The translations under genes and the position numbers were made by a program. Under the pieces are notes generated by a model, which saw only the letters and a program-made list of their open reading frames with translations, had not been told where the DNA came from and ran no database searches. Of a DNA stretch of 59,344 nucleotides, positions 1 to 59,344 are shown piece after piece. Where the stretch lies: contig JAJTHZ010000092.1 in NCBI GenBank assembly GCA_021299185.1, positions 1 to 59,344 on the forward strand, written 5' to 3'. The DNA is from Lysobacteraceae bacterium. Lineage in GTDB: Bacteria > Pseudomonadota > Gammaproteobacteria > Xanthomonadales > Ahniellaceae. Numbering within the stretch: position 1 is the first letter of the stretch; each line of letters starts with the position of its first letter.

Positions 1-8
1 CAAGGGGC

Positions 9-243
9 AGGGCCCAGGGCCCAGGGGGAACCGCTCGTGGCGCTGGGTGGGGCGCGCGGTCTTGCGTGGGGTCAACGGGCCCAGGGTATAGGGCCCAGGG
101 TATAGGGCAAGCGCGCTTCGTAGCGGCTCTTTACTGGGCCCTGAGCCCTGGGCCCTAGGCCCAAAACGTGCAACGACATCGCACCTGCCCTATACCCTGG
201 GCCCTATACCCTCTGCCCTCTACCCTCTGCCCTATACCCTCGC
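9..243. repeat. Heptanucleotide repeat array 1 (G-rich then C-rich blocks)
   Basis: The 277 bases beyond the lptD stop hold no gene. Positions 77-111 are five consecutive 7-base units beginning with GGG (GGGCCCA and GGGTATA alternating). Positions 188-243 are eight consecutive 7-base units beginning with CCCT (CCCTATA, CCCTGGG, CCCTCTG, CCCTCTA, CCCTCGC). Two more GGGCCCA units lie near position 11, and a GGGCCCT-type block lies at 135-163. The G-rich block on the left and the C-rich block on the right are mutually complementary, so the region could fold as a long hairpin. Related arrays occur near 8.2-8.45 kb and 45.6-45.8 kb. Confidence 0.85.
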
Positions 244-277
244 TCCTCGACACCGCAGCGCCAACCACCCCGCCGCG

Positions 278-2629
278 CTACCGGTACCCGAGGATCGCCC
301 GCCGCAGGAAATCCTCCGACCGCCGCCCCAGCGAGCCGAGGCCCTTCAACTCGAGCTCGAGGAAGATCGCGTTGGCGGTGTCGCCCTGCACGTTGCGCAC
401 GTAGTGGCGGCCGAGCACGCGGAAGGCGTAGCAGCAGTCGCCGAACTCGACGCCGGCCAGCGCCTCCAGCGTGCGCTCGTCCTTGAGCGACCAGTTCCAG
501 CGCGCGACCAGGCGCGTGCGTTCGGTCAGCGGGAAGGCGGTGGACGCATCGACCTGCTCCAGCAGGTCGCGGCGGAAGCGGTAGGCCAGGTTGGCCACGC
601 CGCGTTCGCCGAACTGGTGCTGGATGCGCACCGAGGACAGGTCGGTGCGACGGTCGTCGCCGTCGTAGTACTGCGAGACCGCGAGGCGCCAGCGATCGGA
701 TGGGCGCAGTTCGATCTCGGCCGCCCAGGCCGATGCGCTGTCGGCAGGGCCGCCAAAGGTTGGTGAACCGACGGGCCCCGGCAAAGGGTTGCGCAGGCAG
801 CCAGAAAGAATGTCGTTGCGATCGGGACAAAAGAGGGTCGCCAGATCGACGCGACGATCATCGAAGTACTGGATTCGCCCCAGACTGGCGCGCAGCAATT
901 GGTTGCCGTCGGTGTCGTCGAGAAGGCGCGTGGACAATGCCAAGGTCAACTGGTTCGCGTCCATTTGGCGGTCGGCGCCTGTGAAGCGGTTCGGCCGGAA
1001 CAACTGGGCGAAACTGAAGGTCAGTTCCTGGGTGTCGAACAGCGGAAGCTCGCGCTGGTCGCGATACGGCACCCTGAGGTAGTACAGGCGAGGCTCCAGG
1101 GTCTGGCGCAGCGCGGTGCTGAACAGCGTGGTCGGGCGGTCGAAGAACAGGCCGGCGTCGAGGCTCGACACCGGCGTGCCGCGCGAGGGTGAATCGTCGC
1201 GCGCGCCGTCCAGCGTGTAACGCGTCTCGCGGAAGGCGAACTCCGGCCGCACGTAGCCGAAGGCGCGCTCGAGCGGGAAGGCGACGAAGGGCGTGACGTC
1301 GTAGCGCTGTCCCGTGACCACGTCGACCCGCGCGCCGGCGTCGTCGAGGTAGTCGTCCTTGTCGAAGGCCACCGCCTCGCCGCGCAGGCCCACGCGCACG
1401 AAGTCGGCGAGCGGGTAGTCGAGCTCGGCGGTGAACCGCGGCAGGCGCCGGTACGGCTCGGCGGCGGCGCCGATGCGCGGGTCGGTGACCTCGATGTCGT
1501 CGCCGCCGAAGGCGAGGTTCCACCAGGCGCCGCGTCCGTGGAGGTATGCGCTGGACGGCAGCAGGCTGGTCGCCGCCGCGGTCAGGCCGTCGCCGAAATC
1601 CTCGAAATAGCGCGGGTCGGACACCCGGTTGAGGTCGGAGACGACGTAGAAGTTCGGGTTGAGCGAGGCGCTGTGGCGCAGGCTGTAGGAGAAACGGCTG
1701 CGATCGGCCTCGCGGTCGTTCGGCATGTACGTGGCGCTGGCCTCGCCGCGCTGGCGCTCGGTGAGCCAGCGGAACTCGCCACCGGCCATGAAGCCGCGGT
1801 CGGAGACGATGCGCGGGGTGAGCGTCGCGTCGTAGTTCGGCGCCAGGTTGAGGTAATACGGCACGGTGAGGTCGAAGCCGCCGTTGTTGCCGCCGCCGAT
1901 CGAGGGCAGCAGGAAGCCGCTGCGGCGGCGGTCGTCGATCGGGAACGAGGCGTAGGGCAGCGCGAGCAGGGTGGTGTCCTTGAAGCGCAGGCGCATGCCG
2001 CGCGCCGTGCCCTCGCCGGACGCCTGGTCGAGGGTCATCTCGCGCGCGCTGATCTCCCAGTCGCGATCGCCCGGGTCGCAGGTCGAGAAGGTGACGTCCT
2101 CGAGGTGGGTGACCTGCTTGCCGTCGCCGCCCTCGATGCGCGCCTTCGCGGCCACGCCGTTGCCGCGCGCCGGCGTGCCGTCGGTGCGGCTGCCGAGCAG
2201 CTGGTAGTGGGTCGATTCCAGCGTGGTGACGTCCTTGGCGAGGTCGGCATCGGCGCGCTCGGCGGCCGCCAGCAGGCCGCGGTCCTGGTAGCGCACGTCG
2301 CCTTCGGCCTTCGCGGTCTGCGCCTCGCTCGCGTAGCGCAGGCGCTGCGCGGCGAGGCGCTGGTCGGCGCGTCGCGCTTCGGCGTCGCCGGTGAGTTCGT
2401 ACTCGCCGGCGCGCAGGGCGGTGAGTGCGCGCGCGGTGATCTCGGTGGTGGCGCTGGCGCGGTCGCCATCGGTGGGCAGCCCGTCGACATGGCCGTCGAT
2501 GAAGGCGCCGGCGCGGCACAGCCCGAAGTCGGGTGCGCGCGGGGCCTCGTCGGCGTGGGCGGCGGCCGCGAGGCCGAGGCCGGCGGCGGCGAGGGCGCGG
2601 GGCAGGGGGCGTCGCGGTGGGCGGATCAA
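278..2629 (-). CDS. lptD: LPS-assembly outer-membrane protein LptD
   Basis: LptD is the outer-membrane beta-barrel that, with the lipoprotein LptE, inserts lipopolysaccharide into the outer leaflet. The reading frame has a signal peptide, an OstA/LptA-like periplasmic domain (roughly residues 50-190) and a long C-terminal barrel rich in alternating aromatic strands. Cysteines sit near the mature N-terminus (FGLC, about residue 38), in STCDP and as a CC pair (GDCCYAF) near the C-terminus, as expected for the inter-domain disulfides of LptD. The frame is open further upstream, but that extension lacks signal-peptide character and overlaps the divergent sigma gene. I chose TTG at 2629, which gives 783 residues, an Arg-rich n-region, a hydrophobic Ala/Leu core and an AHA cleavage site, with AGGA eight bases upstream. 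surA, the usual downstream partner, would lie left of the window. Confidence 0.93.
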   Translation of the reverse strand: MIRPPRRPLPRALAAAGLGLAAAAHADEAPRAPDFGLCRAGAFIDGHVDGLPTDGDRASATTEITARALTALRAGEYELTGDAEARRADQRLAAQRLRYASEAQTAKAEGDVRYQDRGLLAAAERADADLAKDVTTLESTHYQLLGSRTDGTPARGNGVAAKARIEGGDGKQVTHLEDVTFSTCDPGDRDWEISAREMTLDQASGEGTARGMRLRFKDTTLLALPYASFPIDDRRRSGFLLPSIGGGNNGGFDLTVPYYLNLAPNYDATLTPRIVSDRGFMAGGEFRWLTERQRGEASATYMPNDREADRSRFSYSLRHSASLNPNFYVVSDLNRVSDPRYFEDFGDGLTAAATSLLPSSAYLHGRGAWWNLAFGGDDIEVTDPRIGAAAEPYRRLPRFTAELDYPLADFVRVGLRGEAVAFDKDDYLDDAGARVDVVTGQRYDVTPFVAFPLERAFGYVRPEFAFRETRYTLDGARDDSPSRGTPVSSLDAGLFFDRPTTLFSTALRQTLEPRLYYLRVPYRDQRELPLFDTQELTFSFAQLFRPNRFTGADRQMDANQLTLALSTRLLDDTDGNQLLRASLGRIQYFDDRRVDLATLFCPDRNDILSGCLRNPLPGPVGSPTFGGPADSASAWAAEIELRPSDRWRLAVSQYYDGDDRRTDLSSVRIQHQFGERGVANLAYRFRRDLLEQVDASTAFPLTERTRLVARWNWSLKDERTLEALAGVEFGDCCYAFRVLGRHYVRNVQGDTANAIFLELELKGLGSLGRRSEDFLRRAILGYR

Positions 2630-2798
2630 AGGAGGGGTCCTGCGCGGGCAGGCGCGCAGTGTGCGGGAAAGCGGGCCGGGCCGGCAATCCGGCCTGCTGG
2701 CGGGGGCCGTTCCACGCGCGTTCAGGCGCGGGCCGCGGCCCGTCTCGGCCGCGCCGCCGTGCCCCGCTCTACGTGCATCCGCGGCCACCGGCCTGCCG

Positions 2799-2804
2799 TA
2801 CCAT
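2799..2804 (+). promoter_or_regulatory. Putative -10 element (TACCAT) for the ECF sigma gene
   Basis: TACCAT lies seven bases before the preferred ATG of the sigma factor gene, so a transcript starting there would be leaderless or nearly so. It matches the TANNAT pattern seen before several other genes in this window. No convincing -35 is visible. The assignment is an inference from pattern and position. Confidence 0.3.
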
Positions 2805-2811
2805 GCGGGGC

Positions 2812-3351
2812 ATGAGCGAGCTCACCCGATTGCTGCGTGCCAGCCAGGAAGGCGACGAGGACGCGATGAATCGCGCGTTCGAGGTCGTCTATGGCGAGCT
2901 CAAGCGGCTGGCGCGTCGCGCGCTCGCGTCGCGGCGCTCGTCGACGCTGGACACCACCGGCCTGGTCCACGAGTGCTACCTGCGATTCGCCGCCGCCGAG
3001 GCGCAGCCGTTCGACCGCGCGCACTTCTTCCACCTCGCCGCGCGCGTGATGCGGCAACTGGTGTGCGACCACGCGCGCCGCCGGCTGGCCGACAAGCGCG
3101 GCGGTGGCGTTGCGCACGACACCCTCGACGACGACTCCGGCGCGCTGCGCGACGAGGCGCAGCGCCTTGTCGAGCTCGACGACCTGCTGCGCAAGCTCGC
3201 CGACGCCAATGCGCGGCAGGCGCGGGTGGTGGAATGCCGCGTGTTCGCCGGCCTGTCGCTGGCCGAGACGGCCGAGGCCTGCGGGGTGTCGGAGCGCACG
3301 GTCGAACTGGACTGGCAGAAAGCGCGGGAGTGGCTGGGGGCCCAGGGCTGA
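2812..3351 (+). CDS. ECF-type RNA polymerase sigma factor (SigX6/TIGR02999-like)
   Basis: A 179-residue sigma-70 family protein of the extracytoplasmic-function class. Region 2 is visible around residues 10-80 (LVHECYLRF, FFHLAARVMRQLV), and a region 4 helix-turn-helix near the C-terminus (GLSLAETAEACGVSERTVELDW). The overall pattern, including the DHARRRLADKRGGG segment, matches the subgroup usually labelled TIGR02999. Members of that subgroup are generally encoded beside a large Ser/Thr kinase or a regulatory membrane protein, and neither is present here. The gene is divergent from lptD and followed by tandem palindromic repeats. The start could be ATG 2803 or ATG 2812; the second gives the usual MSELTRLL beginning. 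The regulon is unknown. Confidence 0.88.
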   Translation: MSELTRLLRASQEGDEDAMNRAFEVVYGELKRLARRALASRRSSTLDTTGLVHECYLRFAAAEAQPFDRAHFFHLAARVMRQLVCDHARRRLADKRGGGVAHDTLDDDSGALRDEAQRLVELDDLLRKLADANARQARVVECRVFAGLSLAETAEACGVSERTVELDWQKAREWLGAQG

Positions 3352-3382
3352 GCCGCGCGCGCAGTCGCCCTGGTGGCGACCT

Positions 3383-3543
3383 GTGGGAGCCGCTCCAGCG
3401 GCGACTGCGACCCACCCGATCGCCGCGGTCGCCGGTGGAACCGGCTCCCACATCGCCCCACGCACCGCGTCACTGTGGGAGCCGCTTCAGCGGCGACTGC
3501 GACACAGCCGATCGCCGCGGTCGCCGGTGGAACCGGCGCCCAC
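3383..3543. repeat. Two tandem 69-bp palindromic REP/BIME-like units
   Basis: Unit 1 is 3383-3451 and unit 2 is 3475-3543. Each begins GTGGGAGCCGCT and ends in the near reverse complement (GGCTCCCAC, or GGCGCCCAC in unit 2), with an inner GCGGCGACTGCGAC ... GCGGTCGCCG pairing. They differ at only a few positions and repeat with a 92-bp period. They lie between the convergent 3' ends of the sigma factor and deacetylase genes, a typical place for REP elements, which can act as transcription stop or mRNA-stabilising hairpins. Confidence 0.85.
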
Positions 3544-3588
3544 CCGCGGTCCCGCCACGACGCGAAGGGCGGGTGCGGCAGTCGCCGC

Positions 3589-4509
3589 TCAGGCGCCGAA
3601 CAGCACGGCGCAGTGCGCGCGCGTGCTCTCGCGCAGCGCCGTGAGGCTGTAGCCGCCCTCCAGCGCCGACACCAGGCGGCCGCGCGCATGGCGCTTGGCG
3701 AGTTCGACCAGCTGCTGCGTCACCCAGGCGTAGTCCTCGGTGTCGAGGTCGAGGTTGGCCAGCGGGTCGAGCCGGTGGGCGTCGAATCCTGCCGAAACCA
3801 GCACCAGTTCCGGCCGGAAGTCGTGCAGCGCCGGCAGCACCACCTCGCGCCACGCGGCGCGGAACTCGCGCGAGCCGCTGCCGGGCGGCAGGGTCGCGTT
3901 GACCACGTTGGCCGCGCCGCCGCGTTCGTCCGGCCGGCCGGTGCCGGGATACAGCGGCGCCTGGTGGCTGGATGCATAGAACACGGCGGCGTCGTCCCAG
4001 AACACGTCCTGCGTGCCGTTGCCGTGGTGCACGTCGAAGTCGACCACCGCGATGCGGTTGAACCCGTACGCACGCTGCGCGTGGCGCGCACCGACCGCCA
4101 CCGAGTTGAACAGGCAGAAGCCCATCGCGGTGTCGCGCGTGGCGTGGTGGCCGGGCGGCCGCACGGCGCAGAACGCGCGCCGCGTGGGACCCGCGACCAC
4201 GGTGTCGATCGCCGCGCAGACCGCGCCGGCGGCGCGCAACGCGGCCTCCAGCGAGGCCGGCGACATCGCGGTGTCGGCGTCGATCCGGATCCGCCCGGTG
4301 CGCGGCGCATGGGCTTCCAGCGCGTCGATCAGCGCGTCGGCATGCGCGGCGGCGAGCTGCGCGCGGCCGGCGCGCGGCGCCTCGCGGCGTTCGACGGTGG
4401 CGAAGCGGGGGTCGTCGAGCGCCGCCAGCACCGCCTCCAGCCGCTCGCGGCACTCCGGGTGGCCGGGACCGGGGTCGTGCTCGAGGCAGGCCGGGTGGGT
4501 GAAGATCAT
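3589..4509 (-). CDS. Histone-deacetylase-family zinc hydrolase (acetoin utilization/APAH-like)
   Basis: A 306-residue protein of the arginase/deacetylase superfamily. The zinc and catalytic signatures are all present: RPPGHHA (tandem His), VDFDVHHGNGTQ (Asp and His zinc ligands) and SAGFDAHRLDP (second Asp ligand), followed by a late EGGYS loop with the usual Gly-Gly-Tyr. Bacterial members deacetylate acetyl-lysine or acetylpolyamines; the substrate cannot be told from sequence. The start MIFTHPACLEHDPGPGHPE is the family-typical N-terminus, and the frame is open 22 codons further upstream into the preceding gene. It is the last gene of a three-gene minus-strand operon, 16 bases after the cobalamin adenosyltransferase. 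Confidence 0.88.
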   Translation of the reverse strand: MIFTHPACLEHDPGPGHPECRERLEAVLAALDDPRFATVERREAPRAGRAQLAAAHADALIDALEAHAPRTGRIRIDADTAMSPASLEAALRAAGAVCAAIDTVVAGPTRRAFCAVRPPGHHATRDTAMGFCLFNSVAVGARHAQRAYGFNRIAVVDFDVHHGNGTQDVFWDDAAVFYASSHQAPLYPGTGRPDERGGAANVVNATLPPGSGSREFRAAWREVVLPALHDFRPELVLVSAGFDAHRLDPLANLDLDTEDYAWVTQQLVELAKRHARGRLVSALEGGYSLTALRESTRAHCAVLFGA

Positions 4510-4525
4510 CGCGGCGCCGCGGCGC

Positions 4526-5083
4526 TCAGCCGCGTCGGCGGCCTTCCTTGCGCCACAGCACCTCGCCGTGGCCATCGGCGCGCGCCAGCACGCGCGCCAG
4601 CACGAACAGCATGTCGGACAGGCGGTTGAGGTAGCGGATCGTCTCCGGGCGCACCGCGTCGTGGTGCGACAGGGTGACGACCTCGCGCTCCGCGCGGCGG
4701 CAGATGGTGCGCGCCAGGTGGCAGGACGCCGCCGCCATGCCGCCGCCGGGCAGGATGAAATCCTTCAGCGGCGGCAGGTGCTCGTTCCACGCATCGAGGC
4801 GCGCTTCGAGACGCGCGATGTCGTCCTCGTTGACCAGCGCGCTGCCGGGGATACACAGCTCGCCGCCGAGGTCGAACAATTCGTGCTGGACCTCGGTCAG
4901 CACGGTGCGCGCGTCGTCGGGGATCGGCTGCGCGAGCAGCACGCCGAGCGCGCTGTTGAGTTCGTCCACCGTGCCGTAGGCCGCGACCCGCGCGGAGTCC
5001 TTCGCCACGCGGGTGCCGTCGCCGAGTCCGGTCGTGCCGTCGTCGCCGGTGCGGGTGTAGATGCGGCTGAGGCGGTTGCCCAT
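4526..5083 (-). CDS. Cob(I)alamin adenosyltransferase, PduO type
   Basis: A 185-residue ATP:corrinoid adenosyltransferase of the PduO/MMAB family, which transfers 5'-deoxyadenosyl from ATP to cob(I)alamin to make coenzyme B12. The N-terminal ATP-binding signature RIYTRTGDDGTTGLGDG is intact. So are the downstream YGTVDELNSALG helix and the C-terminal RYLNRLSDMLFVLAR motif. The frame is open 44 codons further upstream but overlaps the next gene, and ATG 5083 gives the family-typical MGNRLSRIYT. It starts 13 bases after the upstream small membrane protein and precedes the deacetylase, all in one direction. No cobalamin biosynthesis gene is in the window, which suggests salvage of imported corrinoid. 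Confidence 0.93.
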   Translation of the reverse strand: MGNRLSRIYTRTGDDGTTGLGDGTRVAKDSARVAAYGTVDELNSALGVLLAQPIPDDARTVLTEVQHELFDLGGELCIPGSALVNEDDIARLEARLDAWNEHLPPLKDFILPGGGMAAASCHLARTICRRAEREVVTLSHHDAVRPETIRYLNRLSDMLFVLARVLARADGHGEVLWRKEGRRRG

Positions 5084-5096
5084 CGCGCGCGCCGGC

Positions 5097-5633
5097 TCAG
5101 CGGGCCGCCGGCGCCGGCAGGCGCTGGCGCAGCAGGGCCCAGCCGCCGAAAAGGATCGCCGAATAGAAAGCCACACCCGCCAGCTGGTTGTGGAAGAACG
5201 GGATCGCGGCGACATAGCACGCGACCAGGCCGTCCCAGGTGCGCGGGTACATCGCGCCGTCGCCGCCCAGCCAGACGAAGAAATTGGTGACCACGAAGAA
5301 GAACGTGGCCGCGCCGAGGCCGTAGCCTGCGATGCGCGGCGCCGTCACGCGGCGGCCGAGGCGCTGGCCAGCCAGCGCCATCAGCGCGATGCAGCCGTAG
5401 ACCACCCACATGCCGCCGTGGAAGCCGATGAACAGGTCGGAGACCAGCATCGCCGCCAGCGGCACCGACACCGCCAGCCAGCGCGAGGCGAGCGTGGCGC
5501 CCGCGAACAGCGCCACCGCTTCGATCGGCGAGAAGTTCATCGGGTGCGGCACCAGGCGCGACAGCGCGCACGCCAGCACGAGGCCGATCAGGAAGAGGAC
5601 GCGGGGGGTGGTCAGTTCGCGGTCGGCGGGCAT
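5097..5633 (-). CDS. Small multi-spanning membrane protein, DUF6580-like putative transporter
   Basis: A 178-residue protein with about five or six hydrophobic segments. Its conserved-looking features are PMNFSPIEAVALFAGA, an SD pair in the third segment (MLVSDLFIGFHGG), and FFFVVTNFFVWLGG. It resembles the family named DUF6580 putative transport proteins, which have the size and topology of ECF-transporter substrate-binding subunits. Its neighbour 13 bases downstream is a cobalamin adenosyltransferase, so corrinoid uptake is a reasonable hypothesis. A cysteine at position 81 (VYGCIALM) is noted because the stand-alone B12 transporter BtuM uses a cysteine near residue 80. The function is inferred from context only. 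Confidence 0.7.
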   Translation of the reverse strand: MPADRELTTPRVLFLIGLVLACALSRLVPHPMNFSPIEAVALFAGATLASRWLAVSVPLAAMLVSDLFIGFHGGMWVVYGCIALMALAGQRLGRRVTAPRIAGYGLGAATFFFVVTNFFVWLGGDGAMYPRTWDGLVACYVAAIPFFHNQLAGVAFYSAILFGGWALLRQRLPAPAAR

Positions 5634-5716
5634 GGCGGCGGGCGGCGAGGGAGCAGGCGGCCAGTTTAGCCGATGCCGGGCCCGGGCTGGTGCACGCGGC
5701 GTGCGCGCCCGCGGCG

Positions 5717-5722
5717 TATCAT
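5717..5722 (+). promoter_or_regulatory. Putative -10 element (TATCAT) for ubiH
   Basis: TATCAT sits seven bases before the ubiH ATG. The same hexamer precedes purM and the methyltransferase gene at 12.2 kb. The spacing would place the transcription start at or next to the start codon, giving a leaderless message. No good -35 is visible. Confidence 0.35.
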
Positions 5723-5728
5723 GGGCGG

Positions 5729-6931
5729 ATGACCTTCGATGCCGATGTGCTGGTGGTCGGCGGTGGCCTGGTCGGGCAGAGCCTGTGCGCGGCGCTGGAG
5801 GGCCTGCCCCTGCGCGCCGTGCAGGTGGAATCCGAGGCGCCGCGCCCGGCCGACGCCCCGCGCTGGGACGAGCGCAATTTCGCGCTGGCGCGGCGCTCCG
5901 TGCAGTCGCTGGCGCGCTGGGGCGTGTGGCCGCACGCGCAGTCGCAGGCGCAGCCGATCGACGAGGTCCACGTCAGCAGCCGCGGCGACTTCGGCGCGGT
6001 GCGGGTGCGCGCCGACGATTGCGGGGTCGATGCGCTCGGGCACACGGTGCCCGCGCGCGCGGTCGGCGAGGCGCTGGCGACACGGCTCGCGGCCTGCCGC
6101 ACGGTGGACCGGCGCGCGCCGCAGCGGCTGGCGGCGCTGGCCTTCGACGACGCCGGCTTGACCGCCACCCTGCAGGATGCCGAAGGTCCGCGCGCGCTGC
6201 GCGTGCGGCTGGTGGTGGGCGCCGACGGCACCGGATCCGCGGTGCGCGACCATGCCGGCATCGGCACCGAGACCCGCGACTACGCGCAGACCGCGATCGT
6301 GTGCACGATCGGCGCGCGCGGCGCGCCCGAGGGCCGCGCCTTCGAGCGCTTCACCGACAGCGGGCCGTTCGCCCTGCTGCCGTTGGGCACCGGACGCCTC
6401 GGCATGGTGTGGACGGTGCCGGCCGCCGAGGCCGAGGCCGTGCTCGCGCTCGACGACGCGGCCTTCCTCGCCGCCGCGCAGGCGCGCTTCGGGCGCCGCG
6501 CCGGCACCTTCGAGCGGGTCGGCCGCCGCCAGCCCTGGCCGCTGCGCCTGACCCGCGCCCTGCGCGTCGCGGGTGAGCGCGTGCTGCTGGTCGGCAATGC
6601 CGCGCAGACCATCCATCCGATCGGCGCGCAGGGCTTCAACCTCGGCCTGCGCGACGTCGAGGCGCTGGCGGCGATGCTCGCCGAGGGGATCGCCGCCGGT
6701 GCGGATCTCGGCGATCCGGCGCGCCTTGCCGCCCATGCCGCGGCGCGCGAGGCCGACCGCGACGCCACCATCCGGCTCTCCGACGGCCTGGCGCGCGCCT
6801 TCCTGCCGCGCGCCCTGCCGTTGCGCCTGCTGCGCAGCGCCGCGCTGTCGGTGCTCGACCGCGTGCCGCCGCTCAAGCGCGACCTCGCCTGGTCGCTGAT
6901 GGGCTGGCGCGAACTGGCGGAGGCGACGTGA
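5729..6931 (+). CDS. ubiH: 2-octaprenyl-6-methoxyphenol hydroxylase UbiH
   Basis: A 400-residue FAD-dependent aromatic hydroxylase of the UbiH/COQ6 family, acting on the ring of the ubiquinone precursor. The N-terminal Rossmann motif is VVGGGLVGQSL. The mid-protein region has a VVGADGTGSAVR stretch (the DG motif), and the second FAD signature reads VGNAAQTIHPIGAQGFNLGLR, the NAAQ form typical of UbiH rather than the DAAH form. ATG 5729 is preferred over upstream in-frame codons because it begins just before the Rossmann strand. The stop overlaps the GTG of the next hydroxylase (GTGA), so the two are translationally coupled. Confidence 0.9.
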   Translation: MTFDADVLVVGGGLVGQSLCAALEGLPLRAVQVESEAPRPADAPRWDERNFALARRSVQSLARWGVWPHAQSQAQPIDEVHVSSRGDFGAVRVRADDCGVDALGHTVPARAVGEALATRLAACRTVDRRAPQRLAALAFDDAGLTATLQDAEGPRALRVRLVVGADGTGSAVRDHAGIGTETRDYAQTAIVCTIGARGAPEGRAFERFTDSGPFALLPLGTGRLGMVWTVPAAEAEAVLALDDAAFLAAAQARFGRRAGTFERVGRRQPWPLRLTRALRVAGERVLLVGNAAQTIHPIGAQGFNLGLRDVEALAAMLAEGIAAGADLGDPARLAAHAAAREADRDATIRLSDGLARAFLPRALPLRLLRSAALSVLDRVPPLKRDLAWSLMGWRELAEAT

Positions 6932-8142
6932 GCGAGACGCGCATCGACGTGCTGGTCGCCGGCGGCGGCGTGGTCGGTGCCGCGCTCGCGCTGGCCCTGG
7001 CGCGTGCGCGGATCGACGTCGCGCTGGTCGAGACCCGCGCCCCGCCGGCGTTCGACGCGGCCGACGTCGACCTGCGCGTGTTCGCCGTGTCGCCCGCCTC
7101 GGCGGCGCTGCTGTCGCGGATCGGCGCATGGCCGCGCATCCAGGCGCTGCGCGTGTCGCCGTATCGGCGCATGCGGGTGTGGGAACGCGGTGCCACCGAC
7201 GAGCTCGCCTTCGACGCGGGCCTGGTTGGAGCGGCCGAACTCGGCCACATCGTCGAGGACCGCGCATTGCGCGCCGGCCTGTGGGCCGCGCTCGACGCCG
7301 AGCCCGGCGTGCGCCGCGCCTGCCCCGCGCGGGTCGTGCGCTGCGAGGCGGGCGCGAGCGATGCGCGGGTCGAACTCGACGACGGCACGCGCTGGCGGCC
7401 CCGGCTGGTGGTGGCCGCCGATGGCGCGCACTCGCCGCTGCGCGACGGCGCGGGCGTGGACCTCGAATCGATGCCCTACGGCGAGCGCGCGGTGGTCGCC
7501 CACGTCCGCACCGAACGCCCGCACGAAGCCACCGCCTGGCAGCGCTTCACGCCGGCCGGCCCGCTGGCCTTCCTGCCGCTCGCCGATGGCCGGGTGAGCG
7601 TGGTGTGGTCGCTCAAGGACGCGCGCGCGACCGCGGTGCTGGCGATGGACGACGACGCCTTCACGGCCGCGCTCACCGCGGCCTCCGATGCGCGCCTCGG
7701 TCGCGTGCTGGCGACCACGCCACGCGCCGCCTTCCCGCTGCGCATGCAGCTCGCGCGGCGCTACGCCGCACCGCGTCTCGCCCTGGTCGGCGATGCCGCG
7801 CACACCGTGCATCCGCTCGCAGGCCAGGGCCTGAACCTCGGCCTGCTGGATGCCGCGGCGCTGGCCGAGGTGCTGTCGGATGCGGCCGGCGCGCGCGCGG
7901 ACCTCGGCGCGCCCGCGGTGCTGGCCCGTTACGAACACTGGCGCCGCGGCGACGTCGCCCGCGCCGCCCACGCCTTCGGCCTGCTCGACGGCCTGTTCCG
8001 CAGCGATTTCGGCCCGCTGCCGTTCCTGCGCCGCGCCGGCATGGGCCTGGTGCAGCGCATCGGCCCCTTGAAGCGCGAGTTCGCCCTGCATGCCAGCGGA
8101 TTTGCGGGGAGAGTGCCTGTGCTCGCGCGGCGGCTGGGGTGA
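6928..8142 (+). CDS. UbiH/UbiF/UbiI-family FAD-dependent ubiquinone hydroxylase
   Basis: A 404-residue paralogue of the preceding gene. It has a Rossmann motif (VAGGGVVGAALALAL), a VVAADGAHSPLR segment and the second FAD motif VGDAAHTVHPLAGQGLNLGL. In gammaproteobacteria the gene next to ubiH is usually the C5 hydroxylase UbiI (VisC); UbiF or UbiL specificity cannot be excluded from sequence. It starts at GTG 6928, four bases inside ubiH. The 3' end faces mgtE across a repeat-filled spacer. Confidence 0.87.
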   Translation: MSETRIDVLVAGGGVVGAALALALARARIDVALVETRAPPAFDAADVDLRVFAVSPASAALLSRIGAWPRIQALRVSPYRRMRVWERGATDELAFDAGLVGAAELGHIVEDRALRAGLWAALDAEPGVRRACPARVVRCEAGASDARVELDDGTRWRPRLVVAADGAHSPLRDGAGVDLESMPYGERAVVAHVRTERPHEATAWQRFTPAGPLAFLPLADGRVSVVWSLKDARATAVLAMDDDAFTAALTAASDARLGRVLATTPRAAFPLRMQLARRYAAPRLALVGDAAHTVHPLAGQGLNLGLLDAAALAEVLSDAAGARADLGAPAVLARYEHWRRGDVARAAHAFGLLDGLFRSDFGPLPFLRRAGMGLVQRIGPLKREFALHASGFAGRVPVLARRLG

Positions 8143-8170
8143 TTGCGGCGGTTGCGCTTCGGTTGGGGCG

Positions 8171-8455
8171 ATGAAGGCCCAGGGCCCAGGGCTCAGGGCC
8201 CAGAGGAATGACGTCGTGCGGTGGGTCGACGGGGGTTGCTTTTGCGTCAGGGTATAGGGCCCAGGGCCCAGAGGAATGACGTCGCGCGGCGGGTCGAGGC
8301 GTGTGAGGTTTGCCTGTGGGTATAGGGCCCAGGGTATAGAAGGAGGCTGCAGCGAAGCGGCGCTGTTCTGGGCCCTGGGCCCTGGGCCCTGGGCCCATCG
8401 ATCGAAGCGACACCGCTCGCCCCTGTACCCTGGGCCCTATACCCTGAACCCTCAA
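8171..8455. repeat. Heptanucleotide repeat array 2 with a ~35-bp internal direct repeat
   Basis: The 350-base spacer between the convergent ubiquinone hydroxylase and mgtE genes holds no gene. It carries GGGCCCA, GGGTATA and CCCTGGG heptads: a G-rich series at 8177-8203, 8250-8270 and 8318-8339, then a C-rich series at 8369-8396 and 8421-8452. Within it, a segment reading CCCAGAGGAATGACGTCG occurs twice (about 8199 and 8266), followed in both by GCGG, GGGTCGA and near-identical bases. The composition and arrangement match the arrays at the left edge and at 45.6 kb. Confidence 0.85.
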
Positions 8456-8494
8456 GCCCGATCACCGCGATAACGCCCCAACGCGCGGTCAGAA

Positions 8495-9856
8495 TCAACG
8501 AAGCAGCAACAAAGTCCCCAACCCCAGGAACGAAAAGAACCCCATCACATCAGTGACCGTGGTGACGACGATGCTGCCGGCGATCGCGGGGTCGATCTTC
8601 ATCCGCTGCAGGGTCACGGGTACCAGCACGCCGGCGAGCGCTGCGAGGAACAGGTTGATCACCATCGCGCCGCCGATCGCGGCCGAGATCAGCAGGTTGC
8701 CGAACCACAGGTAAGCGGCGGTGGCCACCACCAGTGCCCACAGCGCGCCGTTCATCAATCCCACCAGCAGTTCCTTGGACAGCAGCACGCGGATGTTGCC
8801 GCCGGCGAGTTGGCCCAGCGCGAGGCCGCGCACGGTCAGCGTCATCGCCTGCAGGCCGGCGTTGCCGCCCATGCTGGCCACGATCGGCATCAGCACCGCG
8901 AGCGCGACGATCTGCTCCAGCGTGGCCTCGAACTGGCCGATCACCGAGGCCGCGACGAAGGCGGTGAGCAGGTTCACGCCGAGCCAGATCGCGCGCCGGC
9001 GCACGGCGCGCAGGGCGGGGGTGAACAGTTCCTCGTCGGCGGACAGGCCGGCGAGGCTCTTGACCGTCTCTTCCGCTTCCTCGCGGATCACGTCGACCAC
9101 GTCGTCGACCGTGATGCGGCCGAGCAGCACGTTGTTCTCGTCGACCACCGGCGCGCTGATCAGGTCGTGGTCGGCGAAGTGCTTGGCCACGTCCTCCGAG
9201 GTGGTCTCGGCGCGGATCGGCGCCACCTCGGTGTCCATTTTCTCGTTGATCAGGGCATCGGGGTCGGCGGTGACCAGGGTCGCCAGCGGGATGCGGCCGA
9301 GGTACTGGTGGCGGCGGCTGACCACGTAAACGTGGTTGGTATTGGTCGGCAGCTCGCCGCGCATGCGCAGGTAGCGCAGCACCACGTCGACGGTGACGTC
9401 GGCGCGCACCGTGACCAGGTCGGGGTTCATCAGGCGCCCGGCGGTGTCCTCGTCGTAGGACAGCACCTGCTCCAGGCGCTCGCGGTTCTCGCGGTCCATC
9501 GACTTCAGGACCTCGTCGACCAGGTGGCCGGGCAGGTCCTCGACCAGGTCGGCGAGGTCGTCGATGTCGAGCGTGTCGGCGGCGGCGACCAGTTCCTCCG
9601 GATCCATGTCGCGGATCAGGCTCTCGCGCACCTCGTCGCCGACGTGCACCAGCACCTCGCCGTCGTCCTCGGCATCGACCAGGCCCCACACGATCAGACG
9701 CTGCTCCAGCGGCAGCGACTCCAGCAGGTCGCCGATCTCGGCCGGGGTGAGCGTGTTGACCAGCCGGCGCACGGGGCCGAGGCGCCCGGACTCGAGCGCC
9801 TGCGACAGCAGCTTCAACTGCCGCGCCGCCTGGTCGTAGCGGGTGGTCTCGGCCAT
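8495..9856 (-). CDS. mgtE: Magnesium transporter MgtE
   Basis: A 453-residue Mg2+ channel/transporter of the inner membrane. The acidic MgtE N domain (residues about 30-130, with repeated D/E-rich helices such as DIDDLADLVEDLPGH) is followed by two CBS domains (about 135-260, including VYVVSRRHQYLGRI and APVVDENNVLLGRITVDDVVDVI). The C-terminal membrane domain of about five helices has the family pore-region motif GGNAGLQAMTLTVRGLA. Full length for the family. In Xylella and Xanthomonas, as I recall, mgtE directly follows ptsI; here about 14 kb of glycan genes separate them on the same strand and in the same order. Confidence 0.95.
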   Translation of the reverse strand: MAETTRYDQAARQLKLLSQALESGRLGPVRRLVNTLTPAEIGDLLESLPLEQRLIVWGLVDAEDDGEVLVHVGDEVRESLIRDMDPEELVAAADTLDIDDLADLVEDLPGHLVDEVLKSMDRENRERLEQVLSYDEDTAGRLMNPDLVTVRADVTVDVVLRYLRMRGELPTNTNHVYVVSRRHQYLGRIPLATLVTADPDALINEKMDTEVAPIRAETTSEDVAKHFADHDLISAPVVDENNVLLGRITVDDVVDVIREEAEETVKSLAGLSADEELFTPALRAVRRRAIWLGVNLLTAFVAASVIGQFEATLEQIVALAVLMPIVASMGGNAGLQAMTLTVRGLALGQLAGGNIRVLLSKELLVGLMNGALWALVVATAAYLWFGNLLISAAIGGAMVINLFLAALAGVLVPVTLQRMKIDPAIAGSIVVTTVTDVMGFFSFLGLGTLLLLR

Positions 9857-10025
9857 CGCGGGGGTCCGGTCGGTGGCGCGCCGCGGGGCGCGCCGGCAGG
9901 GACGCGCATTATCCCCGAGGCCCCCGCTGGCGGCTACCTCGCTCCACCCTGTCGGCGCCGCGCCGCGATCTGCTAGCGTTCGCCCGCCTGCCGCCTGCCG
10001 CCGCGCGACGAAGGACGCTGCACCG

Positions 10026-11699
10026 ATGTTCCAGGACGAGTCCCGCGCGAGGCCAGCATGGCTCGCGCTGCTGCTTGCGCTGACGTCGGCGGTCGTGTTC
10101 GCGGTGTTCGCAAGCTACCGAATCGACTCGCCCGGCCTGTACGCCGACGAGGTGCTGTTCGTTCCGGCCGCCCTCGAAGCGGCCGGCGAGTGCGGTATCG
10201 AGGCGCCCGTGTCGGTGCAGGCCGGCGCCTGCTTTCCGCTATACCTCAGTCCGCCTTATCTTGGCGCGCTGAAGGCATGGCTGTACGCACCGTTGTTTGC
10301 GGCGTTCGAGCCGACTCCGGCGCGCGTGCGATGGCCGATGCTGATACTCGCCGCAGTGACCGTCGCCGGATGGGTGCTGATGTGCCGGCGTTGGCTGGCG
10401 CCGCCGGCGCTCGTTGCGCTCGGCGCTCTGCTGGCGCTTGACCCTGCGTTTGCGATCCACGCCCGCATCGACTGGGGGCCGGTCGTCATCGCGGGATTTC
10501 TGAAGCTTGTCCTGCTCGCCTGCTGCCTGGGCTGGGTTCGAAGCGGCTCGCGCGCGCTGCTGCTGGCCAGCTTCGCGCTCTCGGCGGTCGGTCTCTACGA
10601 CAAGCTCAGTTTCGCCTGGACCCTCGCCGCCTTGGCGGCGGCGATCACGTTGGTGCACTGGCGCGAAGTGCAGCGCCACGTCGCCGCTTGGCGGGTGCGC
10701 GACTGGGTCGCGGTGGCGGCGGGAACGGCATCGGTTGCGATTCCCTTCCTGCTCGCGTTTCGGGTGGCGAGCGGTCTGGATTTGCCGGGCGCAGACGCGT
10801 CGGCATCGTTCGCGGAGCGCTTGCTGCGTATCGTAGGCCTGGCCGATGTCGCACTCGGCGGCGATTTTGCCCTGCCGTGGATCGCGGAGCAGCCGACATG
10901 GGCCAGCCGATGGCCCTTCCTGCTGCTCGCCGCCGGCTGGTGCGCGGCAACGGGACTCGCCTTGGCGCGACCTTGGCGCGACCCGTCGCTGCGGGCGCGC
11001 TGGCAAGCCTTGGCCGTGGTCGCGGTGCTTTCGGCAGTGCTGTTCGCCTGCATGGTGGCGACGCGGCAGGTCGGCGGGGCGCACCACTTGATCGTGCTCT
11101 GGCCCTTGCACTGGGTGCTGTGGGCGCTGCTCGTGGACCTCGCCTCGAGACTGGCCCGGCGACATCGCTCGCCGCGGCTCGTCGCTGCGGTATCGCTGGC
11201 CGCTGTCGCCGGCCTGGCGGCGCTCGTGCAGCCCTTCGCGCAACGACAGATGGAACTGCGTGCGCTGTGGCGTGGCGAGCATGGATTCAGCGCGCGCTTC
11301 GACCCTGGAACGATCGGGCTCGCGCGTCTGCTCGCAACACGGCAGCCGCACAGCGTGATCGTCACGGACTGGGGGCTGCATGCGCCGCTGGTGACACTGT
11401 CGCCGCCGACGGTCCGGGAGCGGCTGATCGATGCGTGGCCCACGTTCAACGAGCCACCTGTTGCAGGTTCCGTAGCGGCTGCATGGGCCGATGCCCATCT
11501 GCGGGACGGGCCGGTGGTGATCGTTTCCTTCGCCGCAGGACGCGCCGTGATGCCGGCTACCGAGAGCCATCGCGACGCAAATTTGGCCGCATGGGGCCTG
11601 TGCATCGTGCGCATTGAAACGATCGTCGATGCGAACGGCAGGCCACTCTACGACCTGCGCACCGCGGTCGCGGGCCGGCCGCTGTGCACCGGTCCTTGA
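10026..11699 (+). CDS. GT-C-like multi-spanning membrane glycosyltransferase (ArnT/PMT-like)
   Basis: A 557-residue integral membrane protein with roughly eleven hydrophobic helices and a soluble C-terminal part from about residue 400. The first extracytoplasmic loop carries SPGLYADEVLF; the Asp-Glu pair at this place is the hallmark of GT-C transferases that use polyprenyl-linked sugars (GT39/GT83 style). I see no more specific signature, so donor and acceptor are unknown. ATG 10026 was chosen because the preceding open frame overlaps the divergent mgtE start and is not membrane-like. It is the left edge of the accessory glycan region, divergent from mgtE. Its stop abuts gene debris on the opposite strand. 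Confidence 0.75.
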   Translation: MFQDESRARPAWLALLLALTSAVVFAVFASYRIDSPGLYADEVLFVPAALEAAGECGIEAPVSVQAGACFPLYLSPPYLGALKAWLYAPLFAAFEPTPARVRWPMLILAAVTVAGWVLMCRRWLAPPALVALGALLALDPAFAIHARIDWGPVVIAGFLKLVLLACCLGWVRSGSRALLLASFALSAVGLYDKLSFAWTLAALAAAITLVHWREVQRHVAAWRVRDWVAVAAGTASVAIPFLLAFRVASGLDLPGADASASFAERLLRIVGLADVALGGDFALPWIAEQPTWASRWPFLLLAAGWCAATGLALARPWRDPSLRARWQALAVVAVLSAVLFACMVATRQVGGAHHLIVLWPLHWVLWALLVDLASRLARRHRSPRLVAAVSLAAVAGLAALVQPFAQRQMELRALWRGEHGFSARFDPGTIGLARLLATRQPHSVIVTDWGLHAPLVTLSPPTVRERLIDAWPTFNEPPVAGSVAAAWADAHLRDGPVVIVSFAAGRAVMPATESHRDANLAAWGLCIVRIETIVDANGRPLYDLRTAVAGRPLCTGP

Positions 11700-12120
11700 T
11701 CCGCAGCGCCCGACGGACCGGGGCTTGGCTCGAGCAGACAGACCCGGGCCTGCGGCTCGCCCTCGGGCGGCAGGATGTCGACGAGGGGCGTGCGCGACGC
11801 AGCATCGACCCTTCGTCGCAGTCCATCCAGCACCGGCGTCGACTTGATTTCGTTTTGCACCGTACCAGTAGCACGTGTGGCCCTCGACGCGCTGCGATCC
11901 GGGCGGCGACGTAGTGGGGTACCCACAGCAGCAGATTGAACCAGGTCTGCTCCTGTGCGGCGGCGAGGTCGACGCCATCGCGGCCATCAAGCCAAGCCCA
12001 AGCGATGTAGTCGTGGTAGTTGCGAAGGTCCCTATGCGTCCGGCCCGGACACGGCCGCCCATGTCGCGCAGGCGATCGGCGCAAGCAGCGTCGCTGAAAC
12101 GGGACGGCGGCCCGGTGCAT
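11700..12120 (-). pseudogene. Remnant of a GT-C-like membrane protein gene (N-terminal fragment, frameshifted)
   Basis: On the minus strand, 12030 down to about 11899 encodes DLRNYHDYIAWAWLDG, then DLAAAQEQTWFN, then WVPHYVAARIA. This matches the N-terminal loop of the intact protein at 18875-20392 (DLRNYHLYVAWAWLED, DLAAAQAQSWFN, WIPHFVAF). Just upstream, in another frame, lies a hydrophobic stretch ending SGPDA followed by a stop, the counterpart of FGPDANW in the intact copy, so there is an indel at 12031-12034. Homology stops near 11899. The rest of the spacer to 11700 is open in one minus frame (ILPPEGEPQARVCLLEP) and may be a C-terminal remnant, which I cannot confirm. The 3' part of the original gene is gone. 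Confidence 0.7.
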
Positions 12121-12145
12121 GCCCGGCATTCATCGGATACCGCGG

Positions 12146-12174
12146 CTGACGCCCAAAAGCGGCAGCGCTATCAT
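12146..12174 (+). promoter_or_regulatory. Putative sigma-70 promoter for the methyltransferase gene
   Basis: CTGACG at 12146-12151 and TATCAT at 12169-12174 are separated by 17 bases, with a start codon 36 bases downstream. The -10 hexamer is the same one found before ubiH and purM. It is predicted by eye only. Confidence 0.4.
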
Positions 12175-12210
12175 GCGCGGCCGCCCGCTGCGATCAATCG
12201 GAGGACACGA

Positions 12211-12987
12211 ATGGACATCGCGCGCATGAGGGCCAAGGCCGCAGCGTTCCGTGAGCGACTGGAGGAAACCAAGCGGAAGGTGGGTGATGGATCGTTCGGC
12301 TGGTACCCGTACGGCACGCTCGACAACTTCACGGTGCTCGATGCACTGCTCAAGGGGCCGAATCGCGACTTGGGCGCGATGGTGGGTGCCGGGCCGGTGG
12401 TCGACATCGGAGCCGCTGACGGCGACACCGCGTTCTTCATGGAGTCGTTGGGCATCTCCGCGCACGTCGTTGACTATCCGCCCACGAACTTCAACGGCTG
12501 CCGCGGCGTGCGTGCGCTTCGAGACGCGCTCGAATCGTCCGTGGATATCCTCGAAACCGACCTCGACCGCCGTTTCACGCTTCCTGGCCAGCGTTACCGG
12601 TTTGCCTTTTTCCTCGGCATTCTCTACCACCTGAAGAATCCCTTCGGCGCGCTGGAGGCCTTGGCGGAGCACGCGGAGTACGCGGTGGTCAGCACCCGCA
12701 TCGCGCGCTTCAACCGCGCTGCCGTGAACGTCCCGGCGCCTGGCGCCGTCAACGCCGAACGGATCGCGATGTGCGGTGTCCCAGTGGCCTACCTGGTCGA
12801 ACCGAGCGAGTGCAACAACGACCATACGAACTACTGGATTTTCTCGGAAGCTGGATTGCGGCGACTGTTCGACCGCAGCGGCTGGGAGGTGCTGGAATTC
12901 GCGACCTTCGGCAACACGACAGACTCCGACCCGGCGCGCGCTGACGGCGACGAGCGCGCGTTCGCACTGCTGCGCTCGCGGCGTTGA
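12211..12987 (+). CDS. CmoB/DUF1698-like SAM-dependent methyltransferase
   Basis: A 258-residue class I methyltransferase. The SAM-binding motif I is VVDIGAADGDTAFFME, and the FFLGILYHLKNPFGALEAL segment is the hallmark of the CmoB-like (Methyltransf_9) group. CmoB itself acts on tRNA, but many homologues in polysaccharide clusters methylate or modify sugars, and this copy sits in such a cluster. A strong ribosome-binding site, GGAGGACACGA, directly precedes ATG 12211; the frame is open further upstream through the pseudogene and was not used. It is flanked on both sides by gene remnants in the opposite orientation, so it looks like a survivor in a decayed segment. Confidence 0.78.
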   Translation: MDIARMRAKAAAFRERLEETKRKVGDGSFGWYPYGTLDNFTVLDALLKGPNRDLGAMVGAGPVVDIGAADGDTAFFMESLGISAHVVDYPPTNFNGCRGVRALRDALESSVDILETDLDRRFTLPGQRYRFAFFLGILYHLKNPFGALEALAEHAEYAVVSTRIARFNRAAVNVPAPGAVNAERIAMCGVPVAYLVEPSECNNDHTNYWIFSEAGLRRLFDRSGWEVLEFATFGNTTDSDPARADGDERAFALLRSRR

Positions 12988-12994
12988 GTCGGGC

Positions 12995-13398
12995 TTGGCG
13001 ACGTCCGGCGCGCCTCGCGGTCCACGCGCGCCCGCGACGCGAGTGACCGGTCGCGCCGCGCGATCAGCAACCGCAGCTCGTCGATTTCGCCGGCGCTGAA
13101 TCGAGCGGCGGCTGATGTGGCGCTTGTCGCTGGGCAACGCGATGCGTGAGAAGCCGTGCCACGAAACCTCGTTCGTCTCGAATACCACGCAGCGATCGAA
13201 CAGCGGCGTGATGAGCTGCATCTCGTTGTCCGGCGCTCGGTGATCGCGGTGGATCTCGAGCGATCCACCCCAGGCGTCTTCCCGCTCGGGGTTCAGGTAC
13301 ACGACCAGGTTCAGGCGCCGGTGGCTGCGGTCGATCGGGTGGCGGTTGAAGTCGATGTGCGGGTCGAGGCCCTGGTCGTTGCGATTCTCGTGCGTGCG
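12995..13398 (-). pseudogene. 2OG-Fe(II) oxygenase remnant with internal deletion
   Basis: Minus-strand translation gives THENRNDQGLDPHIDFNRHP, then WGGSLEIHRD, FETNEVSWHGFSRI and KRHISRRSI. This closely matches the intact oxygenase at 21474-22415 (THENRDGQDLDPHIDFNRHP, WHGFSRI, KRHLSRRSI). The N-terminal 40 percent is missing. After SRRSI about 100 bases are deleted and the frame changes, with the match resuming as EIDELRLLIARRD (intact: DVETLRGLLARRD) until it runs out beside the methyltransferase stop. The HxD and distal His codons survive, but no intact protein can be made. Confidence 0.85.
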
Positions 13399-13741
13399 CG
13401 AACAGCGCCAAGCACTGCCAGTGGACGGGGTAGAAGACGCCGGGCTGGATCTCGCTGCCGAAGTTGTGCCCGGCCTGCGTGCCGGCGTCCCACAGCGGCA
13501 GGTGGCCGGCGTGCCAGGCCTGCGCGACCTTCTGCATCCAGCCCCAGGTCTGGTCGATGCTCTCGCGGAAGAACACGAAGGTCGCATCGCCCGCCGCCAC
13601 CGGCAGGCCCATCACGAGCAGCGGCTGCACGGCGGCCGCGATCCACGCCGCGGCGCGTGATCGCCGGTCGGCGCTCAGGCCTGCGTCCCGGTCGTCCACG
13701 GCATCACCCGGTGCGCTTGCGAGCCTCGTCCATCGTCGCAC
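13399..13741 (-). pseudogene. YfhO-like membrane protein, N-terminal fragment fused to oxygenase debris
   Basis: The minus-strand frame from about 13741 encodes a hydrophobic start, then FFRESIDQTWGWMQ, HAGHLPLWDAGTQAG and GVFYPVHWQCLALF. This is the pattern of the first periplasmic loop of YfhO/GT-C-like bacterial membrane proteins (a PLW.P....G ... YP motif). At about 13396 the homology ends, and the sequence continues, in a different frame, into the 2OG oxygenase remnant. The junction therefore joins the 5' end of one gene to the middle of another, best explained by a deletion. The parent gene is not in the window. Confidence 0.6.
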
Positions 13742-13794
13742 CGAACCCGTTCGGCCGTGAAGCCGGTCGCAGGCGTGGCCCCGGCGTCCGCTGC

Positions 13795-13800
13795 TAAGAT
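13795..13800 (+). promoter_or_regulatory. Putative -10 element (TAAGAT) of the five-gene glycan operon
   Basis: GCTAAGATCGCCGG lies 51 to 81 bases before the candidate starts of the GT2 gene and resembles the TANNAT-N2-CGG pattern upstream of other genes here. No clear -35 is visible, so the call is tentative. Confidence 0.3.
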
Positions 13801-13880
13801 CGCCGGATGCTCCGGGGGGCTTGCTGCGCAGGCCGGTGCCCGCGGCAAGGATGCGCGACCCGACCCACCCGGATTACCGA

Positions 13881-14825
13881 ATGCGCCAAACCGTGCTCTC
13901 CGTGGTCTCGCCGGTGTACGGCTGTGCCGGTTGCCTCGAGACGTTGTGCGAACGCATCGCAGCGGCACTGGCGCCGCTCGGGATCGCACACGAGGTCGTG
14001 CTGGTCTGCGACGCGAGCCCCGACGACGCCTGGCCGCGGATCGTCGAGATCGCGGCCCGCGATCCCCGTGTGCGCGGACTGCGGCTGAGCCGCAACTTCG
14101 GCCAGCATCCGGCGATCAGCGCCGGGCTGGCGGCGGCGCGTGGCGACTGGGTGGTGGTGCTCGACTGCGACCTGCAGGACCCGCCCGAGGCGATTCCCGC
14201 GCTGTACGCGCGCGCCCTGGAGGGCGTGGACGCGGTCGTCGCGCAACGCAAGGACCGCAAGGACGGTTGGGCGAAGCGCACGCTGTCGCGCGCCTTCTAC
14301 GCCACACTGTCGTGGCTCACCGGCGACCGCCACGATCCGGAGACCGCGAACTTCGGCATCTACAGCCGGCGGCTCGTCGAGCAGATCCTGCGCCTGCCGG
14401 AAAGCGGCCGTTTCTTCCCGCTGCTGGTGCGCTGGACCGGGCTGCCCCGCACCACGCTGGCGGTCGCGCATGCCGGGCGCGCCGACGGCCGCAGCGGCTA
14501 CACACTGCGCGGCCTGCTGCGCCTCGCGCTGGAAGTGATCATGTCGCACTCCGACCGGCCGCTGCGCCTGGTGGCCAAGCTCGGCGTGCTGTTCGGGCTG
14601 GCCTCGTTCGGGTTCGCGCTGCTGAGCGTGTACCGCTGGTTCGTCGGCGACATCGCGGTCGCCGGCTTCACCAGCATCATCGCTTCGATCTGGCTGGTCG
14701 GCGGCGCGACCATCGCCTGCCTCGGGGTGGTCGGCCTGTATGTCGGCCGGATCTTCACCGAAAGCAAGCGGCGTCCCCACTACGTGGTGGTCGAAAGCAC
14801 CGACGCCGGGGACCCGCTGCGGTGA
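13881..14825 (+). CDS. GT2 family polyprenyl-phosphate glycosyltransferase (ArnC/GtrB/DPM1-like)
   Basis: A 314-residue enzyme predicted to transfer a sugar from a nucleotide donor to undecaprenyl phosphate on the cytoplasmic face. The GT-A domain begins SVVSPVYG and has the metal-binding LDCDLQDPPEA (DXD type) near residue 90, preceded by LSRNFGQHPAISAGLAAARG, all standard for the DPM1/ArnC/GtrB group. Two C-terminal membrane helices follow (around 230-255 and 265-295), ending YVGRIFTESKRRPHYVV, the usual ending. ATG 13881 gives MRQTVLSVVSPVYG; ATG 13851 would add ten polar residues. The stop overlaps the GTG of the next gene (GTGA). First gene of a five-gene overlapping operon. Confidence 0.88.
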   Translation: MRQTVLSVVSPVYGCAGCLETLCERIAAALAPLGIAHEVVLVCDASPDDAWPRIVEIAARDPRVRGLRLSRNFGQHPAISAGLAAARGDWVVVLDCDLQDPPEAIPALYARALEGVDAVVAQRKDRKDGWAKRTLSRAFYATLSWLTGDRHDPETANFGIYSRRLVEQILRLPESGRFFPLLVRWTGLPRTTLAVAHAGRADGRSGYTLRGLLRLALEVIMSHSDRPLRLVAKLGVLFGLASFGFALLSVYRWFVGDIAVAGFTSIIASIWLVGGATIACLGVVGLYVGRIFTESKRRPHYVVVESTDAGDPLR

Positions 14826-15814
14826 GCGACCTGCTGATCGTGGCGGACGCCGAGTCGCGCCGGTTCGGACTGTGCGTCGCGCGCGGCCGCGCCACCGCCG
14901 CGGATGCGCCGACGCTGGTCGACGAGATGCTCGCCCTGGCGGTGGACGTCGCGATCGTGCGGGTGGATGCGACGGACGATGCGGCGGCGCAGGCTTTCGC
15001 GGCCCACGGGCTGTCGCCCCTGCACGCCGATTGCCTCGTGACCTGGGGCACGGACCTCGGTGCGGGCGCGCCGACGCTGGCGCTCGCGCCTGGCGGCGCG
15101 CTGCGCGACGCCCAGCCCGACGACGCGGCGGCGATCGAGGGCCTGGTGGCCGCGGTGTTCGGCGACTATCCGAATCACTATCGCGCGAATCCGTGGTTCG
15201 ATCCCGCCGGCGCCGCGGCCGGCTACGCCGAATGGGCGCTGGCGCACATTGGCCGTGCGGAGCGGACCTGCTGGGTGCACGAGGTCGACGGTCGCATCGT
15301 CGGCCTGGCCTGCGCCGCGCTCGACTCCGCCGGCGCGGTCGCGACCGGCAACCTGCACGGCGTCCACCCGGCGTTCGCACGACGCGGCATCTATCGCGCG
15401 ATGATCCAGGCCACGCTCGCCCACTACGCGGAGCACGGCGCGCGGTCGTTCTCGATCGCGACCCAGGCCGGCAACCTTGCGGTGCAGCGCGCCTGGGCGG
15501 GGCTCGGGCTGCTGCCTCGGCGCTGCGAGCAGACCTTCCACCTGTCGACCCTGTTCGGGCGCGCGCTCGCCGCGCCTGCGGTGGGCGTCGCGCCGGATGA
15601 CGCCGCCCGTGTCCTTCTCGAAGGCCACGCGCGGGCCTGCGGCGGCGCGGCGCTGGCCAACGCCCGCATCCACCTGCGCGCCGACGCCGGGCGAGCGACG
15701 ACCCTGCGCAGCGCGCGCGTCGCGCGCCGCGACGGGCGATCCGCCGCGACCACGCTGGCGCAGGATGGCGCCGGCCGCGTGATCGGCTGGATGGCCAGCG
15801 ACCCGATTCCCTGA
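14822..15814 (+). CDS. GNAT-family N-acyltransferase (WecD-like) with C-terminal extension
   Basis: A 330-residue protein. Residues 1-80 resemble the N-terminal part of WecD/RffC-type TDP-amino-sugar acetyltransferases. The central GNAT fold (about 95-245) has the acyl-CoA-binding HPAFARRGIYRAMI and the later NLAVQRAWAGLGL. About 90 residues then follow that I do not recognise. WecD proteins acetylate the 4-amino group of TDP-4-amino-4,6-dideoxygalactose, and the DegT aminotransferase two genes downstream would make that substrate, which supports the role. It starts at GTG 14822, overlapping the GT2 stop by four bases. The acyl group (acetyl or longer) is not predictable. Confidence 0.75.
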   Translation: MSDLLIVADAESRRFGLCVARGRATAADAPTLVDEMLALAVDVAIVRVDATDDAAAQAFAAHGLSPLHADCLVTWGTDLGAGAPTLALAPGGALRDAQPDDAAAIEGLVAAVFGDYPNHYRANPWFDPAGAAAGYAEWALAHIGRAERTCWVHEVDGRIVGLACAALDSAGAVATGNLHGVHPAFARRGIYRAMIQATLAHYAEHGARSFSIATQAGNLAVQRAWAGLGLLPRRCEQTFHLSTLFGRALAAPAVGVAPDDAARVLLEGHARACGGAALANARIHLRADAGRATTLRSARVARRDGRSAATTLAQDGAGRVIGWMASDPIP

Positions 15815-15827
15815 ACGGAAACCCCCC

Positions 15828-16190
15828 ATGGGCTATGTCTACGTCCTGCTGACCATCCTGCTCACGACCTACGGCCAGCTCGCGATCAAGTGGCAGGTCA
15901 CGCTTGCCGGGCCGCTGCCGGGCACGCGCGCCGCGCAGGTCGACTACTTCATCGCGCTGCTGCTCAACCCCTGGGTGGTCAGTGCGATCGCGGCGGCATT
16001 CGCCGCCATGCTGGCCTGGATGGCGGCGATGACCCGCTTCGAGCTGAGCCAGGCCTATCCCTTCATGGCCGCCAACTTCGTGCTGGTGGGGGTCGGTTCG
16101 GTGTGGCTGTTCGGCGAGCCGCTGACGATGAACAAGGTGCTTGGCGTGGCGCTGATCTGCGCCGGCCTCTTCGTGGTGGCCCGCGGATGA
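15828..16190 (+). CDS. SMR/EamA-like small membrane protein, likely lipid-linked sugar flippase subunit
   Basis: A 120-residue, four-helix membrane protein of the small-multidrug-resistance/ArnE-ArnF type. It has the LLTTYGQLAIKWQV first helix, FELSQAYPFMAANFVLVGVGSVWLFGE region and a final GVALICAGLFVVARG helix. This size and fold fit ArnE/ArnF or GtrA-like proteins that move undecaprenyl-phosphate-linked sugars across the inner membrane. Its position between the GT2/GNAT pair and the aminotransferase supports that. ACGGAA precedes ATG 15828, and its stop overlaps the next ATG (ATGA). It probably works as a dimer or with a partner encoded elsewhere. Drug efflux is less likely in this context. 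Confidence 0.75.
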   Translation: MGYVYVLLTILLTTYGQLAIKWQVTLAGPLPGTRAAQVDYFIALLLNPWVVSAIAAAFAAMLAWMAAMTRFELSQAYPFMAANFVLVGVGSVWLFGEPLTMNKVLGVALICAGLFVVARG

Positions 16191-17317
16191 GCGCGCCGAT
16201 CCCCTTCAACCGGCCCTACATGACCGGCCGCGAGCTGTGGCTGATCGCGCAGGCCCACGCGCGCGGCCACCTGTCGGGCGACGGCGAGTTCACCCGCCGC
16301 TGCCACGCGTGGCTGGAAGCGCACACCGGCTGCCGCAAGGCGCTGCTCACGCACTCGTGCACCGCCGCGCTGGAGATGTCGGCGCTGCTGCTCGACCTCG
16401 CGCCGGGCGACGAGGTCATCATGCCCTCGTACACCTTCGTGTCCACCGCCAACGCCTTCGTGCTGCGCGGCGCGGTGCCGGTGTTCGTCGACATCCGCGG
16501 CGACACCATGAACCTCGACGAACGCCTGGTCGAAGCCGCGATCACGCCGCGCACCAAGGCGATCTGCGTGGTGCACTACGCCGGCGTGGCCTGCGCGATG
16601 GACGTGATCCTGGACATCGCCGCGCGGCACGGGCTGGCGGTGGTCGAGGACGCGGCACAGGGCGTGGGCGCGACCTGGCGCGGGCGCCCGCTGGGCGGCA
16701 TCGGCACCTTCGGCGCACTGAGCTTCCACGAGACCAAGAACATCATCAGCGGCGAGGGCGGCGCCCTGCTGGTCAACGACGCGGCCCACATCGAGCGCGC
16801 CGAGGTGATCCGCGAGAAGGGCACCAACCGCAGCCGGTTCTTCCGCGGCGAGGTCGACAAGTACACCTGGGTGGACGTCGGCTCCTCGTTCCTGCCGGGC
16901 GAGATCGTCGCCGCCTTCCTGTGCGCGCAGATGGAGGAGGTGCAGGCCATCACCGAGCGCCGCCTCGCGCTGTGGAACCGCTACCACGAGGCCCTGGCCG
17001 ACGCCGAGGCGCGCGGCCGCGTGCGCCGCCCGGTGATCTCGGTCGACTGCACGCACAACGCGCACATGTACTACGTCCTGTTCCGCACGCTGGCCGAGCG
17101 CACGGCGGCGATCGCCGCGCTGCAGGCGCAGGGCATCCGCCCGGTGTTCCACTACGTGCCGCTGCATTCCTCGCCCGCCGGCCGGCGCTTCGGCCGCGTG
17201 CACGGCGCGATGGACCACACCGATCGCGCGGGCGATACCCTCCTGCGCCTGCCGCTGTGGTTGCCGGACCTCGACATCGAGCGCGTGGTCGAGGGACTGC
17301 TCGGGCATCTCGCATGA
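16187..17317 (+). CDS. DegT/DnrJ/EryC1 aminotransferase, TDP-4-amino-4,6-dideoxygalactose transaminase (WecE/RffA-like)
   Basis: A 376-residue PLP-dependent sugar aminotransferase. It begins IPFNRPYMTGRELW, the WecE-type start. It carries THSCTAALEMSALLLD, EDAAQGVGATWRG and the Schiff-base lysine in SFHETKNIISGEGGAL, and ends with the usual FHYVPLHSS and LRLPLW segments. WecE converts TDP-4-keto-6-deoxy-D-glucose plus glutamate to TDP-4-amino-4,6-dideoxy-D-galactose. No rmlA or rmlB is in the window, so the keto-sugar must come from elsewhere in the genome. Start and stop both overlap the neighbours by ATGA, giving tight translational coupling. Confidence 0.9.
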   Translation: MSAPIPFNRPYMTGRELWLIAQAHARGHLSGDGEFTRRCHAWLEAHTGCRKALLTHSCTAALEMSALLLDLAPGDEVIMPSYTFVSTANAFVLRGAVPVFVDIRGDTMNLDERLVEAAITPRTKAICVVHYAGVACAMDVILDIAARHGLAVVEDAAQGVGATWRGRPLGGIGTFGALSFHETKNIISGEGGALLVNDAAHIERAEVIREKGTNRSRFFRGEVDKYTWVDVGSSFLPGEIVAAFLCAQMEEVQAITERRLALWNRYHEALADAEARGRVRRPVISVDCTHNAHMYYVLFRTLAERTAAIAALQAQGIRPVFHYVPLHSSPAGRRFGRVHGAMDHTDRAGDTLLRLPLWLPDLDIERVVEGLLGHLA

Positions 17318-18849
17318 CGCAGTCCGCCGCCCCTCCGGCGGCGCGGCGCGCGCGCTGGCCACTGCCGGTGGTCGGCCTGCTGCTCGCGATCCTCGGCTTC
17401 GCCGCCATGCTGGACGCGTGGCGGCTCACCGCGCGGACCGCCAATCCGGTCATCATGGCGGACGCGTGGTACTTCATCGACGTGTTCGTCGAACCGCAGG
17501 TTGAGGGGCACCTCGCCTGGCGCGACTTCTTCGCCAAGCGCGAGGCGACCGACCATTCGCAGCCGCTGCACAAGGCGTGGCTGGCGGCCAACGTGCGCTG
17601 GTTCGGGCTCGATTTCCGCCTCGATGCCCTGGTCGCCTTCGGCGGCCTCGTGCTGTGCACGCTGGGCCTGCTCGCGGTGGGTCTCGCCGCGCGGCGCGGC
17701 CGGCCGGGCATCGGTGATGTCGTCGTGCTGGCCGCCATCCCGCTGCTGATGTTCTCGCTCAACTCGCACGAGATCTACGACTGGCCGCTGGTGACGCAGT
17801 ACTACCTCGGGCTGCCCTTCGTGCTGTTGCTGTTCGCCGCCTGCGCCCGCGACGCACCGGGCGGCGCGACGAGCGTGTTCGCCGCCGCGCTGGCCGCGCT
17901 GGTGGTGCTCGACGGCGGCGGCGTGCTGGCCGCGATCGCCGCCTGCGCGGGGCTCCTGCTGCGCAGCGCGGCGCGCCGGCAGTGGCGGGTCGGCGGGGTG
18001 CGGGTCGGCGCGATCGTCGCCGCGTTCGCCGCCTACAAGCTGGCGTGGGCGCTGCTGATGCCACCGCTGCCGCCGTCGGCGGCGGGCGGCCTTTTCGAGG
18101 CACTGCGCGGCTTGCCATCCGACTTCGCCTCGTGGTGGTCGATGGTCGCGATCGCCGCCACGTCCTCGCTGGTGCACATCGACCATCTGCGCGACTGGGC
18201 GCACGCGCCGGAAGCCGCGCTGCGCTGGGTGTCCGTCATCGGCGCGGCGATGCTGGTGCTGCACGCCGCGTTCTGGGTCGCGGCGCGACGCACGCTGCGC
18301 GAGGGCGTGGCGGGGGCTTTCGCCTGCATGCTGATGCTGTACGTCTATGGCATGTGGGCCGGCATCGTGCTCGGTCGGGTGCCGGTGTTCGGGGTCGATT
18401 ACCTTTGGCAGGCGCGCTACGTCGCGTTCTTCCAACTGGCCATCGTCGCGCTGGCCTTGCAGTGGCTGGCCTCGGCGCCGCCGGCGGGTGGCGACGGTGC
18501 GCCGCGCCGCGGTCGGCTGGCGCTGGCGTCCGGCGTCGTGCTCACGCTGCTGCTCGGCGCGCTGCAGGTGCCGATCGCGGCGCGCACCTGGGCGCGCCCG
18601 CAGTACCTGCCGGACCACTACGCGCGCAGCGCGAGCGCGTTGTACTGCATCGCCGCCCATCCCGGACGCGCCGACCTCGTCTGCCCGCCCGAGCATGCGG
18701 TGTGCGGATGGTCGCCGGAGGTGCGCGACCGCCTCGTCGCGGTGCTGGTCCGGCACCAGTTGAACGCGTTTTCCCCGGCGTTCCAGTCGCGGCATGGGCT
18801 GCATCCGGACCCGGTCGTCGATCGCGGCTGCGTCCCGTCGGACGGTTGA
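17314..18849 (+). CDS. Multi-spanning membrane protein, putative GT-C transferase of the amino-sugar operon
   Basis: A 511-residue inner-membrane protein with about eleven or twelve hydrophobic helices and a short extracytoplasmic C-terminus containing three cysteines (YCIAAHPG, DLVCPPEHAVCGW). The first long loop has VIMADAWYFIDVFVEP and KREATDHSQPLHK, acidic positions of the kind used by GT-C enzymes. I do not recognise a named family. As the last gene of the operon, after the aminotransferase (ATGA overlap), GT2, acyltransferase and flippase, the natural role is transfer of the lipid-linked amino-sugar to a periplasmic acceptor, comparable to ArnT or the serotype-specific Gtr. This role is inferred from context. 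Confidence 0.65.
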   Translation: MTQSAAPPAARRARWPLPVVGLLLAILGFAAMLDAWRLTARTANPVIMADAWYFIDVFVEPQVEGHLAWRDFFAKREATDHSQPLHKAWLAANVRWFGLDFRLDALVAFGGLVLCTLGLLAVGLAARRGRPGIGDVVVLAAIPLLMFSLNSHEIYDWPLVTQYYLGLPFVLLLFAACARDAPGGATSVFAAALAALVVLDGGGVLAAIAACAGLLLRSAARRQWRVGGVRVGAIVAAFAAYKLAWALLMPPLPPSAAGGLFEALRGLPSDFASWWSMVAIAATSSLVHIDHLRDWAHAPEAALRWVSVIGAAMLVLHAAFWVAARRTLREGVAGAFACMLMLYVYGMWAGIVLGRVPVFGVDYLWQARYVAFFQLAIVALALQWLASAPPAGGDGAPRRGRLALASGVVLTLLLGALQVPIAARTWARPQYLPDHYARSASALYCIAAHPGRADLVCPPEHAVCGWSPEVRDRLVAVLVRHQLNAFSPAFQSRHGLHPDPVVDRGCVPSDG

Positions 18850-18874
18850 GCGGCCGGGCGTCGCGCGGCACGCT

Positions 18875-20392
18875 TCAGCGCCGCGCGAGTTCGCACAGCC
18901 ACAGCGGCGGTTCACCTGCGGGCAGCATTGGCGTCGCCACCTGGGTGCAGCGATCCGGCACCCGGGCCAGCCGGTACGCGGCGAGCGCCGGATCGGTCTG
19001 CGCCGGGTCATCGGCCTGCAGCAGAACGACCATCGGGCCATCGTGCGCCGCAAGCCGTGCCGCCGCCCGCCGTTGCAGTCCGGGCGCCGGACGCGATGCG
19101 TCCCACAGGTTCGATTCGATGCGCACCGCGGATGCCAGTCCCTGCGCGAACGGCAGCACGAAGGACGTCGGACGGTCCCCGGTCATCACCACCAGGCTGC
19201 CCGGCGTCAGCGCCACCTGCACCGGGGCGCCGGCGGGCCAGTCGCGGGTTGCGCGTTCGTGGTTCGGCGGGTTGGTCGACAGCACGCAAAGCACGATCGC
19301 GGCGAGCGCCAGCCGATGGCCCCCGCTGGCCGCCAGCAGCATCAGCGGCGCGGCGAGTTCCAGCGCGACGAGGTAGCGGTGGTAGCCGAACAGCGGCAGC
19401 CACAGCAGGTAGGCGACCGCGAACCCGGTGGAAAGCGCGGCCAGCAGGCGCCGCGGGCCCGGCGCGATGGCGCGCCAGCGCCAGGCGAGCACGCCGATCG
19501 CGACCGCCAGCAGCAGCAGGCGCGCGTCGCGGATCCGGTAGTCCGAGGTCGCGCGCCAGTCGAGGAGCGGTGCCAGCGGGCGTGACAGCGCCTCCGTGGC
19601 CGAGCCGGGCACGAAGCGCAGGTCGCGTGCGGCGCCTTGCGTGATCCAGTCGCCGCCGAACAGCGCGTCGAACTGCGGAAATACCGGGTTGCCCCAGTCG
19701 CGCCACAGTGTCAACGCCCAGGGGCCGGCGAGCAGCACGAAGGCGGCCAGCGCACCGGCGCCGCACCAGGCGGTGAGCTGCCATGCCGCGCGTCGATCGG
19801 CCGCGAGCAGCGGCAGGCCGAAGCACAGCCCGAGCGCCACCGGCGCATGCGAGAGCTTGAGCGCCGCCACCGCGCCGAGCAGCGCCCCTGCGGCCAGCGC
19901 GCGGCGCGGATCGACACGCTCGCGCGCCGCCGCATCGTGCGCGAGCAGCACGCCGCCGAGCGCGATGCCGGCCAGCAGGGCATCGCCGTAGCTCGCACCG
20001 AGCTGGCCGAGGAAGGTGGCGGCCGTGAGGCCACCCGCGACCGCGAGCATCCTCGCCGCGAGCGCGCAATCCGGCGCGAGGCGGGCGGCGAGGGCGAGCA
20101 ATGGCGCTGCGCACAGACCCTGCAAGGCCCCGATGCAGGCCGCCAGCGCCGCACCACCGAGGTGCTGGAAGGCGACGAAGTGGGGAATCCAGGGCAGTGG
20201 ATTGAACCAGCTTTGCGCCTGCGCCGCGGCGAGGTCCGTTGTCGCGCGGTCCTCCAGCCAAGCCCAGGCGACATAGAGGTGGTAGTTGCGCAGGTCCCAG
20301 TTGGCGTCGGGCCCGAACGCCAGCGCGGCGAGGCCGCACCCCGCGCAAGCCAGCGACACACCGATCCAGTTGACGCCTGCTTCGGATCGCAT
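18875..20392 (-). CDS. Multi-spanning membrane protein, GT-C-like (intact paralogue of the 11.9-kb remnant)
   Basis: A 505-residue inner-membrane protein with about eleven helices. The first periplasmic loop reads GPDANWDLRNYHLYVAWAWL and continues DLAAAQAQSWFNPLPWIPH, a pattern seen in many uncharacterised GT-C-like proteins of polysaccharide loci. The C-terminal hundred residues are soluble and contain RCTQVATPML and WLCELARR. The frame allows a TTG at 20401; I prefer ATG 20392 (MRSEAGVNWIG). It converges with the five-gene operon, 25 bases away. A frameshifted fragment of a close relative lies at 11.9-12.1 kb. The 216 bases upstream of it, up to the methyltransferase stop, show no gene. 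Substrate unknown. Confidence 0.65.
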   Translation of the reverse strand: MRSEAGVNWIGVSLACAGCGLAALAFGPDANWDLRNYHLYVAWAWLEDRATTDLAAAQAQSWFNPLPWIPHFVAFQHLGGAALAACIGALQGLCAAPLLALAARLAPDCALAARMLAVAGGLTAATFLGQLGASYGDALLAGIALGGVLLAHDAAARERVDPRRALAAGALLGAVAALKLSHAPVALGLCFGLPLLAADRRAAWQLTAWCGAGALAAFVLLAGPWALTLWRDWGNPVFPQFDALFGGDWITQGAARDLRFVPGSATEALSRPLAPLLDWRATSDYRIRDARLLLLAVAIGVLAWRWRAIAPGPRRLLAALSTGFAVAYLLWLPLFGYHRYLVALELAAPLMLLAASGGHRLALAAIVLCVLSTNPPNHERATRDWPAGAPVQVALTPGSLVVMTGDRPTSFVLPFAQGLASAVRIESNLWDASRPAPGLQRRAAARLAAHDGPMVVLLQADDPAQTDPALAAYRLARVPDRCTQVATPMLPAGEPPLWLCELARR

Positions 20393-20608
20393 CACGCGCA
20401 ACCGCCGGCGTCGTCCGAACCGATCAAGCGCGGGCCGCGAGGCGAAAGCGCTCGCGCCCGCGATGGATCACGCTGGATCGAAGCCTGCACGCCGCCGTGC
20501 TTCGCCGGGATCGACGACGGGCTTGCCGTGTCCGGGAGGTCTCGCGTGGCGCGGTGCCTCGACTGGGGCTTGCCCGCGGGCAGGGCGGCTCCGCGGCGCA
20601 GCTTGCGG

Positions 20609-21460
20609 TCAGCGCCTGACGATCCAGAAGCTGCCGCCCGCGAAGGCGTGGCCGGACGGGTGGGCGAGCGCGGCAGCGACGAGTTCCGGGAAGCGGAAGA
20701 ATGCATAGCTGCAGCCGAAGGTGACCTCGAAGGCGTTGGAGTACATGAGCAGGGCCCGGAGCACGTACTGCTCGTTCCAGCTCCGGTTTTCCGCGATGAC
20801 CCAATCACGCAGGTAGTCGTGCGGCAGGAAGATGTCGTGGATGTGGATGTGCACGCCGGGCGCCAGGCGTGGCAGCACCTCGAAGTACAGGTAGTTGACG
20901 TCGCTGCCGGTCTTGGCCACGTGGGATGAGTCGATGAACAGGATGTCGCCCGCCTCCAGCTGCGCGAACGTGTCCAGCGGGACGTCCTGCACCTTGTGCT
21001 GGAGCAGTTGCGTGATGCCGTCGACGCCCCGGCGCAGGAACGGGCGTGGGTACGGTTCGATGCACGTGAACGCCATGCTGCCGTCGAGGAAGCGTCGATT
21101 CACGTCCGCGGCGAGCAGGCTCGAAAAGCCGGACCCCACTTCGATCATCCTGCGTGGCCGCAGCTTGCGCAGGAAGACGAAGAATGCGCGGCAGTCCAGC
21201 CAACTGAACTGCGAGTTGCGGACGAAGAAACGATCGAGGTCGGCCGTCTCCTGGAGTACCTCGGGATAGTCCCATTCGGGCATGAACGCAGGGAACCAAT
21301 CGCCGAGGACTTCCTGGTGCGAGGCGTCGTTGAAGTCGATGCCCAGGACCTGGGGGGCGGGCGGCCAGATCGAATCGGCCCGTGCCGCGATCTCCGCGGG
21401 ATCGACGATCGGCGAGTAGAAGTGTCCGTTCGGATGCGCTGGTTTCGTTGCAATCGCCAT
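20609..21460 (-). CDS. Class I SAM-dependent methyltransferase (Methyltransf_24-like)
   Basis: A 283-residue soluble protein. SAM-binding motif I is MIEVGSGFSSLLAADVNRR around residue 106. It is followed by CIEPYPRPFLRR and DILFIDSSHVAKTGSDVNY, which is the DSSH metal-binding pattern of this group, then HIHDIFLPHDY. Homologues sit in glycan loci and are thought to methylate sugars or related small molecules. It starts 13 bases after the oxygenase gene on the same strand, and both sit upstream of the GT-C-like protein. The decayed copy of this neighbourhood at 12-13.7 kb carries an unrelated methyltransferase at the same place. Target unknown. Confidence 0.8.
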   Translation of the reverse strand: MAIATKPAHPNGHFYSPIVDPAEIAARADSIWPPAPQVLGIDFNDASHQEVLGDWFPAFMPEWDYPEVLQETADLDRFFVRNSQFSWLDCRAFFVFLRKLRPRRMIEVGSGFSSLLAADVNRRFLDGSMAFTCIEPYPRPFLRRGVDGITQLLQHKVQDVPLDTFAQLEAGDILFIDSSHVAKTGSDVNYLYFEVLPRLAPGVHIHIHDIFLPHDYLRDWVIAENRSWNEQYVLRALLMYSNAFEVTFGCSYAFFRFPELVAAALAHPSGHAFAGGSFWIVRR

Positions 21461-21473
21461 GCTCTGGGTTCCT

Positions 21474-22415
21474 TCAGGTCGGTCGCCGGCGCGCCAGCGC
21501 GAGCAGTCGGATTGCGCCGTGCCGGACTCGTCCCAGCCAGCCGGCGTACAAGGCTTCGTTGGCCCGGTCCAGCAGGGACGTCAGTCGTTCGACATCGCGG
21601 TACAGCCGCTGGTTGTGTTGATCGCGTCGCGCCAGCAGTCCACGCAGGGTCTCCACGTCTTCGTCGGTCAGCACGTGCCCCGCCGTGATCTGCGGCGGCA
21701 GCGGGCGATCGACGTAGATCGTCGAATGGGTTTCGGCGAGCTCGTCCGCCGGGCGCTCGCGCGTATAGAAGTACAGCGCGATCGAGCGCCGGCTGAGGTG
21801 GCGCTTGTCCGGCGGCAGGTTGATGCGCGAGAAGCCATGCCAGGAGATCTCGTTGGTCTCGAAGATCACGCAGCGGTTGAACAACGGGGTCACCAGCCTG
21901 ACGTCGTTGTCCGGCGCGCGCGGGTCGCGGTGGAGTTCCAGCGAGCCGCCCCAGGCGTCGTCCCACTCGGGGTTGAGGTAGATGATCAGGTTCAGGCGCC
22001 GGTGGCTGCGATCATGCGGGTGGCGGTTGAAGTCGATGTGCGGGTCGAGGTCCTGGCCGTCGCGGTTCTCGTGCGTGCCGCCGCCGAAATACCACGGGTC
22101 GTACTGCAGGTCCTCGATGCCGGTGATGCGACCGACGAGATCGAGGAATTCGCGCGATTTCACCAGGTCGTCGAGCGCGGCATAGGCCGGCCCCAGTCCG
22201 CGGATGCGTTCCACCACCGCCTTGTTGCCGATCTCGCCAGCCTCGTTGCGCGCGTACTTCGGGTCGAAGGGCGGAAACCCGCTCAGCAGCGCTTCGGCGA
22301 ACCGGTGTTCGAGGAATCCGTCGATGATCACGTGCCGGAACGGTTTGCCGGCCGCGAAGCGGCCGGCGAGTTCGTCGACATCGCGACGGACGATGGAAGC
22401 GATCGGGTCGGACAT
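21474..22415 (-). CDS. 2OG-Fe(II) oxygenase (prolyl-4-hydroxylase-like)
   Basis: A 313-residue non-haem iron dioxygenase of the 2OG-FeII_Oxy/P4Hc fold. The iron ligands are visible in DPHIDFNRHP (HxD, about residue 125) and in ISWHGFSRI (distal His, about 190), with a following Arg (RRSIALYFYTRE) that would bind 2-oxoglutarate. The last 50 residues form a helical tail with a heptad-like pattern. The start MSDPIASIVRRD was chosen over in-frame codons upstream because those lack a ribosome-binding site and add low-complexity residues. It lies 13 bases from the following methyltransferase. In glycan clusters such enzymes hydroxylate sugars, lipids or modified residues. A deleted copy exists at 13.0-13.4 kb. 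Confidence 0.82.
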   Translation of the reverse strand: MSDPIASIVRRDVDELAGRFAAGKPFRHVIIDGFLEHRFAEALLSGFPPFDPKYARNEAGEIGNKAVVERIRGLGPAYAALDDLVKSREFLDLVGRITGIEDLQYDPWYFGGGTHENRDGQDLDPHIDFNRHPHDRSHRRLNLIIYLNPEWDDAWGGSLELHRDPRAPDNDVRLVTPLFNRCVIFETNEISWHGFSRINLPPDKRHLSRRSIALYFYTRERPADELAETHSTIYVDRPLPPQITAGHVLTDEDVETLRGLLARRDQHNQRLYRDVERLTSLLDRANEALYAGWLGRVRHGAIRLLALARRRPT

Positions 22416-22548
22416 GGCGGGCTCGGCACGCTGCGGCGACATGATGCCACGTCGCGATGCCGCCGAGGCCATGCGGGACGCCCGCGGCATGGCGAGCCCG
22501 CGACCGCCGGGCGAAGTCCGTCCGCCGCGCGTTGCGGCCCCGCCGGAC

Positions 22549-24060
22549 TCAGCTGCACGCCCCCGCGGCGGGCCGCGTCAAGCGAACCAGACGCATCGTG
22601 CCGCTGCCCCATCCGGGCAACGTCGAGTTCCACTCGAGACGGCCGTTGTTGCAGTCGTCGAAGGTCAGCGTGACCCGGCCCCAAGGCGTTCGCGTGACCT
22701 CCGAGGGGTTGAAGTTCGGCTGGAAGCGCGCGCCGCCGGTGATCAGTGCGTCGATCTCGGCACGATTGCCGCTCCAGGCGCCAGCGCCTGCGATCCAGGC
22801 CTGGCCGCCGGACGGCGCGTAGGTGTACCAGCCGATCGAAAGCAGGTTTCCCGCGATGGCTTCGATGATGAGGCCCTGGCCGTCGCGCTCGGGGTCGTAC
22901 CAGGTGCCGGTGATGCCGGGGCCGATCACGAAGGTCGACTGCGGCGGGCCGTCGCTGATGCGGAACACGCGCTCGCTGTCGGTCAGGTACATCTCGCCCT
23001 GTTCGTCGACGCCGAACGAGGCGATCGACAGCGTCGTGTCCAGCAACTGCCGCGTGGCCACCGCGCCGCCCGCGCGGGTGAGCGCGAACACGCGACCCGA
23101 GCAGTAGTCGGCATACAGGTACACCCCGACCAGCCGCGGGTAACGCGCGCCGCGGTAGACGTGGCCGCCGGTGATCGAGCAGTTGCCGCCCGTGTGGTCG
23201 TAGGTCGCGTCCGGCGGCGTCGGGTTCGCGACCGCCGCGCACTCGGACGCCGACGCCGCGCAACGATTGCCCTCGAAGGCGCGCCAGCCGTAGTTGCGCC
23301 CCGCGGCGCCGGCCGGCTGGATGTTGATCTCCTCGATCAGTTGCTGGCCGACGTCGGCGATGTACAGCTCGCCGGTGGCCGGGTCGAAACTGGTGCGCCA
23401 CGGGTTGCGCAGGCCCCAGGCCCAGATCTCGGGGCGGCCCTGCGCCGGGTCGGTGAACGGATTGCCGGCCGGGATGGCGTACGGCGTGGTGCCGGACTCG
23501 GTGTCGATGCGCAGGATCTTGCCCAACAGGACCTGGCGGTTCTGCGCGAAATTCTGCGGGTCGTTGGCCGAGCCACCGTCGCCGGTCGACAGGTAGAGCA
23601 TGCCGTCCGGACCGAACAGCAGCTTGCCGCCGTTGTGGTTGCTGAAGGGCTGCGCGAAGGAAAGGATCGATTCGCGGCTCGCGGGGTCGCCGCGGCCGGC
23701 GGCGTCGAGGCGGTAGCGGTCCAGCTGGCTGCGCCCCGTGCGGTCGGTGTAGTAGACGTAGAACCACCGCTTCTGCGCGAAACCCGGCGGGAACACCGCC
23801 GACAGCAGGCCCTGTTCGTTGCCGTCGGAGCCCACGCGATCGACGATGTCGAGGAACGGCTGCGGATCGAGCGTGCCGTTTCGCAGCACCTGGATGCGGC
23901 CGATCTGCTGCACCAGGAACAGGCGGTTGCTGCCGTCGCCGGCGTTGACGATGTCGACCGTGCCGAGCACTTCGGGTCCGGTCGGCGTCAGCCGCAGGTC
24001 GATGTCCTGCGCCGGCAGCAGCCCGGCGTACAGCATGAGTGCGGCGAGCATCCAGCGCAT
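22549..24060 (-). CDS. Secreted PQQ-dependent sugar dehydrogenase-like beta-propeller with C-terminal domain
   Basis: A 503-residue exported protein. A short signal peptide (MRWMLAALMLYAGLLPAQ) leads into a glucose/sorbosone dehydrogenase (HHIP-like) six-blade propeller of about 350 residues with the typical EQGLLSAVFPP, SNHNGGKLLFGPDG, STGDGGSANDPQN, GLRNPWRTSFDP and YADYCSGRV segments. The last 115 residues form a separate domain (GTWYDPERDGQGLIIE, LLSIGWYTYAPSG) of a kind often found at the C-terminus of secreted Lysobacterales proteins. Such enzymes oxidise aldoses with PQQ in the periplasm; substrate and electron acceptor are unknown. Single gene, 72 bases from the ptsI stop, and the right edge of the accessory region. 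Confidence 0.82.
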   Translation of the reverse strand: MRWMLAALMLYAGLLPAQDIDLRLTPTGPEVLGTVDIVNAGDGSNRLFLVQQIGRIQVLRNGTLDPQPFLDIVDRVGSDGNEQGLLSAVFPPGFAQKRWFYVYYTDRTGRSQLDRYRLDAAGRGDPASRESILSFAQPFSNHNGGKLLFGPDGMLYLSTGDGGSANDPQNFAQNRQVLLGKILRIDTESGTTPYAIPAGNPFTDPAQGRPEIWAWGLRNPWRTSFDPATGELYIADVGQQLIEEINIQPAGAAGRNYGWRAFEGNRCAASASECAAVANPTPPDATYDHTGGNCSITGGHVYRGARYPRLVGVYLYADYCSGRVFALTRAGGAVATRQLLDTTLSIASFGVDEQGEMYLTDSERVFRISDGPPQSTFVIGPGITGTWYDPERDGQGLIIEAIAGNLLSIGWYTYAPSGGQAWIAGAGAWSGNRAEIDALITGGARFQPNFNPSEVTRTPWGRVTLTFDDCNNGRLEWNSTLPGWGSGTMRLVRLTRPAAGACS

Positions 24061-24132
24061 GGTGGTCGTCCCGCGGGGAGGGCGGAACGAAACTACGACG
24101 CCCGTCGTATCCCGTCAAGGCGCGCGGCGGGC

Positions 24133-25872
24133 TCAGCCTTCGGCCAGTCCACGCACCCGTTCCAGCACCTCGTCGCGGGACGCCGCCTCCAGCAGCCGCC
24201 GTCCGCGTGCGCGCAGCGCCTTGCGCGACAGGCCGAGCAGCCGCTCGCGCGCCTCGAGGATCGCGCCGGGGTGCATGCTGAACGCGTCCAGGCCCAGCGC
24301 CAGCAGCAGCGGCAGCAGGTCGGCGCTGCCGGCGAGTTCGCCGCATAGCGTCAGCGGCCGCCGCGCGCGGCGCGCGCTTTCGACGGTCAGCGCGATCAGG
24401 CGCAGCACGGCCGGATGCAGGGGGTCGTAGGTGGAGGCGACCGCGGCATTGTTGCGATCCGCGGCCAGCGTGTACTGCACGAGGTCGTTGCTGCCGAGCG
24501 CGAGGAAGTCGCAGGCGTGCGCGATCTCGCTCGCCACCACCACCGCGGCGGGAACCTCGATCATCGCGCCGAGCGGCACCTGCTCGGCCACCGCCAGGCC
24601 CTCGCGCTGCAACTGGCGGCGTGCGCCGGCCACCAGGTCCGAGACCTGCACGATCTCTTCCACCGCGGTGACCATCGGCACCAGGATGCGCACCGGCCCG
24701 TAGGCCGAGGCGCGCAGCATGGCGCGCAGTTGCACCATGAAGTGGCTGCGCCGCGCCAGCGACCAGCGCACGCCGCGCAGGCCGAGCGCGGGATTGGGCT
24801 CGGGCCCCACGCCGAGCGCACCGGCGCCCGGCTTGTCGGCGCCGAGGTCGAGCGTGCGCAGGGTCACGGGCTTGCCCGCCATCGCCATCACGGCGTCGCG
24901 GTAGGCCTTGAACTGCTCGTCCTCGCCGGGCGCCTCGCCCGGCTTGAGGTACAGGAACTCGGTGCGGAACAGGCCGATGCCGTCGGCGCCGACGCGGCGC
25001 GCGCGCGCGATCTGCTCCGTCTGCTCGGCGTTGGCGTGCAGGCCGATCGTGGCGCCGTCGCGGGTCCGGGTGGCCTGCGATTTCAGTTGCGCGCGGCGGC
25101 GTTCCTGGCGACTTGCGGCGCGCTGGTGCTCGCGCAGGCGGCGCAGGTCGATCGCGTCCGGCGACACCGTCACGCGGCCGGCATCGGCGTCGACCAGCAG
25201 GGTGTCGCCGTCGCGCACCGCGTCGAGCGCCGCGCCGCAGCCGATCACCATCGGCACGCGCAGCCCGCGGGCGAGGATCGCGCTGTGCGAGTACACGCTG
25301 CCCTGGGTCGCCACGATGGCGACCAGGCCGTGCTCGTGCCACCAGTCGAGGTCGGCCGGCGACAGCGATTCACACACCAGCACGGTGCCGGCGGCGCCCG
25401 CGTCGGGGCGCGGCATCGCCCCGCCGCCGCGGCGGAAGGCGGCGAACACGCGCGCCACGACCTGTTCGAGGTCCTCGCGACGGCTGCGCAGGTAGGGGTC
25501 GTCGATCGCGTCGAAGGCCGCCGCCAGCGCGGTGCGCTGCGCATCGAGCGCGGCACTCGCCCGCTGCAGCCCGGAGCGGATGCGGTCGGTGACGCCGTCG
25601 ATGAACTCGGGGTCGTCGAGGATCAGGGCGTGGGCCTCGATGAAGTCGCCGATCTCGCGCGTCAGGCTGCCGCGCAGGCGACGCCGCAGGGCGGCCAGCT
25701 CCTCGCGTGCGCTGTCCAGCGCGTGCAGGAAGCGCGCCACCTCGGCGTCCACCTCGTCCGGCGCCAGCGGTTCGCGGTCGACCTCGAAACGCGTCGGATA
25801 CAGCACGCGCGCGCGCCCGACCGCGATGCCGCGCGCGCCCCCCGCGCCCTCCAGCTGCACGCGCAGGTTCAT
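24133..25872 (-). CDS. ptsI: PTS enzyme I (phosphoenolpyruvate-protein phosphotransferase)
   Basis: A 579-residue enzyme I that autophosphorylates from PEP and passes the phosphate to HPr. The phospho-histidine motif is GSVYSHSAILARGLRVPMV (His196). The PEP-binding barrel follows, with LGADKPGAGALG, the GLRGVRWSL stretch and the catalytic cysteine in LTLCGELAGSADLLP. The length is normal for plain EI, with no GAF domain, so this is ptsI rather than ptsP. ATG 25872 overlaps the ptsH stop (ATGA). Last gene of rapZ-EIIA-ptsH-ptsI. With no sugar permease nearby, the system is likely regulatory. Confidence 0.94.
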   Translation of the reverse strand: MNLRVQLEGAGGARGIAVGRARVLYPTRFEVDREPLAPDEVDAEVARFLHALDSAREELAALRRRLRGSLTREIGDFIEAHALILDDPEFIDGVTDRIRSGLQRASAALDAQRTALAAAFDAIDDPYLRSRREDLEQVVARVFAAFRRGGGAMPRPDAGAAGTVLVCESLSPADLDWWHEHGLVAIVATQGSVYSHSAILARGLRVPMVIGCGAALDAVRDGDTLLVDADAGRVTVSPDAIDLRRLREHQRAASRQERRRAQLKSQATRTRDGATIGLHANAEQTEQIARARRVGADGIGLFRTEFLYLKPGEAPGEDEQFKAYRDAVMAMAGKPVTLRTLDLGADKPGAGALGVGPEPNPALGLRGVRWSLARRSHFMVQLRAMLRASAYGPVRILVPMVTAVEEIVQVSDLVAGARRQLQREGLAVAEQVPLGAMIEVPAAVVVASEIAHACDFLALGSNDLVQYTLAADRNNAAVASTYDPLHPAVLRLIALTVESARRARRPLTLCGELAGSADLLPLLLALGLDAFSMHPGAILEARERLLGLSRKALRARGRRLLEAASRDEVLERVRGLAEG

Positions 25873-26138
25873 TCGTCCTCCCCGAAGCGGGTGGCGAACA
25901 GGTGTTCGGCGGCGTCGGCGGCGGCCTGCGCGTCCGGGCCCTCGGCGCGCAGCGCGACCACGCTGCCCTTGGCGGCGGCGAGCATCATCAGGCCCATGAT
26001 GCTCTTGGCGTTGATCTCGCGCCCGCGCAGGGCGAGGAAGATGCGCGCATCGAACGGCGCCAGCGCCTGCACCAGTCTGGCCGAGGCCCGTGCGTGCAGG
26101 CCGAGTCGGTTGATGACGGTGAGCTGGCGTTCGACCAC
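25869..26138 (-). CDS. ptsH: Phosphocarrier protein HPr
   Basis: An 89-residue HPr that carries phosphate on His15 (NRLGLHARAS) from enzyme I to EIIA proteins. Residue 46 is a serine in EINAKSIMGLM, exactly the regulatory Ser46 site used by HPr kinase/phosphorylase. hprK is present at 50.8 kb, so dual His/Ser control is expected. It starts with GTG at 26138, 15 bases after the EIIA gene, and overlaps ptsI by four bases. Confidence 0.95.
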   Translation of the reverse strand: MVERQLTVINRLGLHARASARLVQALAPFDARIFLALRGREINAKSIMGLMMLAAAKGSVVALRAEGPDAQAAADAAEHLFATRFGEDE

Positions 26139-26153
26139 GGCGTGCGCGCGGCC

Positions 26154-26546
26154 TCAGGCGCTGTCGACGACCACGCCGGTGCGGCCGCCGGAGGCGGCGG
26201 TCGCGGCGAGGTCGTCGAGCGCCTGCTCGGGGTAGTTCAGCACGCGCAGCAGCATCGGCAGGTTCAGCCCGGAGACGCGCCGCGTGCGCGTGCCCTGGCG
26301 GCCGATGTCGGCGGCGACGTTGCTGGGCGTCGAGCCGTACAGGTCGACCAGCAGCAGCACGCCGTCGCCGGCATCGAGCTCGCGCATCGCGCGCGCCGCG
26401 CGGTGCGCATAGGCCGCCGGATCGTCGCCGTTGGCGAACTCCACGGCCTCGACGCGCAGCGACAGCGCGCCGACCACGCCCCGCGCGGCGCCGACGAGCG
26501 CGCTGCCGAGGCCGGCGTGGGAGAGGAGGAGGATGCCGACGCTCAT
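26154..26546 (-). CDS. PTS EIIA component, mannose family (regulatory)
   Basis: A 130-residue EIIA-Man domain protein. The phospho-acceptor is His10 in SVGILLLSHAGLG, followed by the family LLLVDLYGSTPSNVA loop and SGLNLPMLLRVLNY. In proteobacteria that lack the mannose permease, this stand-alone EIIA is part of the rapZ-ptsH-ptsI operon and has a signalling role, with phosphorylation reporting PEP and nitrogen status. It overlaps the rapZ stop by four bases. No EIIB, EIIC or EIID gene is in the window. Confidence 0.9.
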   Translation of the reverse strand: MSVGILLLSHAGLGSALVGAARGVVGALSLRVEAVEFANGDDPAAYAHRAARAMRELDAGDGVLLLVDLYGSTPSNVAADIGRQGTRTRRVSGLNLPMLLRVLNYPEQALDDLAATAASGGRTGVVVDSA

Positions 26547-27457
26547 TCGAGTTCCCGATGGAATGCGATGACGGTGCCGTGCGCGTCGCGGAACGCTTCC
26601 GCGAGGCGCTCGACCAGGTACACGGAGCGGTGCCGCCCGCCGGTGCAGCCGATGCAGGTGGTGACGTAGGAGCGCTGCTCGGCCTCGAAACGCGGCAGCC
26701 AGCGCGCGAGCATCTCCCGCACGTCCTGGAAGTAGCGCTCCACGTCCGGCTGCCCCTGGAAATACTCGCGGATCGCCGCGTCGCGGCCGGACAGCGGGCG
26801 CAGCCTCGGGTCCCAGTGCGGGTTCGGCAGGCAGCGCGCGTCGAACACGAAGTCGGCGTCGGGCGGCACCCCGCGCTTGTAGGCGAAGGACTCGAACATC
26901 AGGGTGGTGCCGGTGGCCGCTGCGCCGAATTCGGCGGCGACCAGCCGGCGCAACTGATGCACGTTGAGGTCGGACGAATCGACCACGCGATCGGCGATCG
27001 CGACCAGCGGGCGCAGAAGTCGGCGTTCGAGCGCGATCGCATCGGCCAGCGGCATGCTGTCGGAGGTCAGCGGATGCCGTCGGCGGGTGTCGGAGAAACG
27101 CTTGAACAGCACCTCGTCGCGGGTGTCGAGGAAGATCAGCCGGTAGTCGATGCCGCCGGCGGCGATGCGGGCGAGGATCTCGGGCAGCCGCATCAGGTCC
27201 TCGACCCGGTTGCGCACGTCGACCCCGACCGCCAGCCGCGGATAGCGCCCGGCCTGGTTGCCGGTGACCGACTCGACGAAGGCCGGCATCAGCGCGACCG
27301 GCAGGTTGTCGACGCAGTAGTAGGCGAGATCCTCCAGCGTGCGCAGGGCCACGGTCTTGCCGGAGCCGGACAGGCCGCTGACCACCACCAGCCGCGTGGC
27401 CGGCGGGCCGTCGTCCGCGCGCGAGGGGGGAGGTGGCGTGAAGCGCTCGGTACTCAT
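26543..27457 (-). CDS. rapZ: RNase adapter protein RapZ
   Basis: A 304-residue protein of the YvcJ/RapZ family. Walker A is GLSGSGKT (residues 28-35), followed by DNLPVALMPAFVE and GVDVRNR. The C-terminal domain carries CIGCTGGRHRSVYLVERLA, the UDP-GlcNAc/GlcN6P-sensing and RNA-binding half. In E. coli RapZ guides RNase E to GlmZ to control GlmS; here the sRNA partners are unknown. A longer upstream open frame exists, but MSTERFTPPP at 27457 is the first sensible start. In relatives rapZ follows hprK directly; here hprK is 23 kb away on the other strand. Confidence 0.94.
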   Translation of the reverse strand: MSTERFTPPPPSRADDGPPATRLVVVSGLSGSGKTVALRTLEDLAYYCVDNLPVALMPAFVESVTGNQAGRYPRLAVGVDVRNRVEDLMRLPEILARIAAGGIDYRLIFLDTRDEVLFKRFSDTRRRHPLTSDSMPLADAIALERRLLRPLVAIADRVVDSSDLNVHQLRRLVAAEFGAAATGTTLMFESFAYKRGVPPDADFVFDARCLPNPHWDPRLRPLSGRDAAIREYFQGQPDVERYFQDVREMLARWLPRFEAEQRSYVTTCIGCTGGRHRSVYLVERLAEAFRDAHGTVIAFHRELE

Positions 27458-27621
27458 GGGGTCCTGACGCGGTGGCTCGCTTGCCCGGTATAGCGCAAGG
27501 CCATCGCGGCGTCGATGGTCGGCGGGCGCTGCCGCATCGAGCCAGCCACGGTGGACCGTATCGGACTCCCGACCCATGCCATGGAGCGACCGCGGCCGGA
27601 TCGACGGCCGACTGCCGTCCC

Positions 27622-28329
27622 TCACCGCTCGCGCGACGGCAACCCCATCACGCGGCGCAGGAACGGCACCGTGATCCGCCGCTGCGCCGCGAGGCTCTCG
27701 CGGTCGACGCGGTCGAGCAGGTTGAGCAGCGCGCCGAGGTCGCGTGCGTGGCGCCGGAACAGGAAATCGAGCACCGTGTCGTCGACCTCGAAGCCGCGCG
27801 AGCGGGCGCGCTCGCGCAGCACGTCGCGGCGCGCCGCTTCGTCCAGCGGCTTGAGTACGAAACGCAGGCAGGCCGCCAGCCGCGAGGCGAGGTCGGGCAG
27901 CACCAGCGGCAACTGGCCGGGCGGCGCGCGGCCGGAGAACAGCATCGCGGTGCCCGCGGCGCGGCAGCGGTTGTAGGCGTCGAACAACGCGACCTCGGCG
28001 CCGCGGTGGCCGCCGATCGCGTGCACGTCGTCGATGCACACGAGGTCGGCGTCCTCGATGCCGGCCAGTGCGTCCTCGGCCTGGGTGGCGCCGAGCGCGG
28101 CCAGCGGCAGGTACAGCGCGCGCCGGCCGCCGGCCGCCTGGCAGGCGGCGATCAGCAGGTGCGTCTTGCCCGCGCCCTCCGGGCCCGACAGGAAGGCCCA
28201 GGGCGCGCCGACCTGCGTGGCGAGCCCGCGTACCGCGGCCAGCGCCGCGGCGTTGTCGCCCGGATGGAACGCATCGAGGCGCTGGTGCGCCGGAAAGCGC
28301 AATCCCAGCGGGAGTTGTGGCGTGCTCAC
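27622..28329 (-). CDS. hda: DnaA regulatory inactivator Hda
   Basis: A 235-residue AAA+ protein related to DnaA domain III. With the DNA-loaded sliding clamp it stimulates ATP hydrolysis by DnaA and prevents re-initiation. The N-terminus TPQLPLGLRFP contains the clamp-binding QLPLGL motif. The P-loop is degenerate, as usual for the family (SGPEGAGKTHLLIAACQ), Walker B is LVCIDDVHAIGG, and sensor and arginine-finger regions follow. It starts at GTG 28329, overlapping the upstream perM-like stop (GTGA). The order DUF2066 - CDP-alcohol transferase - perM - hda is a familiar gammaproteobacterial operon. Confidence 0.92.
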   Translation of the reverse strand: MSTPQLPLGLRFPAHQRLDAFHPGDNAAALAAVRGLATQVGAPWAFLSGPEGAGKTHLLIAACQAAGGRRALYLPLAALGATQAEDALAGIEDADLVCIDDVHAIGGHRGAEVALFDAYNRCRAAGTAMLFSGRAPPGQLPLVLPDLASRLAACLRFVLKPLDEAARRDVLRERARSRGFEVDDTVLDFLFRRHARDLGALLNLLDRVDRESLAAQRRITVPFLRRVMGLPSRER

Positions 28330-29465
28330 GGCGCCGGCGCGCCGGGCGTGCCACCCGCGGGCGGCGCCCCGGGGGGCGGTGCGTCGGGTGGCGCGGCCGC
28401 GGGATCGGCGGCCGCTGCACCGTACAGTTCGCTCGCGAGGTAGCGCCTGTGCGCATGGCGCAGCGCCACCATCAGCACCGCGGCGACCGGCAGCGCCAGC
28501 AGCACGCCGAGGAAGCCGAACAATTGGCCACCGGCGAGGATGGCGAAGATCACCGCCACCGGGTGCAGGCCCACGCGGTCGCCGACCAGCCACGGGGTGA
28601 GCACGAAGCCTTCCAGCATCTGGCCGACCACGAACACGAGCAGCACCAACCCCGGGTGCAGCCAGTCCTGGAACTGCACCGCGGCCGCGATCAGCGCCGC
28701 GCCGCCGCCGACGATGATGCCGAGGTAGGGCACGAAGGACACCACGCCGGCCAGCATCCCGATCAGCACCGCGAGATCGAGGCCGACCAGCATCAGGCCC
28801 GTGGTGTAGACCATGCCGAGCGCGATCATCACGCTCAACTGCCCGCGCAGGAACGCCGCAAGCACCTCGTCCGATTCGCGCGCGAAGGTGCTGACCGTGG
28901 GTTCCAGCGGTCGCGGCAGCAGGGCGCGCAGGCGCGAGAGCATGTCGTCCCAGTCGCGCAGGAAATAGAACGCCACCACCGGGATCAGGGCCAGGGTGCC
29001 GACGAAGCCGACGATCGCCAGGCCGGACTTCGACACCGAGGTCAGCACGGTGGCGGCCACGCCGCCGGCCTGTCGCCAGTGTTCGCGCAGGGCATCGATC
29101 AACTGCTGCGGGTTCAACTGGTCGAGCGAGTAGCCGGTGCGTTCGGCCACCCACGGCAGGACCACCGTGTTCACCCACGCCACCACCTGCGGCAGCTTGT
29201 CGATCAGGCGCGAGATCTGCGCCTCCAGCAGCGGCACCAGCACCAGCAGCACCAGCACCAGCCCGAGGGTCATCGCGCCGAACACCACCGACACCGCGGC
29301 GGTGCGCGACAGCCGCCGCCGCTCGAGCCGGTCGACCAGCGGGTCGCCCAGCCAGGCCAGCAACGCCGCGACCGCGAACGGCGTGAGCACCGGCGAGAGC
29401 CAGTAGAGCAGCCCACAGAGGACGGCGATCGCCGCCAGCAACTGCCATTTCTGGGTGTCGGTCAC
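28326..29465 (-). CDS. AI-2E family transporter / PerM-like permease
   Basis: A 379-residue inner-membrane protein of the PerM/AI-2E exporter family, with about seven helices. Visible segments are LSPVLTPFAVAALLAWLGDPLVD at the start, the amphipathic central part, then GVVSFVPYLGIIVGGGAALIAA, LTPWLVGDRVGLHPVAVIFAIL and GQLFGFLGVLLALPVAA, which are the conserved C-terminal helices. The last 35 residues are Pro/Ala/Gly-rich and unusual. The biochemical role of PerM next to hda is not established; sodium/proton exchange and quorum-signal export have been proposed for other members. It starts at GTG 29465, overlapping the preceding gene. Confidence 0.88.
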   Translation of the reverse strand: MTDTQKWQLLAAIAVLCGLLYWLSPVLTPFAVAALLAWLGDPLVDRLERRRLSRTAAVSVVFGAMTLGLVLVLLVLVPLLEAQISRLIDKLPQVVAWVNTVVLPWVAERTGYSLDQLNPQQLIDALREHWRQAGGVAATVLTSVSKSGLAIVGFVGTLALIPVVAFYFLRDWDDMLSRLRALLPRPLEPTVSTFARESDEVLAAFLRGQLSVMIALGMVYTTGLMLVGLDLAVLIGMLAGVVSFVPYLGIIVGGGAALIAAAVQFQDWLHPGLVLLVFVVGQMLEGFVLTPWLVGDRVGLHPVAVIFAILAGGQLFGFLGVLLALPVAAVLMVALRHAHRRYLASELYGAAAADPAAAPPDAPPPGAPPAGGTPGAPAP

Positions 29466-30028
29466 CGGGATTCCTCGCGCTGCCAGGCGCGGCGCGCCTT
29501 GGCGCCCCACGTGGTGACGTAGTGTAGTCCGCTGGCGGTGGTCAGCGCGGCGACCAGCAGGACCGCCCCGGCGTCCAGCCAGCCGGGCAGCGTGGTGCCC
29601 TCGAGGCCATCGACGAGCACCAGCAGCACCAGCCCGATCTGCACCGCGGTGGTGACCTTGGACAGTCCGCTGGGCGCGGCCTGCAGCGGCCCCACCAGCC
29701 GGTGGTAGGCGAACGCGCCGCCGACGATCACCGCGTCGCGCGCGACCACCAGCGCGACCAGCCACCACGGCAGTTCCTCGCCGATCCCGAGCGCGATGAA
29801 GCAGCCGAGCAGCATGAGCTTGTCGGCGATCGGGTCGAGCAGCCCGCCGAGCCGGCTCTGCCAGCCGAAGCGCTTGGCCAGCAGGCCGTCGACCGCATCC
29901 GACAGGCCGGCGACCGCGGCCAGCAGCAGCGCGGCGCCATGCCGGCCTTCGAGGATCAGCCAGGCCAGCGGCGGCGCCATCAGCATGCGCGCCAGGGTGA
30001 TCGCGTTGGGCAGCCAGGACAGGCGCAT
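29462..30028 (-). CDS. CDP-alcohol phosphatidyltransferase family protein (PgsA-like)
   Basis: A 188-residue membrane enzyme that joins a CDP-activated lipid to an alcohol. The catalytic signature DG-x2-A-R-x8-G-x3-D-x3-D is present as DGLLAKRFGWQSRLGGLLDP followed by IADK, with Lys in place of the usual Arg after Ala. The N-terminus LPNAITLARMLMAPP is typical of PgsA-like proteins. It could make phosphatidylglycerophosphate, but PgsA itself is usually elsewhere (near uvrC), and this perM-linked paralogue has no proven substrate. The stop overlaps the next GTG, and ATG 30028 lies 23 bases after the DUF2066 gene. Confidence 0.85.
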   Translation of the reverse strand: MRLSWLPNAITLARMLMAPPLAWLILEGRHGAALLLAAVAGLSDAVDGLLAKRFGWQSRLGGLLDPIADKLMLLGCFIALGIGEELPWWLVALVVARDAVIVGGAFAYHRLVGPLQAAPSGLSKVTTAVQIGLVLLVLVDGLEGTTLPGWLDAGAVLLVAALTTASGLHYVTTWGAKARRAWQREESR

Positions 30029-30051
30029 CGTGCGCTCCCGACGGCGGTGGC

Positions 30052-31128
30052 TCAGCGCACGAGTCGCAGCGCGATGCGGCGCTCGTCGGCCAGCGCGCCT
30101 TCGTCGAAGGCCAGCACGCCACCGATCGACAGCACCTGGCGCAGGCGCGCCGGTGTCACCGTCAGGGTCGCGGCGACCTCGAGGGTCGAGCCCTCGGCAC
30201 CGATCGGCGCGAACGACTGCACCACCGACAGGCCGCCGAGGTAGGCCATCACGCGGCCGTAGTCGTCGGCGCCGGCCACGCCGGCGATCGCGACCTCGTA
30301 GTCGGCCACCACGCGCTCGGCCGCCGCCAGCGCGAAGCGCTGCACCAGGCGGTCGGCCAGGCCATTGGCCGCCGCCGCCAGCGCCGTGCCGGCGTCGGGG
30401 AAGGTGGCCGACCAGTCGTCCGGGCGGCCGCCATCGGCCAGCGTGAATCGCGCGCCCCAGCCGGGGCCGCTGCGCGACAGCCGCACCACCAGCGCCACCG
30501 GCGTGCCGTAGCGCGACGCCGCCGCCAGCGCGGCGGACGAGGGGCCGCCCCACAGCGTGTCGGGGTCGAGCCGCGCCAGGTCCTCGGCATCCATCTGCGG
30601 CAGCGCGAGGTCGACCCCGCGCTCGCGCGCGGCGCCGGTCAGCGCGCCGAGCGCGGCAACCTGCGCCGCCGAAGCGATCCGCCGCGTGCTGCCGTCGTCG
30701 ATCACCAGCCAGACCAGGGTGCGCGGGCGTTCGCTCCACACGCTGCGCCCCAGCGAGGCGAGCGCCGCCTGCACGCCGGCGGGATCGAAGCGCGCCTGCA
30801 GGGAGGCGCGCAGCACCGGCGCGCCGTCGGCGCCCTGCCCGACGTCCTGCCGCCATCCGAAGGACTGCAGCAGGCGCGGGGCCTGCTCCAGCACGGCGGG
30901 CAGCCGCGGATCGGAGGCCAGCGTGGGATCGCCGGAGGCGCGCACCAGCGCCGACTGCAGCGCCGGCCCGAGCGCCCGCACGCGCTCGGCCTCGTCCTGC
31001 GAGGCCACCGGCGCGCTGCCGACGTAGAGGTCCACCGGCTGCGCCCCTGCCATCGAGGCACAGCAAAGCATGGCGCTCAGCAGCAGCAGCAGGACGGACG
31101 GGCGCGGCCGGGCGGAAGGGGTCGTCAT
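30052..31128 (-). CDS. DUF2066 domain-containing exported protein
   Basis: A 358-residue protein with a signal peptide ([22 protein letters not shown]). The remainder matches the DUF2066 pattern: [29 protein letters not shown] and repeated Ala-rich helices, ending in a domain with [18 protein letters not shown]. Genes of this family sit upstream of perM-hda and divergent from purM in many gammaproteobacteria, as here. Function unknown; the LCC cysteines near the cleavage site could mark a lipoprotein (AMLCC), but the box is poor. I chose ATG 31128; ten more codons are open upstream. Confidence 0.85.
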
Positions 31129-31214
31129 GCGGCGGACTTGGCGGGACACTGCGGCCATGGTGCCCCGAACCGGCCCACGGCGTCCACGCGGGAAGCGGCG
31201 GACGGCGGCGCTGG

Positions 31215-31220
31215 TATCAT
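31215..31220 (+). promoter_or_regulatory. Putative -10 element (TATCAT) for purM
   Basis: TATCAT lies 33 bases before the purM GTG, in the 124-base divergent spacer with the DUF2066 gene. It matches the same hexamer before ubiH and the 12.2-kb methyltransferase gene. No clear -35 and no PurR-type palindrome were seen. Confidence 0.4.
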
Positions 31221-31252
31221 GCTCGGCTTCGCCTTCCGCCCGCAGGTTTCCC

Positions 31253-32301
<1,049 letters not shown>

Positions 32302-32302
<1 letters not shown>

Positions 32303-32985
32303 TGCCGGCACCGCTGCGGATCGCGGTGCTCGCTTCCGGACGCGGCAGCAACCTCGCCGCGCTGCTCGCCGCGCGCGAGGCCGGCAGCCTGCCGGTCGAG
32401 TTCGCCGGCGTGTTCTCGGACCGAGCGGCCTGCGGCGCGCTGTCGATCGCGCGCGACGCCGGCGTCCCCGCCCTTGCGCTGTCGCCGCGCGACCACTTCG
32501 ATCGCCTCGCCTTCGACGAGGCCCTGTTCGCCGCCGTCGAGGCGGTTCAGCCCGCGCTCATCGTCTGCGCCGGATACATGCGCATCATCGAGGCCGTCGT
32601 GGTCGAACGATTCGAAGGGCGCATGATCAACATCCATCCCTCGCTGCTGCCGGCGTACCAGGGCCTGCGCACGCACGAGCGCGTGCTGCGCGCCGGCGAC
32701 CGCGTGCACGGCGCCAGCGTGCACTTCGTCAGCGCGGAACTCGACGCCGGTGCGGTCATCGCGCAGGCGCGCATCGCGGTCGGGGACGGCGACACGCCCG
32801 AGTCCCTCGCGCGACGCCTGCTGCCGCACGAGCACCGGCTGCTCGCCGCCTGCGTCGGGCTGTTCGCGCGACGCCGCGTGGCGCCGACGCCGTTCGGGGT
32901 GGCGCTGGACGGCGCGCTGCTGCAGGAGCCGCTGCGACTCGCCGACGACGGCACCCTGCGCGACGCCGCCGGCGGGCGGGCCTGA
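32302..32985 (+). CDS. purN: Phosphoribosylglycinamide formyltransferase PurN
   Basis: A 227-residue GAR transformylase using 10-formyltetrahydrofolate. The start LRIAVLASGRGSNLAALL is the phosphoribose-binding loop. AGYMRII and the catalytic Asn/His segment MINIHPSLLPAYQGLRTHER are intact, as is the catalytic Asp in VHFVSAELDAGAVIAQ. Length is normal for the monofunctional enzyme. It is coupled to purM by overlap and followed four bases later by a DUF3108 gene. Confidence 0.96.
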
Positions 32986-32989
32986 GCCG

Positions 32990-33688
32990 ATGCGCGCCCT
33001 GCTCGCCCTGCTGCTGGCATGCGGCGCCACCGTGGCGCCGGCCGCCGAGCCGGAGCCCGTGCCGTTCGAGCGCCGTTACGAGGTGCTGCGCAACGGCAAG
33101 CCGCTGGGCGATGCCACCCTCTCGCTGCGCCGGGTCGACGTGGACACCTGGTCGTTCACCACCCGCATCCGCGGCACGCGCGGCCTGGCCGGACTGGCGG
33201 GCGCCTCGGTCGAGGAGCATTCGGAGTTCACCTGGCACGATGGCCGGCCGCAACTGCTGCGCTATCGCTACCACCAGGACGTGGCGTTCCGCACCCGCGA
33301 ACGCACGCTCGCGCTGGGCGCCGACGGTCGCATCGACAGCCGCGACGGCGACCGGCGCCACGACCTCGCCTTCGAACCCGGCACCATGGACCGCCACGCG
33401 GTGGTGGTGGCGATGCGCGCCGACCTCGCGCGCGGCGCGCGCGGCGACCTTCGCTACCGCGTCGCCAACCGCGACGACGTCGAGTGGCAGCGCTACCGGA
33501 TCGGTACCGCCGAGCAGGTCGATGCACCGGGCGGCGCACTGGAGGCATTGCGCGTCGAGCGCGTGCGCGAGAACCCCGGGCGCACCACCACCTCGTGGCT
33601 CGCGCCCGCGCTCGGCTGGCTGCCGGTGCGCATCGTGCAGCGCGAAGCCGACGGCGAGACGATCGAGATGCGGCTGCTCGCCGACTGA
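32990..33688 (+). CDS. DUF3108 domain-containing exported protein
   Basis: A 232-residue protein with a signal peptide (MRALLALLLACGATVAPAAEP). The body matches the DUF3108 beta-rich pattern: FERRYEVLRNGKPLGDATLSL, WSFTTRIRGTRGLAGLAG, SEFTWHDGRPQLLRYRYHQ, and a late TTSWLAPALGWLPVRIVQ. This family is commonly found directly after purN and is thought to be periplasmic with a lipocalin-like fold; its role is unknown. Four bases separate it from purN, so it is probably co-transcribed. The 288 bases after it, up to the broken protease gene, contain no gene that I can see. Confidence 0.85.
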   Translation: MRALLALLLACGATVAPAAEPEPVPFERRYEVLRNGKPLGDATLSLRRVDVDTWSFTTRIRGTRGLAGLAGASVEEHSEFTWHDGRPQLLRYRYHQDVAFRTRERTLALGADGRIDSRDGDRRHDLAFEPGTMDRHAVVVAMRADLARGARGDLRYRVANRDDVEWQRYRIGTAEQVDAPGGALEALRVERVRENPGRTTTSWLAPALGWLPVRIVQREADGETIEMRLLAD

Positions 33689-33976
33689 CGCATCCGCACT
33701 CGCCGCGACGCCGTCGACTTGACCGGACAACCGCGCTGCGCCGCGGCAACCGCCAACACATTGGTGAAAGTCCGGTGCGTGGAAAAACCGCTCACGCCCC
33801 GTTGACGAGCGCGCGCAATCGAATAGCCTCGGGTGGTCGCTGTGGGGAGACAGCGCGCCGGGGCTTGGGGGCAAGCATCGGACAACCCGCGTGTCGTCGC
33901 TCGCCGCGATGGCCCCGCACGCTCGTGCGTGGTCTTCCGCAATCCAACTCATCACGAAGTGGGGAGAAGTTCGGAT

Positions 33977-35734
33977 ATGAAGGCAAGCAAGGCGATCCTC
34001 GCCGCCGCGATCGCGGCCGCGCTTCCGGGTGTGCTGCAGGCCGCGGAACTCCGCACGGCCAGCCAACCGATCAAGGGCCAGTACATCGTCGTCCTCAAGC
34101 GCGATTTCGTGCGCGTGCCGGGCGAGGTCTCACGCAATCCCGACGTCACCACGATGGCGGCCGAGATGGCCAATGCCTACGGGCTGCAGGTCAGCATGGC
34201 GTACGAACACGCCTTGCAGGGCTTCGTCGCCACCGTGGGCGACAAGCAACTGCAGAACCTGCTCGCCGACCATCGCGTCGACTTCATCGAGGAAGACGGC
34301 CTGGTGCACGCATCGGCGACGCAGTCCAGCGCGACCTGGGGCCTCGACCGCTCCGACCAGCGCGACCTGCCGCTCAACACGACCTACGTCTACGACACCA
34401 CGGCGAGCAACGTCCGCGCCTACATCCTCGACACCGGCATCCTCGCCAACCACGTCGACTTCGGCGGCCGCGTCGGCTCCGGCTAAACCGCGATCAGCGA
34501 CGGCCGCGGCAGCAGCGACTGCAACGGCCACGGCACGCACGTCGCGGGCACGGTGGGCGGCAGCACCTGGGGCGTCGCCAAGGGCGTGACCCTGATCCCG
34601 GTGCGCGTGCTCGGCTGCAACGGTTCGGGCACCAACTCGGGCGTGATCGCCGGCATCGACTGGGTCGCGGCGAACCACGTCAAGCCCGCGGTGGCCAACA
34701 TGAGCCTCGGCGGCGGCGCCTCGGCGGCGACCGACACCGCGGTGACCAACCTGGTCAACGCCGGCGTGTTCACCGCGGTGGCGGCGGGCAACGACAACGC
34801 CAACGCCTGCAACTACTCGCCGGCGCGCGCCGCGGCCGCGTTCACGGTCGGCTCGACCACCAACACGGACGCCCGCTCGTCGTTCTCCAACTTCGGCACC
34901 TGCCTCGACATCTTCGCGCCGGGTTCGTCGATCACCTCCGCGTGGTTCACCAGCAGCACCGCCACCAACACGATCAGCGGCACCTCGATGGCGTCGCCGC
35001 ACGTGGCGGGCGTGGGCGCGATCTTCCTCGCCAACAACCCGACGGCCACGCCTTCGGCGGTCGGCACCGCGCTGATCAACAACTCGACGCCGAACAAGGT
35101 GACGGGTGCCCAGACCGGCTCGCCCAACCGCCTGCTGTATTCGCGCTTCGGCGGCACCACGCCGGTCGACAACCCGCCGACGGCGAACTTCACGTTCACC
35201 TGCACTGGCTTGTCCTGCTCCTTCAACGGCTCGGGCTCCACCGACGACAACGGCATCTCGTCGTATGCGTGGACCTTCGGCGACGGCAGCACGGGCAGCG
35301 GCGCCACCGCCAGCAAGACCTACGCGGCGGCCGGCACCTACAGCGTCGTGCTGACCGTGCGTGACACCGCCAACCAGGCCGGCACCCGCACGCAGTCGGT
35401 GACGGTGACCGCGGGCAGCGGCGCGCCGTGCACCAACTGCACGCTGTACAGCGGCACGCTGGCTTCCGGCGCGCAGGTCTTCCAGCCGAACGGCAGCTGG
35501 TACTACTCGTCGGTGTCCGGCACGCACGCCGGCTACCTGCGCGGGCCGGCCGGCGCGGACTTCGACCTGTACCTGCAGAAGTGGAACGGCGCCTCGTGGG
35601 CCAACGTGGCCAGCGGCACCACCACCAGCACCAACGAGAACGTGACCTACAGCGGCACCGCCGGGTACTACCGCTGGCGCGTGTTCGCTTACAGCTGCAG
35701 CGGCGCCTACCAGCTGTACATCGCCCGCCCGTAA
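33977..35734 (+). pseudogene. Secreted S8 subtilase (proteinase-K-like) interrupted by an in-frame TAA
   Basis: The frame encodes a signal peptide (AAAIAAALPGVLQAA) and an I9 propeptide (GQYIVVLKRDF, LQNLLADHRVDFIEEDG). Catalytic Asp152 (AYILDTGI) follows, then a TAA stop as codon 170 (34484-34486). The same frame continues without other damage: His motif [10 protein letters not shown], oxyanion Asn (AAGNDNA), Ser motif [11 protein letters not shown], one PKD domain ([11 protein letters not shown] to TVTAG) and a C-terminal PPC-like domain starting CTNCTLYSG. In the paralogue just downstream the matching codon is TAC (Tyr170), so a single C-to-A change explains the stop. Without it the product would be 585 residues. 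Either a very recent nonsense mutation, a sequencing error or read-through; the catalytic half alone has no start signal I trust. Confidence 0.85.
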
Positions 35735-35774
35735 GCGCGGTGACGATGCGGGCGCAGGGATGCGCCCGGAAAAG

Positions 35775-35804
35775 CGGCGGCTCGCGAGGGCCGCCGTTTT
35801 TTTT
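35775..35804 (+). terminator. Rho-independent terminator after the first subtilase
   Basis: CGGCGGC (35775-35781) pairs with GCCGCCG (35790-35796) across an eight-base loop and is followed by eight T residues (35797-35804). It lies 40 bases after the subtilase stop. The remaining bases to the next start (35953) show no gene. Confidence 0.9.
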
Positions 35805-35952
35805 CGCGCTCGGCGGGTCGCAGTCGGGATCGCCCCGACCCGGCGCGGCGCCCTCGGCCGGGAGGCCGTGCGACGTCCCGACACCGGATGGGGGCCGAGT
35901 CATCCGCCTCGGCTCCATCGCGATGGATCGCGCTCCGCCGGATCGCCACCGC

Positions 35953-37968
35953 ATGCGCATCGCCCGTTCGTTCGCCCTCCTTGCCGCGGCCGTGTCCGCG
36001 CCGTCCGTCGCCGCGCCCTTGCTGACGGCGGAGAAGCCGATCCCCGGCCACTACATCGTGGTGTTCCGGCCCGATGCCGTCCGAATGCCGGACGATCCCG
36101 CCACCCGGGCGCGACCGGACACGGTGACGCTCACGGCCAGCCTCGCCAACCGGCTCGGCCTGCGCGTGTCGGTCGCCTACGATGCGGCGGTGCAGGGATT
36201 CGCGGCGCAAGTCGGGGAGAAGCAGCTCGCCGCCCTGCTGGCCGACCCGCGCGTCGCCTTCGTGGAGCAGGACGCGGTGCAGACCATCGCCACCGTGCAG
36301 CAGTCGCCGACCTGGGGCCTCGATCGCAGCGACCAGCGCCACCTGCCGCTGGATGCGTCCTACACCTGGACCACCGGCGCGGCCAACGTGCGCGCCTATG
36401 TGATCGATACCGGCATCCATGCCGCCCACGCCGACTTCGGCAACCGCGTGCAGGCCGGCTACACCGCGATCGCCGACGGCCGCGGCAGCGGCGACTGCAA
36501 CGGCCACGGCACCCACGTGGCGGGCACCATCGGCGGCGCGACCTGGGGCGTGGCCAAGCAGGCCTTGCTGGTCCCGGTTCGCGTGCTGAACTGCAGCGGC
36601 AGCGGCACTACCTCCGGCGTGCTGGCCGGCATCGACTGGGTCACCGCCAACCATGTCAAGCCGGCGGTGGCGAACCTGAGCCTCGGCGGCTCGGCGTCGA
36701 CCGCGATCGACGCGGCCGTGAACCGCGCGATCAGCGCCGGCGTCACTGTTGTGGTGGCGGCCGGCAACAGCGCCACCGACGCCTGCGCCTTCTCGCCGGC
36801 GCGGGTGCCGGCGGCGATCACGGTCGGCGCGACCAGCTCCACCGACTCGCGCGCGTCGTTCTCCAACTTCGGCGTCTGCCTCGACCTGTTCGCGCCGGGG
36901 CAGTCGATCACCTCCGCCTGGCATTCCGCCAACACCGCGACCAACGCGATCAGCGGCACCTCGATGGCCGCACCGCACGTCGCGGGCGCGGCGGCGGTGT
37001 TCCTGTCGGCCAACACCGGCGCCACGCCGGCCGCGGTCGCCAATGCCCTGCTGGCCAACGCCACCCCGAACAAGGTGATGGGCACCGGCGCAGGTTCACC
37101 GAACCGGCTGCTGTTCATCGCCGCCGGCGGCACCGCGCCGCCCGACAACCCGCCGCTGGCCAGCTTCACCCGCAGCTGCACGCACCTCGCGTGCACCTTC
37201 GACGGGCGCGCGTCCAGCGACGACGTCGGCATCGCGTCGATGTCGTGGACCTTCGGCGACGGCAGCAGCGCGACCGGCACCACGGCCGCCCGAACCTTCG
37301 CCGCGGCCGGCACCTACACCGTGACCCTGACCGTGCGCGACACCGCCAACCAGGCCACCAGCGCATCGGCGGCGGTCACCGTCACCGCGCCGCCGAACCT
37401 GCCGCCGAGCGCGAACTTCACCTGGACCTGCAGCAACCTGACCTGCACCTTCAACGGCGCCTCGTCGACCGACGACCAGGGCGTGGTGGCGTACAGCTGG
37501 GACTTCGGCGATGGCGCGACCGCCACCGGCGTGAGCGCGACCCGCACCTACGCGAGCTTCGGCAGCCGCACTGTGACCCTGACCGTGCGTGACGCGGGCA
37601 ACCTCACCGGCACGCGCACGGCGACGGTCACCACCGTCTCGTCGGCCACCGCGCCGTGCACCAACTGCACGCTGTTCACCGGCGCGCTGCCATCGCGCGG
37701 CACCGCGCAGTACGCCCCGGGCACCGCCGGCTACACCACGACCGTGGCGGGCACGCACACGGGATATCTCGTGGGCCCCGCCACCGGCGCAGACTTCAAT
37801 CTGGTGCTCGAGCGCTGGAACGGCTCGGCGTGGATCGCGGTGGCCTTCGGCTACGCCGCGGGCGCGCGTGAGACCGTCACCTTCTTCGGCGCGCCCGGCA
37901 CCTACCGCTGGCGCACCGACTCCATCTTCGGCTCGGGCGCCTACCAGCTGTGGATGGTGCGCCCCTGA
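35953..37968 (+). CDS. Secreted S8 serine peptidase (proteinase-K-like) with two PKD domains
   Basis: A 671-residue exported subtilase. A signal peptide (RSFALLAAAVSAPSVAAP) is followed by an I9 inhibitor propeptide (about 33-110) and the mature domain starting near SPTWGLDRSDQRHLPLD. The catalytic triad is Asp152 (VIDTGI), His185 ([12 protein letters not shown]) and Ser337 (GTSMAAPHVAG), with oxyanion Asn272. Two PKD domains follow (about 385-465 and 470-555; SWTFGDGSS, SWDFGDGAT), then a PPC-like C-terminal domain beginning CTNCTLFTG. Paired cysteines in the catalytic domain and PKDs suggest disulfides. It is a tandem duplicate of the broken gene upstream but has one more PKD. ATG 35953 gives the best signal peptide; ATG 35923 is an alternative. 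Its role is likely extracellular protein degradation. Confidence 0.92.
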   Translation: MRIARSFALLAAAVSAPSVAAPLLTAEKPIPGHYIVVFRPDAVRMPDDPATRARPDTVTLTASLANRLGLRVSVAYDAAVQGFAAQVGEKQLAALLADPRVAFVEQDAVQTIATVQQSPTWGLDRSDQRHLPLDASYTWTTGAANVRAYVIDTGIHAAHADFGNRVQAGYTAIADGRGSGDCNGHGTHVAGTIGGATWGVAKQALLVPVRVLNCSGSGTTSGVLAGIDWVTANHVKPAVANLSLGGSASTAIDAAVNRAISAGVTVVVAAGNSATDACAFSPARVPAAITVGATSSTDSRASFSNFGVCLDLFAPGQSITSAWHSANTATNAISGTSMAAPHVAGAAAVFLSANTGATPAAVANALLANATPNKVMGTGAGSPNRLLFIAAGGTAPPDNPPLASFTRSCTHLACTFDGRASSDDVGIASMSWTFGDGSSATGTTAARTFAAAGTYTVTLTVRDTANQATSASAAVTVTAPPNLPPSANFTWTCSNLTCTFNGASSTDDQGVVAYSWDFGDGATATGVSATRTYASFGSRTVTLTVRDAGNLTGTRTATVTTVSSATAPCTNCTLFTGALPSRGTAQYAPGTAGYTTTVAGTHTGYLVGPATGADFNLVLERWNGSAWIAVAFGYAAGARETVTFFGAPGTYRWRTDSIFGSGAYQLWMVRP

Positions 37969-38067
37969 GCGCGCGCCGTGCGCGGGCCGTTGGCCGTACT
38001 CCCGGCCAACTCCCGCGCCGCGTCCGGCCCCGTACGCACGATTCCACGCCGCCCGTCGGCGTTGGAT

Positions 38068-41000
38068 TCAATTCGCCTCCACGTGGCGCAGGAACGACGT
38101 GAGCAGCACCCGACGCGTCGCGCCGGACGGCTCGTAGGCCACGATGATCACCGGCGCCGGGATGTTGATGTTCCCGGACTGGTGCACCGACCGGAAACCC
38201 GCGGCCCACTGCAGCGAGGTGCAGGCATCCTCCTGCAGCAGGCAGCCGACGCGCGCCGCATCCGGCGGCTGCTCGAGGTTCTCGAGCACGCCGGGAATCG
38301 ACGCCGCGGCCGCCTTGATCTCCTTGAACTTCGCGTACAGCTCCTTGGGGCTGCGGATGTTGTTCGCGTTGATGGTGTCGATGATCTCGCGCACCTGCTG
38401 CACGGCCTGCGGTCCGATCAGCAGCACATTGTTGAGTTCGGCCACCGGCTCGAACGGACCTTCCAGCGTCGAGCCCGGCATGCGGAAGCGATGGATCAGC
38501 AGGCTCGAACCGGTGATCGCATCGAAGCTGCCGGTCGAGAACTGGCGCAGCAGCAGGTCGATGGCGAGGATCACCACCGCGTCCTCGAGGTGCTGCTTGA
38601 CGGCGCCGTAGACGCGATCGACCAGCCGGTTGCGCAGCCCGGCGGCCGCGACCGCCGCCACCGCCGCGCCGGCGAAGCGCGGCGCCGCACCGCGCGCCGG
38701 CGGATTCGCATCGATCAGCCGGATCGCATGGTCGAGATCGGCGCGCACCAGCGCGGGGATGCGCACCGCCAGCAGTCGCGCGATCACCGCACGGCCTTCG
38801 GCCGCCGCGGTCGGCGTCGGCGCGAGTCCGCGCAGGCGCTGCAGGCGCAGGTCGATCTGCGCGTTCGCCGCTTCCACCGCCGCGACGTCGGGTTCGGTCG
38901 CCGACAGCGTGGTGAGCAGCGCGCGAAGGCTGGCGATCGAGGAACCCAAGGCCGACACCTCGGCGACCCAGGCGCGATCGCCGGCGGTGAGCGGCCGGCC
39001 GGCCGCGGCCAGCGCCGCCGTCGACGGCAGGAAGCCGTCGTCGCTGCCGTACAGCGGCACCTCGCGCAGGCGCACGGGATCGATGGCGTTGCGCGTCGCG
39101 ATCGCCTCCGCACGCAGCGCGGCGAGCGCGGCGGCGTCCTCGGCGATGAACGCGGCCCGCAGGCGCGCATGGAAATCGGCAAGCCGGCGCTGCGCGGCCT
39201 GGAAGTCGAGGTGGGCGCGCAGCTCGCCCGAGCCCGCCGGCAGCGGCGGGATCACGGTGAAGCGGCGCTCGCTGCTCGCGCCGGTGTCGGCGCGCGTGGC
39301 GCGCAGCCGGAACGCACCGCGCGTGCCGAGGTCGGCGACCAGGGTCGAGCCCTGCACCGTGGGTAGCGGCCCCAGCGACTCGCCGGGCACCGCCGTCACC
39401 GTCAGCGCGACCACGGGCGCGGGCTGCACCGGCGCGCCGCCCGGATCGAGTGCTACGGCCGAGAAATCCAGGCCACCGCCGGCGATCAGCGATCCCGTCT
39501 CCAGCGTCAGTTGCAGCGCCGGCCCGCCGGCCACCTGCAGCGCCACCGTGCTTCCCGCTGCGGCGCTGCGCGTCGCCGGCGGCTCGGTGCGCACGACCAG
39601 GCCCGGCGGCACGTCGTCGGCGTGCACGAAGGTGGTGGCGCCCACGGTGAACCCGGCCCCGGTCAGGATGGCGGTGGCCTGCGCCGGCGTGCGTCGCGCC
39701 ACGTCCGGCACCGGCACGGGGGGTGGACCCAGCGAGACCGTCAAGGCCACGCGCGAGCCGCGCGCCAGCGGCGTGCCGGCCGCGGGGTCCTGCGCGACCA
39801 CGGCGCCGGCGGGCACGCTGGCGCTTTCCACGCGCAGCGCGACGTCCGGCGCGAGCAGCGCCGCCTGCAGCGCGGCGCTGGCCTGCGCCTCGGTCACGCC
39901 GAGCAGCGCGGGCGTGATCGCCGGTGCGCTGACCTGCACGGTGAAGGCCTGGAAGGCATCCTGGCCGAGTGGATTGCCCACCCGCAACGACACGGTCTGC
40001 GCGCCGAGCTGGCCCGCCGTCGGCGTCCATTCGAGGACGCCCGCCGGCGACAGCGTCGCGCCGGCCGGCGCCTGCAGCAGGGTGTAGGTCAAGGCTTCGC
40101 CGACCGAATTGCCGAGCGCGGTCACCGCGTAGCGATAGACCAGCCCCACCGCGGCCTGCGCCGGCGCGGTGGACACGATGCGCGGCGGCACGCCGTTGGG
40201 GCGCACCTCGATCCGCACCGTGGCGGGCGCGGACTGCAGGGCGCCGTCGCCGGCGCGATAGGTGAAGGTGTCGAAGCGTCCCTCGTCCTGCGGCAGGAAC
40301 GCGTTCTGGCGGAAGTTGTTGAGGCCCGGCGTGAGCCAGTTCGGCTGCACCACCGCCGGCACGCCGAGGTCCTCCTCGATGTCGACCACGGCGTAGCTGT
40401 GGTGGCTCCACAGCTGGCGCGTGCGCGCCCAGTTGTTCGAGGCGCCGCCGATCACGTACAGGCCGGTCGGGAATCCCGCAGCCGTGTTGCTGCGGCTCGC
40501 CACCGCCACGATCTCGGCGCGGCCGTCGGCGTCGACGTCGGCGACCACCGGCAGGTCGGAGGCAGTGAAGCTCTGCACGCCGAGCTCCGCACGCAGCGCG
40601 CCGGTGGCGCCGTCGTGGATGCGCGTGCTGCGCTCGTCGGCGTAGACCACCTCGGCGCGCCCGTCGTTGTCGAAGTCGAACACGGTCGAGCCGGTCACGG
40701 TCGACGGATCGTTCGACGTCGCCGACCAGCGCTGCGTGCCGTCGGTCTCGTGCACCGTGTACACGTTGCGCCACGCGACACCGATCTCCGGCTCGCCGTC
40801 GCGATCGAAGTCGGCGACCGTCGGCGCACCGCCGATGAACTGCCCTGCAGGCAGCACCGGCCCCCAGAGCACGGTGCCGTCGGTATCGAACAGCATCACG
40901 CCGCGGTTCGGCACCACCGCGACCACCTCGGCCTGCGGGTCGCCGTCGAAGTTGCCGACCGCCGGGAAGGCGGTTTCGGTGAAGGTCGCGGTGCGGCTCC

Positions 41001-42777
41001 ACTTCGTCGTGCCGTCGGCGCGGTAGACCGCGGTGCCGGCCACGACGTCGGGACTGCCGTCGAGGTCGATGTCGGCGACCAGCGGATGGCAGAAGCCGCG
41101 ACCGATCGCGCCACAGCCGCCGCTGCCCTGCGCTGGCGAGATCCAGCGCCGGCTGCCGTCGGCGTTGTGCGCGATGATCACGCGCGGCGAGGTCACGCCG
41201 AACAGCAGCTCCGGCGTGCCGTCGCCGTCGAGGTCCGAGACCACCACGTGGCCCTCGGCCAGCGAATGCCCGGGCGGCAGCGGCGAGCGCCACTTCAGCG
41301 TGCCGTCGTGCTCGAACAGCGCGATCTCGGTGCCGTTGACCACGGCGACTTCGCCGAAGCCGTCGCCGTCGACATCGGCGACGGTCGGATTGATCGAGCA
41401 GTTGCTGGGCGTGAAGAAGAACGCCGGCGTCGCCGCGAACACCGTTTCCACCGCCAGCGTGTTGCCGCGCAGCGCGACCATCTGCGAGGACGGGCTGCCG
41501 CGCACGAACAGGATCGACGGCATGCCGTCACGATCGAGATCGGCGACCGCCGCGGTGTGCATGGCCACCTGCATCGGCACCGAGCGCTCGACCACCGGAT
41601 CGAGCGTGCCGGTGCCGTCGGGCGGCAGCGTGGTCGGCACGTAGATGAATCCGCCATCCGCAGCACGCGTCAGGGTGCCGGTCGACGGCCCGGTGCCGGC
41701 GAGCGCCACCAGCGGATCGCCGTTGGCATCGCTGTCGTTGGCGAGCACGCCGGGGGCCGGGACGACCAGGGTCTGGCCCAGCGACACGACGTAAGCGTCG
41801 TCGCGCGCCACCGGGGCCTGCGGATCCACGATCCGCAGCGTGAAGCGTGCGGTGTCGGTCGCACCGTCCGCGTCCTCGACCTGCACGTCGATCGCGTAGG
41901 TGCCGACGCGTCCCGCCGCGGTGACCTGCAGCAGGCCATCCAGCGGCCCGACGGCGACGAAATCGGGTGCGGCGACGAGCTGCCAGCGCAGCACGTCGCC
42001 GGCATCGGCATCGGTGGCCGCGAGCTGGCGCTGCGCGGCGACACCGACGGTCGCCGCCAGATCGTCGATCGGCGCGATCTGCGGGGCCCGGTTGTCCGCG
42101 CGCACGCTGACGCGGAACGCGGTCGCATCGACCTCGCCGCCGGCATCGGTGGCCAGCACGCGCACCACGTGCTCGCCGAGCTGCGCGACCGTGGGCACGA
42201 AGGCCAGTGCGCCAGTGGCGGCGTCGAGGGTCATGCCCTGCGGCGCGGCGTCCAGCGCGAAACCCACCCCGTCGCCGGGATCGGGATCGCTGGCGGTGAC
42301 GGTGAGCGCGAGCAGCGCACCGGGCGCGACGCGCCGGTCGGCGATCGGCGCCAGAACGGGCCGCCGGTTGCGCGAGATCACGTCGATGCCGAAGCGCACG
42401 TCGACCAGGATCTGCGGCGTCTCCTGCACGCGAACGCGCACCGGGTGGCGCCCGACCTGCGCGGCCAGCGGCGTGAAGGCCACCGCGCCGCTGGCCGGAT
42501 CGACGCTGAGTCCGGCCGGCCCTTCGATCACGCTGAACGACAGTGGCGCCCCGGCCTGTGCCGGGGTGGCCGCCACCGTCAGGGCGAGACTGTCGCCGAC
42601 CAGCACGACGCGATCGGCGACCGCCGCGGCCGCCAGCCCTTCGAAACCATGCGCGAAGACCAGGTCCGCGCCGCGTGGCGCCTGCGCGTTCGCGATCGAC
42701 GCGCAGCCCGCCGCCAGGACGTAGAACACGGTTCTCGCCAGCGCGGCGAGCGATTCGAAACGCGGAATGTCAGCCAA
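38068..42777 (-). CDS. Very large secreted protein with Ig/cadherin-like, FG-GAP (VCBS) and PASTA repeats
   Basis: About 1,569 residues from a TTG at 42777; the true start is uncertain (42723-42840) because the frame runs open into murA antisense. The N-terminus has a hydrophobic stretch with a lipobox-like VLAAGC and then the short ADLVFAHGFEG motif. Order: four or so Ig/cadherin-like domains (about 40-370); eight FG-GAP-type calcium loops (about 410-755; VADLDRDG, VADVDGDG, VSDLDGDG, VADIDLDG and others) forming a probable beta-propeller; a putative Ig domain (about 860-945); two PASTA domains (about 957-1084; LLGVTEAQASAALQ, VARRTPAQATAILTGAG); and an alpha-helical C-terminus of about 385 residues that I do not recognise. 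Likely an adhesin or glycan-binding surface protein. It converges with the subtilase. Confidence 0.8.
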   Translation of the reverse strand: MADIPRFESLAALARTVFYVLAAGCASIANAQAPRGADLVFAHGFEGLAAAAVADRVVLVGDSLALTVAATPAQAGAPLSFSVIEGPAGLSVDPASGAVAFTPLAAQVGRHPVRVRVQETPQILVDVRFGIDVISRNRRPVLAPIADRRVAPGALLALTVTASDPDPGDGVGFALDAAPQGMTLDAATGALAFVPTVAQLGEHVVRVLATDAGGEVDATAFRVSVRADNRAPQIAPIDDLAATVGVAAQRQLAATDADAGDVLRWQLVAAPDFVAVGPLDGLLQVTAAGRVGTYAIDVQVEDADGATDTARFTLRIVDPQAPVARDDAYVVSLGQTLVVPAPGVLANDSDANGDPLVALAGTGPSTGTLTRAADGGFIYVPTTLPPDGTGTLDPVVERSVPMQVAMHTAAVADLDRDGMPSILFVRGSPSSQMVALRGNTLAVETVFAATPAFFFTPSNCSINPTVADVDGDGFGEVAVVNGTEIALFEHDGTLKWRSPLPPGHSLAEGHVVVSDLDGDGTPELLFGVTSPRVIIAHNADGSRRWISPAQGSGGCGAIGRGFCHPLVADIDLDGSPDVVAGTAVYRADGTTKWSRTATFTETAFPAVGNFDGDPQAEVVAVVPNRGVMLFDTDGTVLWGPVLPAGQFIGGAPTVADFDRDGEPEIGVAWRNVYTVHETDGTQRWSATSNDPSTVTGSTVFDFDNDGRAEVVYADERSTRIHDGATGALRAELGVQSFTASDLPVVADVDADGRAEIVAVASRSNTAAGFPTGLYVIGGASNNWARTRQLWSHHSYAVVDIEEDLGVPAVVQPNWLTPGLNNFRQNAFLPQDEGRFDTFTYRAGDGALQSAPATVRIEVRPNGVPPRIVSTAPAQAAVGLVYRYAVTALGNSVGEALTYTLLQAPAGATLSPAGVLEWTPTAGQLGAQTVSLRVGNPLGQDAFQAFTVQVSAPAITPALLGVTEAQASAALQAALLAPDVALRVESASVPAGAVVAQDPAAGTPLARGSRVALTVSLGPPPVPVPDVARRTPAQATAILTGAGFTVGATTFVHADDVPPGLVVRTEPPATRSAAAGSTVALQVAGGPALQLTLETGSLIAGGGLDFSAVALDPGGAPVQPAPVVALTVTAVPGESLGPLPTVQGSTLVADLGTRGAFRLRATRADTGASSERRFTVIPPLPAGSGELRAHLDFQAAQRRLADFHARLRAAFIAEDAAALAALRAEAIATRNAIDPVRLREVPLYGSDDGFLPSTAALAAAGRPLTAGDRAWVAEVSALGSSIASLRALLTTLSATEPDVAAVEAANAQIDLRLQRLRGLAPTPTAAAEGRAVIARLLAVRIPALVRADLDHAIRLIDANPPARGAAPRFAGAAVAAVAAAGLRNRLVDRVYGAVKQHLEDAVVILAIDLLLRQFSTGSFDAITGSSLLIHRFRMPGSTLEGPFEPVAELNNVLLIGPQAVQQVREIIDTINANNIRSPKELYAKFKEIKAAAASIPGVLENLEQPPDAARVGCLLQEDACTSLQWAAGFRSVHQSGNINIPAPVIIVAYEPSGATRRVLLTSFLRHVEAN

Positions 42778-42944
42778 CTCCCGGAGAGGGTAGGTGGCTG
42801 TGATACCCCGAAGCGTGGCGCGCACCGCCAGTCCCGGGGAGAACCGGCGTCTGGGTACCTTGGTTCTGCCCCGAATCCAAGGGGCTGACGATGGCGTCCG
42901 GGGGCGAAAAGGTACTCCGAACCCGGTTTCCCTTGCGCCGGTCT

Positions 42945-44451
<1,507 letters not shown>

Positions 44452-44512
44452 GGAAGACGGGGTCCGGGAAGGGGCGCCGTGAAGCAGGTCGCGGCGTTAG
44501 CCGGCCGTGAGC

Positions 44513-44536
44513 GCTAGAATGACCGCAAATTCTAGC
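44513..44536. promoter_or_regulatory. Perfect inverted repeat between bolA and kdsD, with TAGAAT on both strands
   Basis: GCTAGAAT (44513-44520) and ATTCTAGC (44529-44536) are perfect 8-base arms around an 8-base spacer. TAGAAT reads as a -10 hexamer in either direction, so the site could be overlapping divergent promoters for kdsD (start 44604) and bolA-murA (start 44451), or an operator. The -35 regions on both sides are weak. No T-tract follows, so it is unlikely to be a terminator. Confidence 0.5.
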
Positions 44537-44603
44537 CCAGCCGGGCGCCGCCCACACGGCGCCCAGGCTGGCTCGCCCCCTGCGCCACCGAAACGCCACG
44601 CCC

Positions 44604-45617
44604 ATGAACGCCCAGGTCCGCGCCGTACCCGCCCCGCTCCGCCTCGATCCGGAGCGCCTGCTGCGCTCCGCCCGCGAGGTCATCGAGATCGAGTCCCGCG
44701 CCATCGGCGGCCTGTCCGGCCGCCTCGACGGCGCCTTCCTGCGCGCCTGCGAACTGATGATGGCCTGCGCCGGGCGGGTGGTCGTCACCGGCATGGGCAA
44801 GTCCGGCCACGTGGCGAACAAGATCGCCGCCACGCTGGCGTCGACCGGCACACCGGCGTTCTTCGTCCATCCGGGCGAGGCCAGCCACGGCGACCTCGGC
44901 ATGATCACGCCCAAGGACGTGGTGCTGGCGCTGTCGAACTCCGGCGAGACCGACGAGCTGCTCACCATCCTGCCGCTGATCAAGCGCCAGAACGTGCCGC
45001 TGGTCGGCCTGTCGGGCAATCCGAACTCGACGCTGGCGCGGCTGTCCGACGTGCACCTCGACGTCAGCGTGCCGGCCGAAGCCTGCCCGCTGGGCCTCGC
45101 GCCCACCGCCAGCACCACCGCCGCGCTGGTGATGGGCGATGCGCTGGCGATCGCCCTGCTGGAGGCGCGCGGCTTCACCGCCGAGGACTTCGCGCGCTCA
45201 CACCCCGCGGGCAGCCTGGGCCGGCGCCTGCTGCTGCACATCGCCGACGTGATGCACACCGGCGAGCAGATCCCGCGCGTCGGCCCCGACGCGATGCTGT
45301 CCGACGCACTGGTCGAGATGACCCGCAAGGGACTGGGCATGACCGCGGTGGTGGACCCGTCGATGAAGCTGCTCGGCGTGTTCACCGACGGCGACCTGCG
45401 CCGCATGCTCGACGACGCGCAGATCGACCTGCGCACCACCCCGGTGTCGGCGGTGATGACGCCGCGCGCGAAGAGCATCGCCTCCGACAAACTCGCGGTC
45501 GAGGCCGCGCGCATGATGGAGGACCACAAGATCCACGCCCTGCTGGTGGTCGACGGCGAACAGCGCGTGGTCGGCGCTCTCAACATCCACGACTTGCTTC
45601 GTGCGGGCGTGGTCTGA
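44604..45617 (+). CDS. kdsD: Arabinose-5-phosphate isomerase KdsD/KpsF
   Basis: A 337-residue enzyme interconverting ribulose-5-phosphate and arabinose-5-phosphate, the first step of Kdo synthesis for LPS. The SIS domain (about 40-180) has VVVTGMGKSGHVANKIAATL and FFVHPGEASHGDLGM and ALSNSGETDELL. Two CBS domains (about 215-335) follow, with DVMHTGEQIPRV, AVVDPSMKLLGVFTDGDLRRM and AVMTPRAKSIA. Full length with no truncation. It heads the plus-strand run kdsD-kdsC-lptC-lptA-lptB-rpoN but is separated from kdsC by a repeat-filled 236-base spacer. Confidence 0.95.
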   Translation: MNAQVRAVPAPLRLDPERLLRSAREVIEIESRAIGGLSGRLDGAFLRACELMMACAGRVVVTGMGKSGHVANKIAATLASTGTPAFFVHPGEASHGDLGMITPKDVVLALSNSGETDELLTILPLIKRQNVPLVGLSGNPNSTLARLSDVHLDVSVPAEACPLGLAPTASTTAALVMGDALAIALLEARGFTAEDFARSHPAGSLGRRLLLHIADVMHTGEQIPRVGPDAMLSDALVEMTRKGLGMTAVVDPSMKLLGVFTDGDLRRMLDDAQIDLRTTPVSAVMTPRAKSIASDKLAVEAARMMEDHKIHALLVVDGEQRVVGALNIHDLLRAGVV

Positions 45618-45620
45618 AAG

Positions 45621-45815
45621 CAGGGCCCAGGTCACAGGGCCCAGGGCCCAGCCGAAGGATTGGATGCTCGCGGTTGGGCGTGGCGCCTCGGTGACCGCTG
45701 CCTGAAGCGCCAGCAGGCGACCGCATCGCGACAGGGTGCCGTCCCTATACCCTTTGCCCTATACCCTCTGCCCCCACACCGCGTACTGGGCCCTGAGCCC
45801 TGGGCCCTGGGCCCT
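45621..45815. repeat. Heptanucleotide repeat array 3 between kdsD and kdsC
   Basis: G-rich units (GGGCCCA type) at 45622-45650 are followed by a unique stretch, then four exact heptads at 45743-45770 (CCCTATA, CCCTTTG, CCCTATA, CCCTCTG), then TACTGGGCCCTGAGCCCTGG with further GGGCCCT units to 45815. That last segment is nearly identical to 133-156 in array 1. The order G-rich, spacer, C-rich is the same as in the other two arrays. No gene is seen in the 236-base gap. Confidence 0.85.
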
Positions 45816-45853
45816 TCGAACGCAACCCCCCAAAGCCCCTCCAGGCCGCCCGC

Positions 45854-46408
45854 ATGCCCTACACCCCCCGCACCGACCTCCCCGCGCCCGTCCGCGAGCG
45901 CGCCGCGCGCATCCGCCTGGCGGCATTCGACGTCGATGGCGTGATGACCGATGGCCGGCTCGGCTTCGACGCCGATGGCATCGAGAGCAAGCAGTTCCAC
46001 GTGCTCGACGGTTTCGGGCTGAAGATGCTGCGCGACCAGGGCGTGACGGTGGCGATCATCACCGCGCGCTCGTCCGGCGTGGTGGCCGCGCGCGCAGCCG
46101 AACTGGGCATCACCGAGGTGCACCAGGGGCAGAAGGACAAACTGGCCTGCCTGCAGGCGATCGCCGCGCGGCTGGGCTTCGCGCTGGAACAGGTGTCCTA
46201 CATGGGCGACGACCTGCCCGACCTCGGCTGCCTGCTCAAGGCCGGGCTGTCGTGTGCGCCGCCGAACGCGCATCCGTGGGTGCGCGAGCGCGTGCACTGG
46301 CGCACCCAGTTGCCCGGCGGCAGCGGCGCGGTGCGCGAGCTGTGCGACCTGATCGTCGCCGCGCAAGGCGGCGCCGAGGCCGTGATCGCGCGCTGGACCC
46401 CGGCATGA
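45854..46408 (+). CDS. kdsC: 3-deoxy-D-manno-octulosonate 8-phosphate phosphatase KdsC
   Basis: A 184-residue HAD-superfamily C0-type phosphatase that makes Kdo from Kdo-8-phosphate. Motif I is AAFDVDGVMTDGRL. The IITARSSGVVAARAAELGI segment (motif II) and SYMGDDLPDLGCLLKAGLS (motif IV Asp pair) follow. It is a typical cap-less tetrameric KdsC length. The stop overlaps the lptC ATG (ATGA). It follows the repeat array and is presumably still transcribed with kdsD unless the repeats attenuate. Confidence 0.94.
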   Translation: MPYTPRTDLPAPVRERAARIRLAAFDVDGVMTDGRLGFDADGIESKQFHVLDGFGLKMLRDQGVTVAIITARSSGVVAARAAELGITEVHQGQKDKLACLQAIAARLGFALEQVSYMGDDLPDLGCLLKAGLSCAPPNAHPWVRERVHWRTQLPGGSGAVRELCDLIVAAQGGAEAVIARWTPA

Positions 46409-46989
46409 AACCCGCCACCGACGGCGTGCGCCGCAGCCTCGAGTGGGCGGCGGCGCTGGCGCTGGTCGCGCTGGTCACCGGCTGGCTGGCCTGGCTGCAG
46501 GGCGAGGACGGCGACATCGATGCCTTCACCGGGCCGCCGCGCTCCGATTACCAGTTGTCGGACTTCTCGCTGCGCGCGATGGGCGACGACGGCAAGCTCG
46601 CCTTCACGGTGGAGGCGCCGCGGCTGGCGCGCCATCCGCACCTCGGTACCTTCGAGATCGAGGAGCCGCGGTTCGTGATCCTGGACGGCAACGGCGATGC
46701 CTGGGACGCCCGTTCGCGGCGCGGCTGGGTGCGCGCCGACGGCAAGGAACTGCGCCTGTCGGAGGCGGTCGCCGCCGATCGCCGCGCGGATGCCGACAGC
46801 GTGCCGGTGTCGCTGCGCACCGAACGGCTCGCCGCACTGCTGGCGGAGAACCGCATGACGTCCGATGCGCCGGTGACCCTCACCCAGCCCGGGCTTATAC
46901 TGCGCGGCACCGGCCTCGACGCCGACCTCAAGCAGAACCGCTTCAGCCTGCTCGCCGACGTGAAGGCCCGCTATGAGAAACCGCGCTGA
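46405..46989 (+). CDS. lptC: LPS export ABC transporter periplasmic protein LptC
   Basis: A 194-residue bitopic protein that links the LptB2FG extractor to LptA in the trans-periplasmic LPS bridge. One N-terminal membrane helix (about 13-31, WAAALALVALVTGWLAWL) is followed by a beta-jellyroll domain beginning YQLSDFSLRAMGDDGKLAF. ATG 46405 overlaps kdsC, and the 3' end overlaps lptA by 17 bases. Sequence conservation in LptC is low; the call rests on topology, the QLSDF start and gene order. Confidence 0.9.
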   Translation: MKPATDGVRRSLEWAAALALVALVTGWLAWLQGEDGDIDAFTGPPRSDYQLSDFSLRAMGDDGKLAFTVEAPRLARHPHLGTFEIEEPRFVILDGNGDAWDARSRRGWVRADGKELRLSEAVAADRRADADSVPVSLRTERLAALLAENRMTSDAPVTLTQPGLILRGTGLDADLKQNRFSLLADVKARYEKPR

Positions 46990-47500
46990 ACTGCTCGCGC
47001 TCGTCCTGCTGCTGACCAGCCTGCCGGCGGCCGCACTCAAGAGCGACCGCGACAAGCCGATGGACATCCGCGCCGACGCCTCGTCGGCGTTCACCGGCGA
47101 AGGCAAGGCCACGCTGACCGGCAACGTGGTGATCACGCAGGGCACGCTGGAAGTGCGCGCCGATCGCGCCGACATCAGCCAGTCGGAATCGGGCGAGGTG
47201 TCGCGCGCGGTGCTCACCGGGGCCCCCGCCACGCTGGCCGAGGACCTCGACGACGGCGGCCGCCTCGACGCGCGCGCGGCGAAGATCGACTACGACATGG
47301 CCGGCAAACTGGTGGTCCTGACCGGCGACGCCGTGGTGGCCCAGCCGCAGGGCGAACTGCGCGGCGAGCGCATCACCTACAACCTCGAGACCGGCCGCCT
47401 CGACGCCGGCGGGCCCGAGGGCGGCAACCGCGTGTTCCTGCGCATGAACCCGCAGCCGAAGAAGCCCGCGGCGCCGGCGGCCGACAAGCCCGCCGACTGA
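46973..47500 (+). CDS. lptA: LPS transport periplasmic protein LptA
   Basis: A 175-residue periplasmic protein with a signal peptide ([19 protein letters not shown]) and an OstA-type jellyroll: [25 protein letters not shown], then [12 protein letters not shown], and [21 protein letters not shown]. It polymerises to bridge LptC and LptD. The C-terminus is Pro/Ala/Lys-rich. It overlaps lptC at its 5' end and lptB by one base (TGATG). Confidence 0.93.
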
Positions 47501-48219
47501 TGCTCGCCGCGCGCGGCCTGAAGAAGCGCTACCGCGCGCGCGAGGTCGTGCGCGACTTCTCGTTTGACCTCGCGCCGGGCGAGGTCGTCGGCCTGCTCGG
47601 GCCCAACGGCGCCGGCAAGACCACCTGCTTCTACATGGTGGTCGGCCTGGTGGCGGCGGACGCCGGCCGGATCACGCTCGACGACCAGGACCTCACGGCG
47701 CTGCCGATGCACGCGCGCGCGCGGCTCGGCGTCGGCTACCTGCCGCAGGAGGCCTCGGTGTTCCGCAGCCTCAGCGTGGCCGACAACGTGATGGCCATCC
47801 TCGAACTGCGGCCCGACCTCGACGCCGCCGCGCGGCGCAAGGAACGCGACCGGCTGCTCGACGAGCTGCAGGTCTCGCACCTCGCCAACGCGCAGGGCCA
47901 GGCCCTGTCGGGCGGCGAGCGGCGCCGGGTCGAGATCGCCCGCGCGCTGGCCGCGCGGCCGCGCTTCATGCTGCTCGACGAGCCCTTCGCCGGGGTCGAC
48001 CCGATCTCGGTGGCCGAGATCCAGCGCATCGTCGCCCACCTGAAGTCGCGCGGGATCGGCGTGCTGATCACCGACCACAACGTGCGCGAGACGCTGGGCA
48101 TCGTCGACCGCGGCTACATCCTCAACGACGGCAAGGTGCTGGCGCAGGGCAAACCCGCCGCACTGCTCGACAACGCTGAAGTGCGCGCGGTCTACCTCGG
48201 GCAGTCGTTCCGCATGTAG
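47500..48219 (+). CDS. lptB: LPS export ABC transporter ATP-binding protein LptB
   Basis: A 239-residue ABC ATPase that powers LPS extraction from the inner membrane with LptF and LptG (not in this window). Walker A is GPNGAGKTT (about residues 36-44), the Q-loop region reads [13 protein letters not shown], the ABC signature is [15 protein letters not shown], Walker B is [12 protein letters not shown], and the switch His is in [11 protein letters not shown]. It ends in the [11 protein letters not shown] tail typical of LptB. It sits in the conserved lptC-lptA-lptB-rpoN order. Confidence 0.97.
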
Positions 48220-48260
48220 GGGCTTGCGGCGTCCCGCCCGACCGGGCATAGAATCCGGCA

Positions 48261-48276
48261 TGGAATGCTTTTTGCT
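48261..48276 (+). promoter_or_regulatory. Sigma-54-like (-24/-12) element upstream of rpoN
   Basis: TGGAATGCTTTTTGCT fits GG-N10-GC exactly (GG at 48262-48263, GC at 48274-48275) and matches TGG and TTGCT of the -24/-12 consensus, though the CAC of the -24 box is AAT. Transcription would start about 30 bases before the rpoN ATG. A sigma-70-like CATAGAAT lies just upstream (48247-48254). This suggests autoregulation of rpoN but is unproven. Confidence 0.35.
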
Positions 48277-48317
48277 TCGCGGCCTGCCCGGTCGTGCGGC
48301 AGGACCCACCGCCCGCG

Positions 48318-49820
48318 ATGAAACCCTCCCTCCGCCTCGGCGTCTCGCAGTCGCTGACCCTGACGCCGCAACTGCGCCAGGCGATCCGGCTGTTGCAATT
48401 GTCCGCGGCGGAGCTGGAAATCGAGATCCGCGAGGCGCTGGAGAGCAATCCGCTGCTCGAGCGCAGCGACGACCGCGAGGCCGACGGCACGCCGCCGGAC
48501 GCCGGCAGCGAACCGGCCGCAGCCGCCGAGGGCGGCGCCGACGAGGCACCGGCCGCAGAGGAGCGCGGCGACGAGCGGGGCGATGATCGCGGCGAGGACC
48601 GGATCGAGGACCACGCCGGCGAGCGCGAGGCGTCCGCCGAGGACTGGCCCGATGACGGCGCGGCGGGCGACTGGGAGCCCTCCAGCGGTGGCGGCACCCC
48701 GACCGACGAGGACGGCTTCGAAGCACAGTCCGCGGCCCCGGAGAGCCTGCAGGACCACCTGCGCTGGCAGTTGAACCTCACCCCGCTGTCGCCGCGCGAC
48801 CGCGCGATCGGCGAGGCGATCATCGAACTGCTCGACGAGGACGGCTACCTGCGCGAGGACCACGCCGCGGTGCGCGCGGCGCTCGGACCCGGCATCGCCG
48901 CCGACGACGACGAGATCGAGGCCGTGCGCCACCGCGTGCAGCGCTTCGAGCCGGTCGGCGTGGCCAGCCGCAACCTCGCCGAATGCCTGTGCGTGCAGTT
49001 GTCCGAACTGCCGTCCGACACCCCGCAGCGGGACCTCGCGCTGCGGCTGGCGCGCGACCACCTCGAGGCGCTGACCCGCGAGCGCGCCCGCCTGCCGCAG
49101 CGGCTGGGCGCCGAGCCCGCCGACGTCGAGGCGGCGATCGCCCTGCTGCGCGGGCTCGACCCCAAGCCCGGCGCGCGGCACGCCGGCGGCAGCACCGACT
49201 ACGTGGTGCCCGACGCCTATGCCTACCGCCACGAAGGGCGCTGGCGGGTGCGGCTCAACCCGGCCTGCCAGCCCTCGCTGGCGATCAACCGGCACTACGA
49301 GCGGATGGCCGCCTCGGCCCGCGACGCGGCCGGCACCTACCTGCGCGGCCGGCTGCAGGAGGCGCGCTGGCTGATCCGCTCGATCCGGGCCCGCGGCGAG
49401 ACGATGATGAAGGTCGCGCAGGCGATCGTGCGCCAGCAGGGGGCCTTCCTCGACTACGGCCCGGAGGCCATGCGGCCCCTGACCCTGCGCGAGGTGGCGG
49501 AGGAGATCGGGGTGCACGAGTCCACGGTCTCCCGCGTGACCACGCGAAAATACCTTCACACGCCGCGAGGTACGTTCGAGTTCAAACACTTCTTCAGCGT
49601 GGGACTGGCGACCGACGAGGGCGGCGAGGCCTCGGCGACCGCGATCCGGGCCATGATCCGCAAGCTCATCGACGACGAGATTCCCGCCAAACCCCTGTCG
49701 GATCAGGCGATTGCGGACGAACTCAAGGCCCGTGGCATCGCGGTGGCGCGACGCACCGTGGCGAAGTATCGTGAAGGCATGAACATCCCGTCCTCCAGCG
49801 ACCGCTGCCGCCTCGGTTGA
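48318..49820 (+). CDS. rpoN: RNA polymerase sigma-54 factor RpoN
   Basis: A 500-residue sigma-54. Region I is Gln/Leu-rich ([20 protein letters not shown], about 9-28). Region II is a long acidic linker (about 50-150, rich in Asp, Glu and Ala). The core-binding and DNA-binding domains follow, with the HTH in [20 protein letters not shown] and the RpoN box in [10 protein letters not shown] near the C-terminus. ATG 48318 is the canonical start ([13 protein letters not shown]). It follows lptB by 98 bases with a possible own promoter and precedes hpf, ptsN and hprK. Confidence 0.97.
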
Positions 49821-49966
49821 AGACGCCCATGGCCGCCCGCAAATCGACAGTGAAGAAGGCCGCGCGGACGGGCGCGGCCGGCAAGGCTTCCAAGACGTCC
49901 GCGGTGACGCGGGCGTCGAAACCACCGAAGGCTCCCGAGAGCCTTCGCACCACCAGGAGGTCCGAG

Positions 49967-50290
49967 ATGCAGATCCAGGTCAGCGGCCAGCAGATCGACG
50001 TCACCCCCGCCCTGCGCGACTACGCCACCGGAAAGATCGGCCGCATCGCCCGCCACTTCGAGAACACGATCGCCGCCAGCGTGGTGCTCGGTGTCGAGAA
50101 GCTCAAGCACCGTGCCGAGGCCACGCTCAAGGTCTCGCGGCGTACCATCCACGCCGAAGCCGATGGCGCCGACATGTACGCCGCCATCGATGTGCTCTCC
50201 GACAAGCTGGACGGCCAGGTGCGCAAGCACAAGGAAAAGCTGAAGAACCACCATCGCGCCGAGGCGCAGAAGGCGCGCAAGGGCGCCTGA
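49967..50290 (+). CDS. hpf: Ribosome hibernation-promoting factor HPF
   Basis: A 107-residue short-form HPF/RaiA-type protein that binds the 30S decoding region and helps form inactive ribosome dimers. It starts [19 protein letters not shown] and contains [35 protein letters not shown], the conserved half. The strong CAGGAGG six bases before ATG 49967 sets this start. Upstream the frame stays open to the rpoN stop and would add 50 Lys/Ala/Ser-rich residues, which I treat as non-coding or at most a minor extended form. The gene lies in the usual rpoN-hpf-ptsN order. Confidence 0.92.
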
Positions 50291-50309
50291 GCGCGCCGCG
50301 CCGACCACC

Positions 50310-50336
50310 CCGGGGCCGCCTTGCGCGGCCCCGGTT
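50310..50336 (+). terminator. Strong GC hairpin between hpf and ptsN
   Basis: CCGGGGCCGC (50310-50319) and GCGGCCCCGG (50325-50334) form a perfect ten-pair stem with a five-base loop, followed by only two T residues. It may act as a partial terminator or as an mRNA 3'-end stabiliser that separates the abundant hpf message from ptsN-hprK. The short T-run makes full termination unlikely. Confidence 0.5.
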
Positions 50337-50359
50337 CCATCCGGGGGAAGACGAACGCC

Positions 50360-50830
50360 ATGCACATCGCCGACCTGCTCACGCCCGCGCGGGTGGTGGC
50401 CGACGTCCGCGCCACCAGCAAGAAGCGCCTGCTGGAGCAGCTCGCCAACCTGCTCGACGACGGCGAGTCCGCCGACACCGAGCGCGCGATCTACGATTCG
50501 CTGGTCAAGCGCGAGCGCCTCGGTTCCACCGGCCTGTCGCACGGGGTGGCGATCCCGCACGGCCGCAGTGCCGCCATCCAGCGCGCCTCGGGCGCCTTCG
50601 TGCGGCTCGCCGATCCGGTCGACTTCGGCGCGATCGACGGCCAGCCGGTGGACCTGGTGTTCGCGCTGGTGGTGCCCGAGCATTTCACCGACCAGCACCT
50701 GATGTTCCTCGCCGAACTCGCGGAGACCTTCTCCGACTCGGCCATGCTGGCGCGACTGCGCGCCGCGCGCGATGCCCAGCACCTGTTCGAGCTGCTGACG
50801 CGCGCGCCGGAGCGCACGGCCGCGGCATGA
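50360..50830 (+). CDS. ptsN: PTS IIA-like nitrogen regulatory protein PtsN (EIIA-Ntr)
   Basis: A 156-residue EIIA of the fructose/Ntr family. The phospho-acceptor is His67 in [12 protein letters not shown]. The surrounding [12 protein letters not shown] and the C-terminal [25 protein letters not shown] are typical of PtsN. Its phosphorylation by HPr or NPr reports nitrogen/carbon status, and in other species it regulates potassium transport and other targets. GGGGGAAG precedes ATG 50360. It overlaps hprK by four bases. Confidence 0.93.
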
Positions 50831-51795
50831 ACGCCGAAGTCGCGCGCGCGCAGCTCGTCGCACGCGAGATCTTCGAGGCGCTGGCCGGCCGCCTCGGCCT
50901 GCGCTGGACGGCCGGCCGCAAAGGCGAGCAGCGGCCGCTGGACATCGGCGAATCGCAGCAGCGCCGGCCGTCGCTGGTCGGCTACCTCAACATCATCTAC
51001 CCCAATGCGATCCAGATCGTCGGCAACGAGGAACTGCGCTACCTCGACGGCCTCGACCCGCGGCAGCGCTGGGACACGGTGGCCAAGATCTTCGGCTACC
51101 GCCCGACCGCGGTGATCGTGACCCGCGACCAGTCGGTGCCCGACGATCTGCAGCGCACCGCCGAGGAAACCGGCACCCCGCTGTGGGTCAGTCCGCGGCG
51201 CGGCCACGAACTGCTGACCTACCTGCAGTACCACCTCGCGCGCGCGCTGGCGCGCAGCACCACGCTGCACGGCACCTTCATGGAGGTGTATTCGATCGGC
51301 GTGCTGATCACCGGCGAGGCCGGCGCGGGCAAGAGCGAACTGGCGCTGGAACTGCTCACCCGCGGCCATCGCCTGATCGCCGACGACGCGCCCGAGTTCA
51401 CCCAGATCGCGCCCGACATGCTCGACGGCTCCTGCCCGCCGATGCTGCAGGACCTGCTGGAGGTGCGCGGGCTCGGCATCCTCAACGTGCGCGAGATGTT
51501 CGGCCACACCGCGGTCAAGCGCAACAAGTACCTGCGCCTGATCGTGCACCTCGCCGAGGCCGGCCGGATCGGCGGCGACGACGGCATGGCGCGCCTGACC
51601 GGGCTCACCGACTTCCGCCACGTGCTCGACGTCGAGGTCCCGCAGATCACGATCCCGGTCGCGCCGGGCCGCAACCTCGCGGTGCTGGTCGAAGCCGCGG
51701 TGCGCAACCACCTGCTGCGCAGCAAGGGTATCGATCCCGCGCAGACCTTCATGGACCGGCAGGCGCACGAGATGCGGCGCCACGATCCGTCCTGA
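50827..51795 (+). CDS. hprK: HPr kinase/phosphorylase HprK
   Basis: A 322-residue bifunctional enzyme that phosphorylates and dephosphorylates HPr on Ser46. Catalytic His148 ([18 protein letters not shown]), Walker A GEAGAGKS (163-170), the DDAPEF loop and the signature [16 protein letters not shown] are intact. Its substrate HPr, encoded at 25.9-26.1 kb, has Ser46 in the right context. In relatives rapZ and the PTS genes follow directly; here murU on the opposite strand follows instead. Confidence 0.96.
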
Positions 51796-51814
51796 TCGCC
51801 GGCGCGCGGCAGGC

Positions 51815-54820
<3,006 letters not shown>

Positions 54821-54833
<13 letters not shown>

Positions 54834-56641
54834 CCGACGCGGAACCCGCCCCAGTGGCGGCCGCGCACGACGATCGGCACCGAGAGGTCGAACATGATCT
54901 CGCCGGTGTCGCGGCGGTAGATCTGCAGCACGTAGGGCTCGGTGTTGCTGCCGACGGTGCGGCCGACGCGGTCGGTGAAGATGCGCTTGGTGCGGTTGCC
55001 GACCAGGTCCTTCTCCGGATCGCCGGTGAGCGGCTGGCAGAACTTGTCGTTGTGGGTGGGCACGTAGCCGTCGCGGTTGGCGCTGATCGCGAAGCCGATC
55101 CACGGCTCGGCGGCCGCGGCCGGTTCCTGGATCGGCGGCAGCAGTTCGTCGCACAGCGCGTCGAACGGCGTGCGGTGCTTCTGCGGATGGGTGTCCGGGA
55201 TCGGCGTGTAGTCGCGCGCGAACAAGGCATCCTCGCTGAGTCGCCGCTGCGCCAGCGCCTGGGCGAGGGCCTCGCCGACCGCGGCGGCACCGGCGACCGC
55301 GAGTTCGTGCACGCGGCGGTGGCGGAACGACGACAGGGGGTCGGCCGGCAGGCGGAACATGCCGACGCTGTCGTCCAGCGACTGCACGTCGAGCTTGAGC
55401 GCGTCGGTCATGCCGGCGATGCGGCCGGCGCGGTCGAGGTTCTCACGGCTGACGCTGGCGGCCTCGGCCAGCGCGGCATCAAGCGCCTGGGTGGCCTCGC
55501 CCTGCGCGGCCAGCGCGTCGGCGACGCCGTGCATGGACTTGCCGGTGCGCTCCACCAGCTCGCCGAGTGCATCCACCGACTCGCTGGTGGACGCGGCGGC
55601 GCCGGTGCCCTGCTGCACGGCCTTGCGGGTCTCGCCGACCAGCCGGCGCACGTCGCGCGCGGCGGTGGCGGTGCGCTGCGCCAGCGCACGCACCTCCTGC
55701 GCGACCACCGCGAAGCCGCGGCCGACCTCGCCGGCGCGCGCGGCCTCGATGGCGGCGTTCACCGACAGGATGTTGGTCTGGAAGGCGACGTGGTCGATCA
55801 GGTCGACGAACTCGTTGATTCGCGCGGTGCGCGCCTTGATCTCGTCCATCACGCTGCGCAGCGTGGTGCCGGCGGCGCGCGCCTGGCTGGCGCGCTGCTC
55901 GGCGTCGCCCGCGAGCGCGACCAGTCCGCGCAGTTCGGTCTGCGCGCGCGCCAGCGATTCCTGCATCGCGAGCGCCTGTTCGCGCACGGCGTCGATCGAC
56001 GCCGCCTGGTGGTCCGAGCGTTCGGCCAGCGCGGTGTTGTCGGCGGCGATCGCGGGCGCCTGCCGGTGCAGCGAGGCGGTGATCGCCACCGCCTGCCGCA
56101 CGGCCTGGCTGAGGTGGCCGAAGCCGCTGTAGAGCTGGCGCGAGATCGGATGCCCGTGCAGCTCCGCCGGCGCGTCGAACGACAGGTCGCAGGCCTCGAG
56201 CTGGCCGGCGGCGATGCGCGCCAGTTCGGCGGCCGCGCGCGTTTCCGCGAGCCGTCGCACCACGCCTTGCAGGGCGGGATGGCCGGCCTCGTCCGCGCCC
56301 GCGCCGAGCGCGGCCGCCTCGCGGCGCAGCGCCTGGGCCTCGCCGTCGGCCAGCACCAGCAGCAGGCCGTCGGCGTCGCGTTGCCAGCGTAGGTGAAAGC
56401 CTTGGTCGTTGGGATCGCTCCATTCGCCGGACGCCGCGTCGCCGGGCGAAAACGACGCCAGCCGGGTGGCCGCGGCCGCCAGCGGATCGGCGCCGCCATC
56501 AGCGAGCAGTCGCCGTGCCGCCGCATTGGCGGCCTTCGGCGTGCCGTCGTCGTGCAGGCGCAGCAGCGCCACCGGCCAGTCGGGCAGGACGGGGACGGGC
56601 GCGGCCGTCGCCGGCTCGGGGAAGCGGATGACGGAGTTCAT
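54821..56641 (-). CDS. Soluble methyl-accepting chemotaxis protein with C-terminal Cache-like sensor
   Basis: A 606-residue chemoreceptor without membrane helices. The N-terminal 110 residues look PAS-like ([34 protein letters not shown]). The signalling domain (about 190-440) contains the hairpin-tip region [20 protein letters not shown] and [16 protein letters not shown]. The last hundred residues form a sensor-like domain ([62 protein letters not shown]). Placing a Cache-type domain after the signalling module is the reverse of the usual receptor layout and points to cytoplasmic sensing. [10 protein letters not shown] at 56641 is preferred to a longer upstream frame. Confidence 0.88.
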
Positions 56642-56829
56642 CGAGGGGCCTCGTGGGGCCGCGTTCCATCGCGACAGTGGACGCGGTGTCCATGCAAGGC
56701 CCATTCCGGTCGCGCCGGTCCATGTGGCGCGCAGGGCGCGTGAAATCCGTGTCGGCGACTCGACGTCGCCTGCAACCCCAATGTCACGGGGCGGCAAGAA
56801 ACTGTAGCGATGGCCAGCCCGCAATCCCG

Positions 56830-57327
56830 ATGAACGCACCGCTGCAGGTCCTGTTCCTGTGCACCGCCAATTCGGCGCGCAGCGTGCTCGCCGAGGCGAC
56901 GCTGAACCATCTCGCGCGCGGCCGCTTCGTCGCCTCCAGCGCCGGCAGCCGGCCGGCCGGCGCGGTCCACCCGGCGGCGCTGCGCCAACTGGCGCGCGCC
57001 GGCATCGCGGTGGGCGGTCTGCGCTCCAAGTCGTGGGACGAGTTCACCGGCGAGGCGGCCCCGGCCTTCGACATCGTGGTCACGGTCTGCGACCGCGCGG
57101 CCGGCGAGCCGTGCCCGGTGTTCTTCGGCGGCTTCGTGCGGACGCACTGGGGGCAGGTCGATCCGGCAGCCGTCAGCGCGCCGGCGCACGCCGTGGAGCA
57201 GGCCTTCGCGGACGCCCATGCCCGCATCATCGGCCGCGTGCGGCGCCTGCTGGACCTGCCGCTGGAGGCGATCCCGCGCGCCGAATGGCGCGGCGCCCTC
57301 GACCGCATCGGCCGCGACGAAGGCTGA
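56830..57327 (+). CDS. Arsenate reductase ArsC, LMW-phosphatase (thioredoxin-linked) type
   Basis: A 165-residue low-molecular-weight phosphotyrosine-phosphatase-fold protein. The P-loop is LCTANSARS (Cys11 to Arg17). The partner cysteines of arsenate reductases are present in [15 protein letters not shown] (Cys87, Cys95), followed by THWGQVDP with the general-acid Asp. This combination indicates arsenate reduction rather than protein dephosphorylation. No arsB, acr3 or arsR gene is adjacent, so the reductase is an orphan. It sits between the chemoreceptor and the suf operon. Confidence 0.88.
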
Positions 57328-57341
57328 ACGCCGCGCGCCCT

Positions 57342-57383
57342 TTGCGCGAGGTGGCGTGAATCAGTACAATTCCGGTCCTGATT
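57342..57383 (+). promoter_or_regulatory. suf operon promoter with overlapping inverted repeat
   Basis: TTGCGC (57342-57347) and TACAAT (57365-57370) are spaced by exactly 17 bases, a good sigma-70 promoter. AATCAG (57359-57364) and CTGATT (57378-57383) form a perfect inverted repeat that overlaps the -10 and the likely start. An Rrf2 regulator bound there would block transcription, which fits autoregulation by the gene that starts 12 bases further on. Confidence 0.65.
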
Positions 57384-57394
57384 GAGGGCCGCCT

Positions 57395-57841
57395 GTGCTG
57401 CGCATCGCCAAACTCACCGATTACGCCGCCGTCCTGCTGACGCGGATGGCCGCCGACCCGCGCGCCTGCGCCAGCGCCACCGAGCTCGCGCAGGCGGCCG
57501 GCATCGAGGCCCCGACGGCGGCCAAGGTGCTCAAGACCCTGGCCCAGGCCGGCCTGGTCGAGTCGCGCCGCGGCGCCAGCGGCGGCTATCGCCTCGCGCG
57601 CGAACCCGCCGCCATCACCATGGCCGACGTGGTCAGCGCGATGGAAGGACCGATCGGCATGACCGAGTGCGTGGTGCACGAGGGCGCGTGCGGCCACGAG
57701 GGCCGCTGCGGCGTGCAGGCCAACTGGCGGCGGATCAGCCTCGCGGTCGAGACCGCGCTGCGCGCCGTGACGCTCGCCGACATGCTGCCCAAGCCCGCGC
57801 CGCGCCGCATCCCGCTGCGCACGCTCACCGCCGACGCCTGA
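57395..57841 (+). CDS. Rrf2-family SUF system Fe-S assembly regulator (IscR/SufR-like)
   Basis: A 148-residue winged-helix regulator starting at GTG 57395. The HTH is [21 protein letters not shown], and the wing is [11 protein letters not shown]. Three cysteines, Cys92, Cys99 and Cys105 ([15 protein letters not shown]), occupy nearly the spacing of the IscR cluster ligands, so it should sense Fe-S status. The family matches the one named suf_reg_Xantho (TIGR02944), found first in the suf operon of Lysobacterales. It is followed by sufB ten bases later and preceded by an operator-like inverted repeat. Confidence 0.92.
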
Positions 57842-57851
57842 GGCGCATGCC

Positions 57852-59291
<1,440 letters not shown>

Positions 59292-59295
59292 GGGC

Positions 59296-59316
59296 GGCGA
59301 ATGGCGAATGGCGAAT
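59296..59316. repeat. Short heptad repeat (three GGCGAAT units) after sufB
   Basis: Three exact tandem copies of GGCGAAT lie five bases after the sufB stop and run toward the window edge. The 7-base period is the same as in the three larger arrays, although the unit is different. Only 28 bases remain beyond it, so the full extent is not visible. Confidence 0.75.
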
Positions 59317-59344
59317 GGGGCGATGAGATGCCTTCCGACCAAGA

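Follow-up and report, generated by a model that had tools for sequence, protein, structure and literature searches.

Five adjacent co-directional open reading frames on the + strand (13881-18849; Table 1) probably encode both a three-component periplasmic glycosylation system and genes that make its sugar donor. These lie within the window, the whole stretch of 59,344 nucleotides that was analysed, and comprise in order a GT2 glycosyltransferase, a GNAT acyltransferase, an SMR protein, an aminotransferase and a large membrane protein, with neighbours overlapping by 4 bases at three junctions and 13 bases apart at the fourth, confirming the initial annotation of a five-gene operon with overlapping or very close junctions. 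Scanning the operon for promoters and terminators gave no promoter-like site on the operon strand and no terminator-like site. The gene names first given to the operon have held, family searches backing four of the five and a structure model backing the fifth, the GT-C enzyme.

Table 1. Coordinates and proposed roles of the five operon genes in the window.
Feature	Position	Strand	Basis
GT2 glycosyltransferase, GtrB/ArnC type, membrane helices at the C-terminus; putative undecaprenyl-phosphate acyl-aminosugar synthase	13881..14825	+	PF00535, solved relatives GtrB/ArnC
WecD-like GNAT N-acyltransferase, ~85 extra C-terminal residues	14822..15814	+	PF00583, WecD fold of model
Small four-helix SMR/EamA-type protein, proposed flippase for lipid-linked sugar	15828..16190	+	ArnF/ArnE similarity below cut-offs
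WecE (RffA) sugar 4-aminotransferase	16187..17317	+	NCBIfam WecE equivalog above cut-off
GT-C fold membrane glycosyltransferase, proposed transferase to periplasmic acceptor	17314..18849	+	AlphaFold model, structure matches

The aminotransferase scores 588.5 bits with the NCBIfam WecE equivalog (cut-off 375) and 579.2 with TIGR02379 (cut-off 434.85), passing both. The solved WecE 4piw matches at E 7.8e-137 with the HETKN motif aligned, and the motif lysine is residue 184. The reaction proposed by this homology is the conversion of TDP-4-keto-6-deoxyglucose to TDP-4-amino-4,6-dideoxygalactose. For the supply of this substrate the genome encodes RmlA (contig C264) and RmlB (contig C68), and the claim of a self-contained pathway is too strong since these enzymes are supplied from contigs other than that of the operon. 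A WecE relative was also found in 45 of 72,556 plasmid records at E 1e-60.

The GNAT, which starts at a GTG codon, does not pass the curated WecD models (40.8 and 35.1 bits against cut-offs of 219 and 195.1). Despite these sub-cut-off scores its predicted fold is that of WecD, with WecD 2fs5 heading the Foldseek list of PDB entries for the structure model (TM 0.84 on target; pLDDT 85.2 overall, 53-73 in the tail). A MaoC-like domain lies behind the GNAT in three relatives, found as a Pfam match in L065 and by alignment in L162 and L148, and a four-member profile of shorter GNAT tails (the window, L143, L153 and L150) matches the MaoC-like domain with 94.7% probability, the best of 30 shuffles reaching 0.5%. 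The GNAT of L143 has no MaoC match in Pfam, and with the window tail by itself scoring 0.3% a MaoC remnant there is unsupported.

The best NCBIfam score of the GT2 is to PgfS at 185 bits, followed by ArnC at 174.4 bits (cut-off 529), both under the equivalog cut-offs, while the nearest solved structures are GtrB (5ekp, E 2.6e-51) and ArnC (9hwj, E 1.6e-47). The sequence carries DCD as its DxD motif and hydrophobic stretches at the C-terminus, with alternative starts possible at an in-frame ATG at 13851 and a TTG at 13821. The SMR protein misses the cut-offs of both ArnF (50.7 bits against 99) and ArnE (36.6 bits against 92), and its EamA match is slightly under the Pfam cut-off. Judged by homology, the GT2 would provide the polyprenyl-phosphate sugar synthase and the SMR protein the flippase of a three-component system.

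Searches of Pfam and NCBIfam at E 0.01 found nothing for the large membrane protein, nor did a 12-member profile of its family retrieve any PDB sequence at E 1. The AlphaFold model (pLDDT 88.4, pTM 0.90) nevertheless predicts the GT-C fold expected of the third component. A structure search with the model aligned ArnT over 340 residues at rmsd 5.0 and 13% identity (Z 12.9) and gave AftB at Z 12.7. Of the 50 matches listed, the first 46, with Z falling from 12.9 to 7.6, are all GT-C enzymes or subunits of PIG-U type, and a different fold first appears with FtsW at Z 7.2. Asp50, Trp52, Asp71, Asp80 and His81 are invariant in 12 relatives. Taken together with the likeness of the GT2 and SMR protein to ArnC and ArnE/F, the likeness to ArnT would be in keeping with an Arn-like modification in which the sugar goes to lipid A or the inner core. 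This reading is improbable, as ArnA and ArnD have no match at E 0.01 among the five operon proteins, identity to ArnT is low, and two relatives (L065 and L163) lie in loci holding genes read by eye as ABC-transporter genes, as for O antigen.

The preferred reading, a periplasmic glycosylation system with its own donor genes, allows a sequence of steps to be proposed. RmlA and RmlB, encoded elsewhere, would supply TDP-4-keto-6-deoxyglucose, which WecE would aminate to TDP-4-amino-4,6-dideoxygalactose for N-acylation by the WecD-like GNAT. The GtrB/ArnC-like GT2 would then charge undecaprenyl phosphate with the acylated sugar, the SMR protein would flip the lipid-linked sugar across the inner membrane, and the GT-C enzyme would pass it to a periplasmic acceptor. 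This predicted route, which the initial annotation had laid out from amino-sugar synthesis to periplasmic transfer, draws support from the families, the folds and the recurring gene neighbourhoods.

Recurrence was assessed in a census of 127 WecE loci, at least 126 of them distinct as L097 and L172 are one locus. Of these 47 came from the Lysobacterales, in which 49 genomes including the window's own were WecE-positive with the loci of G520 and G555 left out, and 80 were the best of at least 581 loci in named genomes. Final counts rest on raw open reading frames because wecE of L148 had escaped the gene caller. With models built in part from the loci being counted, the GT2 was found in 44 of the 47 Lysobacterales loci and the SMR protein in 36, with GT2 plus SMR or GtrA in 37, while in the named genomes (best 80 of at least 581) the GT2 was found in 62 of 80 loci and GT2 plus SMR or GtrA in 46. 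The control comprised six loci from the same genome, with a WecE-model match and a WbqC match occurring in one of them. Two SMR open reading frames lie side by side in L024 and L121. Across the relatives WecE is constant, the GT2 usual and the flippase frequent, but the set of acyl genes varies, as does the membrane transferase.

The comparative search for the same five-gene order succeeded in part, recovering the core GT2>GNAT>SMR>WecE on a single strand in 14 of the 127 loci (12 of the 47 Lysobacterales loci) but the complete order with the window GT-C family in only two, the window and L163. This GT-C family is narrow, being present in 12 of the 47 Lysobacterales loci and none of the 80 named-genome loci (best 80 of at least 581); across the class, two genomes out of 369 have it at E 1e-15. 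The five-gene arrangement exceeds chance because the same genes co-occur in other genomes. In enterobacteria WecE and WecD are enzymes of the common-antigen pathway, which favours a reading of the operon as unlinked neighbours with WecE and the GNAT feeding a cytoplasmically assembled glycan and the GT2, SMR and GT-C proteins serving another sugar. Consistent with this, the WecE relatives of L063 and L132 adjoin genes read by eye as fliD-like (flagellar), in loci without a GT2 or SMR match. Given the 4-base overlaps and the identical order of the four core genes, this is even less probable than transfer to lipid A or core.

The genomic sites of the relatives bear on the acceptor. EtfA or EtfB is present in 23 of the 47 Lysobacterales loci, and in xanthomonads these genes mark where the variable LPS cluster lies (PMC2238763). 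Another 16 of the 47, the window included, have neither etfBA nor pil genes, and five (L025-L028 and L177) lie at pilin-locus genes, a count from which lone PilB-like matches in L160, L170 and L171 were excluded. Genes read as pilD and coaE lie close to WecE in all five, and pilB, pilC and pilin genes accompany them in four. In L177 the whole GT2>GNAT>SMR>WecE cassette is flanked by pilB on one side and two pilin genes on the other, and a 479-residue membrane protein adjoins the pilins. These five loci, with the cassette order of L177, argue against a single kind of acceptor, and O antigen as the sole acceptor was set aside. They also speak for protein glycosylation, in which the GT-C enzyme, acting like protein O-mannosyltransferases, would put the acylated sugar on a pilin or some other secreted protein. 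So do Pmt1/2 and Pmt4 among the structure matches of the GT-C model and the top NCBIfam hit of the GT2, PgfS being a protein-glycosylation enzyme. The window's own genome has two pilin genes, in a locus on contig C219 with pilB, pilC, pilD and coaE, but by eye this locus holds neither a GT2 nor an amino-sugar gene, and inspection of the operon's surroundings, likewise by eye, revealed no pilin gene. With the window GT-C family in none of the five pilin-site loci, L026 and L027 without a GT2 of this type and nearly half of the loci at etfBA, a protein acceptor appears unlikely for the operon.

For the Lysobacterales relatives, the acceptor of the proposed glycosylation system is probably most often an O-antigen chain, with pilin in a minority. 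In the window's own genome the candidates are O antigen, some other polysaccharide, LPS core and protein. There etfA lies on a 15 kb contig (C67), where rough gene calls inspected by eye include no LPS gene, and a genome search for the Wzt_C domain found none. The genome has three Wzy_C matches, on contigs C63, C257 and C82; judged by eye, the surroundings look like an exopolysaccharide locus on the first, an LPS-core-like group on the second and a lone gene on the third. We infer an exchangeable cassette that adds N-acylated 4-amino-4,6-dideoxygalactose to a periplasmic acceptor, most often O antigen.

A broader reading, to which we give somewhat less than even weight, is that of a large undescribed class of WecE-based periplasmic cassettes in which an exchangeable acyl module gives the 4-amino sugar any of numerous N-acyl groups before undecaprenyl-phosphate loading and flipping, and an exchangeable membrane transferase directs the sugar to O antigen or pilin by strain. 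Candidate acyl modules under this tentative reading are GNAT, a GNAT-MaoC fusion, WbqC, LuxE/LuxC with an acyl-CoA synthetase, and KAS III with a carrier protein. Such a class, if true, would be a combinatorial generator of surface diversity and, if the acyl modules are read correctly, gene neighbourhood would predict chemistry. A widespread system with its own N-acylated deoxyamino sugar genes would account for acylated 4-amino-sugar side branches on bacterial glycans, and would yield donors and a GT-C enzyme family useful in glycoengineering.

The operon was initially taken to be of a form not previously described. The general three-component form, however, is already described: auxiliary genes setting the sugar accompany a polyprenyl-phosphate sugar synthase with its flippase and GT-C enzyme, and the known cargoes are glucose, galactose and pentofuranoses (PMC11127046). 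What stands of that claim is the WecE-made N-acylated 4-amino sugar as cargo, no WecE-based three-component system having been found in the open-licence literature, a weak negative confined to open-licence papers. In the Xanthomonas LPS locus a membrane-protein module at the etfA end occupies the position common to many operon relatives, although it contains a prenyltransferase, an oxidoreductase and a dehydrogenase, unlike the operon (PMC2238763). As PMC11127046 mentions Xanthomonas examples, this module may by analogy be a pentofuranose three-component system. With enterobacterial common antigen the operon shares a WecE orthologue and a GNAT of WecD fold, but no polymer gene of that pathway is among the five and the predicted carrier is a monophosphate lipid bearing a single sugar. 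The Arn pathway likewise has a GT2, a small four-helix flippase and a GT-C transferase, and it carries a 4-amino sugar on undecaprenyl phosphate, as predicted for the operon. The operon differs in lacking ArnA and ArnD matches, in having WecE instead of ArnB and a single SMR gene, and in the acyl group that would be retained on its cargo. Closest are the Gtr-type and pentofuranose three-component systems, whose loci likewise combine the synthase with a flippase, a GT-C enzyme and sugar-setting auxiliary genes, many operon relatives also lying at the LPS locus, and an SMR flippase is not unusual in itself, mycobacterial arabinan having one (PMC11127046). From these the operon is set apart by a GT-C family without a Pfam or NCBIfam model and by its predicted donor, an N-acylated 4-amino-4,6-dideoxyhexose made via WecE and the GNAT.

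The five reading frames of the operon, carried on C200, one of 270 contigs of a 4.84 Mb source genome, overlap by 4 bases at three junctions and are separated by 13 bases at the fourth, and in the best-supported reading they would act in one pathway, in which acylated Fuc4N (4-amino-4,6-dideoxygalactose) would be assembled on TDP, passed to undecaprenyl phosphate, flipped and then transferred in the periplasm. The nearest solved structures to the GT2 are GtrB (5ekp, E 2.6e-51) and ArnC (9hwj, E 1.6e-47). The GNAT did not pass the curated WecD model (40.8 bits, cut-off 219); in the PDB the top Foldseek match of its AlphaFold model (pLDDT 85.2) is WecD, with a target TM-score of 0.84. The initial annotation had called the system self-contained, which does not hold, with RmlB encoded on contig C68 (485.4 bits, cut-off 365.1) and RmlA on contig C264 (501 bits, cut-off 360.65), and the operon therefore relies on outside genes for TDP-4-keto-6-deoxyglucose.

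Coordinates of the operon genes, repeats and comparison loci
Feature	Coordinates	Strand	Observation
GT2, first gene	13881-14825	+	DxD motif, C-terminal hydrophobic stretches
GNAT, second gene	14822-15814	+	WecD fold in AlphaFold model; curated WecD score under cut-off
SMR, third gene	15828-16190	+	Small four-helix protein, ArnF/ArnE-like; under both cut-offs
WecE, fourth gene	16187-17317	+	WecE model passed, 588.5 bits (cut-off 375)
GT-C-like, fifth gene	17314-18849	+	
Decayed fragments left of operon	11905-12047, 13093-13397		Match 20171-20315, 21776-22078 (78% and 83% DNA identity)
Neighbouring gene pair	34215-35380, 36191-37356		About 1.2 kb shared at 77% DNA identity
Short repeat	77-218, 8173-8446, 45743-45819	both	
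L032, control locus (C250)	about 7604-10866		DegT-type aminotransferase, the genome's second (35% identity to WecE); frame overlaps WbqC-like one
L177	935-13089		GT2>GNAT>SMR>WecE cassette, 479-residue membrane protein
L065	7792-8943		GNAT-MaoC (Pfam E 2.1e-17)
L162; L148	7288-8412; 12102-13232		Acyltransferase-MaoC-like, by alignment with L065
L024; L121	10329-11020; 5148-5841		Paired adjacent SMR frames

The decayed fragments to the left correspond to parts of two genes on the right, one for a large membrane protein and one for a 2OG-Fe(II) oxygenase, with order and strand preserved, as if the operon lay between two copies of a duplicated block. Elsewhere in the window the neighbouring gene pair, secreted-protease-like by eye, is a tandem duplication, and a frame resembling the short repeat occurs on contig C250.

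The fifth protein had no Pfam or NCBIfam match at E 0.01, and a profile of 12 relatives matched no PDB sequence at E 1. Its structure model is confident (pLDDT 88.4, pTM 0.90), and when Foldseek's top 1000 chains were re-examined with VIA-align the top match was ArnT (Z 12.9, rmsd 5.0 over 340 residues), a Z below about 13 being one that may reflect a common arrangement in helical proteins. AftB, Pmt4, Dpy19 and oligosaccharyltransferases rank shortly after, and GT-C enzymes or PIG-U-type subunits, which we take to be GT-C-like, fill rows 1-46 of the 50 shown, with FtsW (row 47, Z 7.2) the first of another kind. Foldseek alone was weaker (best E 2.1e-3, ArnT), with unrelated transporters interspersed. 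Because the top of the list is all of one kind, the model is read as a putative GT-C enzyme despite its Z. Asp50, Trp52, Asp71, Asp80 and His81, in the region after the first helix, are invariant across the 12 relatives, as is expected of a GT-C active site. Modification of lipid A, in favour of which these ArnT matches and the ArnC-like GT2 speak, appears improbable.

WecE was found at E 1e-130 or better in 49 of 398 genomes of the order, and 47 of the 49 loci (all but G520 and G555) were examined together with the best 80 of at least 581 loci from named genomes; L172 of the first set and L097 (Dyella sp. AtDHG13) of the second are the same sequence, both included in the 127, and as Dyella is a genus of Lysobacterales, this identifies the order searched, the window's own, as Lysobacterales. 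Family counts, biased upward because the models derive from the clusters counted, were for the Lysobacterales loci GT2 44/47, SMR 36/47, GtrA 2/47, the operon's GNAT family 14/47, a second GNAT family 2/47, WbqC 19/47 and the operon's GT-C family 12/47, and for the best 80 of at least 581 named loci 62/80, 21/80, 30/80, 6/80, 11/80, 43/80 and 0/80, respectively. None of the six control loci from the window's own genome, a small control, matched GT2, SMR, GtrA, GNAT or GT-C; one (L032) has a WbqC match and a WecE-model match, the latter from a distant aminotransferase. Strictly ordered GT2>GNAT>SMR>WecE sets with all genes on one strand are found at 14 of the 127 loci (12/47 Lysobacterales, 2/80 of the best 80 of at least 581 named), and beside this recurrence and the overlapping junctions it is very improbable that the genes are unlinked neighbours. 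The comparative search proposed initially did recover the full five-gene order with this GT-C family, in L163; two of 127 loci have it, the window included. In a class-wide search the GT-C protein was found at E 1e-15 in 2 of 369 genomes, one being the window's own; conservation of this gene is far lower than that of the rest of the operon.

The GNAT is replaced or extended in relatives. A MaoC domain lies behind it in L065 and a similar one behind the acyltransferase in L162 and L148, a fusion suggesting a 3-hydroxyacyl group. L023 carries an AMP-binding enzyme together with LuxE, LuxC and a short-chain dehydrogenase, KAS III accompanies a carrier protein in L024, and WbqC occurs at 62/127 loci (47 Lysobacterales and the best 80 of at least 581 named). 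Such changing acyl genes around a constant core are the most interesting feature, and the acyl chemistry itself would follow from them only by prediction. Where two SMR frames are adjacent, as in L024 and L121, a pair resembling ArnE/ArnF may act in place of a single protein.

The acceptor is the weakest point of the proposed pathway. EtfA or EtfB is present at 23/47 Lysobacterales loci, and the five-gene set of L163 is flanked by metB, ABC-transporter-like genes and etfA (names read by eye). In xanthomonads the variable LPS locus occupies the metB-etfA interval, and in other strains its etfA end is reported to hold a prenyltransferase, an oxidoreductase, a dehydrogenase and a membrane protein (PMC2238763). 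Because that module lies there and pentofuranose systems are mentioned for Xanthomonas in a further paper (PMC11127046), the etfA end may be a slot for exchangeable cassettes. L065, a Lysobacterales-like locus beside etfBA, is filed under a cyanobacterium (Tolypothrix campylonemoides VB511288 scaffold_022), its contig probably being a contaminant of that assembly.

At five of the 47 Lysobacterales loci (L025-L028, L177) pilD and coaE are present, four of them also having pilB, pilC and pilin. In L177 the cassette and a 479-residue membrane protein have pilB on one side and two pilin genes on the other, suggesting pilin glycosylation at that locus; in the window's own genome the pilin locus (C219) has by eye no amino-sugar or GT2 genes, and attachment of the sugar to pilin or another protein is here considered unlikely. 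Neither etfBA nor pil context was found at 16/47 Lysobacterales loci, the window included. The own genome's etfA (C67) has an ETF-oxidoreductase-like gene nearby, no LPS gene was recognised there by eye, and no Wzt_C domain was found in that genome.

The initial annotation had regarded the system as not described in this form. The overall scheme is common to the operon and the three-component systems (PMC11127046), and so is known; the operon's predicted cargo and its GT-C family are unlike those of the three-component systems found in the open-licence literature.
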